A DNA stretch of 64,000 nt, from NCBI RefSeq assembly GCF_015732285.1, contig NZ_WIQU01000007.1:3332-67331 (forward strand), in the 5' to 3' direction. The notes under the pieces were generated by a model, which saw nothing but the letters and a program-made list of their open reading frames with translations, ran no database searches and was not told where the DNA came from. The position numbers and the translations under genes are program-made. Positions 1-64,000 of the stretch are shown piece after piece. Positions within the stretch are counted from its first letter, which is position 1; each line of letters opens with the position of its first letter. This stretch comes from Pectinatus frisingensis. Lineage in GTDB: Bacteria; Bacillota; Negativicutes; Selenomonadales; Selenomonadaceae.

Positions 1-22
1 TCGAATCCATCCCTGCCCACCA
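1..22 (+). tRNA. 3' end of a tRNA (cut by window edge)
   Basis: The first bases read as the end of a T-loop (TCGAAT), the 3' side of the T-stem, a 7-nt acceptor strand (CCTGCCC), discriminator A and an encoded CCA tail. A hairpin with a T-run follows. The anticodon lies outside the window, so the amino acid cannot be named. Confidence 0.75.
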
Positions 23-41
23 TTAATGTTGCAAAGCTGAA

Positions 42-74
42 GTGTAGGCGATATGCCGTACGCTTTATTTTTTT
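42..74 (+). terminator. Rho-independent terminator after the tRNA
   Basis: A hairpin (GTGTAGGC / GCCGTACGC, one bulged G, loop GATAT) is followed by TTTATTTTTTT. It would end the tRNA transcript before the bioY promoter. Confidence 0.6.
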
Positions 75-91
75 GTCAAAAAACGTATAAT

Positions 92-143
92 TTGTTAACT
101 GATGTATATAATAGGTTGACTATATTGGGCAATGTGTTATATT
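92..143 (+). promoter_or_regulatory. BirA-type biotin operator overlapping the bioY promoter
   Basis: TTGTTAAC at 92-99 is separated by 15 nt from GTTGACTA at 115-122. The known BirA box is TTGTTAAC, about 15 nt, then GTTAACAA, so the left half is exact and the right half matches 6 of 8. The right half overlaps a -35 (TTGACT, 116-121), with -10 TATATT at 138-143 after a 16-nt spacer. The arrangement predicts biotin repression of bioY and the gene behind it. Confidence 0.7.
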
Positions 144-192
144 AAAGTAGTAATAAGAACGGTATTGAATATTTATATAAAGGACTGATATT

Positions 193-717
193 ATGGCTTC
201 AACGCGCGGCTTGACTAAGATAGCTGTTTGTGTGGCAATTATTTGTGTATCGGCATATCTGTCTTTCCCTATTCCCTTTACGACTGTGCCTTTCACGTTT
301 TTAACCTTGGCAATGCTGCTGACAGCTTTTGTGCTGACACCGGCGCAGACATTTGTCGCTATGGTGGTTTATCTTTTACTGGGAGCGGTAGGATTGCCTG
401 TTTTTGCCGGTGGCAGCGGCGGTGCTGGTGTGCTGGTTTCACCGAGCGGCGGTTATCTTTGGGGATTTATAGCGGGATATCCGCTGTGCAGTCAGCTGAA
501 GGGGAAAAAACCGGTACTTTTTCGTTATTTCGCAGCCGGATTGGTCAGTATCCCGGTTTCGTATTTTTTCGGAGTACTGGGGCTGTGTCTGACAACTAAA
601 ATTTCTGTTATGCAGGCAGTAGTTGTCGGTGTACTGCCTTTTATAATAGGTGATGTAATTAAGGATCTGCTGGCAGCTTATATAGGTGTGCAGTTACGGA
701 GAATACTGCCCGACTGA
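193..717 (+). CDS. bioY: Biotin transporter substrate-binding component BioY
   Basis: BioY is the membrane S-component of the energy-coupling-factor biotin importer. The 174-residue protein has the usual family length and about six hydrophobic segments, with the typical PFTTVPFT motif near residue 28, a LLLGAVGLPVF stretch near residue 60 and a Gly-rich GGSGGAG turn at about 73-79. The ATG at 193 follows an AAAGGA ribosome site. No EcfA or EcfT gene is adjacent, so it would use a shared ECF module or act alone. The BirA-like operator upstream independently supports a role in biotin uptake. Confidence 0.92.
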   Translation: MASTRGLTKIAVCVAIICVSAYLSFPIPFTTVPFTFLTLAMLLTAFVLTPAQTFVAMVVYLLLGAVGLPVFAGGSGGAGVLVSPSGGYLWGFIAGYPLCSQLKGKKPVLFRYFAAGLVSIPVSYFFGVLGLCLTTKISVMQAVVVGVLPFIIGDVIKDLLAAYIGVQLRRILPD

Positions 718-728
718 AAGAGGAGCAT

Positions 729-2138
729 ATGAGAAATATTACGGTAAATGGTTCAGCGGATATGGCAGTCTTATTGGATAAACTTGACATGCTGGGCAGC
801 CATTCATTAGTAGTTTTCCGTGATAATAAACTGTTTGGCGAAGCTTACTGGTACCCTTATAATAAGAATCAAGGGCAAAGTGTTTATTCAATAAGCAAGA
901 GTTTTACTGCGGCAGCGATGATGTTTGCCATGCAGGAGGGAATTTTATCAGAAGATACAAGAGTATGCGACGTATTGAAAAATAAAATAGATTTTCTTCC
1001 GGGTGAGCGAATGCGTAAAGTAACTGTGCGTAATCTTTTATCTATGACCTTTGGATATGTTGAGCAGGGTATCCAGTCATTTTATCTTTGCAGTGATTGG
1101 ATAAGGGAGGCGTTACAGTTACAGCTGCAAAATGAACCGGGAACGAGTTTCTTTTATGACAATCGTTGTCCGTTTTTATGTTCAGCGATGTTAAAGGAAC
1201 TGACAGGCATGGATTTATTTGATTACCTTCGACCACGATTATTTGTGCCGCTGGGGATGAATAACGTCAGTTGGGAAAAAAATGCGCAGGGATATAATCC
1301 CGGGTCATATGGATTGAATATCAGAACAATGGATATTGCAAAATTTGGTCTGTTTTTGCTGAATAAAGGAATCTATGGTGGAAAGGAACTGCTGCAAAGA
1401 AAATATGTGGACAAATTGTCCGCTGTCCATATAGATACAACGGGATGTACCAATACTGATGATGCGTGCGGTTATGGATATTATTTTTGGAAGTGCAGCT
1501 ATAGACACGCTTTCAGGGCCGCAGGAATATTTGGGCAGTATTGTATTATTCTGCCGGATGAGAACATGGTCATTGCCATCACCGGTGGTACTGAGCAGGA
1601 AGCTGCACCGGCGGTGATGTCGGCCGTGTGGGATTTTGCCGGTTCTTTGCTGCCAGATAAGCACGGATCAGCAATAAGACCGCAGCCGGATAAGGTTTGG
1701 GAAATCAGCAGGCCGTATCATGGAGAACTTGAGGGCGTGATACCGGTAGATAAAAAAATTGTTTTTGATAATAATATGCTGGGTTTGCAATCAATGTCTA
1801 TTAAATGGACAGTGGGAGATAAAAGAATTTTTTTAGTTTTGAAAACAATAACTAAAAAGTTTTGTTTACGGGCGGGATGTGATCATTGGGAAAAAAATAT
1901 CACCGGTGAGAGCTTGGACTATGATTCCTGTACGACTATTTTTTATAATAATCCCTATGCTGCCTGTAATATCGCCGGAAATGAAATTAGTATAAGACTG
2001 GTTTATAATCAAAGTCCATTTATTGATACATTTTTATTAAAGTGCAGTGGAGATGAATTTATCTGTCATTATCTGCCGACACCGCAGTTTAGTGTCCGGT
2101 GCCATGAGGAGTATATTCATGGTCACACAGCAAAATAA
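729..2138 (+). CDS. Serine hydrolase, beta-lactamase class C-like family
   Basis: The protein has 469 residues. The N-terminal ~320 residues look like the penicillin-binding-protein/class C fold: SxxK (S54-I-S-K57) is the nucleophile motif, FYDN near residue 140 fits Y-x-N, and AAGIFGQ near 260 resembles the G-x-F-G-Q segment of esterase-like members. No signal peptide is visible, so it may be cytoplasmic. The C-terminal ~140 residues are a beta-rich tail I do not recognise. It starts 11 nt after bioY behind AGAGGAGC, so the two are probably cotranscribed. Peptidase or esterase activity is inferred; the substrate is unknown. Confidence 0.75.
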   Translation: MRNITVNGSADMAVLLDKLDMLGSHSLVVFRDNKLFGEAYWYPYNKNQGQSVYSISKSFTAAAMMFAMQEGILSEDTRVCDVLKNKIDFLPGERMRKVTVRNLLSMTFGYVEQGIQSFYLCSDWIREALQLQLQNEPGTSFFYDNRCPFLCSAMLKELTGMDLFDYLRPRLFVPLGMNNVSWEKNAQGYNPGSYGLNIRTMDIAKFGLFLLNKGIYGGKELLQRKYVDKLSAVHIDTTGCTNTDDACGYGYYFWKCSYRHAFRAAGIFGQYCIILPDENMVIAITGGTEQEAAPAVMSAVWDFAGSLLPDKHGSAIRPQPDKVWEISRPYHGELEGVIPVDKKIVFDNNMLGLQSMSIKWTVGDKRIFLVLKTITKKFCLRAGCDHWEKNITGESLDYDSCTTIFYNNPYAACNIAGNEISIRLVYNQSPFIDTFLLKCSGDEFICHYLPTPQFSVRCHEEYIHGHTAK

Positions 2139-2262
2139 AAAGGCTGCCGCACGGCATTTATTTCATAAACGGGCAAAACACCTGTTTTTCGTCTTTTTAA
2201 GACGGTAAAGGGAGTGTGATTGCATATTATGAAGGAAAATGGTCACGTGCGGCAGTTTTTTT
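2139..2262 (+). repeat. Dispersed inverted-repeat element, copy 1 (+)
   Basis: The ends are AAAGGCTGCCGCACG and CGTGCGGCAGTTTTTTT, with inner CATTTATTTCATAAA against TTATGAAGGAAAATG and a central hairpin CGTCTTTTTAAGACG. It lies between the convergent serine hydrolase and mop genes and ends in a T-run, so it could also terminate transcription. Its stem uses CC/GG pairs where copy 2 uses TC/GA, a covarying difference. Confidence 0.8.
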
Positions 2263-2271
2263 GTGCAATCA

Positions 2272-2481
2272 TTAATCAACAGCTATCATTACGGAGCTGG
2301 CTTTTATGACGGCGTATGCCGGTCTGCCTACTTCCAGGCCCAGTTCCTGGACTGATTGCTTGGTGATGGTGGCGGAAATAATGTCACCACTGGACAATTT
2401 GATTTTGACAATGTCATTTACACTGCCGGTATCGATTGAGTATATAGTGCCTTTCAATTGATTTCTGGCGCTTAATTTCAT
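2272..2481 (-). CDS. Molybdopterin/molybdate-binding Mop-domain protein
   Basis: This 69-residue protein is essentially one Mop (TOBE-like) domain, starting MKLSARNQLKG and continuing with a hydrophobic beta pattern to VMIAVD. Such molbindins bind molybdate or tungstate oxyanions in oligomers and act in storage or sensing. The ATG at 2481 follows GAGGTGAT at proper spacing; a GTG three codons earlier lies inside that ribosome site and is rejected. It is the last gene of modABC, beginning 10 nt after modC. ModC here seems short of a complete C-terminal molbindin pair, so this free domain could work with the transporter (inference). Confidence 0.88.
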   Translation of the reverse strand: MKLSARNQLKGTIYSIDTGSVNDIVKIKLSSGDIISATITKQSVQELGLEVGRPAYAVIKASSVMIAVD

Positions 2482-2491
2482 AGATATCACC

Positions 2492-3544
2492 TCATTTCTT
2501 CAGTAAAATAATTTTTTCTTCAGGTATTGATAAAAAAATAGCTTTCTTTGATAAATTCAACCAGCTGTTTTTGGAAAGTTCCCAGCGCATGGTTTTGGCA
2601 GAGGTGTCTGCTTCAGCAGACCGTATCATGATAACGAAAGAGAAGGTATCTTCGATTACACGATCTATCTGGCAGGGAAAACAATTAGCGGCATCCGGTT
2701 CATTTTCAATCTTAAAAAAATGAGCCCTGAAGCCTATATAGGTTAAATTGTCCGGTATTTCCCTCCGACAGGTAAGAGTCAGCTGCCAATCAGACGCATA
2801 TAGGTGATGCGCATCTATTTTTTTGGCATGGGATATATTTTTGCAGCCGGTAAGAATAGTAGCGGCTGCTGTCCGGGGGTCATTGAATAGTTCGTATTTA
2901 TCACTTATTACCTCAATGTTTCCTTGATCCATCACGGCTATGCGGCTGCATAAACGGTATACTTCATCCCGGTTATGAGATACGAAAAGTGTTGTTTTTT
3001 TGTATCGTTCGAGTAGTTCGCTCAGTTCCAGCTCAAGCTGCCATTTCAGATAGCTGTCGAGTGCTGAAAAAGGTTCATCCAGCATAAGCAGCTCTGCCCG
3101 TGCGGCTAGTATCCGCGCAAAAGCTGTCCTTTGCTGCTGCCCGCCGGATAGACTGGCCGGATAATTATTTTCCAGACCTTGGAGATGAAATCTTTTGATA
3201 TTTTTTTCTACAATTTTATTCTTTTCAGCTTTATTGCCGTCTGCGGCAAAGAGAATATTTTCCCGGACAGTCATATTGGGAAATAGAGCGTAATTTTGGA
3301 ATAAATAGCCGATGTGCCTTTTCTGCGGTAATAAATTTATGGATTTTTTACTGTCGAAGAGGACTTTTTTATTGAATTCGATATGACCGTTGTCAGGAGT
3401 TTCTATGCCGGCAATACATTTTAATGTCATGCTTTTACCGCAGCCGGAGGCTCCTAACATTGCAAAAATCTCATCTTCCACATTAAAGTCAACATTAAGT
3501 GTAAAATTGTTGAGCTTTTTGGTGATGTTTACTATCAGTGACAT
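2492..3544 (-). CDS. modC: Molybdate ABC transporter ATP-binding protein ModC
   Basis: This 350-residue ABC ATPase powers molybdate import. Visible motifs are Walker A GASGCGKS (about 31-38), Q-loop LFQNYALF, signature LSGGQQQR (about 133-140), Walker B LLMLDEP and a switch His in FVSHNRDE. The C-terminal ~120 residues are the regulatory extension typical of ModC/CysA-type ATPases but are not strongly Mop-like. The start ATG follows GGGGGCTGAAT, 2 nt after the modB stop. It is third in modA-modB-modC-mop and should act at the inner membrane face with ModB. Confidence 0.92.
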   Translation of the reverse strand: MSLIVNITKKLNNFTLNVDFNVEDEIFAMLGASGCGKSMTLKCIAGIETPDNGHIEFNKKVLFDSKKSINLLPQKRHIGYLFQNYALFPNMTVRENILFAADGNKAEKNKIVEKNIKRFHLQGLENNYPASLSGGQQQRTAFARILAARAELLMLDEPFSALDSYLKWQLELELSELLERYKKTTLFVSHNRDEVYRLCSRIAVMDQGNIEVISDKYELFNDPRTAAATILTGCKNISHAKKIDAHHLYASDWQLTLTCRREIPDNLTYIGFRAHFFKIENEPDAANCFPCQIDRVIEDTFSFVIMIRSAEADTSAKTMRWELSKNSWLNLSKKAIFLSIPEEKIILLKK

Positions 3545-3546
3545 AT

Positions 3547-4236
3547 TCAGCCCCCATTTCCGGCGGGAACTTTCATTTTGCTGTCTTCATTGTATTTCAG
3601 CCAGAAATTCATCAGTACGATAACAATGAATGAAAAGCTTATGATAATGCCTACCCAAAAAACGGCAGCGGTATTATCACCTGCTTGGACAGCCGAATAA
3701 ATGGCAGTGGAAATTGTTTGTGTGACTTTGGGAATGTTGCCTGCCACCATTATAGTTGCACCGAATTCTCCCAATGCGCGGGTAAATGTCAGTATAACAC
3801 CGGCAATTAGACCGTGACGGGTATTGGGAAGCATAATGTGCCAGAATATTTTCCATTCACTTATACCGAGAGTCTGGGCAGCATAGATTATATTTTTATC
3901 GATTTGTTCAAAAGCACCGCGGGTAGTCCTGTACATCAGAGGAAATGATACGACCACGGCTGCCAGAACAGTCGCTTCCCATGAAAAAACCAGCGAATAT
4001 CCCATTTTTAACAGCAGCTGTCCGATTATGCTGTTTTTACCGAAGGCAATCAGCAGTAAAAAACCGACGACTGTGGGGGGAAGTACCAGCGGCAGTGTCA
4101 ATATGGCATCAAGTATGCCTTTAAAGCGCTTTATCTTAACAATTATATAGGCGGCATATATTCCGGTAAAAAAGGCTATTATAGTGGCAATACAAGAGGT
4201 TTTAACCGATATGAAAAGCGGGTAGTAATCTATCAT
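3547..4236 (-). CDS. modB: Molybdate ABC transporter permease ModB
   Basis: This 229-residue inner-membrane permease has about five to six hydrophobic segments and the cytoplasmic EAA-type loop near residues 125-160 (AAQTLGISEWKIFWHIMLPNT) that couples to the ATPase. LPLVLPPTVVGF near residue 47 is characteristic of ModB/CysT permeases. Its ATG overlaps the modA stop by 4 bp (ATGA), which implies translational coupling. It forms the channel between ModA and ModC. Confidence 0.92.
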   Translation of the reverse strand: MIDYYPLFISVKTSCIATIIAFFTGIYAAYIIVKIKRFKGILDAILTLPLVLPPTVVGFLLLIAFGKNSIIGQLLLKMGYSLVFSWEATVLAAVVVSFPLMYRTTRGAFEQIDKNIIYAAQTLGISEWKIFWHIMLPNTRHGLIAGVILTFTRALGEFGATIMVAGNIPKVTQTISTAIYSAVQAGDNTAAVFWVGIIISFSFIVIVLMNFWLKYNEDSKMKVPAGNGG

Positions 4237-5048
4237 TTCTTTGCGGGAGTGAAACCGTATTTTTCAAATATTGCACTGGCCGCCGGTGTTTGCAGAAAAT
4301 CGACAAAGGATTTGGCTGCATCGATATTTTGGGATGATTTTAAGATGGCAACGGGATATATTATAGGTTTATTTGAATCTTCAGGGGCTTCGGCGATAAT
4401 CTTGATTTTATCTGATATGGCGGCATCTGTTTTGTAGACCAGGCCGCAGTCGGCATCACCATTTTCAACCCAGGCTAAAACAGCACGTACATCATTGGCA
4501 TAAACTGTTTTGGGGGTGACGGCATCACTATAACCAAGATTCTTGAATATTTGTTCGGCATATTGACCGGCCGGTACGCTTTTGGGGTCGCCTATGGCTA
4601 TTTTATGCACTTTATCAGTAGTGATGTCAGAAAAATCTTTTAGATCGGCGCTGTTGTCCTTTGGTGCGACAAGTACGATTTTATTTATGAGCAGATCCTG
4701 GCGGGTATTGTCGGCAAGCAGACCCTTATCGGTCAAGGCGTTCATTTGTTTTTGTGCCGCTGAAATAAATATATCGGCAGGAGCACCCTGCTCTATCTGG
4801 TTTTGCAATGAACCGCTGGCACCTAAGTTGAATGTCAGGTCGACATTGGGATGGTCTTTTTTGTACTCATCGGCCAGGGCATTCATTACATCTTTGAGGC
4901 TGGCCGCTGCTGAGATGATTATTTTTTGTCGGGCAGTATCAGATGAAGATGATGTCTGGTTAATATTTTGCTGCTGTCCGCACCCTGCTGCCGTTAATAT
5001 GCTGACTATCAAAGTGGCAGCAAACATAAGACTTTTTCCAATTTTCAT
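4233..5048 (-). CDS. modA: Molybdate-binding lipoprotein ModA
   Basis: This 271-residue protein has a lipoprotein signal peptide ending in the lipobox LTAAGC, so it is tethered at the membrane. The mature part shows the ModA pattern: ISAAASLKDVMNAL, FNLGASGSLQNQIEQGAPADIFISA and later VWVENGDADCGLVY-type sequence. It is the first gene of the modABC-mop operon and is read from the promoter at 5120-5148. It could bind tungstate as well as molybdate; sequence alone cannot separate these. Confidence 0.93.
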   Translation of the reverse strand: MKIGKSLMFAATLIVSILTAAGCGQQQNINQTSSSSDTARQKIIISAAASLKDVMNALADEYKKDHPNVDLTFNLGASGSLQNQIEQGAPADIFISAAQKQMNALTDKGLLADNTRQDLLINKIVLVAPKDNSADLKDFSDITTDKVHKIAIGDPKSVPAGQYAEQIFKNLGYSDAVTPKTVYANDVRAVLAWVENGDADCGLVYKTDAAISDKIKIIAEAPEDSNKPIIYPVAILKSSQNIDAAKSFVDFLQTPAASAIFEKYGFTPAKK

Positions 5049-5119
5049 AGTAATAACCTCTTATCATAAATGAAATAATTGCCAGCCATATGTATAACCA
5101 CAGCTGATAAATATGTTTT

Positions 5120-5148
5120 ATAGTATATTGAATGGATGGTTCTGTCAA
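5120..5148 (-). promoter_or_regulatory. Sigma-70 promoter of modABC-mop
   Basis: On the minus strand TTGACA (5148-5143) is followed after 17 nt by TACTAT (5125-5120), an almost ideal housekeeping promoter about 70 nt upstream of modA. I see no clear ModE palindrome here. Confidence 0.7.
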
Positions 5149-5309
5149 ACAGTACTTAATTAACAAAAATATAAAATGACATAAATATAATATTGTAATT
5201 ATGTAAATGACATATACAATTGCAATATCAGCGGCCAGTTTTTTTCATTTATTTAAGAATTGGAAGGGAAATCAATGTTATTTACATTTTTCAGTTGGCA
5301 GATAAAAAG

Positions 5310-5441
5310 AAGGCTGTCACACGAACAGCATTGTCCTCATAAAGATGCAAAATATTACCGTTTATTAAAACCCTTTTAAAGGTGACAGAAAACGGAATAT
5401 TACATTGTTTATGAATAAAAATGTTTACGTGTGACAGCCTT
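5310..5441 (+). repeat. Dispersed inverted-repeat element, copy 2 (+)
   Basis: The ends are exact inverted repeats, AAGGCTGTCACACG and CGTGTGACAGCCTT. Inside are CATTGTCCTCATAAAGATG and TTTATGAATAAAAATG and a central hairpin ACCCTTTTAAAGGT. It lies between modA's upstream region and the 3' end of the chemotaxis receptor gene. Confidence 0.85.
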
Positions 5442-5471
5442 AAAGCTGATATATAAATTAAATCTTAAAAA

Positions 5472-7160
5472 TTACATAATGAATTTTTTGGTTTCATTGA
5501 GCAGCTTGTCAGACATTTGCTGCAGATTTTGACATGATGCAGATATTTCTTCTAAAGATGCTGTTTGTTCTTCTGTGGCAGCAGATGTATTTTCCATTTC
5601 TCCGGCCACCACTTTGGTTTCTTTGTCGACATTCTGCATTTTTTCAAGAATATTTTCACCATTTTTGGCAACTTCCACCATGGTTTCTGACATTTCACGT
5701 ACCTGCATTGCCACTGAAGCGGTTGTCTGCATTATATTGGAAAAAGCTTCACCGGATTTGTTGACTGATTCTATTCCTTGCTGCACTTCACCAGTTCCTG
5801 TGGATATGGCATCCACTGCTTCCTGGGTTTCTTTTTGGATGCGGCTTATTAATTCGGCTATCTGTTGAGCTGCATCTTGTGACTGTTCAGCAAGTTTACG
5901 TACTTCTTCAGCAACAACAGCAAATCCCTTGCCCTGTTCACCAGCACGTGCTGCCTCAATAGCAGCATTCAAGGCCAGGAGGTTTGTCTGTCCGGCGATA
6001 CCGGATATCGTGTCGACAATTTGACCGATTTCTTTTGATCTTTGTCCCAAAGCGGATATAACTGCAGAAGAATTTTTGGTCGTTTTTTCGATGACTTTCA
6101 TTTGTTCTATCGTTGAGAACATTATCTGAGTACCTTCGTTAGCGATATTGAGTGTTTTTTCCGCATCATCGGCAGCTGTCTTGGCGTCTTGGGACACTGC
6201 TTTCATATAATTTGTCATACTGGCTGTATCTTTAGTGGCTTTACTGATGCCTTTGGATTGTTTATCGGCTGATTGGGCGACTACGGTTACGGACTGGGCA
6301 ATATTCTGGATGGCATTGGCTGATTGATCAGCACCCGTTGCCACCTGTGAAACAGTGTTGACAACATTTCCCGTGGTAGTCTGGATGGTCTTGATCAAGG
6401 TTTTTATGTCAGCTATGGTTTTATTATAGACAGTAGCCATTTCACCGAATTCGTCACTGCCGTTGAAATCAATCTGCTGTTTCAAATCACCATCAGATAC
6501 TTTTTGGCACACGCTTAAAAAGGAATTGATGAATTTGCTCATGTATTTTGTTACCAGTGTAGCGATGACCATTGCCAATATCAAGACAATGAATAATCCG
6601 ACAGCAGTCATGATCTTACTCTTACCATATTCGCTTTGTCCGTCGGCTACGGTCTTTTCTGTAGCAGTATTTGCTTCTTTAATATAGTTGGCTATACTGT
6701 CGTTGAGTTGATTGCGAATTTCTCTTGTTTTTGCGGTTTGGGTGCCTACTTCGTCAGATTCCAATGTTTGTCCGGCTCTAAACATTTTTATGCGGTCATT
6801 GGATAACTTTTTATAATCCTGCCAAAGCGACATTATCTGTTCTATCTGGTCTTTATGTTCGGAGAGTGGATCATCATGCAGTTTATTTAGGTTGTCATCT
6901 ATTATTTGTTCGGTGCTTTGCATTTGGCTTATGCCTTCATTAGAAGCAGGCCGCAGCATGACATTGCGCTGCGCAGCTATGTATGCATTGAGTTCTTTGT
7001 CGATGTTAGCCACTATGTTTAATTGCGGGATCCTCTGATTACCGAGTTCGGTCAGGTGGGCATCCACCTTAGCTAATGAATACAGTGAGAATAGTCCGAT
7101 AATTCCAGTCAGAACTATTACTACTGCATATGAAGCGTACATTCTGGTTTTTAAGTTCAT
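5472..7160 (-). CDS. Methyl-accepting chemotaxis protein
   Basis: This 562-residue transmembrane chemoreceptor has TM1 at about residues 8-28, a periplasmic four-helix-bundle sensor of about 150 residues ([16 protein letters not shown] onward), TM2 at about 183-205, a HAMP domain, and a long coiled-coil signalling domain. The conserved hairpin tip is present ([20 protein letters not shown], then [18 protein letters not shown]). No che genes are nearby, so it is an orphan receptor that would feed a chemotaxis array encoded elsewhere. Its ligand is unknown. It is monocistronic, with a dispersed repeat just beyond its stop. Confidence 0.95.
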
Positions 7161-7302
7161 TGCGTTGACATCCTTTACTTATAAATTATTCTAATTAGAA
7201 ATATATCTAAATTATCAGTGATATAACACGAAAATATATTTAAAGAAAATTGTTAATATTGTCGTTAAAATTAAGTCAGAGAAAATAAGTTATATAAAGG
7301 CA

Positions 7303-7327
7303 GTTCACCGGTATTAAACCGATGAAC
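7303..7327 (-). terminator. Hairpin after wecB, possible terminator
   Basis: GTTCACCGG and CCGATGAAC pair around a 7-nt loop, 8 nt beyond the wecB stop. The T-run is weak on the minus strand, so termination is only probable. Confidence 0.45.
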
Positions 7328-7334
7328 TTTAAAT

Positions 7335-8492
7335 TTATGCCTTGGAAAGAAATGACTCAGGTCGATCTTTAGTGAAACCATAATGATACAATATAGCTTG
7401 AACTATGCGCTGAGCGGCTTTACCGTCACCGTATGGATTACAGGCATTGGACATACGGATATATTCATCTTTATTTTCCAGCAGAGATTTGACTTCATTA
7501 TATACACGGGAACGCTCCGTGCCGATAAGTTTTACTGTGCCGGCTTTTATCGCTTCGGGACGTTCGGTAGTATCGCGTAGCACCAGTACCGGTTTGCCTA
7601 GTGAAGGAGCTTCTTCCTGTATGCCGCCGGAATCTGTTAATATTAAGTAGGATCTATGCATCAGATTAGCAAACGGTTCGTAATCCAGTGGATCTATTAA
7701 ATGCACTCTGTTTAAACCGCCTAATTCTTCGTTGACAACTTTGCGTACCAGTGGATTTTTATGAACGGGGAATACCATTTCTATATCCGGGTATTCCGTA
7801 ACGAGTTGTTTCATGGCTTTATAAACATGGCGCATCGGTTCACCTAAATTTTCCCGGCGATGAGTTGTCACTAGAATAATACGTTTATTATAATCAATGT
7901 CTTGCAATAGTTTATCAGTAAAAGCATAATTGCTGCCAACAGTTTTATGTAATGCGTCAATTACAGTATTACCGGTAATGAAAATGTTTTTTGCGGAGAC
8001 ATTTTCACGCAGCAGATTTTCATAAGATACCTGTGTGGGGGCAAAATGCAGATCTGTCAATGCTCCGGTAAGCTTCCTGTTCATTTCTTCGGGAAACGGA
8101 GAATATTTGTTACCGGTCCGTAATCCGGCTTCAACATGACCTACGGATATTTCGTGGTAATAGGCTGTCAGTGCTCCGGCAAAAGTAGTGGTTGTATCAC
8201 CGTGGACAAGCACTATATCGGGACTTTCCCTGGTAAAGACCTTGTCCAGTCCCCGCATGGCCTTGTCGGTTATATCGAATAGGGTCTGATCGGCAGCCAT
8301 AATGTTGAGGTCATAATCCGGCGTTATCGAGAACAAGTGTAATACTTGATCGAGCATGTCACGGTGTTGGGCCGTGACAGTAATAATTGGTTCTATTTCC
8401 GAATGTTTCGCTAGTTCCAATACAACCGGGGCCATTTTTATTGCCTCCGGTCTTGTACCAAAAACCGTCATTACTTTGATTTTGTTTTTCAT
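7335..8492 (-). CDS. wecB: UDP-N-acetylglucosamine 2-epimerase (non-hydrolysing)
   Basis: This enzyme interconverts UDP-GlcNAc and UDP-ManNAc for surface polysaccharide synthesis. The 385-residue protein has the family markers VFGTRPEAIKMAPV at the N-terminus, VTAQHRDMLD, VHGDTTTTF, HVEAGLRTG, TTHRRENLG and LTDSGGIQEEAPSLGKPVLVLRDTTERPE (in two stretches). The ATG at 8492 follows AGGAGGG; an upstream in-frame ATG at 8531 lacks a ribosome site. It lies downstream of wecA, as mnaA and tagO are associated in other Firmicutes. mnaA is an equally valid name. Confidence 0.93.
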   Translation of the reverse strand: MKNKIKVMTVFGTRPEAIKMAPVVLELAKHSEIEPIITVTAQHRDMLDQVLHLFSITPDYDLNIMAADQTLFDITDKAMRGLDKVFTRESPDIVLVHGDTTTTFAGALTAYYHEISVGHVEAGLRTGNKYSPFPEEMNRKLTGALTDLHFAPTQVSYENLLRENVSAKNIFITGNTVIDALHKTVGSNYAFTDKLLQDIDYNKRIILVTTHRRENLGEPMRHVYKAMKQLVTEYPDIEMVFPVHKNPLVRKVVNEELGGLNRVHLIDPLDYEPFANLMHRSYLILTDSGGIQEEAPSLGKPVLVLRDTTERPEAIKAGTVKLIGTERSRVYNEVKSLLENKDEYIRMSNACNPYGDGKAAQRIVQAILYHYGFTKDRPESFLSKA

Positions 8493-8571
8493 AAAGGTTC
8501 CCTCCTGTCGGTAAACAACCGGAGAATGCATTCATTACTAATCCGGCACGGAAATATTTTATTGAATATTA

Positions 8572-9618
8572 TTAAGCATGCAAATTATTTTTTGGATGGA
8601 ATATACCGATTTTTTTTGCCCCGTAAATAATGACCGATATTATAAATACCAATATTATAATACCGACATATTCATTGACCTGGGTAAGTGCTATCGCACT
8701 CACTCCCAAAAAACAGCTGAAAACATACATCAACAAGACAGCTTGTCTTTGTGTAAAGCCAAGATCCAAAAGACGGTGATGCAGATGTCCTTTGTCAGGT
8801 TTAAAAATAGGTACGCCGCCACGGTAACGCCTGATAATGGCAAAGGCTGTATCTAATATCGGCAGGCCAAGTGCCAGTATGGGAACGATAAGGGCAATTG
8901 TAGTAGCACTCTTTACGGCACCGATAATAGATACGCCCGCTAAAATAAACCCTAAAAACATACTGCCTGTATCTCCCATGAAAATACGGGCAGGATTAAA
9001 GTTATATTTTAAAAACCCTAAGGCTGAACCTACTAATGCTGCGGTAATAAACACAGTGAACATATCACCCTGCTGATAGGCAACCAATAGCAAAGTGATA
9101 GAGGCTATTGTAGATACACCTGCAGCTAATCCGTCCAGTCCATCGATTAAATTAACTGTGTTAGTCAATCCGACGATCCAAAAAACAGTAAATGGTAAAG
9201 ACAAGTATTCCAGAAATATCCAATCACCGAATGGATTGGATAAAAAATCAATACGCACATCAAAGGATACTAATATGCAGGCAGCAGCTATCTGGCCGAT
9301 AAGTTTGATTTTAGCAGGCAGGTTAGTATAATCATCAATTATTCCTACTATTACAATGAATGTGCCACCTATCAGAAGACCTAATAATTCGTTTATGTGC
9401 CCGGCTGTTATATCAGTGGTAAGAGATATAAAGACGACCGCAATAAGAAAACTAATATAAATACCCAGTCCTCCTAAACGCGGAATAGGCTGGTGATGTA
9501 CCTTCCTTTTATCGGGAGCGTCCATCGCTCCTGTTTTGATAGCAAATTTTATTATAACGGGTGTTATCAGCAGAACAATCACTAAAGCAATAATAAAGGC
9601 CAAAACCGAACTCGGCAT
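8572..9618 (-). CDS. wecA: Undecaprenyl-phosphate GlcNAc-1-phosphate transferase (WecA/TagO family)
   Basis: This 348-residue polytopic membrane protein transfers a sugar-1-phosphate to undecaprenyl phosphate, the first lipid-linked step of O-antigen-type or wall polysaccharide. Key motifs of the family are visible: MDAPDKRKVHHQPIPRLGGL (DDxxK-type region), GIIDDYTNLPAKIKL, NTVNLIDGLDGLAAG, FMGDTGSMFLGF and the cytoplasmic DKGHLHHRLLDLGF histidine motif. Around eleven hydrophobic segments fit. It sits between the dCMP deaminase gene and wecB. In a diderm Firmicute it probably initiates an envelope glycan. Confidence 0.92.
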   Translation of the reverse strand: MPSSVLAFIIALVIVLLITPVIIKFAIKTGAMDAPDKRKVHHQPIPRLGGLGIYISFLIAVVFISLTTDITAGHINELLGLLIGGTFIVIVGIIDDYTNLPAKIKLIGQIAAACILVSFDVRIDFLSNPFGDWIFLEYLSLPFTVFWIVGLTNTVNLIDGLDGLAAGVSTIASITLLLVAYQQGDMFTVFITAALVGSALGFLKYNFNPARIFMGDTGSMFLGFILAGVSIIGAVKSATTIALIVPILALGLPILDTAFAIIRRYRGGVPIFKPDKGHLHHRLLDLGFTQRQAVLLMYVFSCFLGVSAIALTQVNEYVGIIILVFIISVIIYGAKKIGIFHPKNNLHA

Positions 9619-9865
9619 CTTTACAGCGCACTTCCTTCACTATATGGCAGAAAATAAAATGTATTAGAGAATTCGCTGCGGCAACGGCTCTGTCTATATG
9701 AGCAATTTGCTGGCAATTAATCCCGAACACTGCTATTATCTTACCCCAATACAAGAAATATATCAATTAGTTTTTCTAAAATAAGAACCAAATGGCCCCT
9801 TATGCTGTCGGTTATTTAACATAAAAAGTGATAAATCAATCGACAGCGCAAAAGACCACTAAAAA

Positions 9866-10321
9866 TTAACAGATTTCCTGAGGTTTTTTTTCTACGACTG
9901 AACCGTCTGTTTCTAAATATACTACCTTGGCAATCATTGCATTGCAGATCATTCTTCGGCATAAAAGGCAGGGCTTACCGGAAGCCAGCGTACCATCTTC
10001 ATTATAGCCGACAATGTAAATCGTGGCATTTTGCATCTTCACCGGATCGGCAGCTATTATGGCGTTTTGTTCTGCATGGACAGCAACGCATAATTCATAG
10101 CGTTGTCCCTTGGGGACATGCTGGCGCTCACGTTCACATATTCCGGTATCAATACAGTTATCTTCGCCGCGCGGTGCACCATTGTAACCAGTGCTTATTA
10201 TTATTTTGTCTTTTACTATAATTGCTCCATAACGACGGCGAAAGCAAGTTGAACGTCTGCCTACAGCCTTGGCGATATCTAAAAAATATTCGGTCCAGTC
10301 AGGCCGATGATATTGATTCAT
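9866..10321 (-). CDS. dCMP deaminase (ComEB-like)
   Basis: This 151-residue zinc-dependent deaminase converts dCMP to dUMP for thymidylate synthesis. The catalytic signature is VHAEQNAI (zinc-ligand His and proton-shuttle Glu), with the second zinc half PCLLCRRM near residue 118, where family members have PCxxC; here PCLLC supplies both cysteines. GYNGAPRGEDNC near residue 50 is typical of the family. It lies downstream of upp, a frequent Firmicutes arrangement next to wecA/tagO. Confidence 0.92.
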   Translation of the reverse strand: MNQYHRPDWTEYFLDIAKAVGRRSTCFRRRYGAIIVKDKIIISTGYNGAPRGEDNCIDTGICERERQHVPKGQRYELCVAVHAEQNAIIAADPVKMQNATIYIVGYNEDGTLASGKPCLLCRRMICNAMIAKVVYLETDGSVVEKKPQEIC

Positions 10322-10351
10322 TGTTTACTCCAATTATAAATAAATGATAAA

Positions 10352-10990
10352 TTATAATGTACCAAATAGGCGATCACCGGCATCACCGAGTCCCGGTACG
10401 ATGTAGCCGTGTTCGTTGAGGCGTTCGTCTACTGAGGCAGTGTAAATTTTGATGTCAGGATGCATGTCGTTGATGGCTTTTATACCTTGGGGTGCAGAAA
10501 CTAAGCATAGATAGATAATGTGACGAGCACCTTTTGCTTTTAACAACGAAAGGGCCGCAGCCGCCGAACCACCGGTCGCCAGCATCGGGTCAACCACTAT
10601 TAAAGTGCGTTCAGCAACATCAGTAGGTAGTTTGCAGTAATATTCGATGGGTTTTAACGTTGCAGGGTCACGGTACATGCCAACATGACCGATTTTTATG
10701 GTAGGGATTAGCTTGACAATACCGTCAACCATTCCTAAACCGGCACGTAAAATGGGAATAAGTCCCATCTTTTTACCATCAAGGGTTTTGGATGTGCAGG
10801 TTGAGACCGGTGTTTTGATTTGAATATCGGTCAAAGGCAGGTCACGGGTTATTTCGTAAGCCATCAACATAGATATTTCTTCCAGTAATTCACGGAAATC
10901 TTTGGTGCCGGTTTCTTCCATTCGCATTAAGGTCAATTTGTGCTGGACAAGCGGATGGTCAATAACAGTTACATTCAAGTGATCAGTCAT
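10352..10990 (-). CDS. upp: Uracil phosphoribosyltransferase
   Basis: This enzyme salvages uracil with PRPP to give UMP. It has 212 residues, the usual length, with the PRPP-binding loop [15 protein letters not shown] (about 128-142), the N-terminal [13 protein letters not shown] and the C-terminal [12 protein letters not shown] uracil-binding loop. The start follows AAAGGAGCAATAAA. It is 18 nt downstream of glyA and likely cotranscribed. Confidence 0.96.
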
Positions 10991-11008
10991 TTTATTGCTC
11001 CTTTTGTA

Positions 11009-12253
11009 TCAATATAAAGGATATTTTTCGCACAAAGACTTTACCTTGTCGGCAGCTTGTGTTCTTGTATTTTCGTCAGTAGGATTATCGAGCACCATGC
11101 CGATGATAGCAGCTATTTCACGCATATCGTCTTCTTTCAAACCACGTGTTGTAAGAGCCGGGGTGCCCAGTCGTATGCCGCTGGTTACAAACGGACTGAG
11201 TGGTTCGAATGGAATGGTATTTTTGTTGACGGTGATTCCGATATCATCAAGTATTTTTTCGGCTTCTTTGCCGGTAATGTTTTTGCTTCTAAGATCAACG
11301 AGCATTAAATGATTGTCTGTTCCGCCGGAAACGATGCGAAACCCGTTTTGAATCAAAGCTTCGGATAATGCACGGGCATTTTTTATTATTTGACGTTGAT
11401 ATTCTTTAAATTCATCACTAAGTGCTTCTTTAAAAGCAACGGCCTTAGCTGCTATTACATGCATTAAAGGGCCGCCCTGAGTACCAGGGAAAATAGCCTT
11501 ATTGAATTGTTTGCCAAATTCAGCGTCACGACATAATATGATTCCGCCGCGTGGGCCGCGCAGAGTCTTGTGGGTCGTTGATGTCACTACATCAGCATAT
11601 TCGATTGGATTGGGATGCAGCCCGGCAGCAACTAGCCCGGCAATATGAGCCATATCGACCATTAAATAGGCATTGACGTCTTTGGCTATTTCCGATAAAC
11701 GCTGGAAGTCGATGATTCTGGCATAAGCACTCGCACCGGCAACTATTAATTTAGGATGATGTTTTCTGGCTGATTCGTGCAATGCATCGTAATCAATACG
11801 TTCAGTTTCTTTATTTACACCGTAAGGAATAATATTAAAGTATGTACCGGAAATGTTGACCGGGCTGCCATGGGTGAGATGGCCGCCATCGGTGAGATTC
11901 ATTCCCATTATTGTATCACCTGGATTTAGAAGAGCAAAGTAAACTGCGGTATTGGCTTGTGCGCCTGAATGTGGCTGCACATTGGCATAAGATGCGCCGA
12001 ATAGTTTTTTTACACGATCAATAGCCAGCTGTTCAACGACGTCGACACATTCGCAGCCACCGTAATAACGCTTGCCAGGATATCCTTCAGCATATTTGTT
12101 TGTGAGTACGCTGCCCTGAGCCTGCATGACAGCGCGGCTTACAATATTTTCTGAGGCAATTAATTCCAATTTATTGCGTTGGCGGGCAAGTTCGGCATTG
12201 ATAGCATTGTTTACTTCTAAATCTACTTTCGATAAGTCATCTGTGAGATTCAT
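11009..12253 (-). CDS. glyA: Serine hydroxymethyltransferase
   Basis: This PLP enzyme interconverts serine and glycine with tetrahydrofolate as one-carbon carrier. The 414-residue protein shows the PLP-lysine motif [37 protein letters not shown] and [14 protein letters not shown]. The ATG at 12253 is chosen because AGGAGG lies 6 nt upstream; the ATG two codons earlier directly abuts that site. It lies between rpiB and upp, as in many Firmicutes. Confidence 0.96.
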
Positions 12254-12277
12254 GTACATCCTCCTAAAGTTTTAAGC

Positions 12278-12724
12278 TCACTGCCCATTTTCCAAAGCAG
12301 TAATTTTATTGACACGGCGTTCATGACGGCCGCCCAGAAATTTTTCTGTTACCCATACACGGACAATTTCTGAAGCCGGCCCGAAACTTATATCGCGGCC
12401 TCCCATAGATAATACATTGGCATTATTATGCTGGCGGGACATACGCGCTGTGAAGACATTATGGCAGAGCGCTGCCCTTATTCCCTTTATTTTATTGCAG
12501 GCAATAGAAATACCTATGCCGGTACCGCAAAGGGCAATACCTCTGTCTGCCTGGCCTGAAGTTATTTTTGAACAGACTTTTTCAGCAATATCCGGATAGT
12601 CCACCGAATCCGTATTATATGTGCCGACATCTTCGACGGTAATATCCTTGAATTCTGACAATACTTCTTTTACGTGTTCTTTTAATTCCAGTGCACCTTG
12701 ATCACAGCCAATAACAATTTTCAT
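12278..12724 (-). CDS. rpiB: Ribose 5-phosphate isomerase B
   Basis: This 148-residue enzyme interconverts ribose 5-phosphate and ribulose 5-phosphate in the pentose phosphate pathway. It has the N-terminal IGCDQGALELKEHVK motif, VDYPD, the catalytic-Cys segment GIALCGTGIGISIACNK and the ARMSRQHNNANVLSMGGR segment. It precedes glyA by 24 nt. A galactose-6-phosphate isomerase subunit is a related alternative, but the housekeeping context favours RpiB. Confidence 0.93.
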   Translation of the reverse strand: MKIVIGCDQGALELKEHVKEVLSEFKDITVEDVGTYNTDSVDYPDIAEKVCSKITSGQADRGIALCGTGIGISIACNKIKGIRAALCHNVFTARMSRQHNNANVLSMGGRDISFGPASEIVRVWVTEKFLGGRHERRVNKITALENGQ

Positions 12725-12844
12725 AGTCCAATATCCCGAAGGATATTTACACCACCTATCATTTTTAAAATAATTTTAACATAAACGATTATCTAATAGC
12801 AAATACTGGTAATTATTATTAATTATTTTTATATGCTGAAAGTA

Positions 12845-13882
12845 TTATACTGAAAGTATATTCTGTCCGCTGGCTTTTTTTAAGCGGTTCATAATGGCAA
12901 GTCCAATGCCTTTTTCCGTGGTGCCTTCAGCCAGAAGTATATCGACAGGTTTATCATCAAAGTAACGTAGGGCATTATAAAGATCAGCGGCAATATGAAA
13001 TAAATCATTCTGGCTTCCATAATCATATGAATATGAGTGCCGGAGCAGATTCGTCACTTCATGGCTGGCTATTATACCGACAGATTGGCCGGCCTTTTTG
13101 CATTTGGACAGTTCTTTGGTAAAGGCTGCGAGCATGTTTTCTTTGCGGCCTTTAAGTAAAATCATTGGGGCTTTAGGCGCATAGTGACGGTATTTCATGC
13201 CGGGAGCTTTGGGAACAGAATTTTTACCGGACAAAGCAGGGTCAACACGGACCTCGGGGAAAATTTCTTCCAACATTTCTTTAGTAATTGCTCCGGGCCG
13301 CAGTATGACTGGTATTGACTCAGTGCAGTCAACGATAGTAGATTCAACACCAAAATCAGAAGGGCCGCCATCCAAAATATACGGTATGCGTCCGTTCAAA
13401 TCATCATATACTGTTGCTGCTGTCGTAGGACTGGGACGGCCGGAAAGATTGGCACTGGGAGCGGCTATCGGCACGCCTGATAATGTGATCAGCTTTCTGG
13501 CAATGTCGTTATCAGGCATACGAACACCCACTGTAGACAGGCCACCGGTTATTCGATCAGGAACGGCAATTTTTTTGGGAACAATCATCGTTATTGGTCC
13601 GGGACAAAAAGCAGCCATTATTTCCATTGCCATATGCGGAACTTTATCAGTTATCATTGCTAACATTTTGATACTGTCAATATGTAGTATAAGTGGATTA
13701 TCGGAGGGACGTCCCTTGGCAGCATAAATTTTGGCTGCCGCTTTTTCGTCAAGCCCGTTTGCACCGAGTCCATACACTGTTTCAGTAGGGAAAGCTACTA
13801 AATCACCATTTTTTATCGCTTGTGCAGCAACTGACAACTTTTCATCTGTCGCTGTATCCATTTTTAATATTTTTGTTTCCAT
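12845..13882 (-). CDS. tsaC: L-threonylcarbamoyladenylate synthase (Sua5/YwlC type)
   Basis: This enzyme makes threonylcarbamoyl-AMP for the t6A37 modification of tRNAs. The 345-residue length is the long Sua5 form: a YrdC domain (about 1-200; VAFPTETVYGLG, STVGVRMPDND, APSANLSGRPSPT, GVESTIVDCT) plus a C-terminal Sua5 domain after the PGMKYRHYAPKAP linker. METKILKM at 13882 behind AGCGGGTGAT is preferred to the upstream ATG at 13939. It overlaps the prmC 3' end by 19 bp, so the two are coupled. Confidence 0.92.
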   Translation of the reverse strand: METKILKMDTATDEKLSVAAQAIKNGDLVAFPTETVYGLGANGLDEKAAAKIYAAKGRPSDNPLILHIDSIKMLAMITDKVPHMAMEIMAAFCPGPITMIVPKKIAVPDRITGGLSTVGVRMPDNDIARKLITLSGVPIAAPSANLSGRPSPTTAATVYDDLNGRIPYILDGGPSDFGVESTIVDCTESIPVILRPGAITKEMLEEIFPEVRVDPALSGKNSVPKAPGMKYRHYAPKAPMILLKGRKENMLAAFTKELSKCKKAGQSVGIIASHEVTNLLRHSYSYDYGSQNDLFHIAADLYNALRYFDDKPVDILLAEGTTEKGIGLAIMNRLKKASGQNILSV

Positions 13883-14772
13883 AGTATGATCACCCGCTCG
13901 ATTCCTGCTAAATCTTTTAATATTTCGTATTTTCCCCAACCGTTTTTTTGTGCCATTTCCTTTATGGCAGCAGACTGGCCGATGCCAAATTCACAAGCCA
14001 AAGCTCCATTATCAGTAAGAAAACGGCTGCTGTCATTTATAAGCCGGCGATAAAAACCAAGGCCGTCATTATTGTCAGTTAAAGCATTAGCCGGTTCGTA
14101 CTTGCGGATCTCCGGTTCTAATTTGTCCATATCACTGAGTGGGATATAAGGAGGATTTGAAATGATGAGGTCAAGTTTATTAAAATCGTTCTGTTCATAT
14201 AATGGAGCTAATAAATCTCCTTGAAGAAATTTGATTTTATCACTGACCTGAAAAATTTCAGCATTGGTTCTTGCTATAATTAATGCTTCTTTTGAAATAT
14301 CGACGGCACAACCGGAAAAGTTATTGCGCAGTTTGGCCAGTGATATGGCAATAGCACCGCTGCCTGTTCCGATGTCGGCAAAATTAACTGTCTTATAATC
14401 AGAAAATTTATTTATTGCAGTTTCTACCAATAATTCTGTTTCAGGGCGCGGTACTAAGACAGCACTGCTGACTTTAAAGGTCAGTCCCATGAATTCTTTT
14501 TGACCGGTAATATAAGCAACCGGTATCCGGGCAGCCCGTTTTTTTATTATGTTGCGGAAGGCTGTCAGTTCATTTTCCTGTAAGGGTTCATCAAAATGTA
14601 CATATAAGTATATGCGTTCTTTCTGCAGTAAATATGCTAATAAAACTTCTGCATCCAGACGTGGCGAGGAAATTTTTTTTTCAGTGAAATAAGCTTGGGT
14701 CCATTTTAAAATACTGCCAATAGTCCACACTTTAGAATTATTGGACTGTCTTATGGTTTTTGTCATAATCAT
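13864..14772 (-). CDS. prmC: Release-factor glutamine methyltransferase PrmC
   Basis: PrmC methylates the Gln of the GGQ motif in peptide release factors, using S-adenosylmethionine. The 302-residue protein has a helical N-domain and a Rossmann methyltransferase domain with [15 protein letters not shown] and the catalytic [11 protein letters not shown] motif. Its first ATG overlaps the prfA stop by 4 bp (ATGA); a second ATG two codons on is also possible. Coupling to prfA matches its substrate. Confidence 0.95.
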
Positions 14773-15836
14773 TTAACCTGTTGCAGTTTTTCTGCCTGTT
14801 CGGTAGTTATGAGCGCAGCTATTATCTCGTCAAGTTCACCGTTTAAAATGCTGTCTAATTTGTGTAGTGTAAGTCCGATACGATGATCTGTCACACGTCC
14901 CTGCGGAAAATTATAAGTTCTTATTCTTTGGCTTCTGTCACCTGAACCGACCTGGCTTTTCCTATCGGCAGCTATTTGGTCATGACGGGACTGCTGCGCT
15001 GCGTCATTTAATCTGGCCCGCAGCACTCGCATGGCTTTTTCTTTGTTTTTTAATTGTGATTTTTCATCCTGGCACTGTACTACTATGCCGGTGGGAAGAT
15101 GGGTTATACGGATGGCCGATTCTGTTTTGTTTACGTATTGGCCGCCGGCGCCACTGGCTCTGTAAGTGTCTATCCGTAAATCAGCTGGTTTTATATCAAT
15201 TTCAACATCTTCAACTTCCGGCAAGACAGCTACCGTAACAGCCGAAGTATGTATTCGTCCGCTTGATTCGGTTGCGGGTACGCGCTGGACACGATGTGTT
15301 CCACTTTCGTATTTCAGCCGGCTGTAAGCACCATGGCCTTCGATACTGAAAGATATTTCCTTGAACCCACCAAGTTCCGTGGGGTTGGAATCCAGAATTT
15401 CGGCCTTCCAGCCTTTTGATTCTGCATATCTGGAATACATGCGAAATAAATCACCGGCAAATAATGCCGCTTCTTCACCGCCTACACCACCGCGTATTTC
15501 GATTATTACGTTTTTGTTGTCATTGGGATCTTTAGGGAGAAGTAATATAGGCAGTTCCGTTTCGAAAGATTCTTTTGATATCTCTAATGAAACTATTTCT
15601 GTTTCTAATAGTTGTTTAAATTCATCATCGATTTCTTCAGTCAGCATGGCCTTATTTTCTTTTAATTCACGAATTACCCGCTTATAATCACGATACTTGC
15701 TGACAATTTCGCTTAAGGCGGCATGTTCCTGGCTATATTTTTGCCAACGGGGCATATCGGCTAAAATCGTCGGATCGCTGATGAGTGATTCTAATTCCCG
15801 ATATTTTCCTTCGATGGCATCTAACTTGTCGAACAC
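14769..15836 (-). CDS. prfA: Peptide chain release factor 1
   Basis: RF1 reads UAA and UAG and triggers peptide release on the ribosome. The 355-residue protein contains the catalytic [16 protein letters not shown] loop (about residues 224-239), the upstream [20 protein letters not shown] segment that bears the PAT-type stop-codon tripeptide, and [17 protein letters not shown]. It is followed by its modifying enzyme gene prmC and preceded by the DUF1385 gene, a common Firmicutes order. Confidence 0.97.
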
Positions 15837-15861
15837 AGACTACAATCCTTTCTTTATAAAA

Positions 15862-16800
15862 TCAATTATTATCGGCGGGGCAGACAAATGATGGACTGGC
15901 TGCATTGGATGCTTCGGAAGTTTCTGCCTTTTCTTCGACAAGAACAGCTTCCACTGCCTTGACAGCAACCTCGATCATCGCATAGTCAGGTTCCCTGGTC
16001 GTAAGTCTTTGCAGCCAAAGGCCTGGCAGAGTTGCTAAATGTATTATACGATTGTCTGAACGAGCCGAAAGGCGGATGATTTCATAAGATATGCCGGCAA
16101 TGACCGGCAATAAAATTATTCGGGACAATATCCGGTATAATAAATCAGGCCAGCCGAGAAAAGCGAATGCCACGATACTGACAAGCATCACAATAAGTAA
16201 AAAAGATGTACCGCAGCGCGGATGAAAGCGTGGAAATGGTTTTATGTTTTCTGGCAGCAGCGGGACACCGGCCTCATAAGCAAATATAGTTTTGTGTTCA
16301 GCACCGTGATATTGGAACACGCGATAAATGTCTTTTATACGTGATATTGCATAAATATATAAAAGAAATATCAACAGGCGCAGTATTCCTTCTCCAAGAT
16401 TCCGATAAATTGGGTTATCAGTGGGGAAAAATTTGGCAGCGGCGGTGGGGATTACGATGAATAAAATAACTGCTGCCGCTAATGATACTAAGATGGTGAC
16501 GGCCATGTCTTTGTCAGAAAGCTTATCTTCTTCCTCTTCACCGGCCATTTTAGCTGAGTATGATAATGATTGCATGCCAATCACCAAGGATTCTGCCAAT
16601 GACAAAATGCCGCGCAGAAAAGGTTTTTTTAAAATAGGATATTTGTCACCAAATGAATTTACCGGACTCCTTTTTATGCTGATCTGTCCGGACGGTTCAC
16701 GCACTGCCGTAGCCACGTATTTGGGACCGCGCATCATGACACCCTCAATGACAGCCTGTCCGCCCACGGTCATTTTAGTGCAGTCTTTTTGCCCCATCAT
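15862..16800 (-). CDS. DUF1385 family membrane protein (YqhQ-like)
   Basis: This 312-residue protein of unknown biochemical role is conserved across Firmicutes next to prfA. The N-terminus has the family hallmark VGGQAVIEGVMMRGP; further on are FQYHGAEHKTIFAYE and FPRFHPRCGTSFLL, with four to five hydrophobic segments between about residues 100 and 240. The conserved His, Glu and Cys residues suggest a metal site, but this is inference. It lies between rpmE and prfA on the same strand. Confidence 0.88.
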   Translation of the reverse strand: MMGQKDCTKMTVGGQAVIEGVMMRGPKYVATAVREPSGQISIKRSPVNSFGDKYPILKKPFLRGILSLAESLVIGMQSLSYSAKMAGEEEEDKLSDKDMAVTILVSLAAAVILFIVIPTAAAKFFPTDNPIYRNLGEGILRLLIFLLYIYAISRIKDIYRVFQYHGAEHKTIFAYEAGVPLLPENIKPFPRFHPRCGTSFLLIVMLVSIVAFAFLGWPDLLYRILSRIILLPVIAGISYEIIRLSARSDNRIIHLATLPGLWLQRLTTREPDYAMIEVAVKAVEAVLVEEKAETSEASNAASPSFVCPADNN

Positions 16801-16908
16801 AACACTCCTTTTGCGGGGATTTTCTGATAGATATATGTATCAAATGATAAAATTTGTCTTATATATAAATGTAGCAGAGCATTTCTGCTCTGCCGCCCAT
16901 AACAAATA

Positions 16909-17118
16909 TTATTTTTTCCCGTAACGTTTGTTAAATTTTTCAATTCTACCACCGGCAGCAGATTCACGCTGACGCCCCGTATAAAACGGATGGCATTTTG
17001 AGCAGACATCCACACGAAGTTCTTCTTTTACCGAGCCAGTCTTGAAAGTATTGCCGCAGCCACAGATTACTGTTGCTTCTTTATAATCAGGATGTATTCC
17101 TTGTTTCATATAATGCAC
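16909..17118 (-). CDS. rpmE: 50S ribosomal protein L31 (zinc-binding form)
   Basis: This 69-residue ribosomal protein is the zinc-containing type: ICGCGNTF near residue 18 and [16 protein letters not shown] near 37-52 supply the cysteines. The terminal lysine-rich tail (FNKRYGKK) is usual. It heads the minus-strand housekeeping run before the DUF1385 gene and prfA. The start codon is preceded by GGAGAAATGAGGTGC. Confidence 0.96.
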
Positions 17119-17269
17119 CTCATTTCTCCTAAACTATCAGCTCCTAATTATAGCACACCACTTTAGTTGTTGCAACATTATTGATGGGAGTAAAAGAGTC
17201 TTCTATTAGTATGGGGAATATGTTAAAATGCAAAAAGAAAATAAAATTTATTTCGCCCGGGGTAGAATA

Positions 17270-18550
17270 ATGAAACGATATGGTAAGGTTTTAATACTGC
17301 TGGTTTTGCTTATTTTTGTCCTTACATCAATTGTGTCTGCTCAAAAGGATAATGATGCAAAGATACAGTATGTCAGCGCACTGATGTCAATGACAGCATA
17401 TGATGATAAATTCAGCAATATTGCCAAGGATACTTTGGCAACATACGGCTGGAAATTTGAATTTTTTCAGGAAAAATCTAATAATGCGTCGGCAAAATTT
17501 TTTATAGCACATAATAAAAAATTTATTCCGGGAGAAGATTCTTATTTACTGGCGATACGCGGTACGAGTGATTTACGTGACGTTTCGAACGATGTCAAGA
17601 TATCATTAGTTCCATTTGGCGGGAAAACACCGGCAGAATTTATGAATTTTGCTATGCGTTCACCCTCCCCTGATTTGCCAATGGTTCACAGCGGATTTAA
17701 TAATTACGTCCAGACGGCACTTTTTACGGCTTTGCCTAATGGCGTGATGCTGGGAGATAATCTGGCACATATTCTGAAAAATAATCCGGCGGCACATCTT
17801 TATATCACTGGGCATAGCCTGGGAGGAGCTGCAGCCGTTCTGGCAGCTGCCCGTTTTATTAGCCTTGGCAGCAGGCCTGAGCAGATAAGTGTGATTACTT
17901 TTGGTGCTCCGGCTGTTGGAAATGAACTATTTGCCCAAAATTATGGAGAGAAACTAAATTTGGCAAGAATAGTAATGGCGGGTGATCCAATTCGTAATTT
18001 AGCGCAAATTTTTAATTCCAATTATAAATTGTTTGGCACAGAGATTAAATATCCATCATTATTATCATATGATGATAAACTGCGGCATAAAATATTGCTA
18101 TATGTGGATATGAGCCTGCGCAGATATTATGACAGCAAAGTAAAAGACCAGGCTGTATATGCAGAAAATGGGGCAGGAATACTGTTTGTCCGACCTGTTT
18201 TTCATTTGCCATCTGAACAGGTAGAAGAAAAAAATGATTTTTATATGCGGCGTGTCATACAGGATGACATTACCCATTATATAAAAAATACTGATTGGAT
18301 TGATGATGATCGGCTGGTCACATCGGGAACTCATAAATATGTGGTGCACACAGACGTGACGGTGGAAAGACAAAAATATGCAAAAAACAGTTATTACACG
18401 GCGATCGCATATACTGTTTATAATGCCCGGGGACAGTTGGCGGCTTCTTTTGCAGCGGCTGATGATACTGAGGAGCTAACACCTATTGAAGCTGTTCTTT
18501 ATAATAATATCAAGCTGCGGGATAATCTTATAGAGGCATTGCAAAAATAA
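17270..18550 (+). CDS. Secreted class 3 lipase-like alpha/beta-hydrolase
   Basis: The 426-residue protein starts with a signal peptide (MKRYGKVLILLVLLIFVL, cleavage near VSA) and has the class 3 lipase nucleophile motif ITGHSLGGAAAV, preceded by an LAIRGTSDLRDVSNDV segment typical of the family. After the hydrolase domain (about 20-270) an additional ~150 residues have no clear assignment. It should act outside the inner membrane, in the periplasm of a diderm. The ATG at 17270 is preceded by GGGGTAG; an in-frame ATG at 17228 would hide the signal peptide. The lipid substrate is unknown. Confidence 0.85.
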   Translation: MKRYGKVLILLVLLIFVLTSIVSAQKDNDAKIQYVSALMSMTAYDDKFSNIAKDTLATYGWKFEFFQEKSNNASAKFFIAHNKKFIPGEDSYLLAIRGTSDLRDVSNDVKISLVPFGGKTPAEFMNFAMRSPSPDLPMVHSGFNNYVQTALFTALPNGVMLGDNLAHILKNNPAAHLYITGHSLGGAAAVLAAARFISLGSRPEQISVITFGAPAVGNELFAQNYGEKLNLARIVMAGDPIRNLAQIFNSNYKLFGTEIKYPSLLSYDDKLRHKILLYVDMSLRRYYDSKVKDQAVYAENGAGILFVRPVFHLPSEQVEEKNDFYMRRVIQDDITHYIKNTDWIDDDRLVTSGTHKYVVHTDVTVERQKYAKNSYYTAIAYTVYNARGQLAASFAAADDTEELTPIEAVLYNNIKLRDNLIEALQK

Positions 18551-18557
18551 AAAAATA

Positions 18558-19130
18558 TCAATCTTCAATGCCTTTACGGGCGGGAACACCTTTGTCATAA
18601 TAGTGTTTTATTAATTTCATTTCGGTTACTAAATCTGCTTTGGCAATAAGCCAATCCGGAGCATTTCGCCCGGTGCAGACAATTTCTGTATTTTTGGGTA
18701 CATTTTTTAGTAAATTTTCTATAAGTCGGCGTTTTGCCAGTCCGAAAAAAAGAGCTGTATTTATTTCGTCAAGTATGACAATGTCAAATTTCTGGGATAT
18801 TATAGCTTGTTCAGCAGCTATAATACCTTCTTCAATTAATTTGATGTAGTCGGCAGGCGGATTTCCTTTGGGATAGATGACAACATCATCAGTCAGGGCG
18901 GCAGCAGCTTTTGGGTCAATCATTCCTTCTTCAGCTATGAAATATGGTTTCCCGCTGGTTTTTAATACAAGCTGTGGTGAAAAACGTTGTAAAACGTTTT
19001 GTTCACTATAAGCCAGGCTTTTCATGAATTGGGCAAAATATACCCTCATACCGGCACCAATAGCCCGTATGGACAGGCCAATTGCCGCAGTGGTTTTTCC
19101 TTTTCCATTGCCTGTATATATTTGTAACAT
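18558..19130 (-). CDS. Cob(I)alamin / cobyrinic acid a,c-diamide adenosyltransferase (CobA/BtuR family)
   Basis: This enzyme attaches the 5'-deoxyadenosyl group of ATP to reduced corrinoids, giving adenosyl forms. The 190-residue protein begins MLQIYTGNGKGKTTAAIGL, with the characteristic P-loop GNGKGKT, and has the family Walker B-type ILDEINTALFFGL. The ATG at 19130 follows TTGGAG; the longer in-frame start is rejected. It is convergent with the lipase gene (7 nt apart). With CbiZ, the BtuF-like protein and two cobalamin riboswitches in the window, it fits an organism that salvages corrinoids. Confidence 0.9.
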   Translation of the reverse strand: MLQIYTGNGKGKTTAAIGLSIRAIGAGMRVYFAQFMKSLAYSEQNVLQRFSPQLVLKTSGKPYFIAEEGMIDPKAAAALTDDVVIYPKGNPPADYIKLIEEGIIAAEQAIISQKFDIVILDEINTALFFGLAKRRLIENLLKNVPKNTEIVCTGRNAPDWLIAKADLVTEMKLIKHYYDKGVPARKGIED

Positions 19131-19265
19131 AATAACACTCCAATCTGATAAATTTAAATGATAACACAATTATACAGCAAAGAATTGTAATTAAGGTAGG
19201 ATTTATTATTCTTATCAAGAATATATATAGTTACATGATTAGATAATAATTAAGGGGGCTTATAA

Positions 19266-20336
19266 GTGAAAAAAGTAGCTACTGAGAAATTGATGCCTGG
19301 AATGACATTGGGACGAACGATTCTCAATGATAAAATGATCGTTATTTTATCTGCGGGGACCATGCTGACACAGGAACATATCATACGGCTGAAATATCTG
19401 AATATTGCTTTGGCATACATAAAAGATGATTTTGAACTAAACAGTAATTACCAAATAGCTGATATAGTTTTTAATAAAGAAAATGCCTTTGTAAAAAAGT
19501 ATAATGATATTGTATCAGAGGCTAATGAACTTTTTGCCAGTGTCGCCAAGGGGAAAAATACAACCTTTGAATCCAGTAGTGACAATATAAAAAATTCATT
19601 GGTACCTACGATAAAAGAAAGTGGCATAATTGATTATTTATACACACTCAGTGATATAAGTGATGATATCTGCCATCATTCTGTACGTGTTTCTATAATG
19701 TCCGGCGTCATCGGCAAATGGCTGCGTTTTAGTGAAGGCAAGATTAATGATCTTGTACTGGCGGGTTTTTTACATGATATTGGCAAGACATTGCTGCCGG
19801 AACGAATTATCAGCAGCCGTCCCAAGACATTAAAACCGGCGGATTATGATATTTATATTCAGCATACGATAAACGGTCAGAAAATACTGGCGGATAAACC
19901 CAATATTTCCGATGGAGTGAGAGCCGCGGCATTACAGCATCATGAGGCTATGGACGGTTCTGGTGAACCGTTTAATGTGAGTGGGGACAATATTGATGAA
20001 TATGCCCGCATTGTTATGGTCGCTAATCTTTATGACAATATAACGACTGAACACGAAGGCGAAGTAAAATATACACCATTCGATGCAATTAAAATTATTA
20101 GCGGCAATATGTTTTCTACTCTTGATCCGCGGATATGTGTGCCATTTATTTCTAATATTCAAAATTCATTTCTGGGATCGACCGTTGGATTGAATGATGG
20201 ACGGCGCGGAAGAGTGGTCTATTATCCGACTGGTTATTCATCGCTGCCGATTATAAGAGTTGATGATAACACCGTGATCGATCTCAATGAAGAAAATACG
20301 GATAATATAAAAATAATTGAATATAATCCAAAATAA
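19266..20336 (+). CDS. HD-GYP domain protein, probable c-di-GMP phosphodiesterase
   Basis: The 356-residue protein has an N-terminal region of about 125 residues (MPGMTLGRTILNDKMIVILS, like the N-domain found before many HD-GYP modules) and an HD-GYP domain from about 135 to 300. The metal-binding pieces are visible: HHSVRVS, LHDIGKTLLPERI and LQHHEAMDGSGEP. The namesake GYP tripeptide reads GEP. HD-GYP enzymes hydrolyse cyclic di-GMP; the altered motif leaves activity uncertain. It is monocistronic after GGGGGCTTATA, with a GTG start. Confidence 0.88.
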   Translation: MKKVATEKLMPGMTLGRTILNDKMIVILSAGTMLTQEHIIRLKYLNIALAYIKDDFELNSNYQIADIVFNKENAFVKKYNDIVSEANELFASVAKGKNTTFESSSDNIKNSLVPTIKESGIIDYLYTLSDISDDICHHSVRVSIMSGVIGKWLRFSEGKINDLVLAGFLHDIGKTLLPERIISSRPKTLKPADYDIYIQHTINGQKILADKPNISDGVRAAALQHHEAMDGSGEPFNVSGDNIDEYARIVMVANLYDNITTEHEGEVKYTPFDAIKIISGNMFSTLDPRICVPFISNIQNSFLGSTVGLNDGRRGRVVYYPTGYSSLPIIRVDDNTVIDLNEENTDNIKIIEYNPK

Positions 20337-20343
20337 AAGTAAA

Positions 20344-20479
20344 TGAGGTTGTCGCAACTATTGTTATTCATAAATAGGTAACATTTCGTTCTTTTTATCC
20401 GTCCTTAAAAGGGTGAGAAATTGTGTGGCGGCCGGCTGCATCCTTTTTATGAGCTCAATGTTGTTCATGCGACAGCCTT
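20344..20479 (-). repeat. Dispersed inverted-repeat element, copy 3 (-)
   Basis: Read on the minus strand, it starts AAGGCTGTCGCATGAACA and ends TATTTATGAATAACAATAG then TTGCGACAACCTC, with a central hairpin CACCCTTTTAAGGACGG. It fills the gap between the convergent HD-GYP and queF genes and could terminate either. Confidence 0.75.
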
Positions 20480-20488
20480 GTTTTCATT

Positions 20489-20983
20489 CTAACGATTATC
20501 AACATGGTCCATTGTCGTTAAATCATGCTGGTTGAAGCGCAGCTGGGCAAGCTCAGCATATTTGGTACCGATACGGCCATAGTTGGCATAGGGATCTATT
20601 GAAATACCCCCACGCGGCAGAAACTTCCCCCAGATTTCAATATAACGTGGTGACATCAGTTTTATTAAATCATCCATAATTATGTTGACAACATCTTCAT
20701 GAAAGGCACCGTGATTTCTGAAGCTTACAAGATAAAGCTTTAATGATTTGCTTTCCACCATAAGTTTATCAGGCACATATGAGATATACAATGTGGCAAA
20801 ATCAGGCTGGCCGGTTATCGGACAAAGACTGGTGAATTCAGGACAGTTAAATTTGACCCAATAATCACGCTGGGGATGTTTATTGCTAAAGGTTTCCAGA
20901 ATTTCAGGAGTATAGGCATAATTATATTTGACATCTTTTTGTCCTAATAATGTTAATGCCGGGGACTTTTGTGTTGTTTTCAT
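20489..20983 (-). CDS. queF: NADPH-dependent preQ0 reductase QueF
   Basis: QueF reduces 7-cyano-7-deazaguanine (preQ0) to preQ1 in queuosine biosynthesis. The 164-residue protein is the short unimodular type, with the catalytic-Cys segment [14 protein letters not shown] (near residue 54), the NADPH-binding [21 protein letters not shown] segment and a terminal [13 protein letters not shown]. No other queuosine genes are adjacent, and I see no preQ1 riboswitch in the leader. A large perfect AT-rich inverted repeat lies 34 nt upstream. Confidence 0.95.
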
Positions 20984-21016
20984 TTGTTTACCTCTTTCAC
21001 TATATCATATAATAGA

Positions 21017-21069
21017 AAAGATTAATGTATAATAAAATATTTATCGTCTTTTATTATACATTAATCTTT
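21017..21069. repeat. Perfect 21-bp inverted repeat upstream of queF
   Basis: Arms 21017-21037 and 21049-21069 are exact reverse complements, starting AAAGATTAATGTATAATAAA, around an 11-nt loop. The repeat lies between the divergent queF start and the serC leader. It has no T-run of terminator type; it could be an operator, a cruciform or an mRNA 5' hairpin. Confidence 0.8.
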
Positions 21070-21285
21070 ATTATTGCAAAATAGCATTGAGGGTATCTTG
21101 GCAGTATTTACAGATTGAAGCTTATTATTTTAGTGGGAGTATTGATTTTTATCTGGTTACACTTCAGACTTTTTGATGTGGTGTTGATAATAGTTCTATC
21201 ATCAAAAGTTGAAACCAGGTTGCTGTTTTCACGATGGACCTTCATGGTTTATGCCTGCTATTATAAAGAACGTTGGGATTGTCTC

Positions 21286-21314
21286 TTGACGATATTACTT
21301 TATAGGCTTAAAAT
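21286..21314 (+). promoter_or_regulatory. Probable serC promoter
   Basis: TTGACG and TAAAAT are separated by 17 nt, about 80 nt upstream of serC. In the transcribed leader, GCAAATATT occurs twice (about 21331 and 21368). The rest of the queF-serC gap (21070-21285) shows no convincing gene. Confidence 0.55.
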
Positions 21315-21392
21315 TATTTATTAATAAATGCGCAAATATTGATACTTAGTTTTTTATGAGTGTAATTTGCAAATATTTGGAGGTTTTTCATA

Positions 21393-22484
21393 GTGGAAGC
21401 AAATCGTGTATATAATTTTAATCCAGGACCGGCAGTTCTACCGTTAGAAGTTCTTAAGGAAGCACAGGCAGAATTATTGAATTTTAGTAATAGCGGCATG
21501 TCCATCATGGAAATCAGCCATCGCGCTAAGGAATATGAAGAAGTCCATAATAAGGCCAAAGCTGATATTAAGGAATTAATGAAGCTTGGTGATGATTATG
21601 ATGTGCTGTTTGTTCAAGGCGGTGCCAGCATGGAATTCGCTATGGTGCCAATGAATTTTGCCATTAAGGGTAAGCGGGGAAATTATGTTTTGTCGGGCAG
21701 TTTTGCGACAAAAGCTTATAAAGAAGCTGAAATTCAGGGAGTCGGATATATTGCTGGTTCCAGTAAAGCTAATGATTTTCGCAATATCCCCAAACAAGAT
21801 GAGATCAAACTAAGTGATGACGCAGCATACCTGCATATTTGTTATAATAACACGATTTATGGAACAGAATATCATTATATTCCTGAAACAAACGGAGTGC
21901 CGTTAATTGCTGATATGTCATCAGATATGCTTTCACGGCCAATTGATTTTAATAAATTTTCACTTATTTATGCTGGTGTACAAAAGAACCTTGGACCAGC
22001 CGGTGTGGCATTGGTCGTAGCTAAGAAATCTTTTATTGAAAACAGTCCGGAAAACATTCCAACAATGTTGCGCTATAATACATACAGCAAAAAGAATTCT
22101 TTGTATAATACACCGCCGGCTTTTTGTATATATATGGTGGGGAAAGTGGCTGCATGGATAAAAAAACAAGGCGGGCTGATTGCTATGGCTGACCGGAATG
22201 CCAAGAAGGCCGCTTTATTGTATGATGTTATTGATAATTACAGCGATTTTTATCGTGGTCATGCGCAAAAAGATAGTCGTTCATTTATGAATGTCACCTT
22301 GCGGCTGCCTACGGAGGAACTTGAGGCAAAATTTATTGCTGAAGCAAAAGAACAAAAACTTTGTGGATTAAAAGGGCATCGTTCCGTAGGAGGACTGCGT
22401 GCTTCCATTTATAATGCAATGCCGTATGAAGGCGTAAAAAGTCTGGCGGACTTTATGGAAAAATTTTATCAGAAAAATAAATAG
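21393..22484 (+). CDS. serC: Phosphoserine aminotransferase
   Basis: SerC transaminates 3-phosphohydroxypyruvate to phosphoserine in serine biosynthesis, and can act in pyridoxal phosphate synthesis. The 363-residue protein has the family pattern NFNPGPAVLPLEVL, LFVQGGASMEFAMVPMN, the PLP-lysine segment YAGVQKNLGPAG and GGLRASIYNAMP near the end. Translation begins with GTG at 21393 behind TTGGAGG. It is followed 16 nt later by a flavin reductase gene; no serA or serB is adjacent. Confidence 0.95.
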   Translation: MEANRVYNFNPGPAVLPLEVLKEAQAELLNFSNSGMSIMEISHRAKEYEEVHNKAKADIKELMKLGDDYDVLFVQGGASMEFAMVPMNFAIKGKRGNYVLSGSFATKAYKEAEIQGVGYIAGSSKANDFRNIPKQDEIKLSDDAAYLHICYNNTIYGTEYHYIPETNGVPLIADMSSDMLSRPIDFNKFSLIYAGVQKNLGPAGVALVVAKKSFIENSPENIPTMLRYNTYSKKNSLYNTPPAFCIYMVGKVAAWIKKQGGLIAMADRNAKKAALLYDVIDNYSDFYRGHAQKDSRSFMNVTLRLPTEELEAKFIAEAKEQKLCGLKGHRSVGGLRASIYNAMPYEGVKSLADFMEKFYQKNK

Positions 22485-22500
22485 ACCAGGGGGAGATATA

Positions 22501-22998
22501 ATGCCAGTGATTAATCCACTAACAGTGGCGGATAAGGTTACACAAACCTTAAAAACAGGAGTGTTTTTGACTACACAAGTTGATGGCAAGGCAGATACAA
22601 TGACTATCGGCTGGGGATCAGTCGGTTTTATCTGGGGTAAACCGGTGTTTACAGTAATGGTGCGAAGATCTCGGTACACTTGGTCAGTAATTGAAAAAAG
22701 TCATGAGTTTACTGTGAGTGTGCCAACTCATGATATGAGTGCCGCTATAAAGCTGTGTGGTACGAAGTCGGCTCGTGATATTGATAAATTTGAAGCAGCA
22801 GGATTGACGGCACAAAAAGGGAAATTGATAACGACGCCGGTTATTGCTGGTGCCGGAATGCATTTTGAGTGTAAGGTTTTGTATAAACAAGATATGATAG
22901 CAGATAACCTTGATAAGGTGACGGCTGAACGCTGGTATGGTGATAATGATTGGCATACACTTTATTTTGGTGAAATTGTAACTGCATACGAAGATTAA
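22501..22998 (+). CDS. Flavin reductase-domain (FMN-binding split barrel) protein
   Basis: The 165-residue protein has the flavoredoxin/flavin-reductase pattern: TGVFLTTQ near residue 20, TMTIGWGSVGFIWGKPVF and VRRSRYTW, which bind FMN. Such proteins pass electrons or bind FMN in anaerobes. It follows serC by 16 nt behind GGGGGAGATATA and ends at a strong terminator, so it is cotranscribed with serC; the biochemical reason is not evident. Confidence 0.85.
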   Translation: MPVINPLTVADKVTQTLKTGVFLTTQVDGKADTMTIGWGSVGFIWGKPVFTVMVRRSRYTWSVIEKSHEFTVSVPTHDMSAAIKLCGTKSARDIDKFEAAGLTAQKGKLITTPVIAGAGMHFECKVLYKQDMIADNLDKVTAERWYGDNDWHTLYFGEIVTAYED

Positions 22999-23010
22999 AT
23001 ATGTGACTAA

Positions 23011-23040
23011 AAAACTCCCGCCAAAAGCGGGAGTTTTTTT
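23011..23040 (+). terminator. Rho-independent terminator of serC operon
   Basis: The stem AAACTCCCGC / GCGGGAGTTT has a CAAAA-type loop and is followed by a run of T, 13 nt after the flavin reductase stop. Confidence 0.93.
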
Positions 23041-23102
23041 ATGGGCAAATTAGAATTAATTGTATGGGGAAATTTGCAATTTGAATTTTAGAATAAAAAA
23101 AG

Positions 23103-23241
23103 GGGGATTGTCACACGAACAGCATTGACTTCACAAAGATGCAACCCATTACCGCTACGCGGTTACCCGCTTTTATAAAAGCGAGAAGGAGAATGAAATA
23201 TTGCGTATTTATGAATGAAAATGGTTACGTGTGATAATCCC
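23103..23241 (+). repeat. Dispersed inverted-repeat element, copy 4 (+)
   Basis: The ends GGGATTGTCACACG and CGTGTGATAATCCC pair with one G-T wobble. The inner parts CATTGACTTCACAAAGATG and TTTATGAATGAAAATGG and a central hairpin CGCTTTTATAAAAGCG match the family. The outer pairs (GGGAT/ATCCC) differ from AAGGC/GCCTT in other copies but stay paired. It lies after the serC terminator. Confidence 0.85.
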
Positions 23242-23289
23242 GGTGTGTAGTGGATACCACAATACATATTATTGGAGAGTTAAAAGGAA

Positions 23290-23304
23290 TGATATTCATT
23301 ATCA
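23290..23304. promoter_or_regulatory. Fur-box-like operator
   Basis: TGATATTCATTATCA matches the 7-1-7 Fur consensus TGATAATNATTATCA at all but one informative position. It lies about 150 nt upstream of the secreted phosphatase gene, which suggests control by a Fur-type regulator. The Fur-family gene at 29137 is one candidate. Confidence 0.6.
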
Positions 23305-23451
23305 ATTAGTATAATAGCATACGGCAGTTAATTAGTCAAATAAAAATTTAACTTTTAATAAATATTAATTTTGAATAAAATAACATTTCGATAACGTCAG
23401 GCAGCCTGGTTAAGTATATTATAAGTATATAATTATTGAGGAGGAGCCAGG

Positions 23452-24915
23452 ATGTATATTTCAAAAAAAGTCTGTGTTATTGCAGTCCTTTTAGGAAGTA
23501 CCATTAGCTTTACTTTATTTAGTCCAGCACCGATCAATGCGGCAGCGTTTCAAATGCCCGAAGCTGTTCAGCAACAGCGCGGCGGGACATTAATACAAAG
23601 CGCTGACTGGGATCCGTATGTTAAAAAAACTTTAAATGATTTTTTGGTGACATATGGAAAGTATTCATCAACATATGATTTAAAACAAAGACCATATGCT
23701 GTTTTTGATTTTGATAATACTACATCGATAATGGATGTTGAGGAACAGCTGATAGTATGGCAGTTGGAACATCTGGCATTTGCAATTGCTCCCGATGATA
23801 TGGGAAAAGTGCTGGAAACAGGAATTCCAACAGATAAATTAGATATGACTTATGGTGCTGATGATGGCAGTGGCCGCCAGGTAACTGTCAGGGATGCCAT
23901 AAGTGATGCAGCGGCTGATTATGCGGTGCTTTATAAAAAGGGATTGATTTCGGTTAAAGGGAAAATGCTTGATGAAACAGTTAAGCAGGATTTAACTTAT
24001 CAGGATTTTGTCGCTAAGATGCGTTGGCTGTATGATGCAATTTCTGAGACGATGGACAGTTCTGTTTCTTATCCGTGGGTGACTTATTGGTTTACTGGTA
24101 TGACACCCAGACAGGTGTATACTCTGGCATATGCCTGTGATAGTTATTATGGAGATCCGGCCAAGGGACAGACATGGTCCAAAGGAAAATACATCAGTCC
24201 TGCTGAAAATACAAAAGCCGGCAGCGTCGCGGTTTCGTATAATCAAGGTATTACGGTGACACCGGAAGTAAAGGAATTATATCGGGCACTGTATCAAAAT
24301 GGTATTGATGTATGGATAGACTCGGCTTCATATATTGATGTTGTGCGGGCAGCAGTGGATTATTTTGCCATCCCGGATGTTAAAGGAATAGTGGCAATGA
24401 CCAATCAAACAGATAATAAAGGAAGATATATCAATGCTTATAATTATGATTTGCATGCCCAGACGCAGGGAGTTGGTAAATCGCTGGCGATAAAGAAAGT
24501 TATTGCTCCTTTATATCAAGGACACGGTCCGATATTTACAGCAATGGATTCACAGGGAGATTTCAATTTTACCACAGAATTTAAAGATACAAGAGCTGTA
24601 CTTATAATGAATCGCCGGCGTAAAGATGATGCGGCTTTGTGTGCGGGGATAGCTGAATATCAAAAGAAACATGATATTAGTTTGCAGCAGGCCAATCTGG
24701 ATGGAGATACCAAGTTTATTTTGCAAGGGCGCAATGAAAATACGGGAGCTCTTTGGCCCGATGATCAGACGTTGTTATTGGGAAAAACAAGTAAGGTGTT
24801 CTTGTCTGACAGGGCTGATGATGTGGTTAAGAATCTGGAAGCGGGTGCGAGCATAAGAGATATATTGGAAAAAGATACGCATAATAAGGATTATAACGGC
24901 TATAAAACCCGCTAA
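23452..24915 (+). CDS. Secreted HAD-family phosphatase
   Basis: The 487-residue protein has an N-terminal signal peptide (hydrophobic to about residue 30, cleavage near INAAA). The HAD nucleophile motif is FDFDNTTS (about residues 84-91), with later motifs WIDSAS and AMDSQGDFNF as candidate HAD motifs II and IV. The layout resembles extracytoplasmic phosphatases such as phosphorylcholine phosphatase, but the substrate cannot be told. The start follows GAGGAGGAGCC. A Fur-like site about 150 nt upstream suggests iron-linked expression. Confidence 0.8.
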   Translation: MYISKKVCVIAVLLGSTISFTLFSPAPINAAAFQMPEAVQQQRGGTLIQSADWDPYVKKTLNDFLVTYGKYSSTYDLKQRPYAVFDFDNTTSIMDVEEQLIVWQLEHLAFAIAPDDMGKVLETGIPTDKLDMTYGADDGSGRQVTVRDAISDAAADYAVLYKKGLISVKGKMLDETVKQDLTYQDFVAKMRWLYDAISETMDSSVSYPWVTYWFTGMTPRQVYTLAYACDSYYGDPAKGQTWSKGKYISPAENTKAGSVAVSYNQGITVTPEVKELYRALYQNGIDVWIDSASYIDVVRAAVDYFAIPDVKGIVAMTNQTDNKGRYINAYNYDLHAQTQGVGKSLAIKKVIAPLYQGHGPIFTAMDSQGDFNFTTEFKDTRAVLIMNRRRKDDAALCAGIAEYQKKHDISLQQANLDGDTKFILQGRNENTGALWPDDQTLLLGKTSKVFLSDRADDVVKNLEAGASIRDILEKDTHNKDYNGYKTR

Positions 24916-24936
24916 ATGTTGTAATGGAAAATAAAG

Positions 24937-25033
24937 AAAGGCTGTCACACGAACGACATTGACTTCATGGAGATGCAATTCACCATATGGTGTGATTATT
25001 CATGAATGAAAATGTCACGTATGACAGCCTTTT
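24937..25033 (+). repeat. Dispersed inverted-repeat element, copy 5 (+, short)
   Basis: AAAGGCTGTCACACGAACGA at the left pairs with TCACGTATGACAGCCTTT at the right. The inner CATTGACTTCATGGAGATG and TTCATGAATGAAAATG are kept, but the central hairpin is replaced by a short ACCATATGGT palindrome. It lies between the convergent phosphatase and aldolase genes. Confidence 0.85.
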
Positions 25034-25052
25034 TATGCTGCAAGGCAGCCCA

Positions 25053-25943
25053 TCAGGTAATTGATGCGTTGTAAATTGATTTGATGCTGGCGGCAAGGCA
25101 AGCATTAAATTCTTCATCACTTTGCTGTACTGACAGACCTTCTGCTAAAGCGCGTGAAAAGCTGGCAATGAGTCCATGATTGCGAGCCAGTTTTTCATTG
25201 GCATCCTTTCGGCTGAATCCGCCGGAAAGAGCTACAACACGGATAATATTGGGTTGTCCGGTTATCAAATCGCTGTAGAAGTTATCAACAACCGGTATTG
25301 ACAATTTCAGCATAATTTTTGTGTCGGAGTGTAACTGGGCAGTCTGGTTTAAAATTTCGTCTTTAAGAAATTTTTCTGATTCGGCACGGTTCTGGCTGTG
25401 GATATCAACTTCTGGTTCAATAATAGGAACAAGACCGGCAGCGGCGATTTGTTTACCAATTTCAAATTGCTGCCGGACTATTTCCTTTATGCCGGAAGGA
25501 TTAGTTTCTTTTATTACTGAGCGCATTTTTGTTCCAAAAATATTTCTTTTGACAGCGCGTTGTAAGAGTTCGTCTAATCCAGGAATCGGTTTCATTAATT
25601 GCACTCCGTTGGATAGATCAGCCAAACCCTTATCAACTTTTAAGAAAGGAAGAATAGCTTTTTTATTCCAGAGATAGTCGGCGGTCAATTCGCCGTCAAT
25701 TGTCCGTTCCATAGTATTTTCAAAAAGTATTGCACCTAAGATGTGTTCGGAAGTGAAAGCCGGACTTTTAATAATACGGGTACGCATTTCATGTACCTTG
25801 TCGAACATCTCCTGGTCAGTGCTGTATTCACTTTTTTCAACACCATATGCTGCCAGCGCTTTGGGAGTGCTGCCGCCACTTTGGTCAAGCGCGGCAATGA
25901 AAGCCTTTGCCGCAGCAGCTCGTTGCAATTTTTTCTGATCCAT
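25053..25943 (-). CDS. fda: Fructose-bisphosphate aldolase class I
   Basis: This 296-residue Schiff-base aldolase interconverts fructose 1,6-bisphosphate with dihydroxyacetone phosphate and glyceraldehyde 3-phosphate. It shows [17 protein letters not shown] near the N-terminus, the catalytic-lysine neighbourhood KIMLKLSIP, and [20 protein letters not shown] near the C-terminus, as in bacterial single-domain class I enzymes. The start follows AAGGAGG. It is monocistronic. Confidence 0.93.
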
Positions 25944-26090
25944 AATAAAACCTCCTTAAATTAGATGAAATATACATTTATTATCTTAATAATAATATCT
26001 TTAAAGTTATTTTGCAATAGAAGCTAAAGTATTTAAAGTGGTGAAGGAGTTTATGCAGTGAGGGTGATAAACTGTTGCGGCACCATACTG

Positions 26091-26792
26091 TCAATTGCGT
26101 AAAGTATTGAATAATATAGTTCCGTTTTCTTTTAACCAAAGGCGATGTTCTTTAAAAAGAGGATCATAAGTTTCTACCAGATGCCAAAATTTGTCAGAGT
26201 GATTCATTTGGATGAGATGAGATGTTTCATGGATGACCAAATAGTCGATGATGGTCGGGGCTGCCATCATAATACGCCAATTATAATTTATATTACGTCG
26301 TGATGAACAGCTGCCCCAGCGGCTTTTTTGGTCACGGATAGTTATTCTGTTGGCAAAAACATTCAATTGGGATGCCCAGAAATTGGTTCTTTGTGTAAGA
26401 TAGACTTGTGCCTGTTGCTTATACCAAGGAATGAGAATATCACTTAACAAGGGGAAAAGTGTATCGTTATAAGTGATAAATACATTATCATCAGTAAGCT
26501 TTATGGAGACAGTGCTGCCATATTGCAGATGGATGTTGTAATTTTTCCCCTTATAAGTAATATGATTATCGTTTATAGGAGCATTATCGGCCAATGTCTT
26601 ATAAGCATGATTTTTTTTGTTCAGCCAATTGGAATGGTGGTGCAATATATGTGATACTTCTTTGGCGGAAACGTTATAGGGAGTTTTTATCAGTATGCTG
26701 TCACGATCGTTCAAGGCAATGGATACAGTCTTTCGCTTTTGTCGTTTTTGGATATATTCAAATAGTGTATCGCCAATTTGTATATAAGGCAT
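26091..26792 (-). CDS. YgjP-type (DUF45) metallopeptidase-like protein
   Basis: The 233-residue protein belongs to the YgjP/M48-like zinc-peptidase group. The zinc motif is VIHETSHLIQMNHSDKFW (HExxH plus downstream His), preceded by the family hallmark RDQKSRWGSCSSRRNINYNWR. No signal peptide is present, so it is cytosolic. Substrate and role are unknown. The ATG at 26792 follows AAGGAAGGTGCTGCA. It is convergent with nothing nearby and appears monocistronic. Confidence 0.85.
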   Translation of the reverse strand: MPYIQIGDTLFEYIQKRQKRKTVSIALNDRDSILIKTPYNVSAKEVSHILHHHSNWLNKKNHAYKTLADNAPINDNHITYKGKNYNIHLQYGSTVSIKLTDDNVFITYNDTLFPLLSDILIPWYKQQAQVYLTQRTNFWASQLNVFANRITIRDQKSRWGSCSSRRNINYNWRIMMAAPTIIDYLVIHETSHLIQMNHSDKFWHLVETYDPLFKEHRLWLKENGTILFNTLRN

Positions 26793-26993
26793 TGCAGCAC
26801 CTTCCTTTTATTTTATTATATACGCTGTCGATGTGATTTAAAATGATTATCTAAATATGCGGAAATTTTGTAAGAAAATATTTTATTGAAGATATTTTGG
26901 AGAAGTTTTTTGCACTTAATGACACTAGACAGATGGACATATTTATAAAATGAAAATATATATGATTAAATAAACGTTTTTATACTGATAAAA

Positions 26994-27023
26994 TTGTTTT
27001 TTATTTTTATGATATGTTATAAT
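26994..27023 (+). promoter_or_regulatory. Probable panE promoter in an AT-rich gap
   Basis: TTGTTT and TATAAT are separated by 18 nt, about 100 nt before panE. The rest of the 26793-27121 gap is very AT-rich and I see no gene in it. Confidence 0.5.
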
Positions 27024-27127
27024 AATAATAAGTTTTATGTATTAATGTTGCACATTTTGTAATTATGAAAATACGGTGATTATACCTGCTTTATAAGTTT
27101 GATATCATTTACGGGAGGTATTTGGAT

Positions 27128-28045
27128 ATGGATTATGTCATCTTGGGAGCTGGTGGGACAGGAGCCAGTATCGGTGGATTTTTGGCTGCATCGGGCAAAG
27201 ATGTTACTTTAATTGCCAGAGGTAAGCATTTACAGGCATTGAAAGAAAATGGCCTTACTATACATTCTGATAAAAAGGGAGAAACTCATTTGCCGGCTAT
27301 AAAGGCAATGAATGCTGATGAATACAAAAGCAAGGCAGATGTTATTTTTGTAAGTGTAAAGGGATATTCAATAGAAGATGTCATTCCTTTTTTAAAAAAA
27401 GCATCAGACCGGCATACCATTATTATTCCCATATTGAATATATACGGAACCGGTTTGAAATTAGCTGAAAAACTACCGGGTAAAAATGTAACAGAAGGTT
27501 GTATTTATATTGTTGCATGGATATCGGCACCGGGAGAAATAACGCAGCGCGGCAATATTTTTAGGGTGGTTTATGGGACACGCGGTGAAACTAATCTGAA
27601 AACGCAGCTGGATCAGATTGCGACTGATTTGTTAACGGCGGGGATTACTCCGGTGGTTTCGCAAAATATAGCTGTCGATACGTATCGTAAGTTTACGTTC
27701 GTTTCACCGATGGCAGCGGCCGGTGCCTATTATGATATAACAGCTGCTGCTATGCAAAAAGACGGCAGGGAACGTATGACATTTATTGAATTGGTTAAAG
27801 AGGCAATAAGTGTGGGAAAGGCAGCCGGCTTGCAGTTGGATGATAATCTTGTGGAAAAGAATCTGGCAATATTGGATGCACTTACATCGGAAACGACGGC
27901 ATCAATGCAGAAAGACTTAAAAAAAGGCGGAAATTCTGAAATAGATGGATTGATTTTTGAAGTGGTGCGCATGGCCCGGAAATATAGGGTACCTGTTTCA
28001 TGGTATATAAAAATAGCTGAAAAGTTTGGTTTTAGGGAAAAGTAA
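27128..28045 (+). CDS. panE: 2-dehydropantoate 2-reductase (ketopantoate reductase) family
   Basis: The 305-residue protein has the N-terminal Rossmann motif VILGAGGTGASIGGFLAASG, and the catalytic-lysine/Glu region around TYRKFTFVSPMAAAGAY and GGNSEIDGLIFEVVRMARKY. The usual reaction is NADPH-dependent reduction of ketopantoate in pantothenate synthesis. The ATG at 27128 is placed behind GGGAGG; a TTG two codons upstream is too close to it. The family has non-PanE members and no other pan gene is nearby, so the exact substrate is not certain. Confidence 0.8.
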   Translation: MDYVILGAGGTGASIGGFLAASGKDVTLIARGKHLQALKENGLTIHSDKKGETHLPAIKAMNADEYKSKADVIFVSVKGYSIEDVIPFLKKASDRHTIIIPILNIYGTGLKLAEKLPGKNVTEGCIYIVAWISAPGEITQRGNIFRVVYGTRGETNLKTQLDQIATDLLTAGITPVVSQNIAVDTYRKFTFVSPMAAAGAYYDITAAAMQKDGRERMTFIELVKEAISVGKAAGLQLDDNLVEKNLAILDALTSETTASMQKDLKKGGNSEIDGLIFEVVRMARKYRVPVSWYIKIAEKFGFREK

Positions 28046-28053
28046 TTGTAAAT

Positions 28054-28191
28054 ATGAGGCTGTCGCACGTACTTATTTTCATTTATAATGTGAAAATTAT
28101 TGCTTTTTGTCCACTCTTGGGAGAATGGTGAACTGTATAAGCGATAGTGGTATTTTTATGGAGATAATGCTATCCGTGCAACAGGCTCATG
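28054..28191 (-). repeat. Dispersed inverted-repeat element, copy 6 (-, diverged)
   Basis: On the minus strand it begins GAGCCTGTTGCACGGATAG then CATTATCTCCATAAA, has a central CCATTCTCCCAAGAGTGG hairpin and ends TATAAATGAAAATAAGTACG then TGCGACAGCCTC. It is the most diverged copy but keeps pairing. It lies between panE and the TauE/SafE gene. Confidence 0.65.
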
Positions 28192-28240
28192 TTTTTGCGT
28201 TTAGCAATAAATCAAACTGAATACGGAGTGTCAGTCGACA

Positions 28241-29047
28241 ATGGAAATGGTGATTTTATTTATATTAGGAATAGCAATAGGCGCTTTTGGTACACTTGTC
28301 GGTATTGGCGGGGGATTGATTATGATTCCTTTGTTTGTGCTGTTGATGACCGGTAGTCCGGCTGCACCTGCAGGTTTTTTTAATACATTTCACAATGTTT
28401 CGCAAGCTGTTGGCACCTCATTGTTTGGTGTTTTTTTAAATACTTTATCGGGTTCATTTGCTTATATAAGGCAGAAAAGAGTGTATTTCGATGCTGCCCT
28501 GCCTTTTGCGGCAGCTACTTTGCCAGGAGCGTTTTTGGGGAGTTATGCTGATGAATATTTTTCCGGGGGCATATTTGATTTCGCCTTTGGCGGAATGTTG
28601 GTTATGCTGGCCGGAGTGATGTATTGGAAATCGTCTGCACCAAAAGCATTAGCAAAAGAATTTGATCCGAAACATTTTGTTTATCCTAAAAAGCTGGGAA
28701 TTTTAATTAGTGTTTTTGTTGGATTTTTATCTAGTGTACTGGGAATTGGAGGCGGAATAATTCATGTGCCATTAATGATCTATGTATTGTCGTTTCCCCC
28801 ACATGTGGCAACAGCTACATCGCATTTCGTTTTGGCGGTGTCATCGTTTGTCGGGTGCATTTCTCATTTCATTTTAGGGCATATTGTTTGGAAACCGGCT
28901 ATTGGTATCGGTTTTGGGGCTGTTATAGGGGCGCAGATCGGTGCTGTGATTTCCCAAAAAACACGTCCCCGGGTAATTGTAATTTTATTGTCAATAGTTA
29001 TGTGTGGCTTAGGTTTAAAATTGATTTTTTTATCTAATGTGCTGTAG
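28241..29047 (+). CDS. TauE/SafE (TSUP) family anion exporter
   Basis: The 268-residue protein has about eight hydrophobic segments in two homologous halves, each with a Gly-rich repeat: GTLVGIGGGLIMIPLFVLL near the start and SSVLGIGGGIIHVPLMIYVL in the middle. The family moves sulfite, sulfonates or related organic anions; the substrate here is unknown. It is followed by a 30-nt palindromic hairpin and then the convergent Fur-family gene. Confidence 0.88.
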   Translation: MEMVILFILGIAIGAFGTLVGIGGGLIMIPLFVLLMTGSPAAPAGFFNTFHNVSQAVGTSLFGVFLNTLSGSFAYIRQKRVYFDAALPFAAATLPGAFLGSYADEYFSGGIFDFAFGGMLVMLAGVMYWKSSAPKALAKEFDPKHFVYPKKLGILISVFVGFLSSVLGIGGGIIHVPLMIYVLSFPPHVATATSHFVLAVSSFVGCISHFILGHIVWKPAIGIGFGAVIGAQIGAVISQKTRPRVIVILLSIVMCGLGLKLIFLSNVL

Positions 29048-29073
29048 TGATTGGTGTAAAAGATAAAAAAATA

Positions 29074-29103
29074 AGCATAAAACATTAATTAATGTTTTAT
29101 GCT
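29074..29103. terminator. Perfect 30-nt palindrome, likely bidirectional terminator
   Basis: AGCATAAAACATTAA is followed directly by its reverse complement. It lies between the convergent TSUP and Fur-family genes; T-runs are poor, so termination efficiency is uncertain. Confidence 0.5.
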
Positions 29104-29136
29104 GAAGTTTAGCAATTGATGCACAGTAATAAATTG

Positions 29137-29577
29137 TCAGCTTATTTTAAGCTTATTTTTTGCCTGACATTCCGGGCATACTCCATAAAAGTAAAATTGT
29201 TGCCCGGAGATTTCGTAGGAAGTCTTGGCAGCAGCTTCTTTGAGTGAAGCTGTGAAATCAAAGTCCATTATGTCGCCAATTTTACCACATTCGGTACAAC
29301 GAATGTGAGGGTGAGATTCAACAACAGCATCGTAGCGAAGACTGTCATCACCGAGGTTTATAACCTGAATGAGTCCAATTTCTCTTAATATGTCAATTGT
29401 TTTATAAATTGTTGCCAAACTCATGGTCGGGTAATAAGGCTGTAATTTATTGAAAATCATTTCGGCATTAGGGTGAGACTTGGTATTGCAAAGCACATTA
29501 TATATAGCTAGCCGTTGGGGAGTTACCTTAAACCCTTCTTTGCGCAACAAGGCTGTTACCTTTTTAGAGTCCATCAT
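29137..29577 (-). CDS. Fur-family metalloregulator (PerR/Fur-like)
   Basis: The 146-residue protein has a winged-helix DNA-binding N-domain (TPQRLAIYNVLCNTKSHPNAEMIF) and a dimerisation/metal domain with two CxxC zinc motifs, CTECGK near residue 96 and CPECQAK near 137. The HPHIRCTECGKIGD context and overall size are PerR/Fur-like. Whether it senses iron, zinc, manganese or peroxide cannot be decided by eye. It is monocistronic. Fur-like DNA sites in the window (for example 23290-23304) could be its targets. Confidence 0.88.
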   Translation of the reverse strand: MMDSKKVTALLRKEGFKVTPQRLAIYNVLCNTKSHPNAEMIFNKLQPYYPTMSLATIYKTIDILREIGLIQVINLGDDSLRYDAVVESHPHIRCTECGKIGDIMDFDFTASLKEAAAKTSYEISGQQFYFYGVCPECQAKNKLKIS

Positions 29578-29853
29578 GGCGTTATGTGTCCTTCCTTCAA
29601 TAATAAAATAGCTTTCAAGTAATAGCCATTATTAATAAAATTACATTACGGTATTATTTTAATAAAAACACATAAATCTGTCAATGTTTTATTGATGGAT
29701 TTTTCAGCGTATAAAATAATAGTTATCGATTAGTAGAAAAAATTTATCTTGTTATATTAAAAGTGATATACAGATAAGTAATTGACAAACATATGAAAAA
29801 ATGATATCCTATATTTCGTTGCTAAGGTTTCATTTATATTTAAGAGAGCATTT

Positions 29854-29943
29854 GGAGAGTTGTCCGAGTGGTTGAAGGAGCACGCCTGGAAAGCGTGTGT
29901 GCGGGAAACTGTACCGAGGGTTCGAATCCCTCACTCTCCGCCA
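29854..29943 (+). tRNA. tRNA-Ser (GGA anticodon)
   Basis: A 90-nt class II tRNA: acceptor GGAGAGT pairs with ACTCTCC, anticodon stem CACGC/GCGTG encloses loop CTGGAAA (anticodon GGA, serine UCC/UCU), there is a long variable arm, T-loop TTCGAAT and an encoded CCA. Confidence 0.96.
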
Positions 29944-29955
29944 TACTGTTAAGTT

Positions 29956-29985
29956 GCTGGATGATATTAATCATCCGGTTTTTTT
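29956..29985 (+). terminator. Rho-independent terminator of tRNA-Ser
   Basis: The stem CTGGATGAT / ATCATCCGG is followed by seven T, 13 nt beyond the tRNA. Confidence 0.85.
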
Positions 29986-30090
29986 GTGCTTAAATTGGCG
30001 GCTAGGCAATAATTGTTGCTGCATAAGCTGAAGAATAAAGCAGTTATCGGTTGATATTGATAAATTGGAATTGTTTGTAGTATGGAATAA

Positions 30091-30963
30091 TTATATGGAA
30101 ATAATGTTTTTTGATGTTTTTACTGAGGTTTTGTTTGCTACCCGGATGATTAGTTTATTGATGTATTCTTTAGTATTCGAAGTAAGCCAATGATTTTGCA
30201 GGGGAATAATAAAAATATTGCCAATTGGTTCAAGGCTGTTGACCTGCATAAAGTTTTCCAGCATGATTCTTATTTCCCCGGCACGCTGATAGTAGGTGCC
30301 TTTAAAGGCTACTGTCATATAAACTCCCTCAGCTCTGATATAGGAAGTTGATTTTGGAAGGTTTGTGCTGTCATCATAGGTAGAATAAAATGCCAGAGAG
30401 CGCATGTAATTTTCAGAAAAAAAATCAGTTTTATCCACTACCCAGCCGACGTTTTTGCCGCTGAACTGATTTTGGGTAAACAATTTATATACGTGGCGGG
30501 CAATCATTTTGATTATGGATTTACCGGTCGTTCCTTTTTCAATGGGGGTATAGCAAAGAGGCGTCATTGGTTCATGAATCAGGAGGATTTGTTCCAAAAT
30601 GATATTTTGAGTTTGCACAATATTTTCTTTTACGATAGAAATATTTTTATGTATTCTTTGCAGTTCTGCGATGGTATTGAGACAATCCTTATCCTTTTCT
30701 TCCAGCAAAGCTAAAAAGGCTGCTGGTGATTTATTATCCAGATAGGTTTTAATTTTTGCTATAGGAATATCTAAGCGGCGTAAATTAAGAATTATTTCCA
30801 AACTTAAATATTGGTCTATATTGTAGTGACGATAACTGTTGCTGCTAATAAAGGCCGGTTTTAAAAGACCAATTTTATCGTAATATAAAAGAGTTTGTTT
30901 AGGTATTTGGTAAAGTGATGACAATTCACCACTTGTGAAATAATTGTCATAATTTTTAATCAC
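30091..30963 (-). CDS. MerR-family transcriptional regulator with effector-binding domain
   Basis: The 290-residue protein has an N-terminal MerR helix-turn-helix (FTSGELSSLYQIPKQTLLYYDKIGLL, with NSYRHYNIDQ) and a dimer helix to about residue 120. The C-terminal part resembles GyrI-like effector-binding domains (AEGVYMTVAFKGTYYQRAG). Such BmrR-like regulators usually control transporters in response to small molecules. No drug-efflux gene is adjacent, so its target is unclear. It is monocistronic. Confidence 0.87.
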   Translation of the reverse strand: MIKNYDNYFTSGELSSLYQIPKQTLLYYDKIGLLKPAFISSNSYRHYNIDQYLSLEIILNLRRLDIPIAKIKTYLDNKSPAAFLALLEEKDKDCLNTIAELQRIHKNISIVKENIVQTQNIILEQILLIHEPMTPLCYTPIEKGTTGKSIIKMIARHVYKLFTQNQFSGKNVGWVVDKTDFFSENYMRSLAFYSTYDDSTNLPKSTSYIRAEGVYMTVAFKGTYYQRAGEIRIMLENFMQVNSLEPIGNIFIIPLQNHWLTSNTKEYINKLIIRVANKTSVKTSKNIISI

Positions 30964-31339
30964 TTACTCACCTGCTAATTAATAAATATATAATATTTTA
31001 CCATAAATAGGCAGATGGACAAAGAAAAAATTTAACTTGGTATAATATCTTAATTATATGAAATGGGGAAAATGGTCTCCAGGGTAATGCGGTTGTACCT
31101 TATATTGATTTGCCAAAACTGATTGATGCTAGCCTGTGTCGAGTCGGACTATGCGGATATTTTACTATAAGTTGTTGTTACTTTTTTAGCAGTTAGGCTA
31201 ACGACTGCTTAAGGCCTATACCTTGATTGTTTTTTCTATGCTTGTATTTATCAGCAAACAAAATAAAGTATATTTTGTAATTATTAATAAAATGCATTTT
31301 TATTTTTGATATTGGTAAAATAGCAGAATTTTATTGGCT
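30964..31339. other. Gene-free gap with possible coding remnant
   Basis: This 376-bp gap between the MerR gene and the LevR-type gene contains no intact gene. On the plus strand at about 31079-31195 an open stretch reads GNAVVPYIDLPKLIDASL and then stops at a tag; it lacks a start codon and may be a decayed fragment. A small hairpin (GCAGT/ACTGC) lies at about 31187-31207. Confidence 0.35.
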
Positions 31340-33946
31340 TTACAAAGCGGTATTAGAATTTTGTTCAGCAATAGCAAAAATTTCAGTTATGTAGTAAAGT
31401 TCACCACTATAAATATTTATGCCATAGGTTCGTTCTAAAATGGTAAATGAATCCTTGATTATGTTGTACATATTGTTATGTCTTATTAATAATGTGCTAA
31501 GGTTGCCATATTCCATTTGATCGTTGCGGATAGCACGCTCCAGCATGCAGGAGGTATGAAACATGAATTTGATATAAAGACTTGGATCTTGACGCAAATT
31601 AAGGCGCGATGTGATGTCGGCAAATATTCCTTCAAGTAATGGAACAGCTTTTCTAGCATCAATGAAGACAAGCGTATTTTCAATTAAATTGATGATTTTA
31701 TTGAAATCAAAATTAAATTTTTTAGCAATAAGAGGTGTCTGATTAGGTATTGAGGCGTTAATTCCGACGTAATAACTTTGTGTTACAACTTCATTGGCAA
31801 GTTGTTCTAATGATATTGTTGGTAATAATGCTTTACGTGTTGCCTCAATTACCATGGGAGTGGAAACCATACGCAAAGTACACGTTTTTATACCGGTTGA
31901 TTTGGTGATTAATTCACCAAAAGTTGTTAATGATCCCATGTCTGATAATATAAGGACACCCTTGCCCTCATCAATTTTTTTTACTAATTTTGTGGCGCGT
32001 TCCAATGCCAAACTGACCTTTTCTTCCAGTGGCATGCATAGCCCGTGAGCATGTTTAACATCAAGCAGGCGATTAGCTACATTTGCAAAATCGGTAGCTG
32101 CGTGATAACCATGGGTAAGCACGAGTACGCCGATATGAGAAATTTTATTGCTGATATTAAGTGTTTGTAAGCATAGAGAAATAAGAATTATTTCCTGCTT
32201 AGGGATGGTTATTTGCAGTTTTTGTTCCAGTGAAGTAATAATATGCTTGGATATTTGATAGTATATATCGTTTTTATTAATTACAGAATTATTTTCCGGC
32301 AGCGTCAAAGGTTTATTTTGCCGTATGCGTTCAAGCATTGTTTCTACGTGGAGAACCAGACCGTGAAATACTTGAACAGGAATTTGCAGGTCATATTCTT
32401 GTTCAATTAAAGCGATATCATCTTTTAAAATTTGATAAATTTGAGGAGAAATAATTTTGAGGAAGGCCATTTCATCGGACACATGACTGGCAGGTTGTTT
32501 TTTACCGGAATAAACATCGAAATATTCCGTAATTTGATTATTGAATATTTCTTTTATTGTATTTAGTGATAGGTTATCTGCAAAATATTTTCTCGAATTG
32601 TTTATCATTAATTGATAGAAATTCATTTGGGGAGGGTCTTCAGTTGGGGTATAAACTGGTTGCTCGGGTGAAAAAGAAATATCTTTTAGTTGCGTTGTAT
32701 CAAAAGATGTATTTAAATTTGAACGCTTGCGTGCAAGTATATCAAATGACTTCAGATATTGAGCTGGCAAATGGGATAATTTTACATGTAGCTGAGCGTG
32801 TTTTTCTGTAATGAAATTAACAAAAGCATTGGCACATATTAGTTTGATGTCATTTTCGAGTTGACCAACATTTCCAGGGCAATCATATATCAGAAAAAGT
32901 TTAATGATTTCAGCCGATACATGGATTTCAATATCCATATTTTTGGCTTCTTTTTGGAAAAAGAGCTTGATCAGGCTGTAGCGTTCATCAAGCGAACGAT
33001 TTTCTAAATCTGGTAATTCAATAAGGTTTGGAATACGTCTAAGAAAAGTCTGAAGTACGGCTGTACCTGGTTTTTCTGTGGTTGCTGCTATAATGAGTAC
33101 CTCGGCTTTGCGGATGTTGTCTACGTCACCTAATTGATAGTATTCACCTCTGTCAATGAGAGAAAATAGCATTTCCTGACCTTCTGGCGGCAGTCTGTGA
33201 ACTTCATCGAGGAATAATATGCCGTGATTAGCTTTTTCAACCAGTCCGGTGTGATTATCAGTTGCTCCGGTGAAAGCACCTTTTTTATGACCAAACAGAT
33301 GTGATAGTAAAAGCTGGGGATTGCCGGCATAATCAGCACAATTGAAAATAATGTAAGGTGCATTTTCTTTAAGTCGCTGTGTCTGTTTAGCATATATATA
33401 CATAACTTTTGCCAGTGTTGTTTTGCCGCCGCCGGTTGGACCAATAATTAGACTGTGCAGGCCGTTGGGGGGATAAAGTATAGCGGCTTTTGCCTGCTTA
33501 ACAGCTGTTTTAAGACTTCGATCATAGCCAATTAAATGAATAAAAGGCGAGTCATTATTTTTTACAATTATTTTAGACTTTACGGGAAGAACATCTATCT
33601 TCATTGTCGTTGTTGATTGGAGCGATTTGTTAAAATTCAAAATAGACTGTAATTCGTTGAGACAATTAAAAGATAATTTTGGCAGGGATTTACCGATGAA
33701 ATCTTCGACTGATTGTTCGGCCAAAAAAAGTACCGGTTTACCATGAACTTTTATCAGTTGTTTATCCCGATGAAGTTGGTTTAAATCACGGCTTACGTTG
33801 TCGCGACTGAATCCCAATTGGAGACTGATCCATGATGCATTAAATCCAGCAACGTTTTCAGGGGTCTCACTTTTTTGTAGCATAAGGCGACTTTGTTCTG
33901 TTATGAAGGACATAATGCGCTCTTTTCTAGTGGGATATCTTGACAT
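31340..33946 (-). CDS. LevR-type sigma-54-dependent PTS regulator
   Basis: The 868-residue activator has the LevR order: an N-terminal helix-turn-helix (to about 60), an AAA+ sigma-54 activator module (Walker A GPTGGGKTT near 168; sigma-54 contact loop GAFTGA near 223; Walker B GILFLDE), PRD1 (about 460-570, with FHGLVLHVETM), an EIIA-Man-like domain (LVLTHGYHAATDFANVAN) and PRD2 to the end. PTS phosphorylation of its histidines would couple activity to sugar availability. It is divergent from a mannose-family PTS operon with a -24/-12 promoter, its evident target. Confidence 0.93.
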   Translation of the reverse strand: MSRYPTRKERIMSFITEQSRLMLQKSETPENVAGFNASWISLQLGFSRDNVSRDLNQLHRDKQLIKVHGKPVLFLAEQSVEDFIGKSLPKLSFNCLNELQSILNFNKSLQSTTTMKIDVLPVKSKIIVKNNDSPFIHLIGYDRSLKTAVKQAKAAILYPPNGLHSLIIGPTGGGKTTLAKVMYIYAKQTQRLKENAPYIIFNCADYAGNPQLLLSHLFGHKKGAFTGATDNHTGLVEKANHGILFLDEVHRLPPEGQEMLFSLIDRGEYYQLGDVDNIRKAEVLIIAATTEKPGTAVLQTFLRRIPNLIELPDLENRSLDERYSLIKLFFQKEAKNMDIEIHVSAEIIKLFLIYDCPGNVGQLENDIKLICANAFVNFITEKHAQLHVKLSHLPAQYLKSFDILARKRSNLNTSFDTTQLKDISFSPEQPVYTPTEDPPQMNFYQLMINNSRKYFADNLSLNTIKEIFNNQITEYFDVYSGKKQPASHVSDEMAFLKIISPQIYQILKDDIALIEQEYDLQIPVQVFHGLVLHVETMLERIRQNKPLTLPENNSVINKNDIYYQISKHIITSLEQKLQITIPKQEIILISLCLQTLNISNKISHIGVLVLTHGYHAATDFANVANRLLDVKHAHGLCMPLEEKVSLALERATKLVKKIDEGKGVLILSDMGSLTTFGELITKSTGIKTCTLRMVSTPMVIEATRKALLPTISLEQLANEVVTQSYYVGINASIPNQTPLIAKKFNFDFNKIINLIENTLVFIDARKAVPLLEGIFADITSRLNLRQDPSLYIKFMFHTSCMLERAIRNDQMEYGNLSTLLIRHNNMYNIIKDSFTILERTYGINIYSGELYYITEIFAIAEQNSNTAL

Positions 33947-33992
33947 CGGAGTACATCCTTTCTATTGATGTGTGTCATATAAATTTAAAATA

Positions 33993-34007
33993 GTGTTGCA
34001 GCAACAC
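33993..34007. promoter_or_regulatory. 15-bp perfect palindrome upstream of the LevR-type gene
   Basis: GTGTTGCAGCAACAC (7-1-7) lies 47 nt before the regulator start and about 190 nt upstream of the sigma-54 promoter. It is a candidate enhancer for the activator or an autoregulatory operator. Confidence 0.5.
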
Positions 34008-34180
34008 AGATACTAATAATTTTACATAAAATTATAAAAATTACAAACATATTATAACACAGATAAAAATAATGTGTGTACATATTGCAAAATAATAAAA
34101 AATATTTAGAAAAGTAATCAAATAATATATATGAGTATCAGTGATATTGTCCCATTATAACACACATGATATGAATTAGT

Positions 34181-34197
34181 TGGCATGGAATCTGCAT
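34181..34197 (+). promoter_or_regulatory. Sigma-54 (-24/-12) promoter of the hexitol PTS operon
   Basis: TTGGCATGGAATCTGCAT carries GG at -24 and GC at -12 with exactly 10 nt between, as sigma-54 requires. A LevR-type activator with a GAFTGA loop is encoded divergently, so the pairing is coherent. Confidence 0.85.
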
Positions 34198-34210
34198 ATA
34201 GTATATATAA

Positions 34211-34222
34211 GTGAGCGCTCAC
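34211..34222. promoter_or_regulatory. GTGAGCGCTCAC palindrome just after the sigma-54 start site
   Basis: A perfect 12-bp palindrome lies a few bases downstream of the expected transcription start (about 34207). Its position suggests a repressor operator. No LacI- or GntR-type regulator is visible in the window. Confidence 0.5.
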
Positions 34223-34257
34223 AATGATGAATATTATTTGATTGTTTTTTGGAAAGG

Positions 34258-34827
34258 ATGATAAAAATAAGCTACGCTGCTAAAAGAAAAATTATTATGG
34301 ATGAGTTGCAGGGAGCATTAGAAAATATTCAAGAAAGTGATATTAACAAATTAGTAGAGTGTATTTGTACGGCTGATACAGTTTTTGTTGTAGGCGTTGG
34401 ACGTGTAATGTTGATGCTGCAGGCTTTTGCTAAACGATTGAATCATTTAGGTATAAGAGCTAATTTTGTGGGAGCAATTGACGAACCAGCAATTACTGAA
34501 AAAGATGTTTTGTTGGTGGGCTCTGGTTCAGGCGAAAGTGTTTTTCCGGTGGCAATAGCTAAGATTGCTAAAAAATATAAGGCAAAAATTGTTCACATTG
34601 GATCAAATTCTCAAAGCACGATGTCAAATTATGAAGACATATTCGTTCGCATACCATGTGCAACTAAATTACATTTGATTGATGAAATTTCTTCAAGGCA
34701 GATTATGAGTAGTTTGTTTGAACAGAGTTTGTTGATATTGCTGGATGCAGCAGCTATGATGATTGTTGAAAAAAATGGTATATATAATTTAGATGATCTT
34801 TGGAAGTATCATGCAAACCTCGAATAG
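34258..34827 (+). CDS. SIS-domain sugar isomerase, 6-phospho-3-hexuloisomerase-like
   Basis: The ~189-residue protein has a sugar-isomerase (SIS) domain with GVGRVMLMLQAFAKRLNHLG, the phosphosugar loop VGSGSGESVFPV and a C-terminus WKYHANLE that matches the HHANLE end of HxlB. HxlB interconverts a 3-hexulose 6-phosphate and fructose 6-phosphate. It is first in the PTS operon. The start is uncertain: ATG at 34258 directly follows GGAAAGG; TTG at 34249 and ATG at 34297 are alternatives. The exact phosphosugar is inferred from the pathway, not shown. Confidence 0.8.
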   Translation: MIKISYAAKRKIIMDELQGALENIQESDINKLVECICTADTVFVVGVGRVMLMLQAFAKRLNHLGIRANFVGAIDEPAITEKDVLLVGSGSGESVFPVAIAKIAKKYKAKIVHIGSNSQSTMSNYEDIFVRIPCATKLHLIDEISSRQIMSSLFEQSLLILLDAAAMMIVEKNGIYNLDDLWKYHANLE

Positions 34828-34863
34828 ACAGATAGAAAACAGTACAAGATGTAATAGGAGGAT

Positions 34864-35913
34864 ATGACAATGCAGACAATGAAAGCTGCCGTATTGAAAA
34901 ATATCGGAACATTGGAAATTGAAGAAGTTCCGATACCGGTGCTTGGGGAAAATGATGCTTTAGTTAAAGTATCGGCCTGTGGTATTTGTGGGTCCGATCT
35001 GCCAAGAATATTAACGAATGGTACTTATCATTTTCCGACAATCCCGGGGCATGAATTTGGCGGCAGGGTTCAGAAGGTAGGCAGCGAAAAATATAATGAA
35101 CTAGTAGGACTGAAAGTAGCAGTAAATCCTTTGATCCCTTGTCACCATTGCGATATGTGCGAAATAGGGGAATTTGCCCAATGTGAACAATATGATTTTT
35201 TAGGGTCACGCAGTGATGGTGGTTTTGCAGAATATGTGAGGGTTCCGGTTGCAAATTTGATTTTATTGCCAGAAATATTTGATGAGCGGGCAACGGCATT
35301 TTTAGAACCTGTTACCGTTGCACTGCATGTGGTGCAGAATTGTAATATGGAGTTTGGCGTCAAAGCTGCGATATTTGGGTTAGGTGCGATCGGTATGTTT
35401 GTGGCACAATGGGTGAAAGCATTTGGTGCAAAACGAGTATTTGCTCTGGACATAGATGAACATAAAGTACAGTTGGCAAAGCAACTTGGTCTGAAAGATG
35501 CGTTTTGTATTAAAAATGTAAATATAGATGAAATTATTCCAAAAGTTGATTTTGTATTTGAAGCATCTGGTGCAGCTTCAGCATTTTATCAGGGGATTTC
35601 TTTGCTGCGGCAGTCAGGTACACTGGGTTTGGTTGGGCGCCCAACAAGAGCTGTCACTATTGAACCGAATATATTTGAAAAGCTTTTAAGGTCACAATTG
35701 AAGATACAGGGAACATGGAGTTTTGAAGCAAAAAATTTTCCTTATAATGCTTGGCAGCAAAGTGCCGAAGCCATTGCTGATGGGAAAATAAAAGTACTGC
35801 CGCTAATATCACATACTTTCGGATTGGAAAATGTACTGGAAGCAGTGCAGCTTATGGCCGAAAAAAAGGAATTTTACTCAAAAGTATTAATTTTGCCTGA
35901 TGGGACTAAATAA
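34864..35913 (+). CDS. Zinc-dependent polyol-phosphate dehydrogenase, GatD-like (first copy)
   Basis: The 349-residue medium-chain dehydrogenase shows catalytic zinc ligands (ACGICGSD, PGHEFGG), structural zinc cysteines (PCHHCDMCEIGEFAQC) and an NAD Rossmann motif FGLGAIGMF. GSDLPRI and LGSRSDGGFAEY are characteristic of galactitol-1-phosphate 5-dehydrogenase. It would oxidise the hexitol phosphate made by the PTS to a ketose phosphate. A second, divergent copy is in the same operon. The start follows AGGAGGATATGACA-type sequence at 34864. Confidence 0.85.
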   Translation: MTMQTMKAAVLKNIGTLEIEEVPIPVLGENDALVKVSACGICGSDLPRILTNGTYHFPTIPGHEFGGRVQKVGSEKYNELVGLKVAVNPLIPCHHCDMCEIGEFAQCEQYDFLGSRSDGGFAEYVRVPVANLILLPEIFDERATAFLEPVTVALHVVQNCNMEFGVKAAIFGLGAIGMFVAQWVKAFGAKRVFALDIDEHKVQLAKQLGLKDAFCIKNVNIDEIIPKVDFVFEASGAASAFYQGISLLRQSGTLGLVGRPTRAVTIEPNIFEKLLRSQLKIQGTWSFEAKNFPYNAWQQSAEAIADGKIKVLPLISHTFGLENVLEAVQLMAEKKEFYSKVLILPDGTK

Positions 35914-35999
35914 GATAAACACTTAAATGGGTATTGGTAAGGATTAGATGTTTTACAAATCCGTGCAATAAATTATGAGTGAAAAGAGGTAAAAAAATT

Positions 36000-36743
36000 A
36001 TGGTATCAGCAATTCTGGTAACTATTATCGCTACAATGAGTACTTGGTGGGTGAGTCATGCAATAACAAGAACGTGGTTATATCCTTTATGGTCGGGCTT
36101 TTTGGTAGCTTTGGCTATGGGAGAACCGATTGTCGGCATGAAGGCTGCAGCTTATATTCAGCTTACGTATTTAGGTTGGATTACTGCTGGTGGGACAATG
36201 CCGGGTAATCTTATGGTAGCAGGTGTCTTTGGTACAGCACTGACAATTTTATCTGGAGCAGATCCAATATTGGCACCAACATTTGCCGTACCATTCAGTC
36301 TGCTTGGCATACTGACATGGCAGGCTTATATGACATTAAACAGTTTGTGGGTTCATAAAGCCGATAAGTATGTTGAAGCTGGAGATTTGACTGGTGTAAG
36401 GATGATGAACTGGATTCCCTCAGGTATTTTAAGTTTTATTTTAAATGGTATACCAGCTTTTATTTTAGTCCGTTTTGGCGGTGATTATGCAACTCAGGCG
36501 TTGGCTGCTATTCCACAGTATTTTATTAATGCATTTTCAACTGTCGGAGCATTGATGCCGGCGCTTGGTATTGCAATGTTGCTTACCTATATTGGAAAAA
36601 AGAAAATCATTGCTTTTTTCTTTGCTGGTTATTTTATGACGGTATATTTGCATTTGGATACAATGGCAATTACCGTATTTGCAGCAATTGCCGGTGTCTT
36701 AGTATATTTCTTTACAGTAGATAATAAAAAAGAGGAGGCATAA
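36000..36743 (+). CDS. PTS mannose/sorbose-family EIIC component
   Basis: This membrane permease subunit of a mannose-type PTS has 247 residues and about seven hydrophobic segments, with LWSGFLVALAMGEPIVGMKAAAYIQLTYLGW typical of EIIC-Man near the N-terminus (seen as consecutive motifs). The ATG at 36000 follows AAAAGAGGT; the in-frame GTG at 35979 is upstream of that site. It pairs with the EIID gene 3 nt downstream to form the sugar channel. Confidence 0.9.
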   Translation: MVSAILVTIIATMSTWWVSHAITRTWLYPLWSGFLVALAMGEPIVGMKAAAYIQLTYLGWITAGGTMPGNLMVAGVFGTALTILSGADPILAPTFAVPFSLLGILTWQAYMTLNSLWVHKADKYVEAGDLTGVRMMNWIPSGILSFILNGIPAFILVRFGGDYATQALAAIPQYFINAFSTVGALMPALGIAMLLTYIGKKKIIAFFFAGYFMTVYLHLDTMAITVFAAIAGVLVYFFTVDNKKEEA

Positions 36744-36746
36744 ATC

Positions 36747-37592
36747 ATGGATCAATCAATAGAAAAACAACCAGTAAAATTGCGTAAGATTGATCTTATC
36801 AAACATTGGCTTGGCGGATATTCTCAAGAAACATGCTATAATTATGAACGTTTACAAGCATTAGGAACTACTCAAGCGATTATTCCAGTTATCAAACGTT
36901 TGTACAAAACTAAAGAAGAACGAGCCAAGGCTTTAAAAAAGTATATGGTATTTTTTAATACGGAGCCATCTTTTATTGGAACTGTAATTCCAGGTATTGC
37001 AGCATCAATGGAGGAACAGGCTGCTAATGGTGTTAATGTTACTGAAGAGGATATTAACTCATTACGGACTGGATTGATGGGACCAATGGCCGGAATAGGA
37101 GATACTGTGTCGCAAGGGATTGTTTATCCAATTCTGGCCGGTATAGCTTGCTCGTTAGCTTTAGCCGGAAATTTAGCCGGGCCGATTATGTTTGAGATTT
37201 TTTATAAGGCTATTATGCTGATAAGTGGATATACTATGTATATGATTGGATATAAAAAAGGAAAATCTGCAATTTTGAATTTATTGCGGGCAGGGACATT
37301 GAATCGTGTGACAGAAATTTTTAGTATTGTTGGGTTAATGGTTATCGGCTCAATGGCGGCGACGAGGGTGACAATTGTAACACCAATAGCTTTTACTGTT
37401 GGTGAGGTTGGAGTAAATTTGCAAAAGGTTTTGGATTCATTGTTGCCATCACTGTTGCCACTTATAGCTGTATTAGCCGTTTGGAAGCTTTTGGTAAAAG
37501 GGAAAAGTCCTACTTATATTATTGCTGTACTGTTTGTTGTTGGTATAGTATGTTCGTTATTAGGAATCCTGTCTGTTCCGACAGCTGGCTAA
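36747..37592 (+). CDS. PTS mannose/sorbose-family EIID component
   Basis: The 281-residue EIID subunit forms the membrane channel with EIIC. The typical family pieces are present: HWLGGYSQETCYNYERLQ, FFNTEPSFIGTVIPGIAASMEEQ and GLMGPMAGIGDTVSQGI, with membrane segments after about residue 120. It starts behind GAGGAGGCATAAATC directly after EIIC. The set C-D-A-B is complete in this operon. Confidence 0.92.
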   Translation: MDQSIEKQPVKLRKIDLIKHWLGGYSQETCYNYERLQALGTTQAIIPVIKRLYKTKEERAKALKKYMVFFNTEPSFIGTVIPGIAASMEEQAANGVNVTEEDINSLRTGLMGPMAGIGDTVSQGIVYPILAGIACSLALAGNLAGPIMFEIFYKAIMLISGYTMYMIGYKKGKSAILNLLRAGTLNRVTEIFSIVGLMVIGSMAATRVTIVTPIAFTVGEVGVNLQKVLDSLLPSLLPLIAVLAVWKLLVKGKSPTYIIAVLFVVGIVCSLLGILSVPTAG

Positions 37593-37634
37593 ATTCTAAT
37601 GTATTGAGAAAAATAAACATGAGGTGAAAAGTAC

Positions 37635-38054
37635 ATGATAGGATTATTATTAGTCAGTCACGGAAATTTGTGTGAGTATATGCTGAAATCTACAGCGATG
37701 ATTGTTGGGAATATAGAACAGGCATGTGCGGTACCACTAAATCCTGGTGAAACACCACAAAATTATGAAAATAGGGTAAGAAAGGCAATCGCTGATTTAG
37801 ATACCGGTGAAGGAATTATTGCGTTAGTGGACGTTTTGGGAGGAACACCATATAATACTGTCGGTTCTCTTAGCAGAGAATGTAAATTGCAAATTATTAC
37901 TGGAATGAACATGCCAATGACAGTTTATTTTACGATGGAACGCAATAATGGACATTTGGTTGAAAAATTGATGAATTCTGCATGCGAAGCAGCAAAATCA
38001 GGAATTAAAATTTTACAACCATGTAAAAATGGAGGGAACGGTTATAATGAATAA
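37635..38054 (+). CDS. PTS mannose-family EIIA component
   Basis: The 139-residue cytosolic EIIA carries the phosphorylated histidine in LLVSHGNLCEYML (about residue 10). It also has VDVLGGTPYNTVGSL, typical of the EIIA-Man fold. It starts behind GAGGTGAAAAGTAC. It receives phosphate from HPr and passes it to EIIB, whose gene overlaps its end by 8 bp. Confidence 0.92.
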   Translation: MIGLLLVSHGNLCEYMLKSTAMIVGNIEQACAVPLNPGETPQNYENRVRKAIADLDTGEGIIALVDVLGGTPYNTVGSLSRECKLQIITGMNMPMTVYFTMERNNGHLVEKLMNSACEAAKSGIKILQPCKNGGNGYNE

Positions 38055-38523
38055 TTTGATGTTGGCAAGAATAGATGATAGATTGATTCATGGACAAGTT
38101 ATGACTGCGTGGATGAAAGTTAAACCAGCTAAGCAAATTATTGTAATTGATGATAAGGTATCAAAAGACACATTTATGATTGATGTAATACAGTTAGCGG
38201 CTCCCAGTGGTATAAAAGTCAAAGTGTTGTCCTGTGATGATGCAGTTATAGAATTGAAGAAAGGATTAAGTCTGCCGACAATTTTATTGGCTAAAACACC
38301 GCTGACCTATAAAAAAGTTATTGATGAGGGTATTGATATATCGGCGATAAATGTTGGCGGTATGGGGGTAAATGCTAATCGCCGGACATTATATAAAAAT
38401 ATAGCAGCATCTGATGAAGAAAGAGCAATATTTAAGGAATTTCTGGCAAAAAATATTGATGTAAAAATTCAAATCATTCCCGCAAATACAGCTATGGAAA
38501 TGTCAGAAGCATTGAAAAAATGA
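38047..38523 (+). CDS. PTS mannose/sorbose-family EIIB component
   Basis: The 158-residue EIIB has the active-site histidine motif ARIDDRLIHGQVMTAW and the INVGGMGVNANRR segment. It phosphorylates the sugar or polyol during entry. The ATG at 38047 lies behind GGAGG (11 nt) and overlaps the EIIA stop; an ATG at 38029 precedes that site. Confidence 0.92.
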   Translation: MNNLMLARIDDRLIHGQVMTAWMKVKPAKQIIVIDDKVSKDTFMIDVIQLAAPSGIKVKVLSCDDAVIELKKGLSLPTILLAKTPLTYKKVIDEGIDISAINVGGMGVNANRRTLYKNIAASDEERAIFKEFLAKNIDVKIQIIPANTAMEMSEALKK

Positions 38524-38545
38524 ATTATAGAGGAGCACGTTGTTT

Positions 38546-39592
38546 ATGAAAGCCATGCGATTGCATAAGATAAATCAATTTACACTTGATGAAGTGGAAA
38601 AACCAAGACCACAGGGTAATGAAATTTTATTAAAAGTACAGGCTTGTGGAATCTGTGGATCAGATATACCTCGTGTTTATGAATTAGGGACCAGAGTGTA
38701 TCCCGTTACTTTAGGCCATGAATTCGCGGGAACTGTTTGCGAGGTCGGCAGTGATAAAAATGCAGGATTAATCGGACGTAAAGCAGCAGTTTTTCCAATT
38801 ATACCATGTATGAAATGTGAAAGTTGTCAAACGGGCAATTATGCAGAATGTGACAATTATCAATATCTTGGTTCACGAAATGATGGTGGATTTGCAGAAT
38901 ATTGTTTAATTCCAAGTAAATGGCATTTGGTATTGTCTTCTAATCAGCAGATGCCGGTAGAAAATCTTTCACTTGTGGAACCAGCTACAGTTGCACAGCA
39001 TGCTTTGCGCAAAGCTAAATTGACGGCCGGGGAAAATATTGTCATTATCGGTGCTGGCCCCATTGGTATTATGACAGCAAGATGGGCAAAGCTTTTTGGA
39101 GCATCTAAAATTGCATTGTTGGAAATTGATGATGTTAAGCTGGCCTTTGCAAAAGAAAGGAGCATAGATGTATATGATACAAAGGATGAAGCTTGCTTGA
39201 GTAATGTACTGAAACAGTTTGGCAGAGTAGATACTGTAATAGAAGGTACTGGCACATCATCCGGAGTTAATATGGCAGTTCAATTGTGCAGGGCTTTTGG
39301 CAGAGTCGTTTTGATGGGAAATCCACACCGGAATACAAAACTCGATTTACAAAATCATAGTTTGATTTTGCGTAAAGAACTAGAATTGTTGGGTATGTGG
39401 AATTCATACTATGCGGAATTACCGTTTAATGAGTGGAAATATACAGTTCAACAAATAGACTGCGGGGACCTGGAAGTAAATGATCTTATTACACATCGTG
39501 CACAATTATCGAAACTTAAACAGTTATTTGATCAAATTCACAACAGGGAGATAACGATTTGTAAAGCAATATACTTTGCCGGTGACAATTAA
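38546..39592 (+). CDS. Zinc-dependent polyol-phosphate dehydrogenase, GatD-like (second copy)
   Basis: This 348-residue medium-chain dehydrogenase is homologous to the gene at 34864: ACGICGSDIPRVYELG, LGHEFAG, PCMKCESCQTGNYAEC, LGSRNDGGFAEY and the Rossmann motif IGAGPIGIM. Both zinc sites are intact. Two such enzymes in one operon suggest two polyol phosphates or two oxidation positions. The ATG at 38546 is chosen; a TTG two codons earlier is closer to the AGAGGAG site and cannot be ruled out. Confidence 0.85.
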   Translation: MKAMRLHKINQFTLDEVEKPRPQGNEILLKVQACGICGSDIPRVYELGTRVYPVTLGHEFAGTVCEVGSDKNAGLIGRKAAVFPIIPCMKCESCQTGNYAECDNYQYLGSRNDGGFAEYCLIPSKWHLVLSSNQQMPVENLSLVEPATVAQHALRKAKLTAGENIVIIGAGPIGIMTARWAKLFGASKIALLEIDDVKLAFAKERSIDVYDTKDEACLSNVLKQFGRVDTVIEGTGTSSGVNMAVQLCRAFGRVVLMGNPHRNTKLDLQNHSLILRKELELLGMWNSYYAELPFNEWKYTVQQIDCGDLEVNDLITHRAQLSKLKQLFDQIHNREITICKAIYFAGDN

Positions 39593-39630
39593 ATAATAGT
39601 TACTGGCGAAGTTTTTACAGAGAGGAAGAA

Positions 39631-40308
39631 ATGATAATGACTATTGAATTTGCCCCATCATTAATGTGTATGGATTTGCTAAATGTGAAGCAGCAGATAA
39701 CAGTACTGAATACACGGTGTGACTATTATCACATTGATATTATGGATGGACATTTTGTAAAAAATCTTTGCTTGTCTATTGATTTTGTAAGAAATTTGAA
39801 AAAAATTACCAAACGACCATTAGATTGTCATTTGATGACTACTAACCCTGAAAATTATGTAGACCAGCTAATCGATATTGGGGTTGACTATATTTCGTTG
39901 CATGCAGAAACTTTAAATGGACAGGCCTTTAGGCTGATTGATAAGATCAAACAGGCCAATTTAAATTTTGGGATAGTTTTAAATCCTGAAACGAATCTTA
40001 GCACTGTTAAAATATACTTACATGCAGCAAATTTATTGACAATAATGACGGTTGATCCTGGCTTTGCGGGACAAAGTTTTATAACAGAATCGCTTGATAA
40101 AATCCGTCAGGCAGCTGATATGAAGTCTGAATGCGGTTATGGTTATAAAATAGCAGTAGATGGCGGATGTAATAAAACCACTTATAAAAGACTTAAGCAG
40201 GCCGGAGCAGAATGTCTTATTGTTGGGAGTTCAGGGTTATTTAGGCTTGATGAAAATATAAATACTGCTTATGATATGATGTTAAAAGAATACAAAGAAG
40301 TTTGCTGA
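39631..40308 (+). CDS. Ribulose-phosphate 3-epimerase family, AlsE-like (D-allulose-6-phosphate 3-epimerase)
   Basis: The 225-residue TIM-barrel epimerase has the family metal and catalytic motifs (YYHIDIMDGHFVKN, LDCHLMTTNPE, MTVDPGFAGQSFI, AVDGGCN). Several stretches follow E. coli AlsE more than Rpe: APSLMCMDLL, ETLNGQAFRLIDKI and LNPETNL. AlsE converts allulose 6-phosphate to fructose 6-phosphate. It is the last gene of the PTS operon, so it likely delivers the product into glycolysis. Confidence 0.85.
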   Translation: MIMTIEFAPSLMCMDLLNVKQQITVLNTRCDYYHIDIMDGHFVKNLCLSIDFVRNLKKITKRPLDCHLMTTNPENYVDQLIDIGVDYISLHAETLNGQAFRLIDKIKQANLNFGIVLNPETNLSTVKIYLHAANLLTIMTVDPGFAGQSFITESLDKIRQAADMKSECGYGYKIAVDGGCNKTTYKRLKQAGAECLIVGSSGLFRLDENINTAYDMMLKEYKEVC

Positions 40309-40350
40309 AAAAGGTTTTACATTTCATATTTAATAAAGCAAAAATAATTG

Positions 40351-40408
40351 AACACTGCGTAAAAACTGTATTAAAATTAAAATGAATATAGTTTTAGCGC
40401 AGTGTTTT
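40351..40408 (+). terminator. Terminator of the hexitol PTS operon
   Basis: AACACTGCG and CGCAGTGTT form the base, extended by AAAACT/AGTTTT, about 40 nt after the epimerase stop. The following gap to 40612 shows no gene. Confidence 0.7.
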
Positions 40409-40614
40409 GCTGTTGTTACTATGTGTAAAGCGGCGAATTAAATTAGTAAGTTAGTATAATAAAATGGTTGTGTAAGTATGCTGTCTACGCCTATGTAAGG
40501 ATGAAAAGTAATTCATGTATTTATGAATTTAATTTTTAGTATTTGTTGCGTGAAATGGTTGATTTGACATTGTGATTTTAAATATAAGGAGTATCCGCTG
40601 ATAAATATAAAGAC

Positions 40615-40643
40615 TTGACTATATGGATACTATATAGTTTATG
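40615..40643 (+). promoter_or_regulatory. Promoter with shared island motif, site A (first TonB-dependent receptor)
   Basis: TTGACT (40615-40620), spacer ATATGGATACTATATAG (17 nt) and a weak -10 TTTATG. CTATAT and ATATAG in and around the spacer form an inverted repeat. Spacer and flanks resemble the sites at 43233 and 52308-52336. Confidence 0.6.
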
Positions 40644-40712
40644 CTGACAAAGTATTTGCAATTATTACATAATAGAGAAAAATTTTCTGTAGAGGAGTCG
40701 GTGTAAACGGTT

Positions 40713-42638
40713 ATGAAGCGAACATTAAAGAAAACGGCAGTGACAGTGATGGCAGTGAGTGGTGTATTGCTGGAGGGAATGACAGTGGTACAAGCGGAAG
40801 ATGTGCAAAAGGTAAATCTTGATAATATTGTGGTAACAGCGACACGAACGGAAAAGGATGCGCTGGATGTTCCGGCCAATACACAAGTTATTACGGCGGA
40901 AGATATTAAAAAGGGTGGGTATACCAGTGTATTTGAAGCGGTAAAAGTATTAGCACAGGCAAATTCATTCGCTTTTCAAGAGGATGGCGGTGATTATGGT
41001 TCGATGATGTCAAGAATCAAGTTACGCGGTATTGACGATGGAACATTGGTCTTAGTGAATGGAAACCCCAGTAACTATATGAACCACGCTACATTGAATA
41101 ATATTCCGATAGATCAAGTGGAACGTATTGAAATAGTCAAGGGGGCCAATTCGGCTTTATATGGCCCGCAGGCTATCGGCGGGGTAATAAACATCATAAC
41201 GAAGAAGCCGGTGAAAACTGGCAAAGTTACCGGTAATATTTCCAGTGCACTTGGCAGCAGGGAAAAAAGTGCCGCAGTAAATGTCCAGACTGATGTGTTT
41301 AATTTAGGTGTAAGAAAAACTTTTTACAAAGATTATGATGGCATACAGCATCCCGGCATTACCGGTTCTGGACCGGCATTGGATATAAGGGATAAAAATA
41401 CTGAACAGTTGTATTTGTCGGTGAATATGGCAAAAGATTTGGTCTTTAACTATGGACGGACAAGCAATGAAGTGGCCTTTGAATCAGGGAAATTTAATAA
41501 TTATATGCCTATTATGAGTAAATATGGATATTATGATACGACATTTAATGACTATTCTTTGATATATGATTCAAAGAAAACAGGAGTAAAGGCTGTAGCC
41601 GGATATAATACTATTAATATGACGGGAACTAAAGGATCAAATAATACATCATGGGGCTATAATGCCAATTTTGATATACAAAAGAAATTTGATTTACGTG
41701 ATCACAAAGATACTTTTATATTAGGAACCAACATGAATCGGGAATATATGAAGGTGAACTATCCGCCTTATGCTAATGATGTGGACAACGGCAGGAACAG
41801 TTATTCTCTATATGAGTCATATGATTATAAAGCGACAGATAAACTAAGTTTTATAGCTGGGATGCGAGAGTATTATATGACTAAATCATCATTTCAGGAT
41901 AGTGATTTCCAGCTTTTACCCCAGTTTCAAGGATTATATAAGGTAAATGATAAATCATCATATTATTTTAATATCGGCAAATCTTTTGAAATGCCGGATA
42001 TTACTTCAAGTTTTTGGTATGGTGATTCGATTGCAATTAATCCTGATTTAAAACCTCAATCAGGTTGGTCATACGAATTGGGACATAAGTTTGAAAATGG
42101 CAAGAGCAGTATAACTACTGATGTATTTTATATGACGGTTAAGGATAAATTTTATTGGGCACAGACACAAAGCGGGCAGAGTATCATGAAAAACCATGAC
42201 AAGTGGCAAAATACTGGTTTGGAAGTTAATTATAAACAAAAAATAGATGATAATTTATCAACTAATATTGGCTTAACTTTACAAAATCCAAAGGCATATT
42301 CCAACAGTAGCGCAAAATGGGTACAGGATTCAGCTAAATACATAATTAATGTCGGGGCTGAGTATAACAGAAATAAATTTATGGCAGACGCTCGTATATT
42401 TGCTAATTTGGATCGTGAACCGGCATTTTACAATTATGAACGAACTTCATCGAGCACACCGGATCATAATTTGTCCAATAGTTGTGATTTAACAGTGACT
42501 TTAGGCTATAAACCGACAGATTCAGATAGTTTTAAGATCATTGGCCGCAATTTGTTTAATAGAAAAGATGTTGTTAACACCTATGAATATTATGCACTTC
42601 CCGCAAATGTGACTTTTGTTTATGAAAAAAGTTTTTAG
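40713..42638 (+). CDS. TonB-dependent outer-membrane receptor (first)
   Basis: The 641-residue protein has a signal peptide (to about AQAE, residue 29), a TonB-box-like and plug region (NIVVTATRTEKDALDVPANTQVI, then IKLRGIDDGTLVLVNG, ERIEIVKGANSALYGPQAIGGVINIITK in pieces) and a beta-barrel ending in a terminal Phe (FVYEKSF). These proteins import chelated metals or corrinoids using TonB energy. It heads the nitrogenase-like island, and its promoter lacks a cobalamin riboswitch, unlike the receptor at 53402. Its ligand is unknown. Confidence 0.92.
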   Translation: MKRTLKKTAVTVMAVSGVLLEGMTVVQAEDVQKVNLDNIVVTATRTEKDALDVPANTQVITAEDIKKGGYTSVFEAVKVLAQANSFAFQEDGGDYGSMMSRIKLRGIDDGTLVLVNGNPSNYMNHATLNNIPIDQVERIEIVKGANSALYGPQAIGGVINIITKKPVKTGKVTGNISSALGSREKSAAVNVQTDVFNLGVRKTFYKDYDGIQHPGITGSGPALDIRDKNTEQLYLSVNMAKDLVFNYGRTSNEVAFESGKFNNYMPIMSKYGYYDTTFNDYSLIYDSKKTGVKAVAGYNTINMTGTKGSNNTSWGYNANFDIQKKFDLRDHKDTFILGTNMNREYMKVNYPPYANDVDNGRNSYSLYESYDYKATDKLSFIAGMREYYMTKSSFQDSDFQLLPQFQGLYKVNDKSSYYFNIGKSFEMPDITSSFWYGDSIAINPDLKPQSGWSYELGHKFENGKSSITTDVFYMTVKDKFYWAQTQSGQSIMKNHDKWQNTGLEVNYKQKIDDNLSTNIGLTLQNPKAYSNSSAKWVQDSAKYIINVGAEYNRNKFMADARIFANLDREPAFYNYERTSSSTPDHNLSNSCDLTVTLGYKPTDSDSFKIIGRNLFNRKDVVNTYEYYALPANVTFVYEKSF

Positions 42639-42680
42639 GCCGGTCAAAAATTAATGATATCGGCTGCGTTTATTTAAATG

Positions 42681-42711
42681 TTGACTATATGGCAACAATA
42701 GGGTGTATAGT
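42681..42711 (+). promoter_or_regulatory. Promoter with related island motif, site B
   Basis: TTGACTATATGG is identical to the first 12 nt of site A. TATAGT follows after a 19-nt spacer, and ACTATA/TATAGT form an outer inverted repeat. It drives the 98-residue gene. Confidence 0.5.
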
Positions 42712-42744
42712 ATAACAAAGATAAAAATGTATGAGGTGATGAAT

Positions 42745-43041
42745 ATGACCTGTAGTGCACATCCCAAGTTTGAGATACCGGACGGCCCGCATGGCAAGCT
42801 TCGTTATGAAAGTGCTATGAGGCATGCACAAGCAGCTAAAAAAGCGGGAAAGTCAACACAAGAAATTCATGCTGTTTTTAAAAAGATAATGGCATTTGAT
42901 CCAATGGATATTGACGCTATTCCCACTGATGCTGCTCATGCTAAGTATCGCAGTGCAGCTATCCATGCTAAAAAGGCATTGGAAGCGGGAAAAAGTATGG
43001 ATGAGGTTCATGAAATATTTCGCAGAGTTAAAAAGGAATAG
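42745..43041 (+). CDS. Uncharacterised 98-residue duplicated helical protein
   Basis: I do not recognise this family. The protein has two copies of one unit: residues 16-48 (HGKLRYESAMRHAQAAKKAG, then KSTQEIHAVFKKI) and 65-95 (HAKYRSAAIHAKKALEAGKS then MDEVHEIFRRV). Both should form two helices around an AGKS turn. Seven histidines, several repeated in register (H27/H74 and H42/H89), suggest metal or ligand binding. It has no signal peptide or membrane segment. ATG at 42745 follows GAGGTG; the in-frame GTG at 42703 lies inside the promoter. It is preceded by motif B, so it probably belongs with the nitrogenase-like genes. Confidence 0.75.
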   Translation: MTCSAHPKFEIPDGPHGKLRYESAMRHAQAAKKAGKSTQEIHAVFKKIMAFDPMDIDAIPTDAAHAKYRSAAIHAKKALEAGKSMDEVHEIFRRVKKE

Positions 43042-43080
43042 GAACAACAACCTGCTCACACAAAAAATGATGCATAAATA

Positions 43081-43229
43081 ATAAAGGAGCTGCCGCACAA
43101 ACGGCATTGACATCATAAAGATGCAGCTAACTATCGTTATGTGGTGATCTGCTTTTAAAAGGCGGATACAAAAAACGAAGCATCGCAGTATTTATGAATG
43201 AAAATGTTTATATACGGCGGCTCCTTTAT
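43081..43229 (+). repeat. Dispersed inverted-repeat element, copy 7 (+)
   Basis: ATAAAGGAGCTGCCGCACAA at the left pairs with TATACGGCGGCTCCTTTAT at the right with wobble pairs. The inner CATTGACATCATAAAGATG and TTTATGAATGAAAATG and a central hairpin CTGCTTTTAAAAGGCGG match the family. It lies between the 98-residue gene and the nifH-like promoter, so it may insulate the two units. Confidence 0.85.
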
Positions 43230-43232
43230 TGT

Positions 43233-43261
43233 TTGACCATATATTTAGTATATAGTTTAAA
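43233..43261 (+). promoter_or_regulatory. Promoter with shared island motif, site C (nitrogenase-like operon)
   Basis: TTGACC, spacer ATATATTTAGTATATAG (17 nt) and TTTAAA. It shares the TA-TATATAGTTTA core and register with site A. It is about 40 nt upstream of the TTG start of the nifH-like gene. Confidence 0.6.
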
Positions 43262-43300
43262 ATTATGAAAACATATATCAATTGTTCGGAGGGTACTTTT

Positions 43301-44113
43301 TTGAAAAAAATTGCAATTTATGGTAAGGGCGGTATCGGTAAATCTACTACAACAGCTAATTTATCGGCAGCATTCAGTGAAATGGGATTGAAAGTCTGTC
43401 AGGTAGGCTGTGATCCGAAGAATGATTCCACACGTTTGTTGCTGGGACATATTTGCCGTAAAACAGTATTAGATGTTGTACGAGACAATGATGCAATAAC
43501 AAGTGAAGATATTGTCCATACAGGGTATAACCAAATAAGCTGTATAGAGGCAGGTGGTCCGGAGCCTGGTGTGGGCTGTGCAGGCAGGGGCATAATTGTA
43601 GCATTGGAAAAAGTCAGAGAACTAAACGTGTTGTCCGATATGGATGCAGTTTTATATGATGTTTTGGGGGATGTTGTCTGTGGTGGTTTTGCTGTACCAA
43701 TACGGGAAGGGTATGCTACAGATATTTATATTGTTTCTTCAGGAGAATTGATGAGTTTATATGCAGCCAACAATATAGCCAAAGGAATAAAGCGTTTTGC
43801 GCTGCGTGGTGTGGTACAATTAGGTGGAATTATCGGCAACAGCAGAAATACTCTCAATGAAAAAAAATTGCTGCAGGAGTTTGCCGCCCGATTGAATACG
43901 TATCTTATAACCTTTATACCACGTGATAGTATTGTTAATGAAGCTGAAAATAAACGTCAGACGGTTATTCAATATGCAGCTGACAGTGATCAGGCTAAAG
44001 TTTACCGCAAATTGGCAAACATGGTTTTGCATAATGCTAAAATGACAGTACCTACACCGATGGATTTTGAGGAATTGGAGGCATTAGCAGAAAAATATGG
44101 GAGTAAAAACTAA
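43301..44113 (+). CDS. NifH-like nitrogenase reductase homologue (Fe protein)
   Basis: This 270-residue Fe-protein homologue should be an ATP-driven electron donor to the NifD/K-like pair. It has P-loop GKGGIGKST (8-16), switch CDPKNDST, cluster cysteine 93 in GGPEPGVGCAGRG and cysteine 127 in DVLGDVVCGGFAVPIREG, so the bridging 4Fe-4S site is intact. Start is TTG at 43301 behind GGAGGG; an ATG at 43265 falls at the transcription start. It overlaps the next gene. Canonical NifH is excluded only by its context: there is no nifB, nifE or nifN. BchL- or CfbC-type roles are possible. Confidence 0.93.
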   Translation: MKKIAIYGKGGIGKSTTTANLSAAFSEMGLKVCQVGCDPKNDSTRLLLGHICRKTVLDVVRDNDAITSEDIVHTGYNQISCIEAGGPEPGVGCAGRGIIVALEKVRELNVLSDMDAVLYDVLGDVVCGGFAVPIREGYATDIYIVSSGELMSLYAANNIAKGIKRFALRGVVQLGGIIGNSRNTLNEKKLLQEFAARLNTYLITFIPRDSIVNEAENKRQTVIQYAADSDQAKVYRKLANMVLHNAKMTVPTPMDFEELEALAEKYGSKN

Positions 44114-45395
44114 ACGTTTTATTATGAAAGGAAAAAATTGCAGCTGTAGTATGCCCGGTGTATGGCGGGCTCTTGTCTGCTGTAAAGGGGCGGTGGTCAT
44201 ATTTCACAGTCCGCGCGCCTGTGCACAGCTTGTCAGAAGTATGGAAGTAAATGCTCAATATCGTGTGTTTTCATACGGTCGGAAATTTGACCGGCACTAT
44301 GATTTTGTACCGCTTATATCTACCCAGATGGAGGAACGGGATTCCATTTTCGGTGGGACGGAGCGACTGCTTGAATGTATACAGTTTGTGGTTGATAAAT
44401 ATCAGCCGGAATGTATTGCAATTGGCAATTCCTGTATTGCCGGTGTAATTGGCGATGATGTAGAAACCATTGGTGACGCGGCCGCCCGACAATTTAAAAT
44501 ACCGATTATAACAGTCAGTTGTTATGGATTTTTGGATGGGGAATATTACCAGGGTTATTTTGAAATGGCACAAAAGTTATTGAGAACTTTTGCTCGCCCC
44601 TGCCGTCGAAAAACAAAAACGGTTGTTTTATTGGGAGATAATGGCGGCCCGTGGGGCCATTATGCTCAGGAAGTAGCATATTTACTCAATTCGCTTGGTA
44701 TAAAAATTTTGGGTCAGTTTCCCGGTTATACGGCAATAGCAAAAATAAAAGATTTAGTAAGTGCTAAGGCTGTTGTTGTATTAGGCAGTGCAGGACAGGC
44801 AGATGAAGGATTGTTAAAATTGGCCGAATTGTTTGGACAGTTTGGTGTTGGTCAATTGCCAAAGGGTTTATATCCGATAGGCTGGACAAATACACAGCGA
44901 TGGATTTTAGCCTTGGGGGAATTGTTCAATTGCCGGGAAGCGGCGCAGCAACTGGTGGCAATGGAAGGGCATCGTTTATTAAGTGCAGGCAGAAATTTCC
45001 TTCCGGTTACCTCCGGTAAGCGGGTCATACTGTGCATAGGCCGTCCCCTGGACTATTTCAACCCGGCCTTGATCATTGAGATAATCAAAGTGTTAGATAT
45101 GAATTTAATCAAAGTAATATTGTTGGATGATTATTCAAACAAGGAATATAAATTGATATGGGAAGCAATAAAACATTCTACAAACATATTGATTTGTAAA
45201 AGTGAGTCATTGGATGTTCGGCTGGACGGTGATTTGATATTGACCACACATGAATTGAAAGAGTGTCCTGTGAGACAAATTTTTTTGCCAATGCTGACAA
45301 AAGCCGGTATTGGTGGAATGATTGATTTCATGCGGGAAATATATCGTGCTTTTTGCCATCGCGGCAGTCGTGGGGGGATTACTTATGTCTGGTAA
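44097..45395 (+). CDS. NifD-like nitrogenase component 1 homologue
   Basis: This 432-residue subunit is shorter than NifD (about 490). The three P-cluster-type cysteines are recognisable: C17 in NCSCSMPG, C42 in FHSPRAC (NifD HGPVGC) and C113 in GNSCIAGVIGDD. FGGTERLLECI parallels NifD FGGDKKL. I find no counterpart of the FeMo-cofactor Cys275 or His442, so it is probably not a dinitrogen reductase. Start is uncertain: ATG 44097 overlaps the nifH-like gene by 17 bp, ATG 44124 follows its stop; neither has a good ribosome site. It pairs with the next gene. Confidence 0.88.
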   Translation: MGVKTKRFIMKGKNCSCSMPGVWRALVCCKGAVVIFHSPRACAQLVRSMEVNAQYRVFSYGRKFDRHYDFVPLISTQMEERDSIFGGTERLLECIQFVVDKYQPECIAIGNSCIAGVIGDDVETIGDAAARQFKIPIITVSCYGFLDGEYYQGYFEMAQKLLRTFARPCRRKTKTVVLLGDNGGPWGHYAQEVAYLLNSLGIKILGQFPGYTAIAKIKDLVSAKAVVVLGSAGQADEGLLKLAELFGQFGVGQLPKGLYPIGWTNTQRWILALGELFNCREAAQQLVAMEGHRLLSAGRNFLPVTSGKRVILCIGRPLDYFNPALIIEIIKVLDMNLIKVILLDDYSNKEYKLIWEAIKHSTNILICKSESLDVRLDGDLILTTHELKECPVRQIFLPMLTKAGIGGMIDFMREIYRAFCHRGSRGGITYVW

Positions 45396-46671
45396 ATGGG
45401 ATGATATTTGTAATAGTATTGACACTTGTGCTTTGGCTGGAGCAGCAGCTTTTTTTGCCGGCATTCCCAAGGCCCAGATACTGGCAAATGGACAACTGTG
45501 GTGTTATTTTTATGCCTTGCGTTATTTGGAGCATGCAGAGTATAATATGGCAGAACGATTTCATTGCACACAGACAGATAATAATGCTGTGATTTACGGT
45601 ACGGAAGAATTTTTACTGAAAGCATTAGAACGAATGCAGCAGTCTGAGTGTCAGCCATCGATATTATTAGTAGAAAACAGTTGCTCTATAAGTCTCATAG
45701 GTGATGATATTGCCGGTATTGCCGGAAAGGCAGCTTTGGAATGTCCGGTAGTGGCGATGGATTGCGGTGGCTTGCTGGGTGGGTTTGCTGAAGGATATGC
45801 TAAAGCTGGTGTGAAATTATTGCAGGTGTTACCGCTGGCAGTCAGAAAACCGGTACATAAAAAAATAAATTTGTTGGGCTTGACAGATTTTTATTATAAC
45901 GGAGCTGCCGACAGCAGAGAAATTGTGCGTATTTTACACGATGCCGGTTATCTGATAGGTGCTATTCCAGGTGGCGGCAGTACACTGGAATGTATTACCG
46001 GGCTCACTGATGCTGAGCTGAATGTAGTGATCAATGAAGAATTGGGACTTCCGCTTGCAAGATTTCTTAAGCAACAGTATGACATGCCATATGTAATTGC
46101 CGGTGTGCCTTACGGAGTTATTGGCAGTAAAAAATGGCTGAGCAGGATAATCCAAATTGTTTCTACGGATGCAAAAGCTGTATTTATTGAATGTGATGCG
46201 GCTGAAAAAAAGCTTACAGCATATGGTAATGATGTAAGTTGTAATTGGGGTGAACCATGGTTTGACGAAACGATAATATGTGCACCGGGCACAATGGCTT
46301 TATGTATAGCTGAGGCAATTCGCAGTGAATGGATAAATACTCAGCATCTGCAGGTAGTTTGCCGGGATAAAGTGATGTATGAAGGAATGTATTCTATAGT
46401 GGCTGATAAAGTTTATCCAAAGGAAGAAATAGAGGCGGCATTAGATGCTTTGCTGTGTATGGACAAAAGTATATTGCTTGTGGGCAGCAGTAATGAGGCA
46501 GCAATTTTTATGCGTCATAATAAGGCAATCAGCTGCTGCAATGTAGCATATCCGGTGAATGATGAAATATTATTGACACAGGTGCCTTTTGCAGGAATTA
46601 GAGGAAGCTTTTATATGCAGCAGCGGTTATGGAATGCTTTTATAAAGAATAGTATTACCACTTCATTTTAA
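45385..46671 (+). CDS. NifK-like nitrogenase component 1 homologue
   Basis: The 428-residue subunit has cysteines C15 (DTCALAGAAAFFAG), C40 (ANGQLWC) and C100 (ENSCSISLIGDD), spaced 25 and 60, close to the 25 and 58 of NifK C70, C95 and C153. A P-cluster-like 4Fe-4S or 8Fe site between the two subunits is therefore likely. The ATG at 45385 follows GGGGGG; the upstream in-frame ATG lies in the nifD-like gene. It overlaps that gene by 11 bp. The pair resembles uncharacterised nitrogenase-like reductases rather than nitrogenase itself. The substrate is unknown. Confidence 0.88.
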   Translation: MSGKWDDICNSIDTCALAGAAAFFAGIPKAQILANGQLWCYFYALRYLEHAEYNMAERFHCTQTDNNAVIYGTEEFLLKALERMQQSECQPSILLVENSCSISLIGDDIAGIAGKAALECPVVAMDCGGLLGGFAEGYAKAGVKLLQVLPLAVRKPVHKKINLLGLTDFYYNGAADSREIVRILHDAGYLIGAIPGGGSTLECITGLTDAELNVVINEELGLPLARFLKQQYDMPYVIAGVPYGVIGSKKWLSRIIQIVSTDAKAVFIECDAAEKKLTAYGNDVSCNWGEPWFDETIICAPGTMALCIAEAIRSEWINTQHLQVVCRDKVMYEGMYSIVADKVYPKEEIEAALDALLCMDKSILLVGSSNEAAIFMRHNKAISCCNVAYPVNDEILLTQVPFAGIRGSFYMQQRLWNAFIKNSITTSF

Positions 46672-46683
46672 GGGGAGAAAAGT

Positions 46684-47721
46684 ATGACAGCAGCAAAAAA
46701 AAATGGGAAATTTGTATTACTGGGATTGTTAGGATTTTTATTGATTGTTTCATGTATGTCATTAACCTGTGGTCAAATAAATATTCCCATAAAAAATACT
46801 TTGGCTGTCATTACTCATCAGATGGGCTTATCAGTTTTTGGGGATAATTCTTTCACCCAGGAGCAGGAGGCTGTAATATGGTTCATCCGTATGCCAAGGA
46901 TGTTGGTCGGGGTTTTGGTCGGAGCGGCACTGGGAATATCCGGTGCTGTAATGCAGGGACTGTTCAGTAATCCGTTGGCTGACCCTGGAATAATCGGTGT
47001 TTCCGCCGGTGCCTCAATGGGAGCGGTGATTGCTATTGCACTGGGACTTGCGGCACAAAATGTGTTTATGATGCCCTTGTTTGCTTTGTGTGGCAGTTTG
47101 CTTGCTGTTATCTTGATCGTGTTTTTGTCAATGAATAACGGCAAGATACCAGTAATGACGCTATTGCTATCAGGAGTGGCTGTCGGAATGCTGCTTGGAG
47201 CGATTACTTCAGGTATTTTAACAATTATGGACGAGCAAAAACTACAAAATTATTTATTTTGGATAGTTGGTGGTTTGGATTATCGCCGCTGGGAGCACGT
47301 CTACATGGCAATCGGGCCGATAACAATGGGAATAGTTATTATGATGTTAATGTCCCGACATTTAAATGTACTGGTGCTTGGGGATATTGAAGCAAAGACA
47401 GTGGGGATGGCGGTTATGCCGTTCCGGATGGGATTGTTATTTGTGGCAGCAATGGTAACGGCAACGTCAGTTTGTGTCAGTGGCAATATTGGCTTTGTTG
47501 GACTCATAATACCACATATGATGCGGTTGCTGCTGGGACCTGATCATCGGATATTATTACCGGCAAGTACCTTGGCAGGAGCTGCTTTTTTAGTTATTTG
47601 CGATTCACTGGGGCGTATTATAGCACCGCCGACAGAAATACGGGTGGGAATTATGACGGCTCTGGTGGGAACCCCATATTTCTTGTATTTGTTAAAAAAA
47701 ATGCAAAAACGTTCTTATTGA
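46684..47721 (+). CDS. FecCD/BtuC-type ABC transporter permease
   Basis: The 345-residue permease has about ten hydrophobic segments and the family motifs RMPRMLVGVLVGAALGISGAVMQGLFSNPLADPG (in the first half) and VSGNIGFVGLIIPHMMRLLLGPDHR. FecCD permeases import siderophores, haem or vitamin B12. It is the last gene of the nitrogenase-like operon, 12 nt after the nifK-like gene. The matching binding protein and ATPase are on the other strand at 49213 and 52356, so the importer is split between units. Confidence 0.92.
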   Translation: MTAAKKNGKFVLLGLLGFLLIVSCMSLTCGQINIPIKNTLAVITHQMGLSVFGDNSFTQEQEAVIWFIRMPRMLVGVLVGAALGISGAVMQGLFSNPLADPGIIGVSAGASMGAVIAIALGLAAQNVFMMPLFALCGSLLAVILIVFLSMNNGKIPVMTLLLSGVAVGMLLGAITSGILTIMDEQKLQNYLFWIVGGLDYRRWEHVYMAIGPITMGIVIMMLMSRHLNVLVLGDIEAKTVGMAVMPFRMGLLFVAAMVTATSVCVSGNIGFVGLIIPHMMRLLLGPDHRILLPASTLAGAAFLVICDSLGRIIAPPTEIRVGIMTALVGTPYFLYLLKKMQKRSY

Positions 47722-47794
47722 TAAAGGATAAAAGTGAAAAAATTTGTTTCATACCTATATTAAGTTGTTAAATTTATCATTAAACATATTTTTA

Positions 47795-47823
47795 TTGCAT
47801 TTTTTTATTAGTGATGTTATACT
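47795..47823 (+). promoter_or_regulatory. Promoter of the type-I binding protein gene
   Basis: TTGCAT and TATACT are separated by 17 nt. The predicted start (about 47829) lies upstream of a hairpin and T-run, so the transcript has a leader of about 115 nt. Confidence 0.6.
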
Positions 47824-47836
47824 TACTTTACTGAAA

Positions 47837-47919
47837 ATGAATAAATGTACTCAGTGCGACGAAGCCTGCTAACAAAGTGCCGATAAATATTGATACTTTG
47901 TTAACAGGCTTTTATTTTT
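47837..47919 (+). promoter_or_regulatory. Leader with Cys-rich mini-ORF and attenuator-like terminator
   Basis: ATG at 47837 opens an 11-codon frame, MNKCTQCDEAC, ending TAA at 47872; three of eleven codons are Cys. Its last codons form the left arm of a stem (47862-47878; AAGCCTGCTAACAAAGT) pairing with 47895-47911, followed by TTTTATTTTT. No ribosome site is evident before the ATG, which weakens the case. Confidence 0.4.
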
Positions 47920-47944
47920 CAGAAAAAATTAAAGGAGTGAAATT

Positions 47945-49111
47945 ATGTTAAAAAGTAGGTTTTTAAAAACAGCTGCATTGTCTGGAGCATTAGTTTTTAC
48001 TTTGCTCGGTGCGGGCTGCGGTGCGGGCAGCTCTGATACCATAAAAATCGGCGGTGATTTGGAATTGACCGGAAATAATGCTTCTTATGGTACTTCAACG
48101 GCAAATGGTGCACAGCTTGCTTTTGACGAGGTTAATTCTGCCGGTGGAATCAATGGTAAAAAGATTGAATTTATTAAAGCGGATAATAAATCTGAACCGG
48201 CTGAAGCTGCCAATGCAATAACCAAATTGACTACTTCGGATAAAGTTTCTGTCGTTTTGGGTGCTTGTACTTCATCAAATACAATGGCTATGACGCAGAT
48301 AGCAGATGATCAAAAAGTACCGCTTGTAAGCTCATTTTCAACTAATCCCAAGGTAACTGTCAATGATGACGGCAGTGTAAATCCTTATGTATATCGTGTT
48401 TGTTTTATTGATCCTTTCCAAGGCACAGTAATGGGAAATTTTGCAACTAACACCTTAAAGGTAAAAAAAGTTGCAGTTTATATTGACAACAGCTCCGATT
48501 ATTCTAAAGGGCTGGCGCATTTCTTCGAAGAAAGTTTCACTAAAAATGGCGGACAAATTGTTGCTGAGGAAGCTTATTTGCAAAAAGACAGTGATTTTAA
48601 GGCCACTTTGACCAAACTGGCGGCTGCTAATCCTGATATGATTTATGTGCCAGGTTATTATGAAGAAGTCGGTAAAATAATTAAACAAGCACGCGATATG
48701 GGAATAACTGTTCCGATTACCGGCGGTGATGGTTGGGACAGCAGTAAATTAGCGGACATTGCCGGACCGGATGCACTTAACAATACCTATTTCACGAATC
48801 ATTATTCTGTGCAAAATAAAACACCTGAAGCAGATAAATTCATAAGTGCATATAAGGACAAATACGGGCAGGATCCAGATGCGGCGGCCGTATTAGGATA
48901 TGATGCAGCTACGATGATAATTGATGCGATAAAACGTGCCGGCAGTGCTGAGCCGGAAAAAATCAATGCGGCTTTAGTGGCTACCAAGGATTTGCAATTG
49001 GTATCGGGGAAAATTACCATAGATAAAGATCATAATCCTGTTAAACAGGCAGTAATAATTGAATTTAAAGATGGACAGCAGTTGTTTAAGCAGGCTATTT
49101 CTCCAGAATAA
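47945..49111 (+). CDS. Type-I periplasmic binding lipoprotein, branched-chain amino-acid-like (LivJ family)
   Basis: The 388-residue protein has a lipoprotein signal with lipobox LLGAGC near residue 25 and the LivJ fold: IKIGGDLELTGNNASYGTSTANGAQLAFDEVNSAGGINGKKIEF (as consecutive pieces) and VVLGACTSSNTMAM. It binds amino acids or related small solutes outside the membrane. No permease or ATPase for a LIV transporter is adjacent, so it is an orphan receptor or uses a distant transporter. Its leader has an attenuator-like layout. Confidence 0.85.
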   Translation: MLKSRFLKTAALSGALVFTLLGAGCGAGSSDTIKIGGDLELTGNNASYGTSTANGAQLAFDEVNSAGGINGKKIEFIKADNKSEPAEAANAITKLTTSDKVSVVLGACTSSNTMAMTQIADDQKVPLVSSFSTNPKVTVNDDGSVNPYVYRVCFIDPFQGTVMGNFATNTLKVKKVAVYIDNSSDYSKGLAHFFEESFTKNGGQIVAEEAYLQKDSDFKATLTKLAAANPDMIYVPGYYEEVGKIIKQARDMGITVPITGGDGWDSSKLADIAGPDALNNTYFTNHYSVQNKTPEADKFISAYKDKYGQDPDAAAVLGYDAATMIIDAIKRAGSAEPEKINAALVATKDLQLVSGKITIDKDHNPVKQAVIIEFKDGQQLFKQAISPE

Positions 49112-49138
49112 ATAAAAATAAATTTTACTGATTAAATT

Positions 49139-49194
49139 ATAAAACACCCCGTTTCATTCGGTAGATAAAAACCGTTGGAAGCGGGGTGTTTTAT
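49139..49194. terminator. Bidirectional terminator between convergent units
   Basis: ATAAAACACCCCG and CGGGGTGTTTTAT form a 13-bp stem that serves both the plus-strand binding protein gene and the minus-strand BtuF-like gene. Confidence 0.8.
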
Positions 49195-49212
49195 AGATTG
49201 ATGGCAGATAAA

Positions 49213-50214
49213 TCATTGATTCTTTTCACCAGAGACCGACAGATGCATATTATCAGAAAAATCAAATGCATTGCCATATGTACAACGGGCGATTTCCTGT
49301 ACGCCAAAAACTATATCCTGAGATACGTTGTACAGGTATCCTTCACGTGGAGTAATTAAAGCATTATTTTTTATCGCAGTGATGGTCTGCAATGAAGGAT
49401 CATTTAAATAATTGCGATTATATGAATCAACATCAAATGTGTTATGGTCATTGTAAGCAGGCATTAATAAGATATCAGGATTTATTTGTACAAGCGCCTC
49501 TTTAGTCAATGCCTGTCCATTGTGAATACCGATTGTGTCAAGCCCATTGATAACACCAGCGTATTTACAGGCATCGTCGAAGGAGGAGCCAATACCGCCG
49601 TAGGTGGTCATCAGAGAAATCAGAACGATTTTTTTGTAATTATCGGGAGAAATTGCATCTACCTTGATTTTTATCTCCGCAAGTTTATCATCCATTAAGC
49701 TGATAAGAGCTTGTCCTTTGTCATGTTCTCCCAGAGCATCGGCAATAAGCTGTACAGTCTGTTTTACCTGGGAAATGTCCTTGGCACCGGGGACAACCAA
49801 AACTTTTATCCCCATGTCGCGCAGGCTGTCGGCTATCTCTATGTTGTTCCAATCAGGAATTATCACTAAATCGGGTTTCATGGCAAATATTTCTTCAGCA
49901 GAAGGCTGTTTGATTTTGGTGGAGATTTTTTTTGCCAGAGGTACTATATTGGAGCTTGTCGGATCATCAAGAAGATAATTTACAGCAATTAATTTGTCTG
50001 TTTTTACCAGGCCTAATACAATTTCATCCGTGCTCATGGAAAGGGTAACGATACGTTGCGGTTTTTGGGCAAAGTGTACGGTTTTACCCTGTTCATCAGT
50101 AACGGAATAGGCATTATTGGCATCGTTTTGCTGCGGTGCATTATTGCAGCCAGTAAATAATAAACCGCACAATAGTATGCTAAAAAAACTATAAAAAAGG
50201 TTTTTTATTGTCAA
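49213..50214 (-). CDS. BtuF/FepB-type class III ABC substrate-binding lipoprotein
   Basis: The 333-residue protein has a lipoprotein signal ending LLFTGC and the class III pattern VTDEQGKTVHFAQKPQRIVTLSMSTDEIVLGL, then KPDLVIIPDW. Such proteins deliver corrinoids, haem or siderophores to FecCD permeases. Start is TTG at 50214 with GGAGGAGG 6 nt upstream; an in-frame ATG at 50256 lies inside cbiZ. It overlaps cbiZ by 26 bp. The adjacent cbiZ suggests a corrinoid ligand, but another metallophore is possible. Confidence 0.9.
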   Translation of the reverse strand: MTIKNLFYSFFSILLCGLLFTGCNNAPQQNDANNAYSVTDEQGKTVHFAQKPQRIVTLSMSTDEIVLGLVKTDKLIAVNYLLDDPTSSNIVPLAKKISTKIKQPSAEEIFAMKPDLVIIPDWNNIEIADSLRDMGIKVLVVPGAKDISQVKQTVQLIADALGEHDKGQALISLMDDKLAEIKIKVDAISPDNYKKIVLISLMTTYGGIGSSFDDACKYAGVINGLDTIGIHNGQALTKEALVQINPDILLMPAYNDHNTFDVDSYNRNYLNDPSLQTITAIKNNALITPREGYLYNVSQDIVFGVQEIARCTYGNAFDFSDNMHLSVSGEKNQ

Positions 50215-51313
50215 ATGTTTCCTCCTCCATGGCAGTATTTTTATGAATAATGGCATTAAAGATTTCGCACCAAACCTGCATCATATTCTGCACATCAGGT
50301 TTTTTTACATCAATGGCGGTAACAGCATAATTTCGTTTTAATATATTTAGAATTTCATTGGCTGCAGCAGTGGTCTCCTTTCCGTTCAAAAGCTGCCAGA
50401 GATATTGGTCCAGAATATGTACATACAAAGATGTATATACAAGCATGTTATCCTGCCGTGCTAAATCTTCGGCACACAGCAGGAACTGGGGTTTCAATAA
50501 ATTATTGAAGTGGCTGCTATATTTTTCCCAAAGCTTGGCAGGGGTTATGCCAAATCGTTTTAGGCGGCGAAAAGTGTCATGCTGCCGGGCGGCATTAAGA
50601 CCGGATTGTTTATCCAGAGCTTTTTTAACGGCTTTGATGATAACCTTGCCAATAAGTTCACCTAGTTTGGAATGTTTGCCAGCATCTTCTAAATATAAAC
50701 TACTATCAGAATTTGCTATGATGATAGTTTGATCCGTGCCTGAACCTGTGGCTAATCCCATGGAATAGTTGCTGCCAAACAGCAATTCCTGAATAGCAGC
50801 TGTTTTTGCCTCAGTACAGGTAACCAAAGCCCGTGTTAAAGTTCCCGGCGGCATATTACTGTCGAGAAAAAGCAAAATATTGATGGTGCCAAATCGATCG
50901 GGTTTTTCAACAGGACGATAATAATCAGCATGGTCACCTACTCTGCCGCCATTGGTTTCTATGCCGCCGGTGACGATGGCAGTTACTGTTAATTCCTTGT
51001 AGGTCATGCCTTCAATGACAGCATTTTCCATACTGGCGGCAGTCCCCATGCCGCTGACTTTTTCCGGTTCCAATGATAAACGTTTTGATATCAATTTCAT
51101 ATGTTCAATATAGCTGTCGGCAAGCATCTCACATGGCATGCCGTCACCCTGCTTAGCATCATGGTTGTAAACTGCAATAAAATCTTCATGGTAGCCGCCA
51201 TTGTAAACAGAAGTACTCAGTACTTTACGGTTTCCATTAAAAAATGCGACAATACTTTTATCGTATAAATAAACAGTATCGCCAGTTGAGAGTGTACAAA
51301 GTTTTTCCGACAT
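50189..51313 (-). CDS. cbiZ: CbiZ adenosylcobinamide amidohydrolase with C-terminal extension
   Basis: CbiZ cleaves the amide linking the aminopropanol arm in imported corrinoids, so that they can be rebuilt with a preferred lower ligand. The N-terminal ~235 residues hold the domain (MGTAASMENAVIEG, LTVTAIVTGGIETNGGRVGD, GTLTRALVTCTEAKTAAIQEL, GTDQTIIIAN). An additional ~135-residue helical tail (ARQHDTFRRLKRFGITPAKL onward) is unusual and unassigned. It overlaps the binding-protein gene and follows the TIM-barrel gene by 11 nt, which indicates one operon. Confidence 0.9.
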   Translation of the reverse strand: MSEKLCTLSTGDTVYLYDKSIVAFFNGNRKVLSTSVYNGGYHEDFIAVYNHDAKQGDGMPCEMLADSYIEHMKLISKRLSLEPEKVSGMGTAASMENAVIEGMTYKELTVTAIVTGGIETNGGRVGDHADYYRPVEKPDRFGTINILLFLDSNMPPGTLTRALVTCTEAKTAAIQELLFGSNYSMGLATGSGTDQTIIIANSDSSLYLEDAGKHSKLGELIGKVIIKAVKKALDKQSGLNAARQHDTFRRLKRFGITPAKLWEKYSSHFNNLLKPQFLLCAEDLARQDNMLVYTSLYVHILDQYLWQLLNGKETTAAANEILNILKRNYAVTAIDVKKPDVQNMMQVWCEIFNAIIHKNTAMEEETFDNKKPFL

Positions 51314-51324
51314 GATTTCTCCTA

Positions 51325-52290
51325 TTATTCATGTGATAGGCCACAGGCCGATAACTGCTGCGGCAGCAGTTTAGACAGCTGCGGAAAGTCATCATAATAA
51401 AGTTCATGAACGAGGTAATCAGGCTGTAATAAATCTAATACTTTACGAATGGCTTTATCAGTAAAGGGACGGTGTTGGTCAATATTTACTATGTGTTCCA
51501 GCAGTATTTGCAGATTGAGATGGGGAGGAACCTGATGGTCAAGTGAATGCTGGTATTCAGCAGAAAGAGAACAGCTTAAATGCACACCCTTGATCAATGC
51601 GGCGAGACTGCCAAGTTCTGCAATGATCCGGCAGATATATTCTACGGCCTGCTGCTGGTTTTGCAGATCACAGTTAGTATTGAGTAAGTGACCTGTGTCC
51701 AGCATAATACCGACATTTGGTCGTTTTATCAAATCAAAAAACATCTTGACCAGATCCTTGTTTAGTAAACGCAGTCCCGGCCACCAGAGATTTTCAAATA
51801 AAACAGTGATATCAGTAGGAATGCAGTCAGCAACCATATTAAAAATTTCAGCGGCCGCTGTCAACACCTTGGCGTCATCATATTCAAAATTAAATGTAAA
51901 TATTGATTCCGTGCTGCAGTCGGCAACATGCCATACCAGATATTCGGGATGCTGTTTGAGGGCTGAGGCAATATTGGCTTTGATTACCTTGAGCCATTCG
52001 TTTTTATCATGGGCACCGCCGAAGTAATCGGTTTTATTGTATACTGCAGCAAATTGTTTTTTCACACTGGTTGTGTTATCTAACCAAAATCCCAGCCAAT
52101 ATGGCCAATAAGCTAAATGAACACCGACTGAGACCGCAGAATAATCGTGTGATCGAATATTGGTATCATATATCAGTTGTTCTATACCGTCTAAATGGAA
52201 ATTTTTTAAGTAATCAGATAGAGTAATTGCATTTTGTTTTAAATTGATTTCATAATAATCTGTTGCACAATAATTTAGTAAATTTTTCAT
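51325..52290 (-). CDS. Xylose isomerase-like TIM-barrel protein
   Basis: The 321-residue protein resembles the sugar phosphate isomerase/epimerase and AP-endonuclease-2 superfamily: VLFENLWWPG and NVGIMLDTGHLLNTN supply metal-ligand-like Glu, Asp and His residues, with HGVHLSCS-type IKGVHLSCSLS later. Its reaction is unknown. ATG at 52290 is used; the upstream ATG at 52317 overlaps the -10 region of motif D. It is first in the operon with cbiZ and the BtuF-like gene, which suggests a part in corrinoid or metallophore handling; this is inference. Confidence 0.7.
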   Translation of the reverse strand: MKNLLNYCATDYYEINLKQNAITLSDYLKNFHLDGIEQLIYDTNIRSHDYSAVSVGVHLAYWPYWLGFWLDNTTSVKKQFAAVYNKTDYFGGAHDKNEWLKVIKANIASALKQHPEYLVWHVADCSTESIFTFNFEYDDAKVLTAAAEIFNMVADCIPTDITVLFENLWWPGLRLLNKDLVKMFFDLIKRPNVGIMLDTGHLLNTNCDLQNQQQAVEYICRIIAELGSLAALIKGVHLSCSLSAEYQHSLDHQVPPHLNLQILLEHIVNIDQHRPFTDKAIRKVLDLLQPDYLVHELYYDDFPQLSKLLPQQLSACGLSHE

Positions 52291-52307
52291 AATAGTCACT
52301 GCATTAA

Positions 52308-52336
52308 TATAAAGCATATAGTATGTATACTGTCAA
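52308..52336 (-). promoter_or_regulatory. Promoter with shared island motif, site D
   Basis: On the minus strand TTGACA (52336-52331), spacer GTATACATACTATATGC (17 nt), -10 TTTATA (52313-52308). The TACTATAT core sits in the same register as in site A. The expected transcript starts about 10 nt before the TIM-barrel ATG, so the leader is very short. Confidence 0.6.
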
Positions 52337-52355
52337 GACTACTGCTGCTTTAAAG

Positions 52356-53213
52356 TCATTTTTTAGGTACGATTTCCATATTATAAGGATGGCATATTTT
52401 TGACAATAATTGCTGTCCCTTTTTTGGGGCATCGGTATCTATTTTGGTAGAGATTTCCCAGTTGCCGCTGATGGGATTTCTTATTATCTGTACAGCGGTA
52501 TTGTAAGCATATCCCAGCAATGGTTCGGTAAAGACCTGTTTAGCATTTCCATCGGCAACAATTTGTCCTTTACCCAGTAGTAAAAGACGACTGCAATATT
52601 TTGCTGCTAAATTTAATTCATGGACAACCATTAAGATGGTTTTTCCCATCTGTGCCAATTCTTTAGTGAGACGAAAAATTTCTTCTTGATAAACCATATC
52701 CAGACCGGTTGTCGGTTCATCTAAAAACAACAGTGGAGTTTGCTGCGCCAGCACTTTTGCCAGTAGAATGCGTTGCCTTTGCCCACCGGATATTTCACTG
52801 ATGGGAACATCGGCCAGATCAGTTGTCCCTGTATAGGACATACATTCCATTGCAAGATTTTCATCATATGCATTTTCCTTTTGCCACCATTTAAGATAAG
52901 GATAGCGGCCTAAGAGGACAATATCCTTACCTGTGTAGCCAAAATCTATATTAATATTTTGCTGCAGATAGGCAACCATTCGGGCCATTTGTTTTTCTGT
53001 AAAACTGCTTATATCGGAACCAAAATATCTGATTGTGCCTTTTTGTGATGGCAGTAATCCACGCAGAGTTTTCAATAAGGTGCTTTTACCAGATCCATTA
53101 CAGCCGATTATGCCAATAATTTCACCTGGAGAAACGGTTATATTAATATTTTTTATTATTTGTCGATTACCATACCCGATGCTTAAATTTTTAATATCAA
53201 TAATTGTATTCAT
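52356..53213 (-). CDS. FecE/BtuD-type ABC transporter ATP-binding protein
   Basis: The 285-residue ATPase has Walker A GCNGSGKST (about 36-44), signature ISEISGGQRQR, Walker B LLFLDEP and switch His MVVHELNLAAKYC, in the pattern of siderophore, haem and B12 importers. It ends 38 nt before site D. It has its own likely promoter, TTGCAC-17-TATATT at 53266-53294. It presumably energises the FecCD permease at 46684 with the binding protein at 49213. Confidence 0.92.
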   Translation of the reverse strand: MNTIIDIKNLSIGYGNRQIIKNINITVSPGEIIGIIGCNGSGKSTLLKTLRGLLPSQKGTIRYFGSDISSFTEKQMARMVAYLQQNINIDFGYTGKDIVLLGRYPYLKWWQKENAYDENLAMECMSYTGTTDLADVPISEISGGQRQRILLAKVLAQQTPLLFLDEPTTGLDMVYQEEIFRLTKELAQMGKTILMVVHELNLAAKYCSRLLLLGKGQIVADGNAKQVFTEPLLGYAYNTAVQIIRNPISGNWEISTKIDTDAPKKGQQLLSKICHPYNMEIVPKK

Positions 53214-53265
53214 GATGTAAATCCTTTAAGAAATTATATTAATGTCTGATCTTTTTATTTACTGC

Positions 53266-53294
53266 AATATAGCACACATTACGACAAAGTGCAA
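53266..53294 (-). promoter_or_regulatory. Promoter of the ABC ATPase gene
   Basis: On the minus strand TTGCAC (53294-53289) and TATATT (53271-53266) are separated by 17 nt, about 50 nt before the gene. It does not carry the shared island motif. Confidence 0.55.
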
Positions 53295-53401
53295 AATTTT
53301 AAAAAATTACAGTACGGACTTATATTGTATGTGCTCCCAAAAGTAGTTTCACTGCAATGTAAGCCTTTGTTGAAAAGATTATAAAATTGGCGTTTATTTG
53401 G

Positions 53402-55351
53402 TTAGAAATTCATTTCGTAACCAATCATGAAATTTATCGGTGTGGAATAGTAAGGAGTGGAAGCTGAATGTGTTACGATATCATCTCGGTCAAGAATATT
53501 ATTTATGGTGAGAGTGGCAGTCTGACTGGAGTCAAACGCATATTTAAAGTTGAAATTAGTTAATAAATATGGCTTGCAGTCAGTAGGATAAGCATTATCA
53601 GGTGAATTTACCCGATCAAATAAATAGACGGCATTTATTCCGGCAGTAATTTTATCTTTATGATAATTTGTTCCGCCGTTAAGCTGCCATCTGCCATATT
53701 CGCGTGCCCAGGTTCCACGTAAAGCCCGTCCCATGGCATTGGTACCTTTGGGATTGTTTTCCGGATTGCTAAAGACAATTCCCCAGTTGTAATTCCAGCC
53801 ACCATTTCCCTTGATGGTATCGGTTATTTCGATACCGGTATTGCGGGCATCTTCATTGGAATAAGTAACCTTGGAGGTACCGATGGTGGCAGTAATGTTA
53901 TCTTTTATATTTTGGTGGAATAATACAGTCTGCCAATTGTGTGCTCCTTGTGTCTTTTTCCAACCAATTTCATAATGCAGTCCTTTTTGTGGTTTAAGAT
54001 CAGCAGTGCCGGCCAAAGTATTGCCAGATTGATTTAAAGTTGGCATTTTAAAAGATTGACCTGCGCTGATGTATATACTTTCATTAGAATTTAATTTATG
54101 GATGAATTGACTTTGACCACTGAAATTTGTAAAGTTTTGTTTGTCAGGGCCACCGGCAGTCCATGATTCCCGGCCACTTAAAAGGAAAGTATTACTATTA
54201 CTCAATTTGTATTCCCACTGACCGTAGGCAGAATAATTGTTTCGGGAGATATCATAGTAATTTTGAGAAAGAGATGAGGTGCTCGGTGCAGAAAAAAAAT
54301 CATGTTCTGTCTTGCTGTATTTTTCTTTTTGGTAACTCAGACCAAATAACAGGCTGTTATTGATAAATTGCCATTTTTTATTTATATCAAGCCCCATATT
54401 ATAATTGGATTCTTTGCTGTCGTCAGCTTCGTAACCAACTTTACCCTTGGCGGATTTATCATAAAATGATTTTGAATTATGACGGCGTCCGTTGTAGTAA
54501 AAATTACCGGACAGGCCGTTATTTTTATAATTTATTTGGAAAAAATCACGGGTGGTATTATAATTATCACTCTGATTTTTTGTTCCTTTACCTACTAATG
54601 GAGTGAAATATCCCACACGAGAATTGTTGTGGTTGTAAAATAGTGACCAGTTATCATCAATGGTATAATTTAAGGATATATTATTTTTTTCTGAGCCATT
54701 AAAGTCTTTGTCGTTAGAAGCAATATTGTTTATATGTCCCCATTTTTGATAATTGTACCCAATTCCTAATTTATCTTGTTGTATATTAATGCTGTGTTCT
54801 TGCTGGCCCATATTGCCCCAGCTGGTTTTAACAGAGTTGTTTCGCTGTTTTTTGGTAATAATATTTATAACACCACCCACTGCATCACTGCCATATAGAA
54901 CAGAACCACCGCCGCGTACTATTTCTACACGCTCCACATCATTCAGAGGAATGTCTGATAAATTATATGAGCCTCTTATATTGAGTGGAGCACCATTGAT
55001 CAGTATCAATGCTTCCGCACCGCGAATCAGTACCTTTGAGCGCATATTACCCATGCTGTTGCCGCCGGGTCCATAATCTAAATAAACGATACCTGCAGTA
55101 TATTTGAGTGCTTCCTGCAAATTGTTTGCACCGGTATTAGCCAGCTGCTGAGCTGTCAAAGTTTCTGTGTCAGCAGGAATGTCGATATTTTTTTTGTGAT
55201 AACGCAAGGCTGTCACACTCACGTTTTCCAACGCAACTGCCGGAGCAGTGCTGTCATCAGCGCTGCTGTCGGCAGCCGTATCAGCATAGGCATTCGGATA
55301 ACTACTGTTTATAATGCAAACAGTAGTTAAAAATATAAAACTTTTTTTCAA
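53402..55351 (-). CDS. TonB-dependent receptor under cobalamin riboswitch control (BtuB-like)
   Basis: This 649-residue outer-membrane receptor has a signal peptide, a TonB-box-like NVSVTALRYHKKNIDIPADT region, plug motifs (VLIRGAEALILINGAPLN, ERVEIVRGGGSVLYGSDAVGGVINI in parts) and a beta-barrel ending GYEMNF with terminal Phe. The leader carries a cobalamin riboswitch and terminator, so cobalamin represses it and corrinoid uptake (BtuB function) is the best call. It is divergent from tonB-exbBD. Confidence 0.92.
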   Translation of the reverse strand: MKKSFIFLTTVCIINSSYPNAYADTAADSSADDSTAPAVALENVSVTALRYHKKNIDIPADTETLTAQQLANTGANNLQEALKYTAGIVYLDYGPGGNSMGNMRSKVLIRGAEALILINGAPLNIRGSYNLSDIPLNDVERVEIVRGGGSVLYGSDAVGGVINIITKKQRNNSVKTSWGNMGQQEHSINIQQDKLGIGYNYQKWGHINNIASNDKDFNGSEKNNISLNYTIDDNWSLFYNHNNSRVGYFTPLVGKGTKNQSDNYNTTRDFFQINYKNNGLSGNFYYNGRRHNSKSFYDKSAKGKVGYEADDSKESNYNMGLDINKKWQFINNSLLFGLSYQKEKYSKTEHDFFSAPSTSSLSQNYYDISRNNYSAYGQWEYKLSNSNTFLLSGRESWTAGGPDKQNFTNFSGQSQFIHKLNSNESIYISAGQSFKMPTLNQSGNTLAGTADLKPQKGLHYEIGWKKTQGAHNWQTVLFHQNIKDNITATIGTSKVTYSNEDARNTGIEITDTIKGNGGWNYNWGIVFSNPENNPKGTNAMGRALRGTWAREYGRWQLNGGTNYHKDKITAGINAVYLFDRVNSPDNAYPTDCKPYLLTNFNFKYAFDSSQTATLTINNILDRDDIVTHSASTPYYSTPINFMIGYEMNF

Positions 55352-55391
55352 TTTTTTTCCCCTTACAATAAAAATAAAAAAATTAACTTTG

Positions 55392-55429
55392 CAAAAAAAT
55401 TAAGGCTATTCCCAGTGAGAAATAGCCTT
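55392..55429 (-). terminator. Terminator in the receptor leader (riboswitch expression platform)
   Basis: On the minus strand AAGGCTATT / AATAGCCTT with a 10-nt loop is followed by AATTTTTTT. It lies between the riboswitch aptamer and the receptor start, so it probably is the off-state terminator. Confidence 0.75.
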
Positions 55430-55494
55430 AAACATAACAAAAGCTGGCTTGAAAAGCCAGTGAATAGTGTACAATAAGATATTGCACTTAATTC

Positions 55495-55683
55495 CCCTCC
55501 CTATCACTCGCAGGTTTTAATGGTGACTGTTGAATAAGCAGTTCTTCTGACTTCAGTTCATCGCTAGACCAGCCTTCTCGGATTTCTCCAATGACATTTT
55601 TGGCTTTGCTCCCTGTTACAGCGGCGTGACCGTACCGGCTTTATACCGGTTTTTCTATTAAGTCCCATAGGACACTTATTCCT
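55495..55683 (-). ncRNA. Cobalamin riboswitch (receptor side)
   Basis: On the minus strand the aptamer core is ACGGTCACGCCGCTGTAAC, with GGGAGC following and the B12-box-like AAGTCAGAAGAACTGC downstream; it ends in CCTGCGAGTGATAGGG. It lies in the leader of the TonB-dependent receptor at 53402. A -10 TATAAT is at 55715-55720 on the minus strand. Confidence 0.9.
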
Positions 55684-55797
55684 GAAATATGAAATTTTTC
55701 TGAAACACTTTCATATTATAACATAATAAAGTAAAAATGAATAGCTGTTATCAATAATATGATTTACAATATCAATATTTAGTATAAGCTTTTGCTC

Positions 55798-55826
55798 TTG
55801 ACAAGGAGAGGAAAGCTTTATATCAT
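55798..55826 (+). promoter_or_regulatory. Promoter of the tonB-exbB-exbD unit
   Basis: TTGACA and TATCAT are separated by 17 nt; the predicted start is about 50 nt before the plus-strand cobalamin aptamer. Confidence 0.6.
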
Positions 55827-55879
55827 GTAATATAGATTTGTTATATAAACTATAATTATTCAATAATAAAATACAGTGA

Positions 55880-56066
55880 ACAGGTGCGGGTACGCTTAAT
55901 AGAGAAGTGCGGTAATACACCGCTGCGGTCACGCCGCTGTAAAGGGAAATCATGTTGTAATTAAAGTCACTGGGAAACTGGGAAGGCGCAACGTGGTAAT
56001 GATCCAGAGCCAGAAGAACTGCCTGTTTGAAGATCACCATCTAACCTGCGAGTGATAGGGAGGGGA
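55880..56066 (+). ncRNA. Cobalamin riboswitch (tonB side)
   Basis: The aptamer core GCGGTCACGCCGCTGTAAA, with GTCACTGGGAAACTGGGAAG and B12-box-like AGCCAGAAGAACTGCC, ends in CCTGCGAGTGATAGGGAGG. That end is identical over about 22 nt to the divergent riboswitch at 55495. It controls tonB-exbB-exbD. Confidence 0.92.
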
Positions 56067-56111
56067 TTATTTTTGGGCAGTAATGAATTCAGTATAGATT
56101 TTGCCTTTAAG

Positions 56112-56142
56112 AAGCATATTCCTTTGGGAGTGTGCTTTTTTC
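56112..56142 (+). terminator. Terminator in the tonB leader (riboswitch expression platform)
   Basis: AAGCATATTCC / GGGAGTGTGCTT (two G-T pairs) is followed by TTTTTT, 17 nt before the tonB ATG. It fits transcriptional-off control when cobalamin binds. Confidence 0.7.
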
Positions 56143-56158
56143 AGTTGGGGGAATCTGT

Positions 56159-56965
56159 ATGCGGGTGACGAAATATCGTAAAACAGGCCTTTTCTGGTCA
56201 TTGACAATACATGTTATTTTATTTATGCTATTAGCATTCGGAGGTTTTTTTTCGAATTTGCACCATGTTTATGCCACAGATGATAATATCTATACTATTG
56301 ATGATAGTGATAGATCAGCCGGCGGCGGAAACAGCGGCGGTGGTGGTGTCAGCGGTGGCGGGGAAGCTTCTTTTTCCAGCAGCGATATAGTCTTGTCAAA
56401 TAATGATGTGGATAAAATTGATAAAACTGTTAAAAAAGAGGAGACTGATGATAACTTCCAAAAAGAAAAACTGCTTAAGCATATGGAAGGTACAATTGGA
56501 GTTGGTAATGGCTCCAGTAGTTCAACAGGCACTGCTGTTGGCAGTGGTACAGGAACTGGCAATGGAGTTGGAACCGGCAGCGGATCTGGTTCTGGCAGTG
56601 GTTCCGGCAATGGAACTGGAACTGGTAATGGATCTGGCAACGGTAATGGTGGTGGCAGTGGTTCCGGTGATGATGGAAGTAAATTGAAAGTTACCGTTCC
56701 GCCCAGGCCTCAGTATACGCCGAAACCTGATTATCCGGAAGACATGCGTGAAGCAGATGAAGAAGGCTATGTTGTATTGCAGTTTGTTGTAAATACAGAC
56801 GGCAGTGTGGCGAGTGTAACTGTTGTGGGGTCATCAGGACAAAGAGAATTTGAACAGGCGGCTTTGGCAGCGGGCAGACAATTTACTTTTTCACCCGGGG
56901 TTAATGCTTATAACGAATCAGTGCAATCCTATTATACACAGACAATTACTTTTCAATTGCATTAA
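56159..56965 (+). CDS. tonB: TonB energy-transducing protein with Gly/Ser-rich linker
   Basis: The 268-residue protein has one N-terminal membrane segment (TGLFWSLTIHVILFMLLAFG), a linker, and a C-terminal TonB domain (PKPDYPEDMREADEEGYVVL onward to TITFQLH). The linker is not Pro-rich but made of Gly, Ser, Thr and Asn (about residues 119-178, for example GSGSGSGSGSGN). TonB passes proton-motive energy from ExbB-ExbD to outer-membrane receptors. ATG at 56159 follows GGGGGA. It is in a cobalamin-regulated operon, so it likely serves the receptor at 53402 and perhaps that at 40713. Confidence 0.92.
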   Translation: MRVTKYRKTGLFWSLTIHVILFMLLAFGGFFSNLHHVYATDDNIYTIDDSDRSAGGGNSGGGGVSGGGEASFSSSDIVLSNNDVDKIDKTVKKEETDDNFQKEKLLKHMEGTIGVGNGSSSSTGTAVGSGTGTGNGVGTGSGSGSGSGSGNGTGTGNGSGNGNGGGSGSGDDGSKLKVTVPPRPQYTPKPDYPEDMREADEEGYVVLQFVVNTDGSVASVTVVGSSGQREFEQAALAAGRQFTFSPGVNAYNESVQSYYTQTITFQLH

Positions 56966-57000
56966 TGCATCTGGAAAGGCAACTATGAGGGGGATAATTT

Positions 57001-57630
57001 ATGGATTTTATTATGCAGGGTGTCGGTTATTTTCATAAGGGCGGATTCGTCATGTACATACTGCTCTTATGTTCGATTTTTGTTATTTCCATTGCTATTG
57101 AAAGGGTATTTTATTTTTCTAAGGCTGACTCAGGAAGAAAATTTGCCGATAATTTTTATCGATTGATGGTTAATAATAAGATTGAGGAAGCTAAGAGACT
57201 GGCTGCACAAACAAAGGGTGATCTGGCAATGCTTTTGCATTCTGGAATGACGAGAACCGATAATAATTTTAAGATTGCGGCTTTCTTTGAAATTCAATCA
57301 GGGATTTCCCTGGCTAAATTTCGGTCGCGGCTTTATTATCTTAATGTAATAGTAACAATGGCGCCGCTGCTTGGACTTTTAGGAACTATCAGTGGCATGA
57401 TATCAGCTTTCAGTATTTTTAATGTTCAGGAAGGTCAGGCACATGCGATAACCGGTGGTGTAGGTGAAGCTTTGATTGCAACAGCGATGGGGCTATGTGT
57501 GGCTGTGGTCTCATTAATTATTCATGCATATTTTACACAACGTGTGGATAATATCGTAACCGATATGGAGCAGTCTTTCTCATTGGTAGAAGCATATCGT
57601 AACAGAGGTGATTCCGATGCGTCTGCGTGA
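57001..57630 (+). CDS. exbB: ExbB-type proton channel subunit (MotA/TolQ/ExbB)
   Basis: The 209-residue membrane protein has three membrane segments (about 15-33, 115-140 and 155-180) and the family signature VTMAPLLGLLGTISGMISAF and GGVGEALIATAMGLCVAV. It forms the proton channel that drives TonB. It follows tonB by 35 nt and overlaps exbD. Confidence 0.93.
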   Translation: MDFIMQGVGYFHKGGFVMYILLLCSIFVISIAIERVFYFSKADSGRKFADNFYRLMVNNKIEEAKRLAAQTKGDLAMLLHSGMTRTDNNFKIAAFFEIQSGISLAKFRSRLYYLNVIVTMAPLLGLLGTISGMISAFSIFNVQEGQAHAITGGVGEALIATAMGLCVAVVSLIIHAYFTQRVDNIVTDMEQSFSLVEAYRNRGDSDASA

Positions 57631-58021
57631 TCGCCGTTCTTTTTCTAAACCGGAAGTAATGATTATACCGATGATCGACATAATGTTTTTTTTATTGGTA
57701 TTTTTTATGCTTAGTACTTTGTATATGGTGAATATCAAGACAGTGCCGGTGAATATGCCTAAAACCGAAAATGCTGAGATGCAGGCACGGGTGAATTATT
57801 TGGTGACAATAAAAAAAGATGGTTCGCTTTATCTGGAGGATAAGCGTATTGCCGAAAAAGATTTGTTGGCACAGGCCCAGAAGGCAAAGCAGCAAAATCC
57901 TAATTTTGCTGTCGTGATACGTGCGGATAAGGATATGAATTATGATCAGCTCATGGGATTGCTTGATAGGCTTAAGGGCGCTGGGATAACCCGTTTTGGT
58001 CTGGCGTCGGATGCAAAATAA
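57617..58021 (+). CDS. exbD: ExbD-type TonB-complex subunit
   Basis: The 134-residue protein has one membrane segment near the N-terminus with the essential Asp in MIPMIDIMFFLLVFFML, and a periplasmic domain (VTIKKDGSLYLEDKRI onward). The ATG at 57617 follows GAGGTG and overlaps exbB by 14 bp; a GTG three codons earlier is inside that ribosome site. It completes the tonB-exbB-exbD operon. Confidence 0.93.
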   Translation: MRLRDRRSFSKPEVMIIPMIDIMFFLLVFFMLSTLYMVNIKTVPVNMPKTENAEMQARVNYLVTIKKDGSLYLEDKRIAEKDLLAQAQKAKQQNPNFAVVIRADKDMNYDQLMGLLDRLKGAGITRFGLASDAK

Positions 58022-58054
58022 TATGGGATAGGAGTATACATTAGCATAATTAAA

Positions 58055-58104
58055 AGCTGCCCCCCATAAGTTAGATTTTTAAAGCTAACTTATGGGGGGC
58101 AGCT
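58055..58104. terminator. Strong terminator after exbD and leuB
   Basis: A 20-bp perfect stem (AGCTGCCCCCCATAAGTTAG and its complement) has a 10-nt loop. It lies between convergent exbD and leuB. Confidence 0.85.
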
Positions 58105-58124
58105 CATTTTATGAGAATATATTT

Positions 58125-59195
58125 TTATCCTATATTATCAATAACGGCCTGTGTCATTTGCAGGGTATCAGCCTTTTTAAATCCTGTGCTGTAGATATCG
58201 GCTGTTCGATAGCCATCGGCTAAAGCCTTCTGTACTGCTACTTCTATATCTGCTGCTGCCGCCTCAGCTGAAAAGGAATGACGCAGCAGCATCGCAGCCG
58301 ATAGGATAGTACCAAGGGGATTGGCAATACCCTTTCCTGCAATGTCAGGAGCTGATCCATGAATCGGTTCATAAAGACTGGTTCGTTCGCCGATGCTCGC
58401 TGATGGCATAAGACCAATGGAGCCACTTAAAACGGCAGCCTCATCACTCAATATATCACCAAAGAGGTTGCTGGTGACAATGACATCAAAGCGTGTCGGA
58501 TTTATTGCCAGCTGCATTGAGCAATTATCAACGTACATATTGTCGAGCTGCACATCGGAATATTTTTCGGCTGTTTTAGCAGCTGTTTTTCTCCATAAGC
58601 GTGAAGTAGCCAGTACATTAGCCTTGTCTACGGAGGTCACCCTGCCTTTACGATTGCGGGCGGCAGTCAAGGCTAAAGCAACGATTCTTTCGACTTCAGG
58701 AATACTGTAATTTTCCAGATCCCAGGCGCGTGTAGTGCCTTCATATTCTTCAGATTCACATCTTTCACCAAAATAGATACCGCCGATAAGCTCCCGCACG
58801 ATTAAAATATCGGTGCCACGAATTATACTGGGTTTCAATGGAGAATATTCCAGTAAAGCCTCCATTGCTTTTACCGGTCTTAAATTGGCATATAATCCTA
58901 ATCCCTGCCGCAAACCTAATATGGCTTTTTCCGGACGCAGGGCAGGAGCAACATTGTCCCATTTGTCGCCGCCAACGGCACCGAAAAGCACTGCATCGGC
59001 AGCTTTGGCGGCAGCAAGTGTTTCAGCAGGCAGTGGTACACCAAATTTATCATAAGCTGTTCCACCAGCGTCATAATAAGAAAAATTTAATTGCCAGCTA
59101 TACTTGCCGGCTATTTTTTTTAAAACATTTACGGCAGCAACAGTTATTTCCTTACCTATTCCATCACCGGGAATAACGACGATGTTTTTAGTCAT
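58125..59195 (-). CDS. leuB: 3-isopropylmalate dehydrogenase
   Basis: This NAD-dependent dehydrogenase oxidises and decarboxylates 3-isopropylmalate in leucine biosynthesis. The 356-residue protein has IVVIPGDGIGKEITVAAV, LIVRELIGGIYFGE, VDNCSMQLAINPTRFDVIVTSNLFGDILSDEAAVLSGSIG (in parts) and EPIHGSAPDIAGKGIANP. The ATG at 59195 is behind AAGGAGAAC and overlaps the leuD stop by 8 bp; the longer in-frame start lies inside leuD. Confidence 0.95.
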   Translation of the reverse strand: MTKNIVVIPGDGIGKEITVAAVNVLKKIAGKYSWQLNFSYYDAGGTAYDKFGVPLPAETLAAAKAADAVLFGAVGGDKWDNVAPALRPEKAILGLRQGLGLYANLRPVKAMEALLEYSPLKPSIIRGTDILIVRELIGGIYFGERCESEEYEGTTRAWDLENYSIPEVERIVALALTAARNRKGRVTSVDKANVLATSRLWRKTAAKTAEKYSDVQLDNMYVDNCSMQLAINPTRFDVIVTSNLFGDILSDEAAVLSGSIGLMPSASIGERTSLYEPIHGSAPDIAGKGIANPLGTILSAAMLLRHSFSAEAAAADIEVAVQKALADGYRTADIYSTGFKKADTLQMTQAVIDNIG

Positions 59196-59685
59196 TATGT
59201 TTGTTCTCCTTGATATAGTTGATGAGTCCGCCGGCTTTGGCAATGTCTTCGACGAATCCTGGCAGCGGGTGGGCTTGGAAAACATCACCGCTGGTAAGAT
59301 TTTCTATTTTACCAGTCGATGTGTCTACACGTAATGTATCATTGCTTTTGATTTTGTTGACATCGTCACCAATTTCTAAGAGCGGTAAACCGATGTTTAT
59401 ACCATTGCGGTAAAATATGCGGGCAAAACTGGCAGCTATGATTACCGGTACACCACTGGTCTTGATGGCAATTGGAGCATGTTCACGCGATGAACCGCAG
59501 CCAAAATTTTTACCACCAACGATCATGTCTCCTTTTTTTACGTTTTCAGCGAAACTTTTATCTATATCTGCCATACAATGTGTGGCTAATTCCTGTGGAT
59601 CAAATGAAATTAAATAGCGGGCCGGAATAATAACATCAGTATCTATATTATCTCCATAACGCCATACTTTTCCTTCTAATGCCAT
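59188..59685 (-). CDS. leuD: 3-isopropylmalate dehydratase small subunit
   Basis: The 165-residue small subunit of isopropylmalate isomerase has WRYGDNIDTDVIIPARYL, GKNFGCGSSREHAPIAIK and IFYRNGINIGLPL. It works with LeuC on isopropylmalate. It is 29 nt after leuC and overlaps leuB by 8 bp, so the operon is leuCDB. Confidence 0.95.
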   Translation of the reverse strand: MALEGKVWRYGDNIDTDVIIPARYLISFDPQELATHCMADIDKSFAENVKKGDMIVGGKNFGCGSSREHAPIAIKTSGVPVIIAASFARIFYRNGINIGLPLLEIGDDVNKIKSNDTLRVDTSTGKIENLTSGDVFQAHPLPGFVEDIAKAGGLINYIKENKHND

Positions 59686-59714
59686 AATATCATGCCTTTC
59701 ATTTTTATCGGTTA

Positions 59715-60974
59715 TTATTTTAAATCGCTTGGCTGCGCTATTTTACCAAGAACAGCACTAGCGGCAGCTACCTGCGGACCAGCTAAATAAACTTCACTGT
59801 CGATGTGACCCATCCTGCCGCGAAAGTTGCGGTTTGTTGTTGATACGCAGCGTTCTCCAGCGGCTAATATACCCATGTGGGCGCCTAAACATGGTCCACA
59901 AGTTGGTGTGCTGACGGCAGCACCTGCTTCAATAAAGATGTCAATGTAACCTGCCCGCATAGATTGTTTGTATACCTGCTGACTGCCGGGAATTACGATA
60001 CAGCGCACATTTTTATCAATGGTATGTCCTTTTAGTATATTGGCTGCAATTTTCATATCTTCAATACGTCCGTTAGTGCAGGAACCAATGACTACCTGAT
60101 CAATTGGAATATTACCAATATCCGTAATTTTTTTTGTGTTGCCCGGTAAATGGGGAAAAGCCACTACTGGAACTAAATCAGATAAGTTTATGCGTACTGT
60201 TTGGCAGTACTGGGCATCCGGATCAGAATTAAATATCTTATAAGGAGCTTTAACCCGATCCTTTATATATATCAGAGTCGTTTCATCCACTGGGAAAATA
60301 CCATTTTTACCACCGGCTTCAATCGCCATATTAGAAATGGTAAAACGATCGTCCATTGATAATGATTTTATGCCTTCTCCTGTAAATTCCAGTGCTTTGT
60401 AAAGAGCACCATCGACACCAATCATGCCGATTAGTGTAAGAATGACATCTTTACCGGTTATGTCGTGTGGTTTTTCGCCGGATAATTCTACCTTTATTGT
60501 TTCGGGCACCTTGAACCATGCCTTGCCGGTCGCCAGTCCCACTGCCAGATCAGTCGTTCCCACCCCGGTGGAAAAACCTCCTAATGCACCATAGGTGCAG
60601 GTATGTGAATCGGCACCGATTGTCAGCATCCCTGGTGCGACAATGCCTTTTTCCGGCAAAATTACGTGTTCGATGCCACCCCGGCCTACTTCAAAATAAT
60701 TTATTATGTCGTGTTTATCAGCAAATTCACGTACTGACTTAGCCAATTGAGCTGATTTGATGTCTTTATTTGGGGTGAAATGATCCGGAATCAAAGCTAT
60801 TTTTGTATTATCAAAAACTGGTCCGCCGATTTTATCGAATTCTTTGAATGACGGTGGTGCTGTTACATCATTCGCCAGCACCATATCAAGGCTGCAGGTT
60901 ATCAATTGCCCGGCTGATACTTTCTCTACACCCGCATGAGCGGCAAGAATTTTTTCTGTCATATTCATTCCCAT
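59715..60974 (-). CDS. leuC: 3-isopropylmalate dehydratase large subunit
   Basis: The 419-residue aconitase-family subunit carries a 4Fe-4S cluster; visible motifs are [32 protein letters not shown] and [18 protein letters not shown], giving three cluster cysteines. It converts 2- to 3-isopropylmalate with LeuD. The ATG at 60974 follows AGGAGG. leuA is not in the window. The promoter is probably at 61122-61151. Confidence 0.95.
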
Positions 60975-61121
60975 AAAAATCCTCCTGATAGTTAATCATT
61001 TTAAATTTTTCGTACAAATGCATAATATCAGCTTTTGTTTTGTGAGATTAGTTTGGAATAATAAAATTATAATAGTATTTCTAATCAAATGTTTGTAAAA
61101 ATGTAAACATGCCTGTATGCA

Positions 61122-61151
61122 ATGATAGTACATAATTAAATATTTTGTCAA
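61122..61151 (-). promoter_or_regulatory. Probable leuCDB promoter
   Basis: On the minus strand TTGACA (61151-61146) and TATCAT (61127-61122) are separated by 18 nt, about 150 nt before leuC. I see no obvious leucine leader peptide or T-box in the gap 60975-61278. Confidence 0.55.
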
Positions 61152-61287
61152 GGCGTTATGTCTGTGAAAAGGTAGATAATGTATAAAAATATTATTTATA
61201 TGCATTATTTTCATATTAATTTCATATTAAAGCGATAAAATATAAGTTAGTCTAGATTTATAAATACATTTTTGGCGGGTGACTGAT

Positions 61288-61602
61288 TTGGAATGGGTTT
61301 ATTTGATAGTAGCTGGTTTTTTAGAAATAACATGGGCTATATCATTAAAATATACAGAAGGTTTTACTTGTTTGCTGCCATCGCTGTTTACCGGGGCTGC
61401 CATGCTTGGCAGCGTATATTTATTGGATCTGTCGACAAAAAGCATTCCCATAGGGACTGCTTATGCCGTTTGGACCGGAATAGGGGCTGCTGGTACAGCG
61501 ATAATGGGTATGATTTGGTTCGGAGAACCACATCAGGCAATGCGGCTGGTTTGCATAATGCTGATTATTGCCGGTGTCATTGGGTTAAAAATTAACATTT
61601 GA
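61288..61602 (+). CDS. SMR-family exporter, Gdx/SugE type
   Basis: The ~104-residue protein has four membrane segments and the Gdx/SugE pattern: VYLIVAGFLEITWAISLKYTEGF with the essential Glu, then IPIGTAYAVWTGIGAAGTAIMG. Gdx proteins export guanidinium; QacE-type drug export is an alternative, but the LKYTEGF motif favours Gdx. The start is uncertain: TTG at 61288 behind GGCGGGTGA, or GTG at 61279. No guanidine riboswitch is visible. The next gene begins 44 nt downstream. Confidence 0.87.
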   Translation: MEWVYLIVAGFLEITWAISLKYTEGFTCLLPSLFTGAAMLGSVYLLDLSTKSIPIGTAYAVWTGIGAAGTAIMGMIWFGEPHQAMRLVCIMLIIAGVIGLKINI

Positions 61603-61646
61603 CGCAATGCTGATATTTATATTCTTATTTTGAGGATGGTGCTTAT

Positions 61647-62906
61647 ATGACTAGTTCGGCTGTTTCAAAAAATTCCTTATGTGAAAGTGATGCAGATTTA
61701 TGGGGATTTAATAATTTTACTGATGCCGCTGTCAATGAAGGATTTTTTTATGACATTTTAACAACGACGAAACCAGTGGGACCGACAATTACTTATAATG
61801 ATGACGAATTCATAAATTTTGCCAGCATCAATATCCTTGATCTTCATCAAACTAAGGACGTACTTGAACATTTCCACGCTGCTGCTGATATTTATGGTCT
61901 TACAACAGGTGGCTCCCGAGTCACTCAGGGTGTGTGCGAAGCCCATAAAAAAATGGAAAATCATCTTTGTCTATTAAACGGTCAGGAACGGGCTATATCA
62001 TTTGCCAGCGGTTTACTGGCAAATTTAGGCTTTATCAATGCAATGTCTTGCAAATTTCATTTTAGTGAAACATGTGAAATTGACAATTCTGATGCGATAT
62101 TTGTGCTTGACCGTGATTGCCATTGGAGTTTATGGAAAGCGGCTTCCCATTTGAAATTTGGACAACAGTTGTTTTCATTTAAACACAATAATCCGGCAGA
62201 TTTGCGAAAATTACTGGCAAGACTATCTGTAAAGCATGATAAAATTATTGTTGTATTTGAAAGTGTTTATTCAGCTGATGGCTCTATTGCTCCAATGAAA
62301 GAATTGTTTGATGCTTGTGAGCAATATCATGCGTTGAGTTATGTTGATGATGCTAATGGATTTTTAATATATGGCCCACAGAATCGTTTGTTTGTGAATG
62401 AATTTGCCCAGATGAAACGTGCTACCTTTAAAATGGTTTCTTTTTCCAAAGCTGTTGGAATGGAAGGTGGAGCTATTACTGGCCCGGAAAAATATATCCA
62501 TGCTTTTGAAGTGTTGTCAGGAACATCACTTTTTACGGCTGCTATTCAACCGCCTACGGCCAGTACTATTGACTATATAATGTATAAACTTACTGCCCAG
62601 CCGGAAATTATGGACACTTATTTATCCCGTTCACTTGATTTGCGGCAGCGGTTGGCAGAAAGAAAACTTCAGTTGAATGAAGACCCGTCATATATTATTT
62701 CTGTGTTGATTGGACAGGATGAAAAAGCTGTAAAAGTATATGAGGAATTTTTAGAAGAAAAGATGATAGTACCTATGTTTCGTTATCCGGCGGTAAGACC
62801 GGATCATGCACTTATTCGCATTATGCTTAATGCCCATCATACAGAAGAACAAATTAATCGTTTTGTTGACGTTTTGTGCCGATTGCAAAAAAAATACGGT
62901 TTTTAG
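61647..62906 (+). CDS. Alpha-oxoamine synthase-family PLP enzyme (KBL/BioF/SPT-like)
   Basis: The 419-residue fold-type I enzyme resembles 2-amino-3-ketobutyrate CoA ligase, BioF and serine palmitoyltransferase. It shows TTGGSRVTQGVCEAHKKMEN, ISFASGLLANLGFI, FESVYSADGSIAPM, DDANGF and the PLP lysine in MVSFSKAVGMEGGAITGP. These enzymes condense an amino acid with an acyl-CoA. Neither biotin genes (other than bioY at 193) nor threonine dehydrogenase is nearby, so the acyl and amino substrates are unknown. It likely shares a transcript with the SMR gene. Confidence 0.85.
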   Translation: MTSSAVSKNSLCESDADLWGFNNFTDAAVNEGFFYDILTTTKPVGPTITYNDDEFINFASINILDLHQTKDVLEHFHAAADIYGLTTGGSRVTQGVCEAHKKMENHLCLLNGQERAISFASGLLANLGFINAMSCKFHFSETCEIDNSDAIFVLDRDCHWSLWKAASHLKFGQQLFSFKHNNPADLRKLLARLSVKHDKIIVVFESVYSADGSIAPMKELFDACEQYHALSYVDDANGFLIYGPQNRLFVNEFAQMKRATFKMVSFSKAVGMEGGAITGPEKYIHAFEVLSGTSLFTAAIQPPTASTIDYIMYKLTAQPEIMDTYLSRSLDLRQRLAERKLQLNEDPSYIISVLIGQDEKAVKVYEEFLEEKMIVPMFRYPAVRPDHALIRIMLNAHHTEEQINRFVDVLCRLQKKYGF

Positions 62907-62987
62907 GAAAATAGTAATTTTTATCGTCAGTCTGCTATGGGCTGGCGATGTTTTTTGGTCAATTTGATGTAAGGGGTGTTCGGGGCA

Positions 62988-63044
62988 ACTAAATATCCCC
63001 ATATAAGATTTTTGTATTTTAATAGCTTATATGGGGATATTTAG
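62988..63044. terminator. Long hairpin between convergent genes
   Basis: ACTAAATATCCCCATATAAG and its exact complement (20 bp) enclose a 17-nt loop, between the oxoamine-synthase gene and dhaL. It probably ends both transcripts. Confidence 0.65.
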
Positions 63045-63081
63045 TCATGTTTTTATAACAATAGAATTTGGATTTGGTGTA

Positions 63082-63717
63082 TTATTTATTAAATACAGCA
63101 GCTATACCGCGAAATATATACATCACTGCGACTGCACCAGGATCTCGCCGGCCTATGGATTTTTCGCTGTAATAAGCAGCACGTCCGTGTACAGACTTTA
63201 AGTTTTTAGTATTTTCGGCACCTAGGCAGGTTGCTTTATAAGCATCTTGTTGGGCAGAAAACATATCCTTGTTTTTAACAGCGGCATTTTTTAGAGCATT
63301 AGCAGCAGGATAAAGTGCATCAAGCATTGTTTTATCTCCTACTTTGCTATTACCACGCTGCATTACACCATCAACAGCAGCTTGAGCCATATCAGACAAG
63401 TCATCTAAATCAAGAGAGGTTTTTCCCTTTGCTTTAGAACCTGCTTTTAATATACATGTTGAAATCAAGGTCCCCATTGTAGAAGGAACTGTAGAATTCA
63501 TTTTCATGCCTAATTTCATAAGAAGTTTGCCTAAATCATCATCGGTAATGTTATCAAATTCATCACATATAGCTTTGAAGCCATTACACATAGTTAAACC
63601 AAGATCGCCATCACCCATTGAACCATCAAGTGCTATTAATTCTTCCTTGGCATCACTCATAGAAGAAAGAATGCTTTCAAAAATTTTTTTTAGTGTGTTT
63701 TTATTAATAGTTTCCAT
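63082..63717 (-). CDS. dhaL: Dihydroxyacetone kinase subunit DhaL
   Basis: The 211-residue ADP-binding subunit of the PTS-type dihydroxyacetone kinase has the Mg-ADP aspartates in DGSMGDGDLGLTM and the C-terminal GRRDPGAVAVMYIF segment. It phosphorylates dihydroxyacetone with DhaK; if a DhaM gene exists it lies outside the window. It follows dhaK by 14 nt. Confidence 0.92.
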   Translation of the reverse strand: METINKNTLKKIFESILSSMSDAKEELIALDGSMGDGDLGLTMCNGFKAICDEFDNITDDDLGKLLMKLGMKMNSTVPSTMGTLISTCILKAGSKAKGKTSLDLDDLSDMAQAAVDGVMQRGNSKVGDKTMLDALYPAANALKNAAVKNKDMFSAQQDAYKATCLGAENTKNLKSVHGRAAYYSEKSIGRRDPGAVAVMYIFRGIAAVFNK

Positions 63718-63731
63718 AAGTTTGTGACTCC

Positions 63732-64000
63732 TTAGCGGCTTTGTTCAAAAAAAGGTGAATAGCATTTGGCATCAATAAGAGGCAGCAGTTCTTCGTCTAA
63801 TTTTAATATAGATATAGACATGCCGGCCATTTCAAGAGATGTAGCATATTCGCCTATATATTTCCGATGAATCTTAATATTTTTGCTGCTAAGGATCTGT
63901 TTTAATTTTCGGTAAGCAATATATAGTTCTTCCTTTGGAGTTGCACCTAAGCCGTTGACTATAACAGCTACAGTGTCATCACTTGCAAATGGTAAATCAG
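63732..64000 (-). CDS. dhaK: Dihydroxyacetone kinase subunit DhaK (3' part, cut by window edge)
   Basis: Reading the minus strand from the window end gives the C-terminal ~88 residues of DhaK, with VIVNGLGATPKEELYIAYRK, GEYATSLEMAGMSISILKLD and PFFEQSR before the stop. DhaK binds dihydroxyacetone through a His; that residue is beyond the window. It is upstream of dhaL on the same strand. Confidence 0.88.
   Translation of the reverse strand, partial: DLPFASDDTVAVIVNGLGATPKEELYIAYRKLKQILSSKNIKIHRKYIGEYATSLEMAGMSISILKLDEELLPLIDAKCYSPFFEQSR

Follow-up and report, generated by a model that had tools for sequence, protein, structure and literature searches.

The substrates known for the nitrogenase superfamily are N2, protochlorophyllide, chlorophyllide, Ni-sirohydrochlorin, methylthio-alkanes, and isethionate, according to the available parts of PMC11423573 and PMC12552129. 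The same parts describe CfbCD, which acts in F430 biosynthesis, as a nitrogenase-like reductase of Ni-sirohydrochlorin a,c-diamide. Here, we describe a nitrogenase-like set of genes, named nflH, nflD, and nflK, in a 64,000-nt stretch of DNA (the window) from Pectinatus frisingensis, a relative of gut and mouth anaerobes; no description of this NflHDK system was found among the open-access matches listed. The sequence-only reading of the window had proposed a reductase of this superfamily whose imported substrate is a corrinoid, another tetrapyrrole, or a metallophore, and every gene that it named was recovered in place in the list of open reading frames and in the Pfam and NCBIfam scans. Separate clades, conserved transporter and CbiZ neighbours, and riboswitches support this proposal, and we favour, with moderate confidence, the interpretation that NflHDK is a reductase of an imported corrinoid.

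On the forward strand, nflH, encoding a NifH-like ATP-dependent reductase component (43301..44113; 270 aa), is followed by nflD (44097..45395) and nflK (45385..46671), encoding the alpha and beta subunits of the catalytic component, and by a FecCD/BtuC-like permease as the final gene of the operon (46684..47721; PF01032, 323.5 bits). NflH probably starts at the TTG at 43301, which is preceded by a Shine-Dalgarno-like GGAGG and agrees with the starts of relatives, rather than at the ATG at 43265. Upstream on the same strand lie a TonB-dependent receptor (40713..42638; PF00593 and PF07715) and a small His-rich protein with two repeats (family c13; 42745..43041), which is kept beside nfl operons elsewhere. 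The reverse strand carries a group comprising a BtuF-like substrate-binding protein (49213..50256; PF01497, 71.7 bits), the adenosylcobinamide amidohydrolase CbiZ (50189..51313; PF01955, 187.3 bits, gathering score 27), a TIM barrel (51325..52317; PF01261, 30.0 bits, cut-off 31.1), a BtuD-like ABC ATPase (52356..53213; PF00005, 108.9 bits), and a BtuB-like TonB-dependent receptor (53402..55351). A cobalamin riboswitch belongs to this uptake and remodelling operon (55520..55694, reverse strand; RF00174, 96.2 bits, gathering score 31.5). A second one (55865..56040, forward strand; 81.7 bits) precedes three open reading frames (56132-56965, 57001-57630, and 57608-58021; together 56132..58021, forward strand) that, by the look of their sequences, we take to be TonB, ExbB, and ExbD, a putative energy supply for the receptors. 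Between the two groups, a binding protein of the branched-chain-amino-acid type (47945-49111) probably has no tie to the nfl or corrinoid genes. The two riboswitches, the c13 protein, and a MerR-type promoter and regulator in the window go beyond the sequence-only reading.

The TIM barrel is probably CbiR, an enzyme of cobamide remodelling; of 20 aligned copies, including that of the window, 18-19 share several of its His, Asp, and Glu residues. Neither TonB receptor reached the B12-specific cut-offs of NCBIfam, nor did the permease or the BtuF-like protein; the best matches were TIGR01779 for the BtuB-like receptor (140.7 bits, cut-off 599.7) and BtuC for the permease of the nfl operon (294.3 bits, cut-off 461). 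The riboswitch operon encodes BtuD and BtuF without a permease; the genome contains two full-length FecCD permeases, one in the nfl operon and the other within a complete BtuFCD operon on contig C55.

Membership of the nitrogenase superfamily is clear from the Pfam scores of NflH (PF00142, 357.7 bits on the frame 43265-44113, gathering score 25), NflD (PF00148, 170.7 bits), and NflK (PF00148, 132.1 bits on the frame 45322-46671; gathering score 28.6 for both). At the level of NCBIfam, NflH fell below the cut-offs for nifH (384.5 vs 394.35), CfbC (378.1 vs 402), and BchL (214.8 vs 345.15), NflD below those for nifD (67.2 vs 653.55) and CfbD (37.0 vs 268.4), and the BchB match reached only 73.0 bits vs 490.35. 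In the alignments, both cluster cysteines and the P-loop of NflH are conserved. The catalytic subunits retain six P-cluster cysteines: Cys17, Cys42, and Cys113 of NflD align with those of NifD in 33 of 33 rows, and Cys15, Cys40 (33 of 33), and Cys100 (32 of 33) of NflK align with those of NifK. No NflD row of the 33 has a cysteine at the cofactor Cys column of NifD or a histidine at the His column; the window's protein has Ala and a gap there, and an earlier 20-row alignment gave Gly (18) or Ser (2) at the first column and gaps at the second. The NifD of the same genome has both FeMo-cofactor ligands. NflK has a cysteine at the column of Asp36 of BchB, Cys15 where BchB has Pro, and three cysteines where BchZ has one, so that neither the Asp ligand of BchB nor the 3+1 Cys pattern of BchYZ is found in it; Cys100 is common to NflK and BchB. 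In fold comparison, NflD comes closest to a Mar structure (9d9u, 20% identity), and DPOR BchN-BchB entries are among the best structural matches of the NflK model. The common superfamily and fold, the near-threshold nifH score, the six P-cluster-type cysteines, and the Mar match would all suit a true nitrogenase, or a sulfur reductase of the Mar/Isr type with a NifB-derived cofactor, but the missing cofactor Cys and His and the separate clades leave this explanation a next to negligible probability.

In trees that held no CfbC or CfbD sequences, NflH formed its own clade (support 97/95), as did NflD and NflK (100/100 each), outside the Mo-nif, Anf-like, and sulfur-type sets of the host and outside Bch. 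The Bch rows are long branches, which makes tree placement near BchNB or BchYZ unsafe, and we dropped it. NflHDK thus lies apart from genuine NifHDK, though nif genes are present in the genome, which has a Mo-nif cluster on contig C61, an Anf-like set on C10, and three more nitrogenase-like pairs on C11; its PF00148 matches total 14, counting the window's two. The absence of nifE and nifN noted earlier therefore holds for the window, where nflD and nflK are the sole PF00148 genes, but the Mo-nif cluster sits on another contig. Three sets of the genome are called sulfur-type from their gene context; their D subunits keep the cofactor cysteine, while their K subunits, unlike NflK, lack the first P-cluster cysteine. 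At one related locus (L065), another nitrogenase-like gene has as its neighbour a member of cluster c50 related to the radical SAM gene of the C11 set. When NflK was searched against plasmids, only five records matched, all of them remote.

A scan of genome contigs with a single protein gave no match, whereas an alignment-based profile scan recovered relatives, and nfl orthologues were found in 82 of 380 Negativicutes genomes, including Selenomonas, Centipeda, Phascolarctobacterium, Dialister, and Veillonella. These genera are known from the human mouth and gut, and some are B12-dependent propionate producers; Nfl may therefore shape who gets B12 in such communities. Neighbourhoods were counted on a profile-based map of 60 loci (a first map had lost L080, L091, L093, L094, L096, and L097 to antisense frames), in which nflH was not found at 12 loci. 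Genes for corrinoid uptake, remodelling, or chelatases occur in 47 of the 60: BtuF in 37, CobN in 35, FecCD in 34, a TonB receptor in 28, ChlD in 27, CbiZ in 23, the TIM barrel in 19, CbiK in 11, and CobA in 7. With at least one of TonB receptor, BtuF, and FecCD at 45 loci, relatives keep the transporter genes as well as CbiZ. The remaining 13 loci have no corrinoid or uptake gene in the stretch read, as might be expected if nfl lay in corrinoid islands by chance and acted on something else, e.g., a siderophore. Other nitrogenase-like sets adjoin iron-type ABC transporters, and the uptake-linked nitrogenase-like sets on plasmids of Sporomusa termitida and Treponema saccharophilum may act on siderophores. 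However, the nfl clade differs from that of the iron-linked sets, riboswitches lie directly upstream of nflH, and CobN co-occurs with nfl genome-wide, so we regard a chance association as distinctly unlikely.

Of the 22 loci that were scanned with Rfam, 11 had RF00174 immediately upstream of nflH (at least 11 of the 60), and three more had it ahead of a separate copy of nflK; 15 of these 22 had been picked for riboswitch pre-scan hits, and among the seven scanned ahead of any pre-scan, one had a riboswitch upstream of nflH. The pre-scan was rough: weak hits in L050 and L054 were not confirmed by Rfam, and the Rfam hits in L058 and one in the window were missed or misplaced. These riboswitches point to corrinoids as the likely substrate class. 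In this genome, none of the 13 riboswitches found lies at the nfl operon or the CobN operon, though the neighbouring reverse-strand operon has one. The nfl promoter here looks MerR-controlled, judging from a MerR-type promoter/operator with a dyad in an extended spacer (43233..43263, forward strand), of a pattern shared upstream of nflH in L045, L046, L047, L049, L050, and L052. The pattern from these loci gave eight matches across the window, L045-L104, L106, and L009-L011, the eighth in L065. A MerR-family regulator in the window (30091..30963, reverse strand; PF13411, 43.2 bits) falls in the same BLAST cluster as MerR proteins adjacent to nflH elsewhere, and scores 379 bits against their profile, of which it is itself a seed. 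The segment 43060-43250 folds strongly as RNA (z -6.9) and was considered as a new riboswitch in the nflH leader; it was rejected as a dispersed repeat because the genome contains 41 matches to it and the nflH promoter lies downstream of it. Rfam at a low threshold gave one snoRNA match to it (E 1.1) and nothing else.

A CobN-type chelatase is present in 72 of the 82 genomes with nfl vs 43 of the 298 without (10 with nfl only, 255 with neither; Fisher p 5.5e-36), and the same comparison by genus gives 27/3/14/58 for both, nfl only, CobN only, and neither (p 2.2e-11). In this genome, an intact CobN-radical SAM-ChlI-ChlD operon lies on a contig other than that of nfl, and its CobN pairs with that from the closest relative, a CobN encoded within an nfl operon, in a tree without CobN from nfl-less genomes. 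The combination of a CobN-type protein, a TonB receptor, and ABC uptake recalls the hmu operon of Bacteroidota as the available part of PMC12583661 presents it, and such a CobN-type protein could strip iron from imported haem like HmuS, with NflHDK reducing the porphyrin. Such a haem system would also fit the second BtuFCD-type operon of the genome, whose binding protein best matches IsdE, a haem protein (145.5 bits, cut-off 298.65). Against it, cobalamin riboswitches, CbiZ, CbiK, CobA, and the CbiR-like gene recur around nfl, the permease best matches BtuC, and ChlI and ChlD often accompany CobN; a haem or iron-porphyrin substrate is quite improbable.

The radical SAM protein, whose gene is present in 21 of the 60 nfl loci, had its highest scores with peptide maturases of the PapB type (161.1 and 149.5 bits, cut-off 340). 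The c13 gene occurs in 14 of the 60 related loci in addition to the window, and 11 of these 14 also have the radical SAM gene. The window's c13 protein matches PF02627 over just 21 residues (26.0 bits, cut-off 23), with no stretch passing alone, and has a sub-threshold match to PF02645; its relative in L047 has no family match. One could imagine that the radical SAM enzyme modifies c13 into a peptide-derived metal carrier and that NflHDK serves this cofactor, but both genes are confined to a minority of loci and a leader-core layout would be hypothetical, making this scarcely probable. The maturase-like scores, the 43 genomes with CobN and no nfl, and the 10 with nfl and no CobN weigh against a corrinoid role, as do the sub-threshold B12 scores of the receptors, permease, and BtuF-like protein, the lack of a riboswitch at the nfl and CobN operons of this genome, the single riboswitch upstream of nflH among the seven loci scanned first, and the loci in which nflH, or every corrinoid and uptake gene, was not found.

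B12-controlled clusters with uptake, trimming, and metal-chelatase genes, in which nfl often lies in the relatives, indicate that a B12-type molecule, not N2, is probably reduced. A cobalt-corrinoid would be imported by the TonB-dependent receptor and a BtuFCD-type transporter, all seen in the gene content, and stripped of its nucleotide loop by CbiZ and the CbiR-like enzyme, if these act as their families do. NflH would hydrolyse ATP and pass low-potential electrons to a P-cluster-type Fe-S cluster that the ligands predict at the NflD/NflK interface, and the corrinoid may be bound in the pocket that holds the FeMo-cofactor in nitrogenase, here without its ligands, as DPOR and CfbCD bind tetrapyrroles. 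The cobalt would most likely be reduced towards Co(I), for adenosylation or handling by CobN-ChlI-ChlD. We suggest this cobalt-centred reduction tentatively, and the alternative, reduction of the corrin ring, is more doubtful. It is unlikely, though conceivable, that the reduction lets CobN-ChlI-ChlD and the radical SAM protein remove or exchange the cobalt; we know of no described enzyme that does so with the very inert cobalt-corrin.

De novo corrin synthesis is already available to the hosts, with CbiD in 332 and CbiJ in 335 of the 380 genomes and both in this one, which makes the need for a corrinoid reductase less obvious and counts against one. The same figures led us to reject both a missing de novo pathway and replacement of CbiJ by nfl. 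B12 regulation, a reductase, and nearby chelatases would suit a role in de novo B12 synthesis, as a missing step or an alternative one, e.g., in place of the CbiJ reductase, but nfl travels with uptake and remodelling genes, and with CbiJ and CbiD in most of the class such a step is very improbable.

If NflHDK does reduce an imported corrinoid, this B12-linked branch would represent a new substrate class for the nitrogenase superfamily, in which few reactions have known substrates. P-cluster cysteines without cofactor ligands would also be a new ligand combination, which bears on the evolution of nitrogenase clusters. MarHDK and IsrHDK share the superfamily, the HDK operon, and the fold match of NflD; however, NflD lacks the cofactor cysteine kept by the host's sulfur-type D subunits and belongs to a separate clade. 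Like DPOR and COR (BchLNB and BchXYZ), Nfl combines a NifH-type ATPase with a DK-type part without FeMo-cofactor ligands, and a tetrapyrrole substrate is expected, whereas its scores lie far below the cut-offs of those families and its clade is separate (the Bch rows being long branches). CfbCD is likewise a nitrogenase-like reductase with a metal-tetrapyrrole substrate (PMC12552129 and PMC11423573, in part), but CfbD is a homodimer in the available part of PMC11423573, while Nfl has D and K as two distinct genes. CbiZ, the CbiR-like TIM barrel, BtuBFCD-like uptake, and a B12 riboswitch are shared with cobamide remodelling operons, for which the available part of the CbiR account (PMC7733943) mentions no nitrogenase-like enzyme. 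The haem dechelatase HmuS likewise pairs a CobN-type protein with TonB/ABC import in anaerobes, and a term search of the main text of PMC12583661, as far as available, gave no nitrogenase; the CobN on the nfl side differs in that ChlI, ChlD, a radical SAM protein, and NflHDK often accompany it at loci bearing B12 riboswitches. Cobalt recycling, if true, would be the anaerobic corrinoid counterpart of haem dechelation by HmuS.

The nitrogenase-like genes nflH (43301-44113, + strand, with a probable TTG start), nflD (44097-45395, +) and nflK (45385-46671, +) are followed in the window by a FecCD permease gene (46684-47721, +), and the small overlaps and gaps between these four genes are operon-like. 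This + strand group starts with a TonB-dependent receptor (40713-42638), and a gene for a small His-rich protein of the c13 family (42745-43041, +) lies between the receptor and nflH. The c13 protein, which is also encoded at L045-L052 and other related loci, has two repeats and many conserved histidines, and might serve as a carrier of metal or corrinoid, or as a radical SAM substrate. The 151 bases at 43080-43230, between c13 and nflH, fold strongly and belong to a dispersed repeat that has 41 matches in the genome, this copy included.

On the - strand, genes for a BtuB-like receptor, a BtuD-like ATPase, a TIM-barrel protein, CbiZ and a BtuF-like binding protein stand behind a cobalamin riboswitch (55694-55520). 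A second cobalamin riboswitch in the window precedes genes that we read as TonB-ExbB-ExbD, and a BtuR/CobA gene is found at 18558-19169 (PF02572, 179.5 bits). The window's - strand riboswitch-led operon contains no permease gene, and the genome encodes just two full-length FecCD permeases in addition to a weak partial match (27.6 bits): the nfl permease and a second on contig C55, where a riboswitch leads the complete CbiK-CbiL-BtuF-BtuC-BtuD operon that contains it. Most simply, therefore, the nfl permease would complete the transporter of the - strand operon. The CbiK of the C55 operon (L213, 4761-9573) has a signal-peptide-like start.

Judged by sequence, NflHDK is not a nitrogenase. The same genome carries a Mo-nif cluster on contig C61, an Anf-like set on C10 and, on C11, three other nitrogenase-like pairs accompanied by sulfur and ABC genes (handles for the three sets: L009, L010 and L011), the labels “Anf-like” and “Mar/sulfur-type” being assigned here from context and sequence; the genome has 14 PF00148 matches in total, counting the window's two. 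In phylogenetic trees, NflH (support 97/95), NflD (100/100) and NflK (100/100) form clades apart from Nif, Anf, the sulfur-type sets, Bch (BchLNB/BchXYZ) and two iron-transporter-linked sets, with the Bch rows on long branches and CfbCD not among the sequences. NflH scored below the NCBIfam cut-offs of NifH, CfbC and BchL, and NflD and NflK below those of the matched D- and K-type families. A different nitrogenase-like HDK group is plasmid-borne in Sporomusa termitida (L194, 6580-9852) and Treponema saccharophilum (L191, 8959-12132), where it adjoins iron-type ABC transporters, with an alpha/beta hydrolase at one of the two loci; this group is perhaps a ferric-siderophore reductase.

NflK orthologues (E below about 1e-35) are present in 82 of the 380 genomes of the class Negativicutes, including the present one. 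A scan of named records gave 78 loci from the best 80 of 84 matches, of which 75 were titled Negativicutes and the others Pelotomaculum propionicicum (L124), Acholeplasmataceae (L141, a doubtful title) and Lachnospiraceae (L185). Sporomusa and Pelosinus are among the genera in which the family occurs. Neighbourhoods were compared at 60 loci (L045-L104), with some 9 kb of flanking sequence read in either direction unless the contig ended sooner. These loci hold nflK (60), nflD (58) and nflH (48); the uptake genes BtuF (37), FecCD (34) and TonB receptor (28); any ABC ATPase (28, an unspecific class); the chelatase-type genes CobN (35), ChlD (27), ChlI (24) and CbiK (11); and CbiZ (23), radical SAM (21), TIM barrel (19), c13 (14), MerR (13), nitrilase (10) and CobA (7). 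Of the 60 loci, 13 lack any uptake or corrinoid/chelatase gene, and the other 47 have one or more. The 78 named loci show a similar gene pattern, their genomes being largely shared with the 60-locus set and the profiles identical.

A second, remoter NflDK type, whose NflK shares 29-35% identity with that of the window, occurs at L182, L183 and L185-L188 with a TonB receptor, BtuF and at times ChlI-ChlD, in Succiniclasticum, Phascolarctobacterium and other hosts. At four loci (L072, L074, L089 and L100), a MeaB GTPase, Pfam-tested in L072, lies close to nfl together with probable methylmalonyl-CoA mutase subunits, which would link nfl to B12-dependent propionate metabolism.

Cobalamin riboswitches recognized by Rfam lie directly upstream of nflH at L048, L057, L061, L063, L068, L070, L072, L073, L074, L089 and L090; at L059, L098 and L102 they stand directly upstream of a second, separate copy of nflK. 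The distance to the open frame ranges from -31 to 343 bases. These 11 and 3 cases come from the 22 of the 60 loci that were scanned, of which seven were picked before a pre-scan (one positive) and 15 for their pre-scan hits (the remaining positives). At L098 (8987-10345) and L102 (9404-10717), the riboswitch-led nflK is solitary and beside CobA, with no nflD or nflH in the stretch read, and the L098 copy lacks the conserved GDD motif. A genome-wide search found no riboswitch for the window's nfl operon or for the CobN operon of the same genome; the window's nflH, like that of seven relatives, is preceded by a MerR-type promoter instead, and a MerR gene related to those next to nflH at other loci is located in the window at 30091-30963. 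Cobalamin riboswitches normally repress B12 uptake and synthesis once B12 is abundant, so the nfl system should help to gain B12, not merely degrade it.

In the present genome, a single operon on contig C61 (10623-18390) contains the CobN, radical SAM, ChlI and ChlD genes, and at L045, the nearest relative, CobN lies downstream of the nfl genes. The two CobN proteins pair in a tree that held no CobN from genomes without nfl. They score 946.8 bits (this genome) and 942.3 bits (L045) with the CobN model (cut-off 822.05), and 813.7 and 827.6 with the BchH model, both below its cut-off of 829. By genome, 72 have both nfl and CobN, 10 nfl only, 43 CobN only and 255 neither (p = 5.5e-36, uncorrected for kinship); by genus, the counts are 27, 3, 14 and 58 (p = 2.2e-11). 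The window's genus has both in two genomes and neither in three.

From the gene content, control elements, cluster ligands and co-occurrence, which were observed directly, we infer every reaction of the following scheme. A corrinoid would be imported via the receptors and BtuFCD, its loop would be removed by CbiZ and a CbiR-like enzyme, and NflHDK would then reduce it in an ATP-driven step, followed by adenosylation (BtuR/CobA) or metal handling by CobN-ChlI-ChlD. Tetrapyrrole members of the nitrogenase superfamily perform ring reduction; metal-centred reduction is slightly favoured over it here, because nfl is kept in genomes without CobN (10 of 82) and because other uptake-linked nitrogenase-like sets adjoin iron-type transporters. 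In some CobN-less genomes, CbiZ, CobA or CbiK lies beside nfl (L064, L103 and L102, the last with only nflK found). Among the papers listed by searches of an open-access library, in which subscription journals are scarce, none dealt with a nitrogenase-like enzyme linked to B12; three of these searches matched many more papers than were listed. A term search for nitrogenase in the main text of the paper on HmuS, a CobN-type haem dechelatase (PMC12583661), gave no match.

AlphaFold models of NflD and NflK were good (mean pLDDT 86.3 and 91.3). The best PDB matches of NflD were Mar and NifD structures, the 50 matches listed having TM values of about 0.61-0.67 (relative to query length) and identities of 16-21%. 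For NflK the best were AnfK and DPOR entries, with TM 0.75-0.81 across the first ten. In alignments of the window's proteins with 32 relatives, Cys17, Cys42 and Cys113 of NflD fall at the P-cluster cysteine positions of NifD in 33/33 rows, and in NflK, aligned with NifK, Cys15 and Cys40 are present in 33/33 rows and Cys100 in 32/33. All three cysteines occur in just the two NifK and AnfK out of nine K-type references; NifN, BchB, BchZ and the sulfur-type K subunits each lack the full set. None of the 33 NflD rows has the cofactor cysteine, which occurs in the NifD, NifE, AnfD and sulfur-type D references, or the cofactor histidine, a residue also missing from the NifE and sulfur-type references; an earlier 20-row alignment agrees on the absence of these ligands from NflD. 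According to PMC12552129, DPOR and CfbCD hold only [4Fe-4S] clusters and tetrapyrrole sites, and the P-cluster is found in nitrogenases and Mar. NflDK, which combines P-cluster ligands with missing cofactor ligands, is unlike both DPOR/CfbCD and the nitrogenases and Mar.
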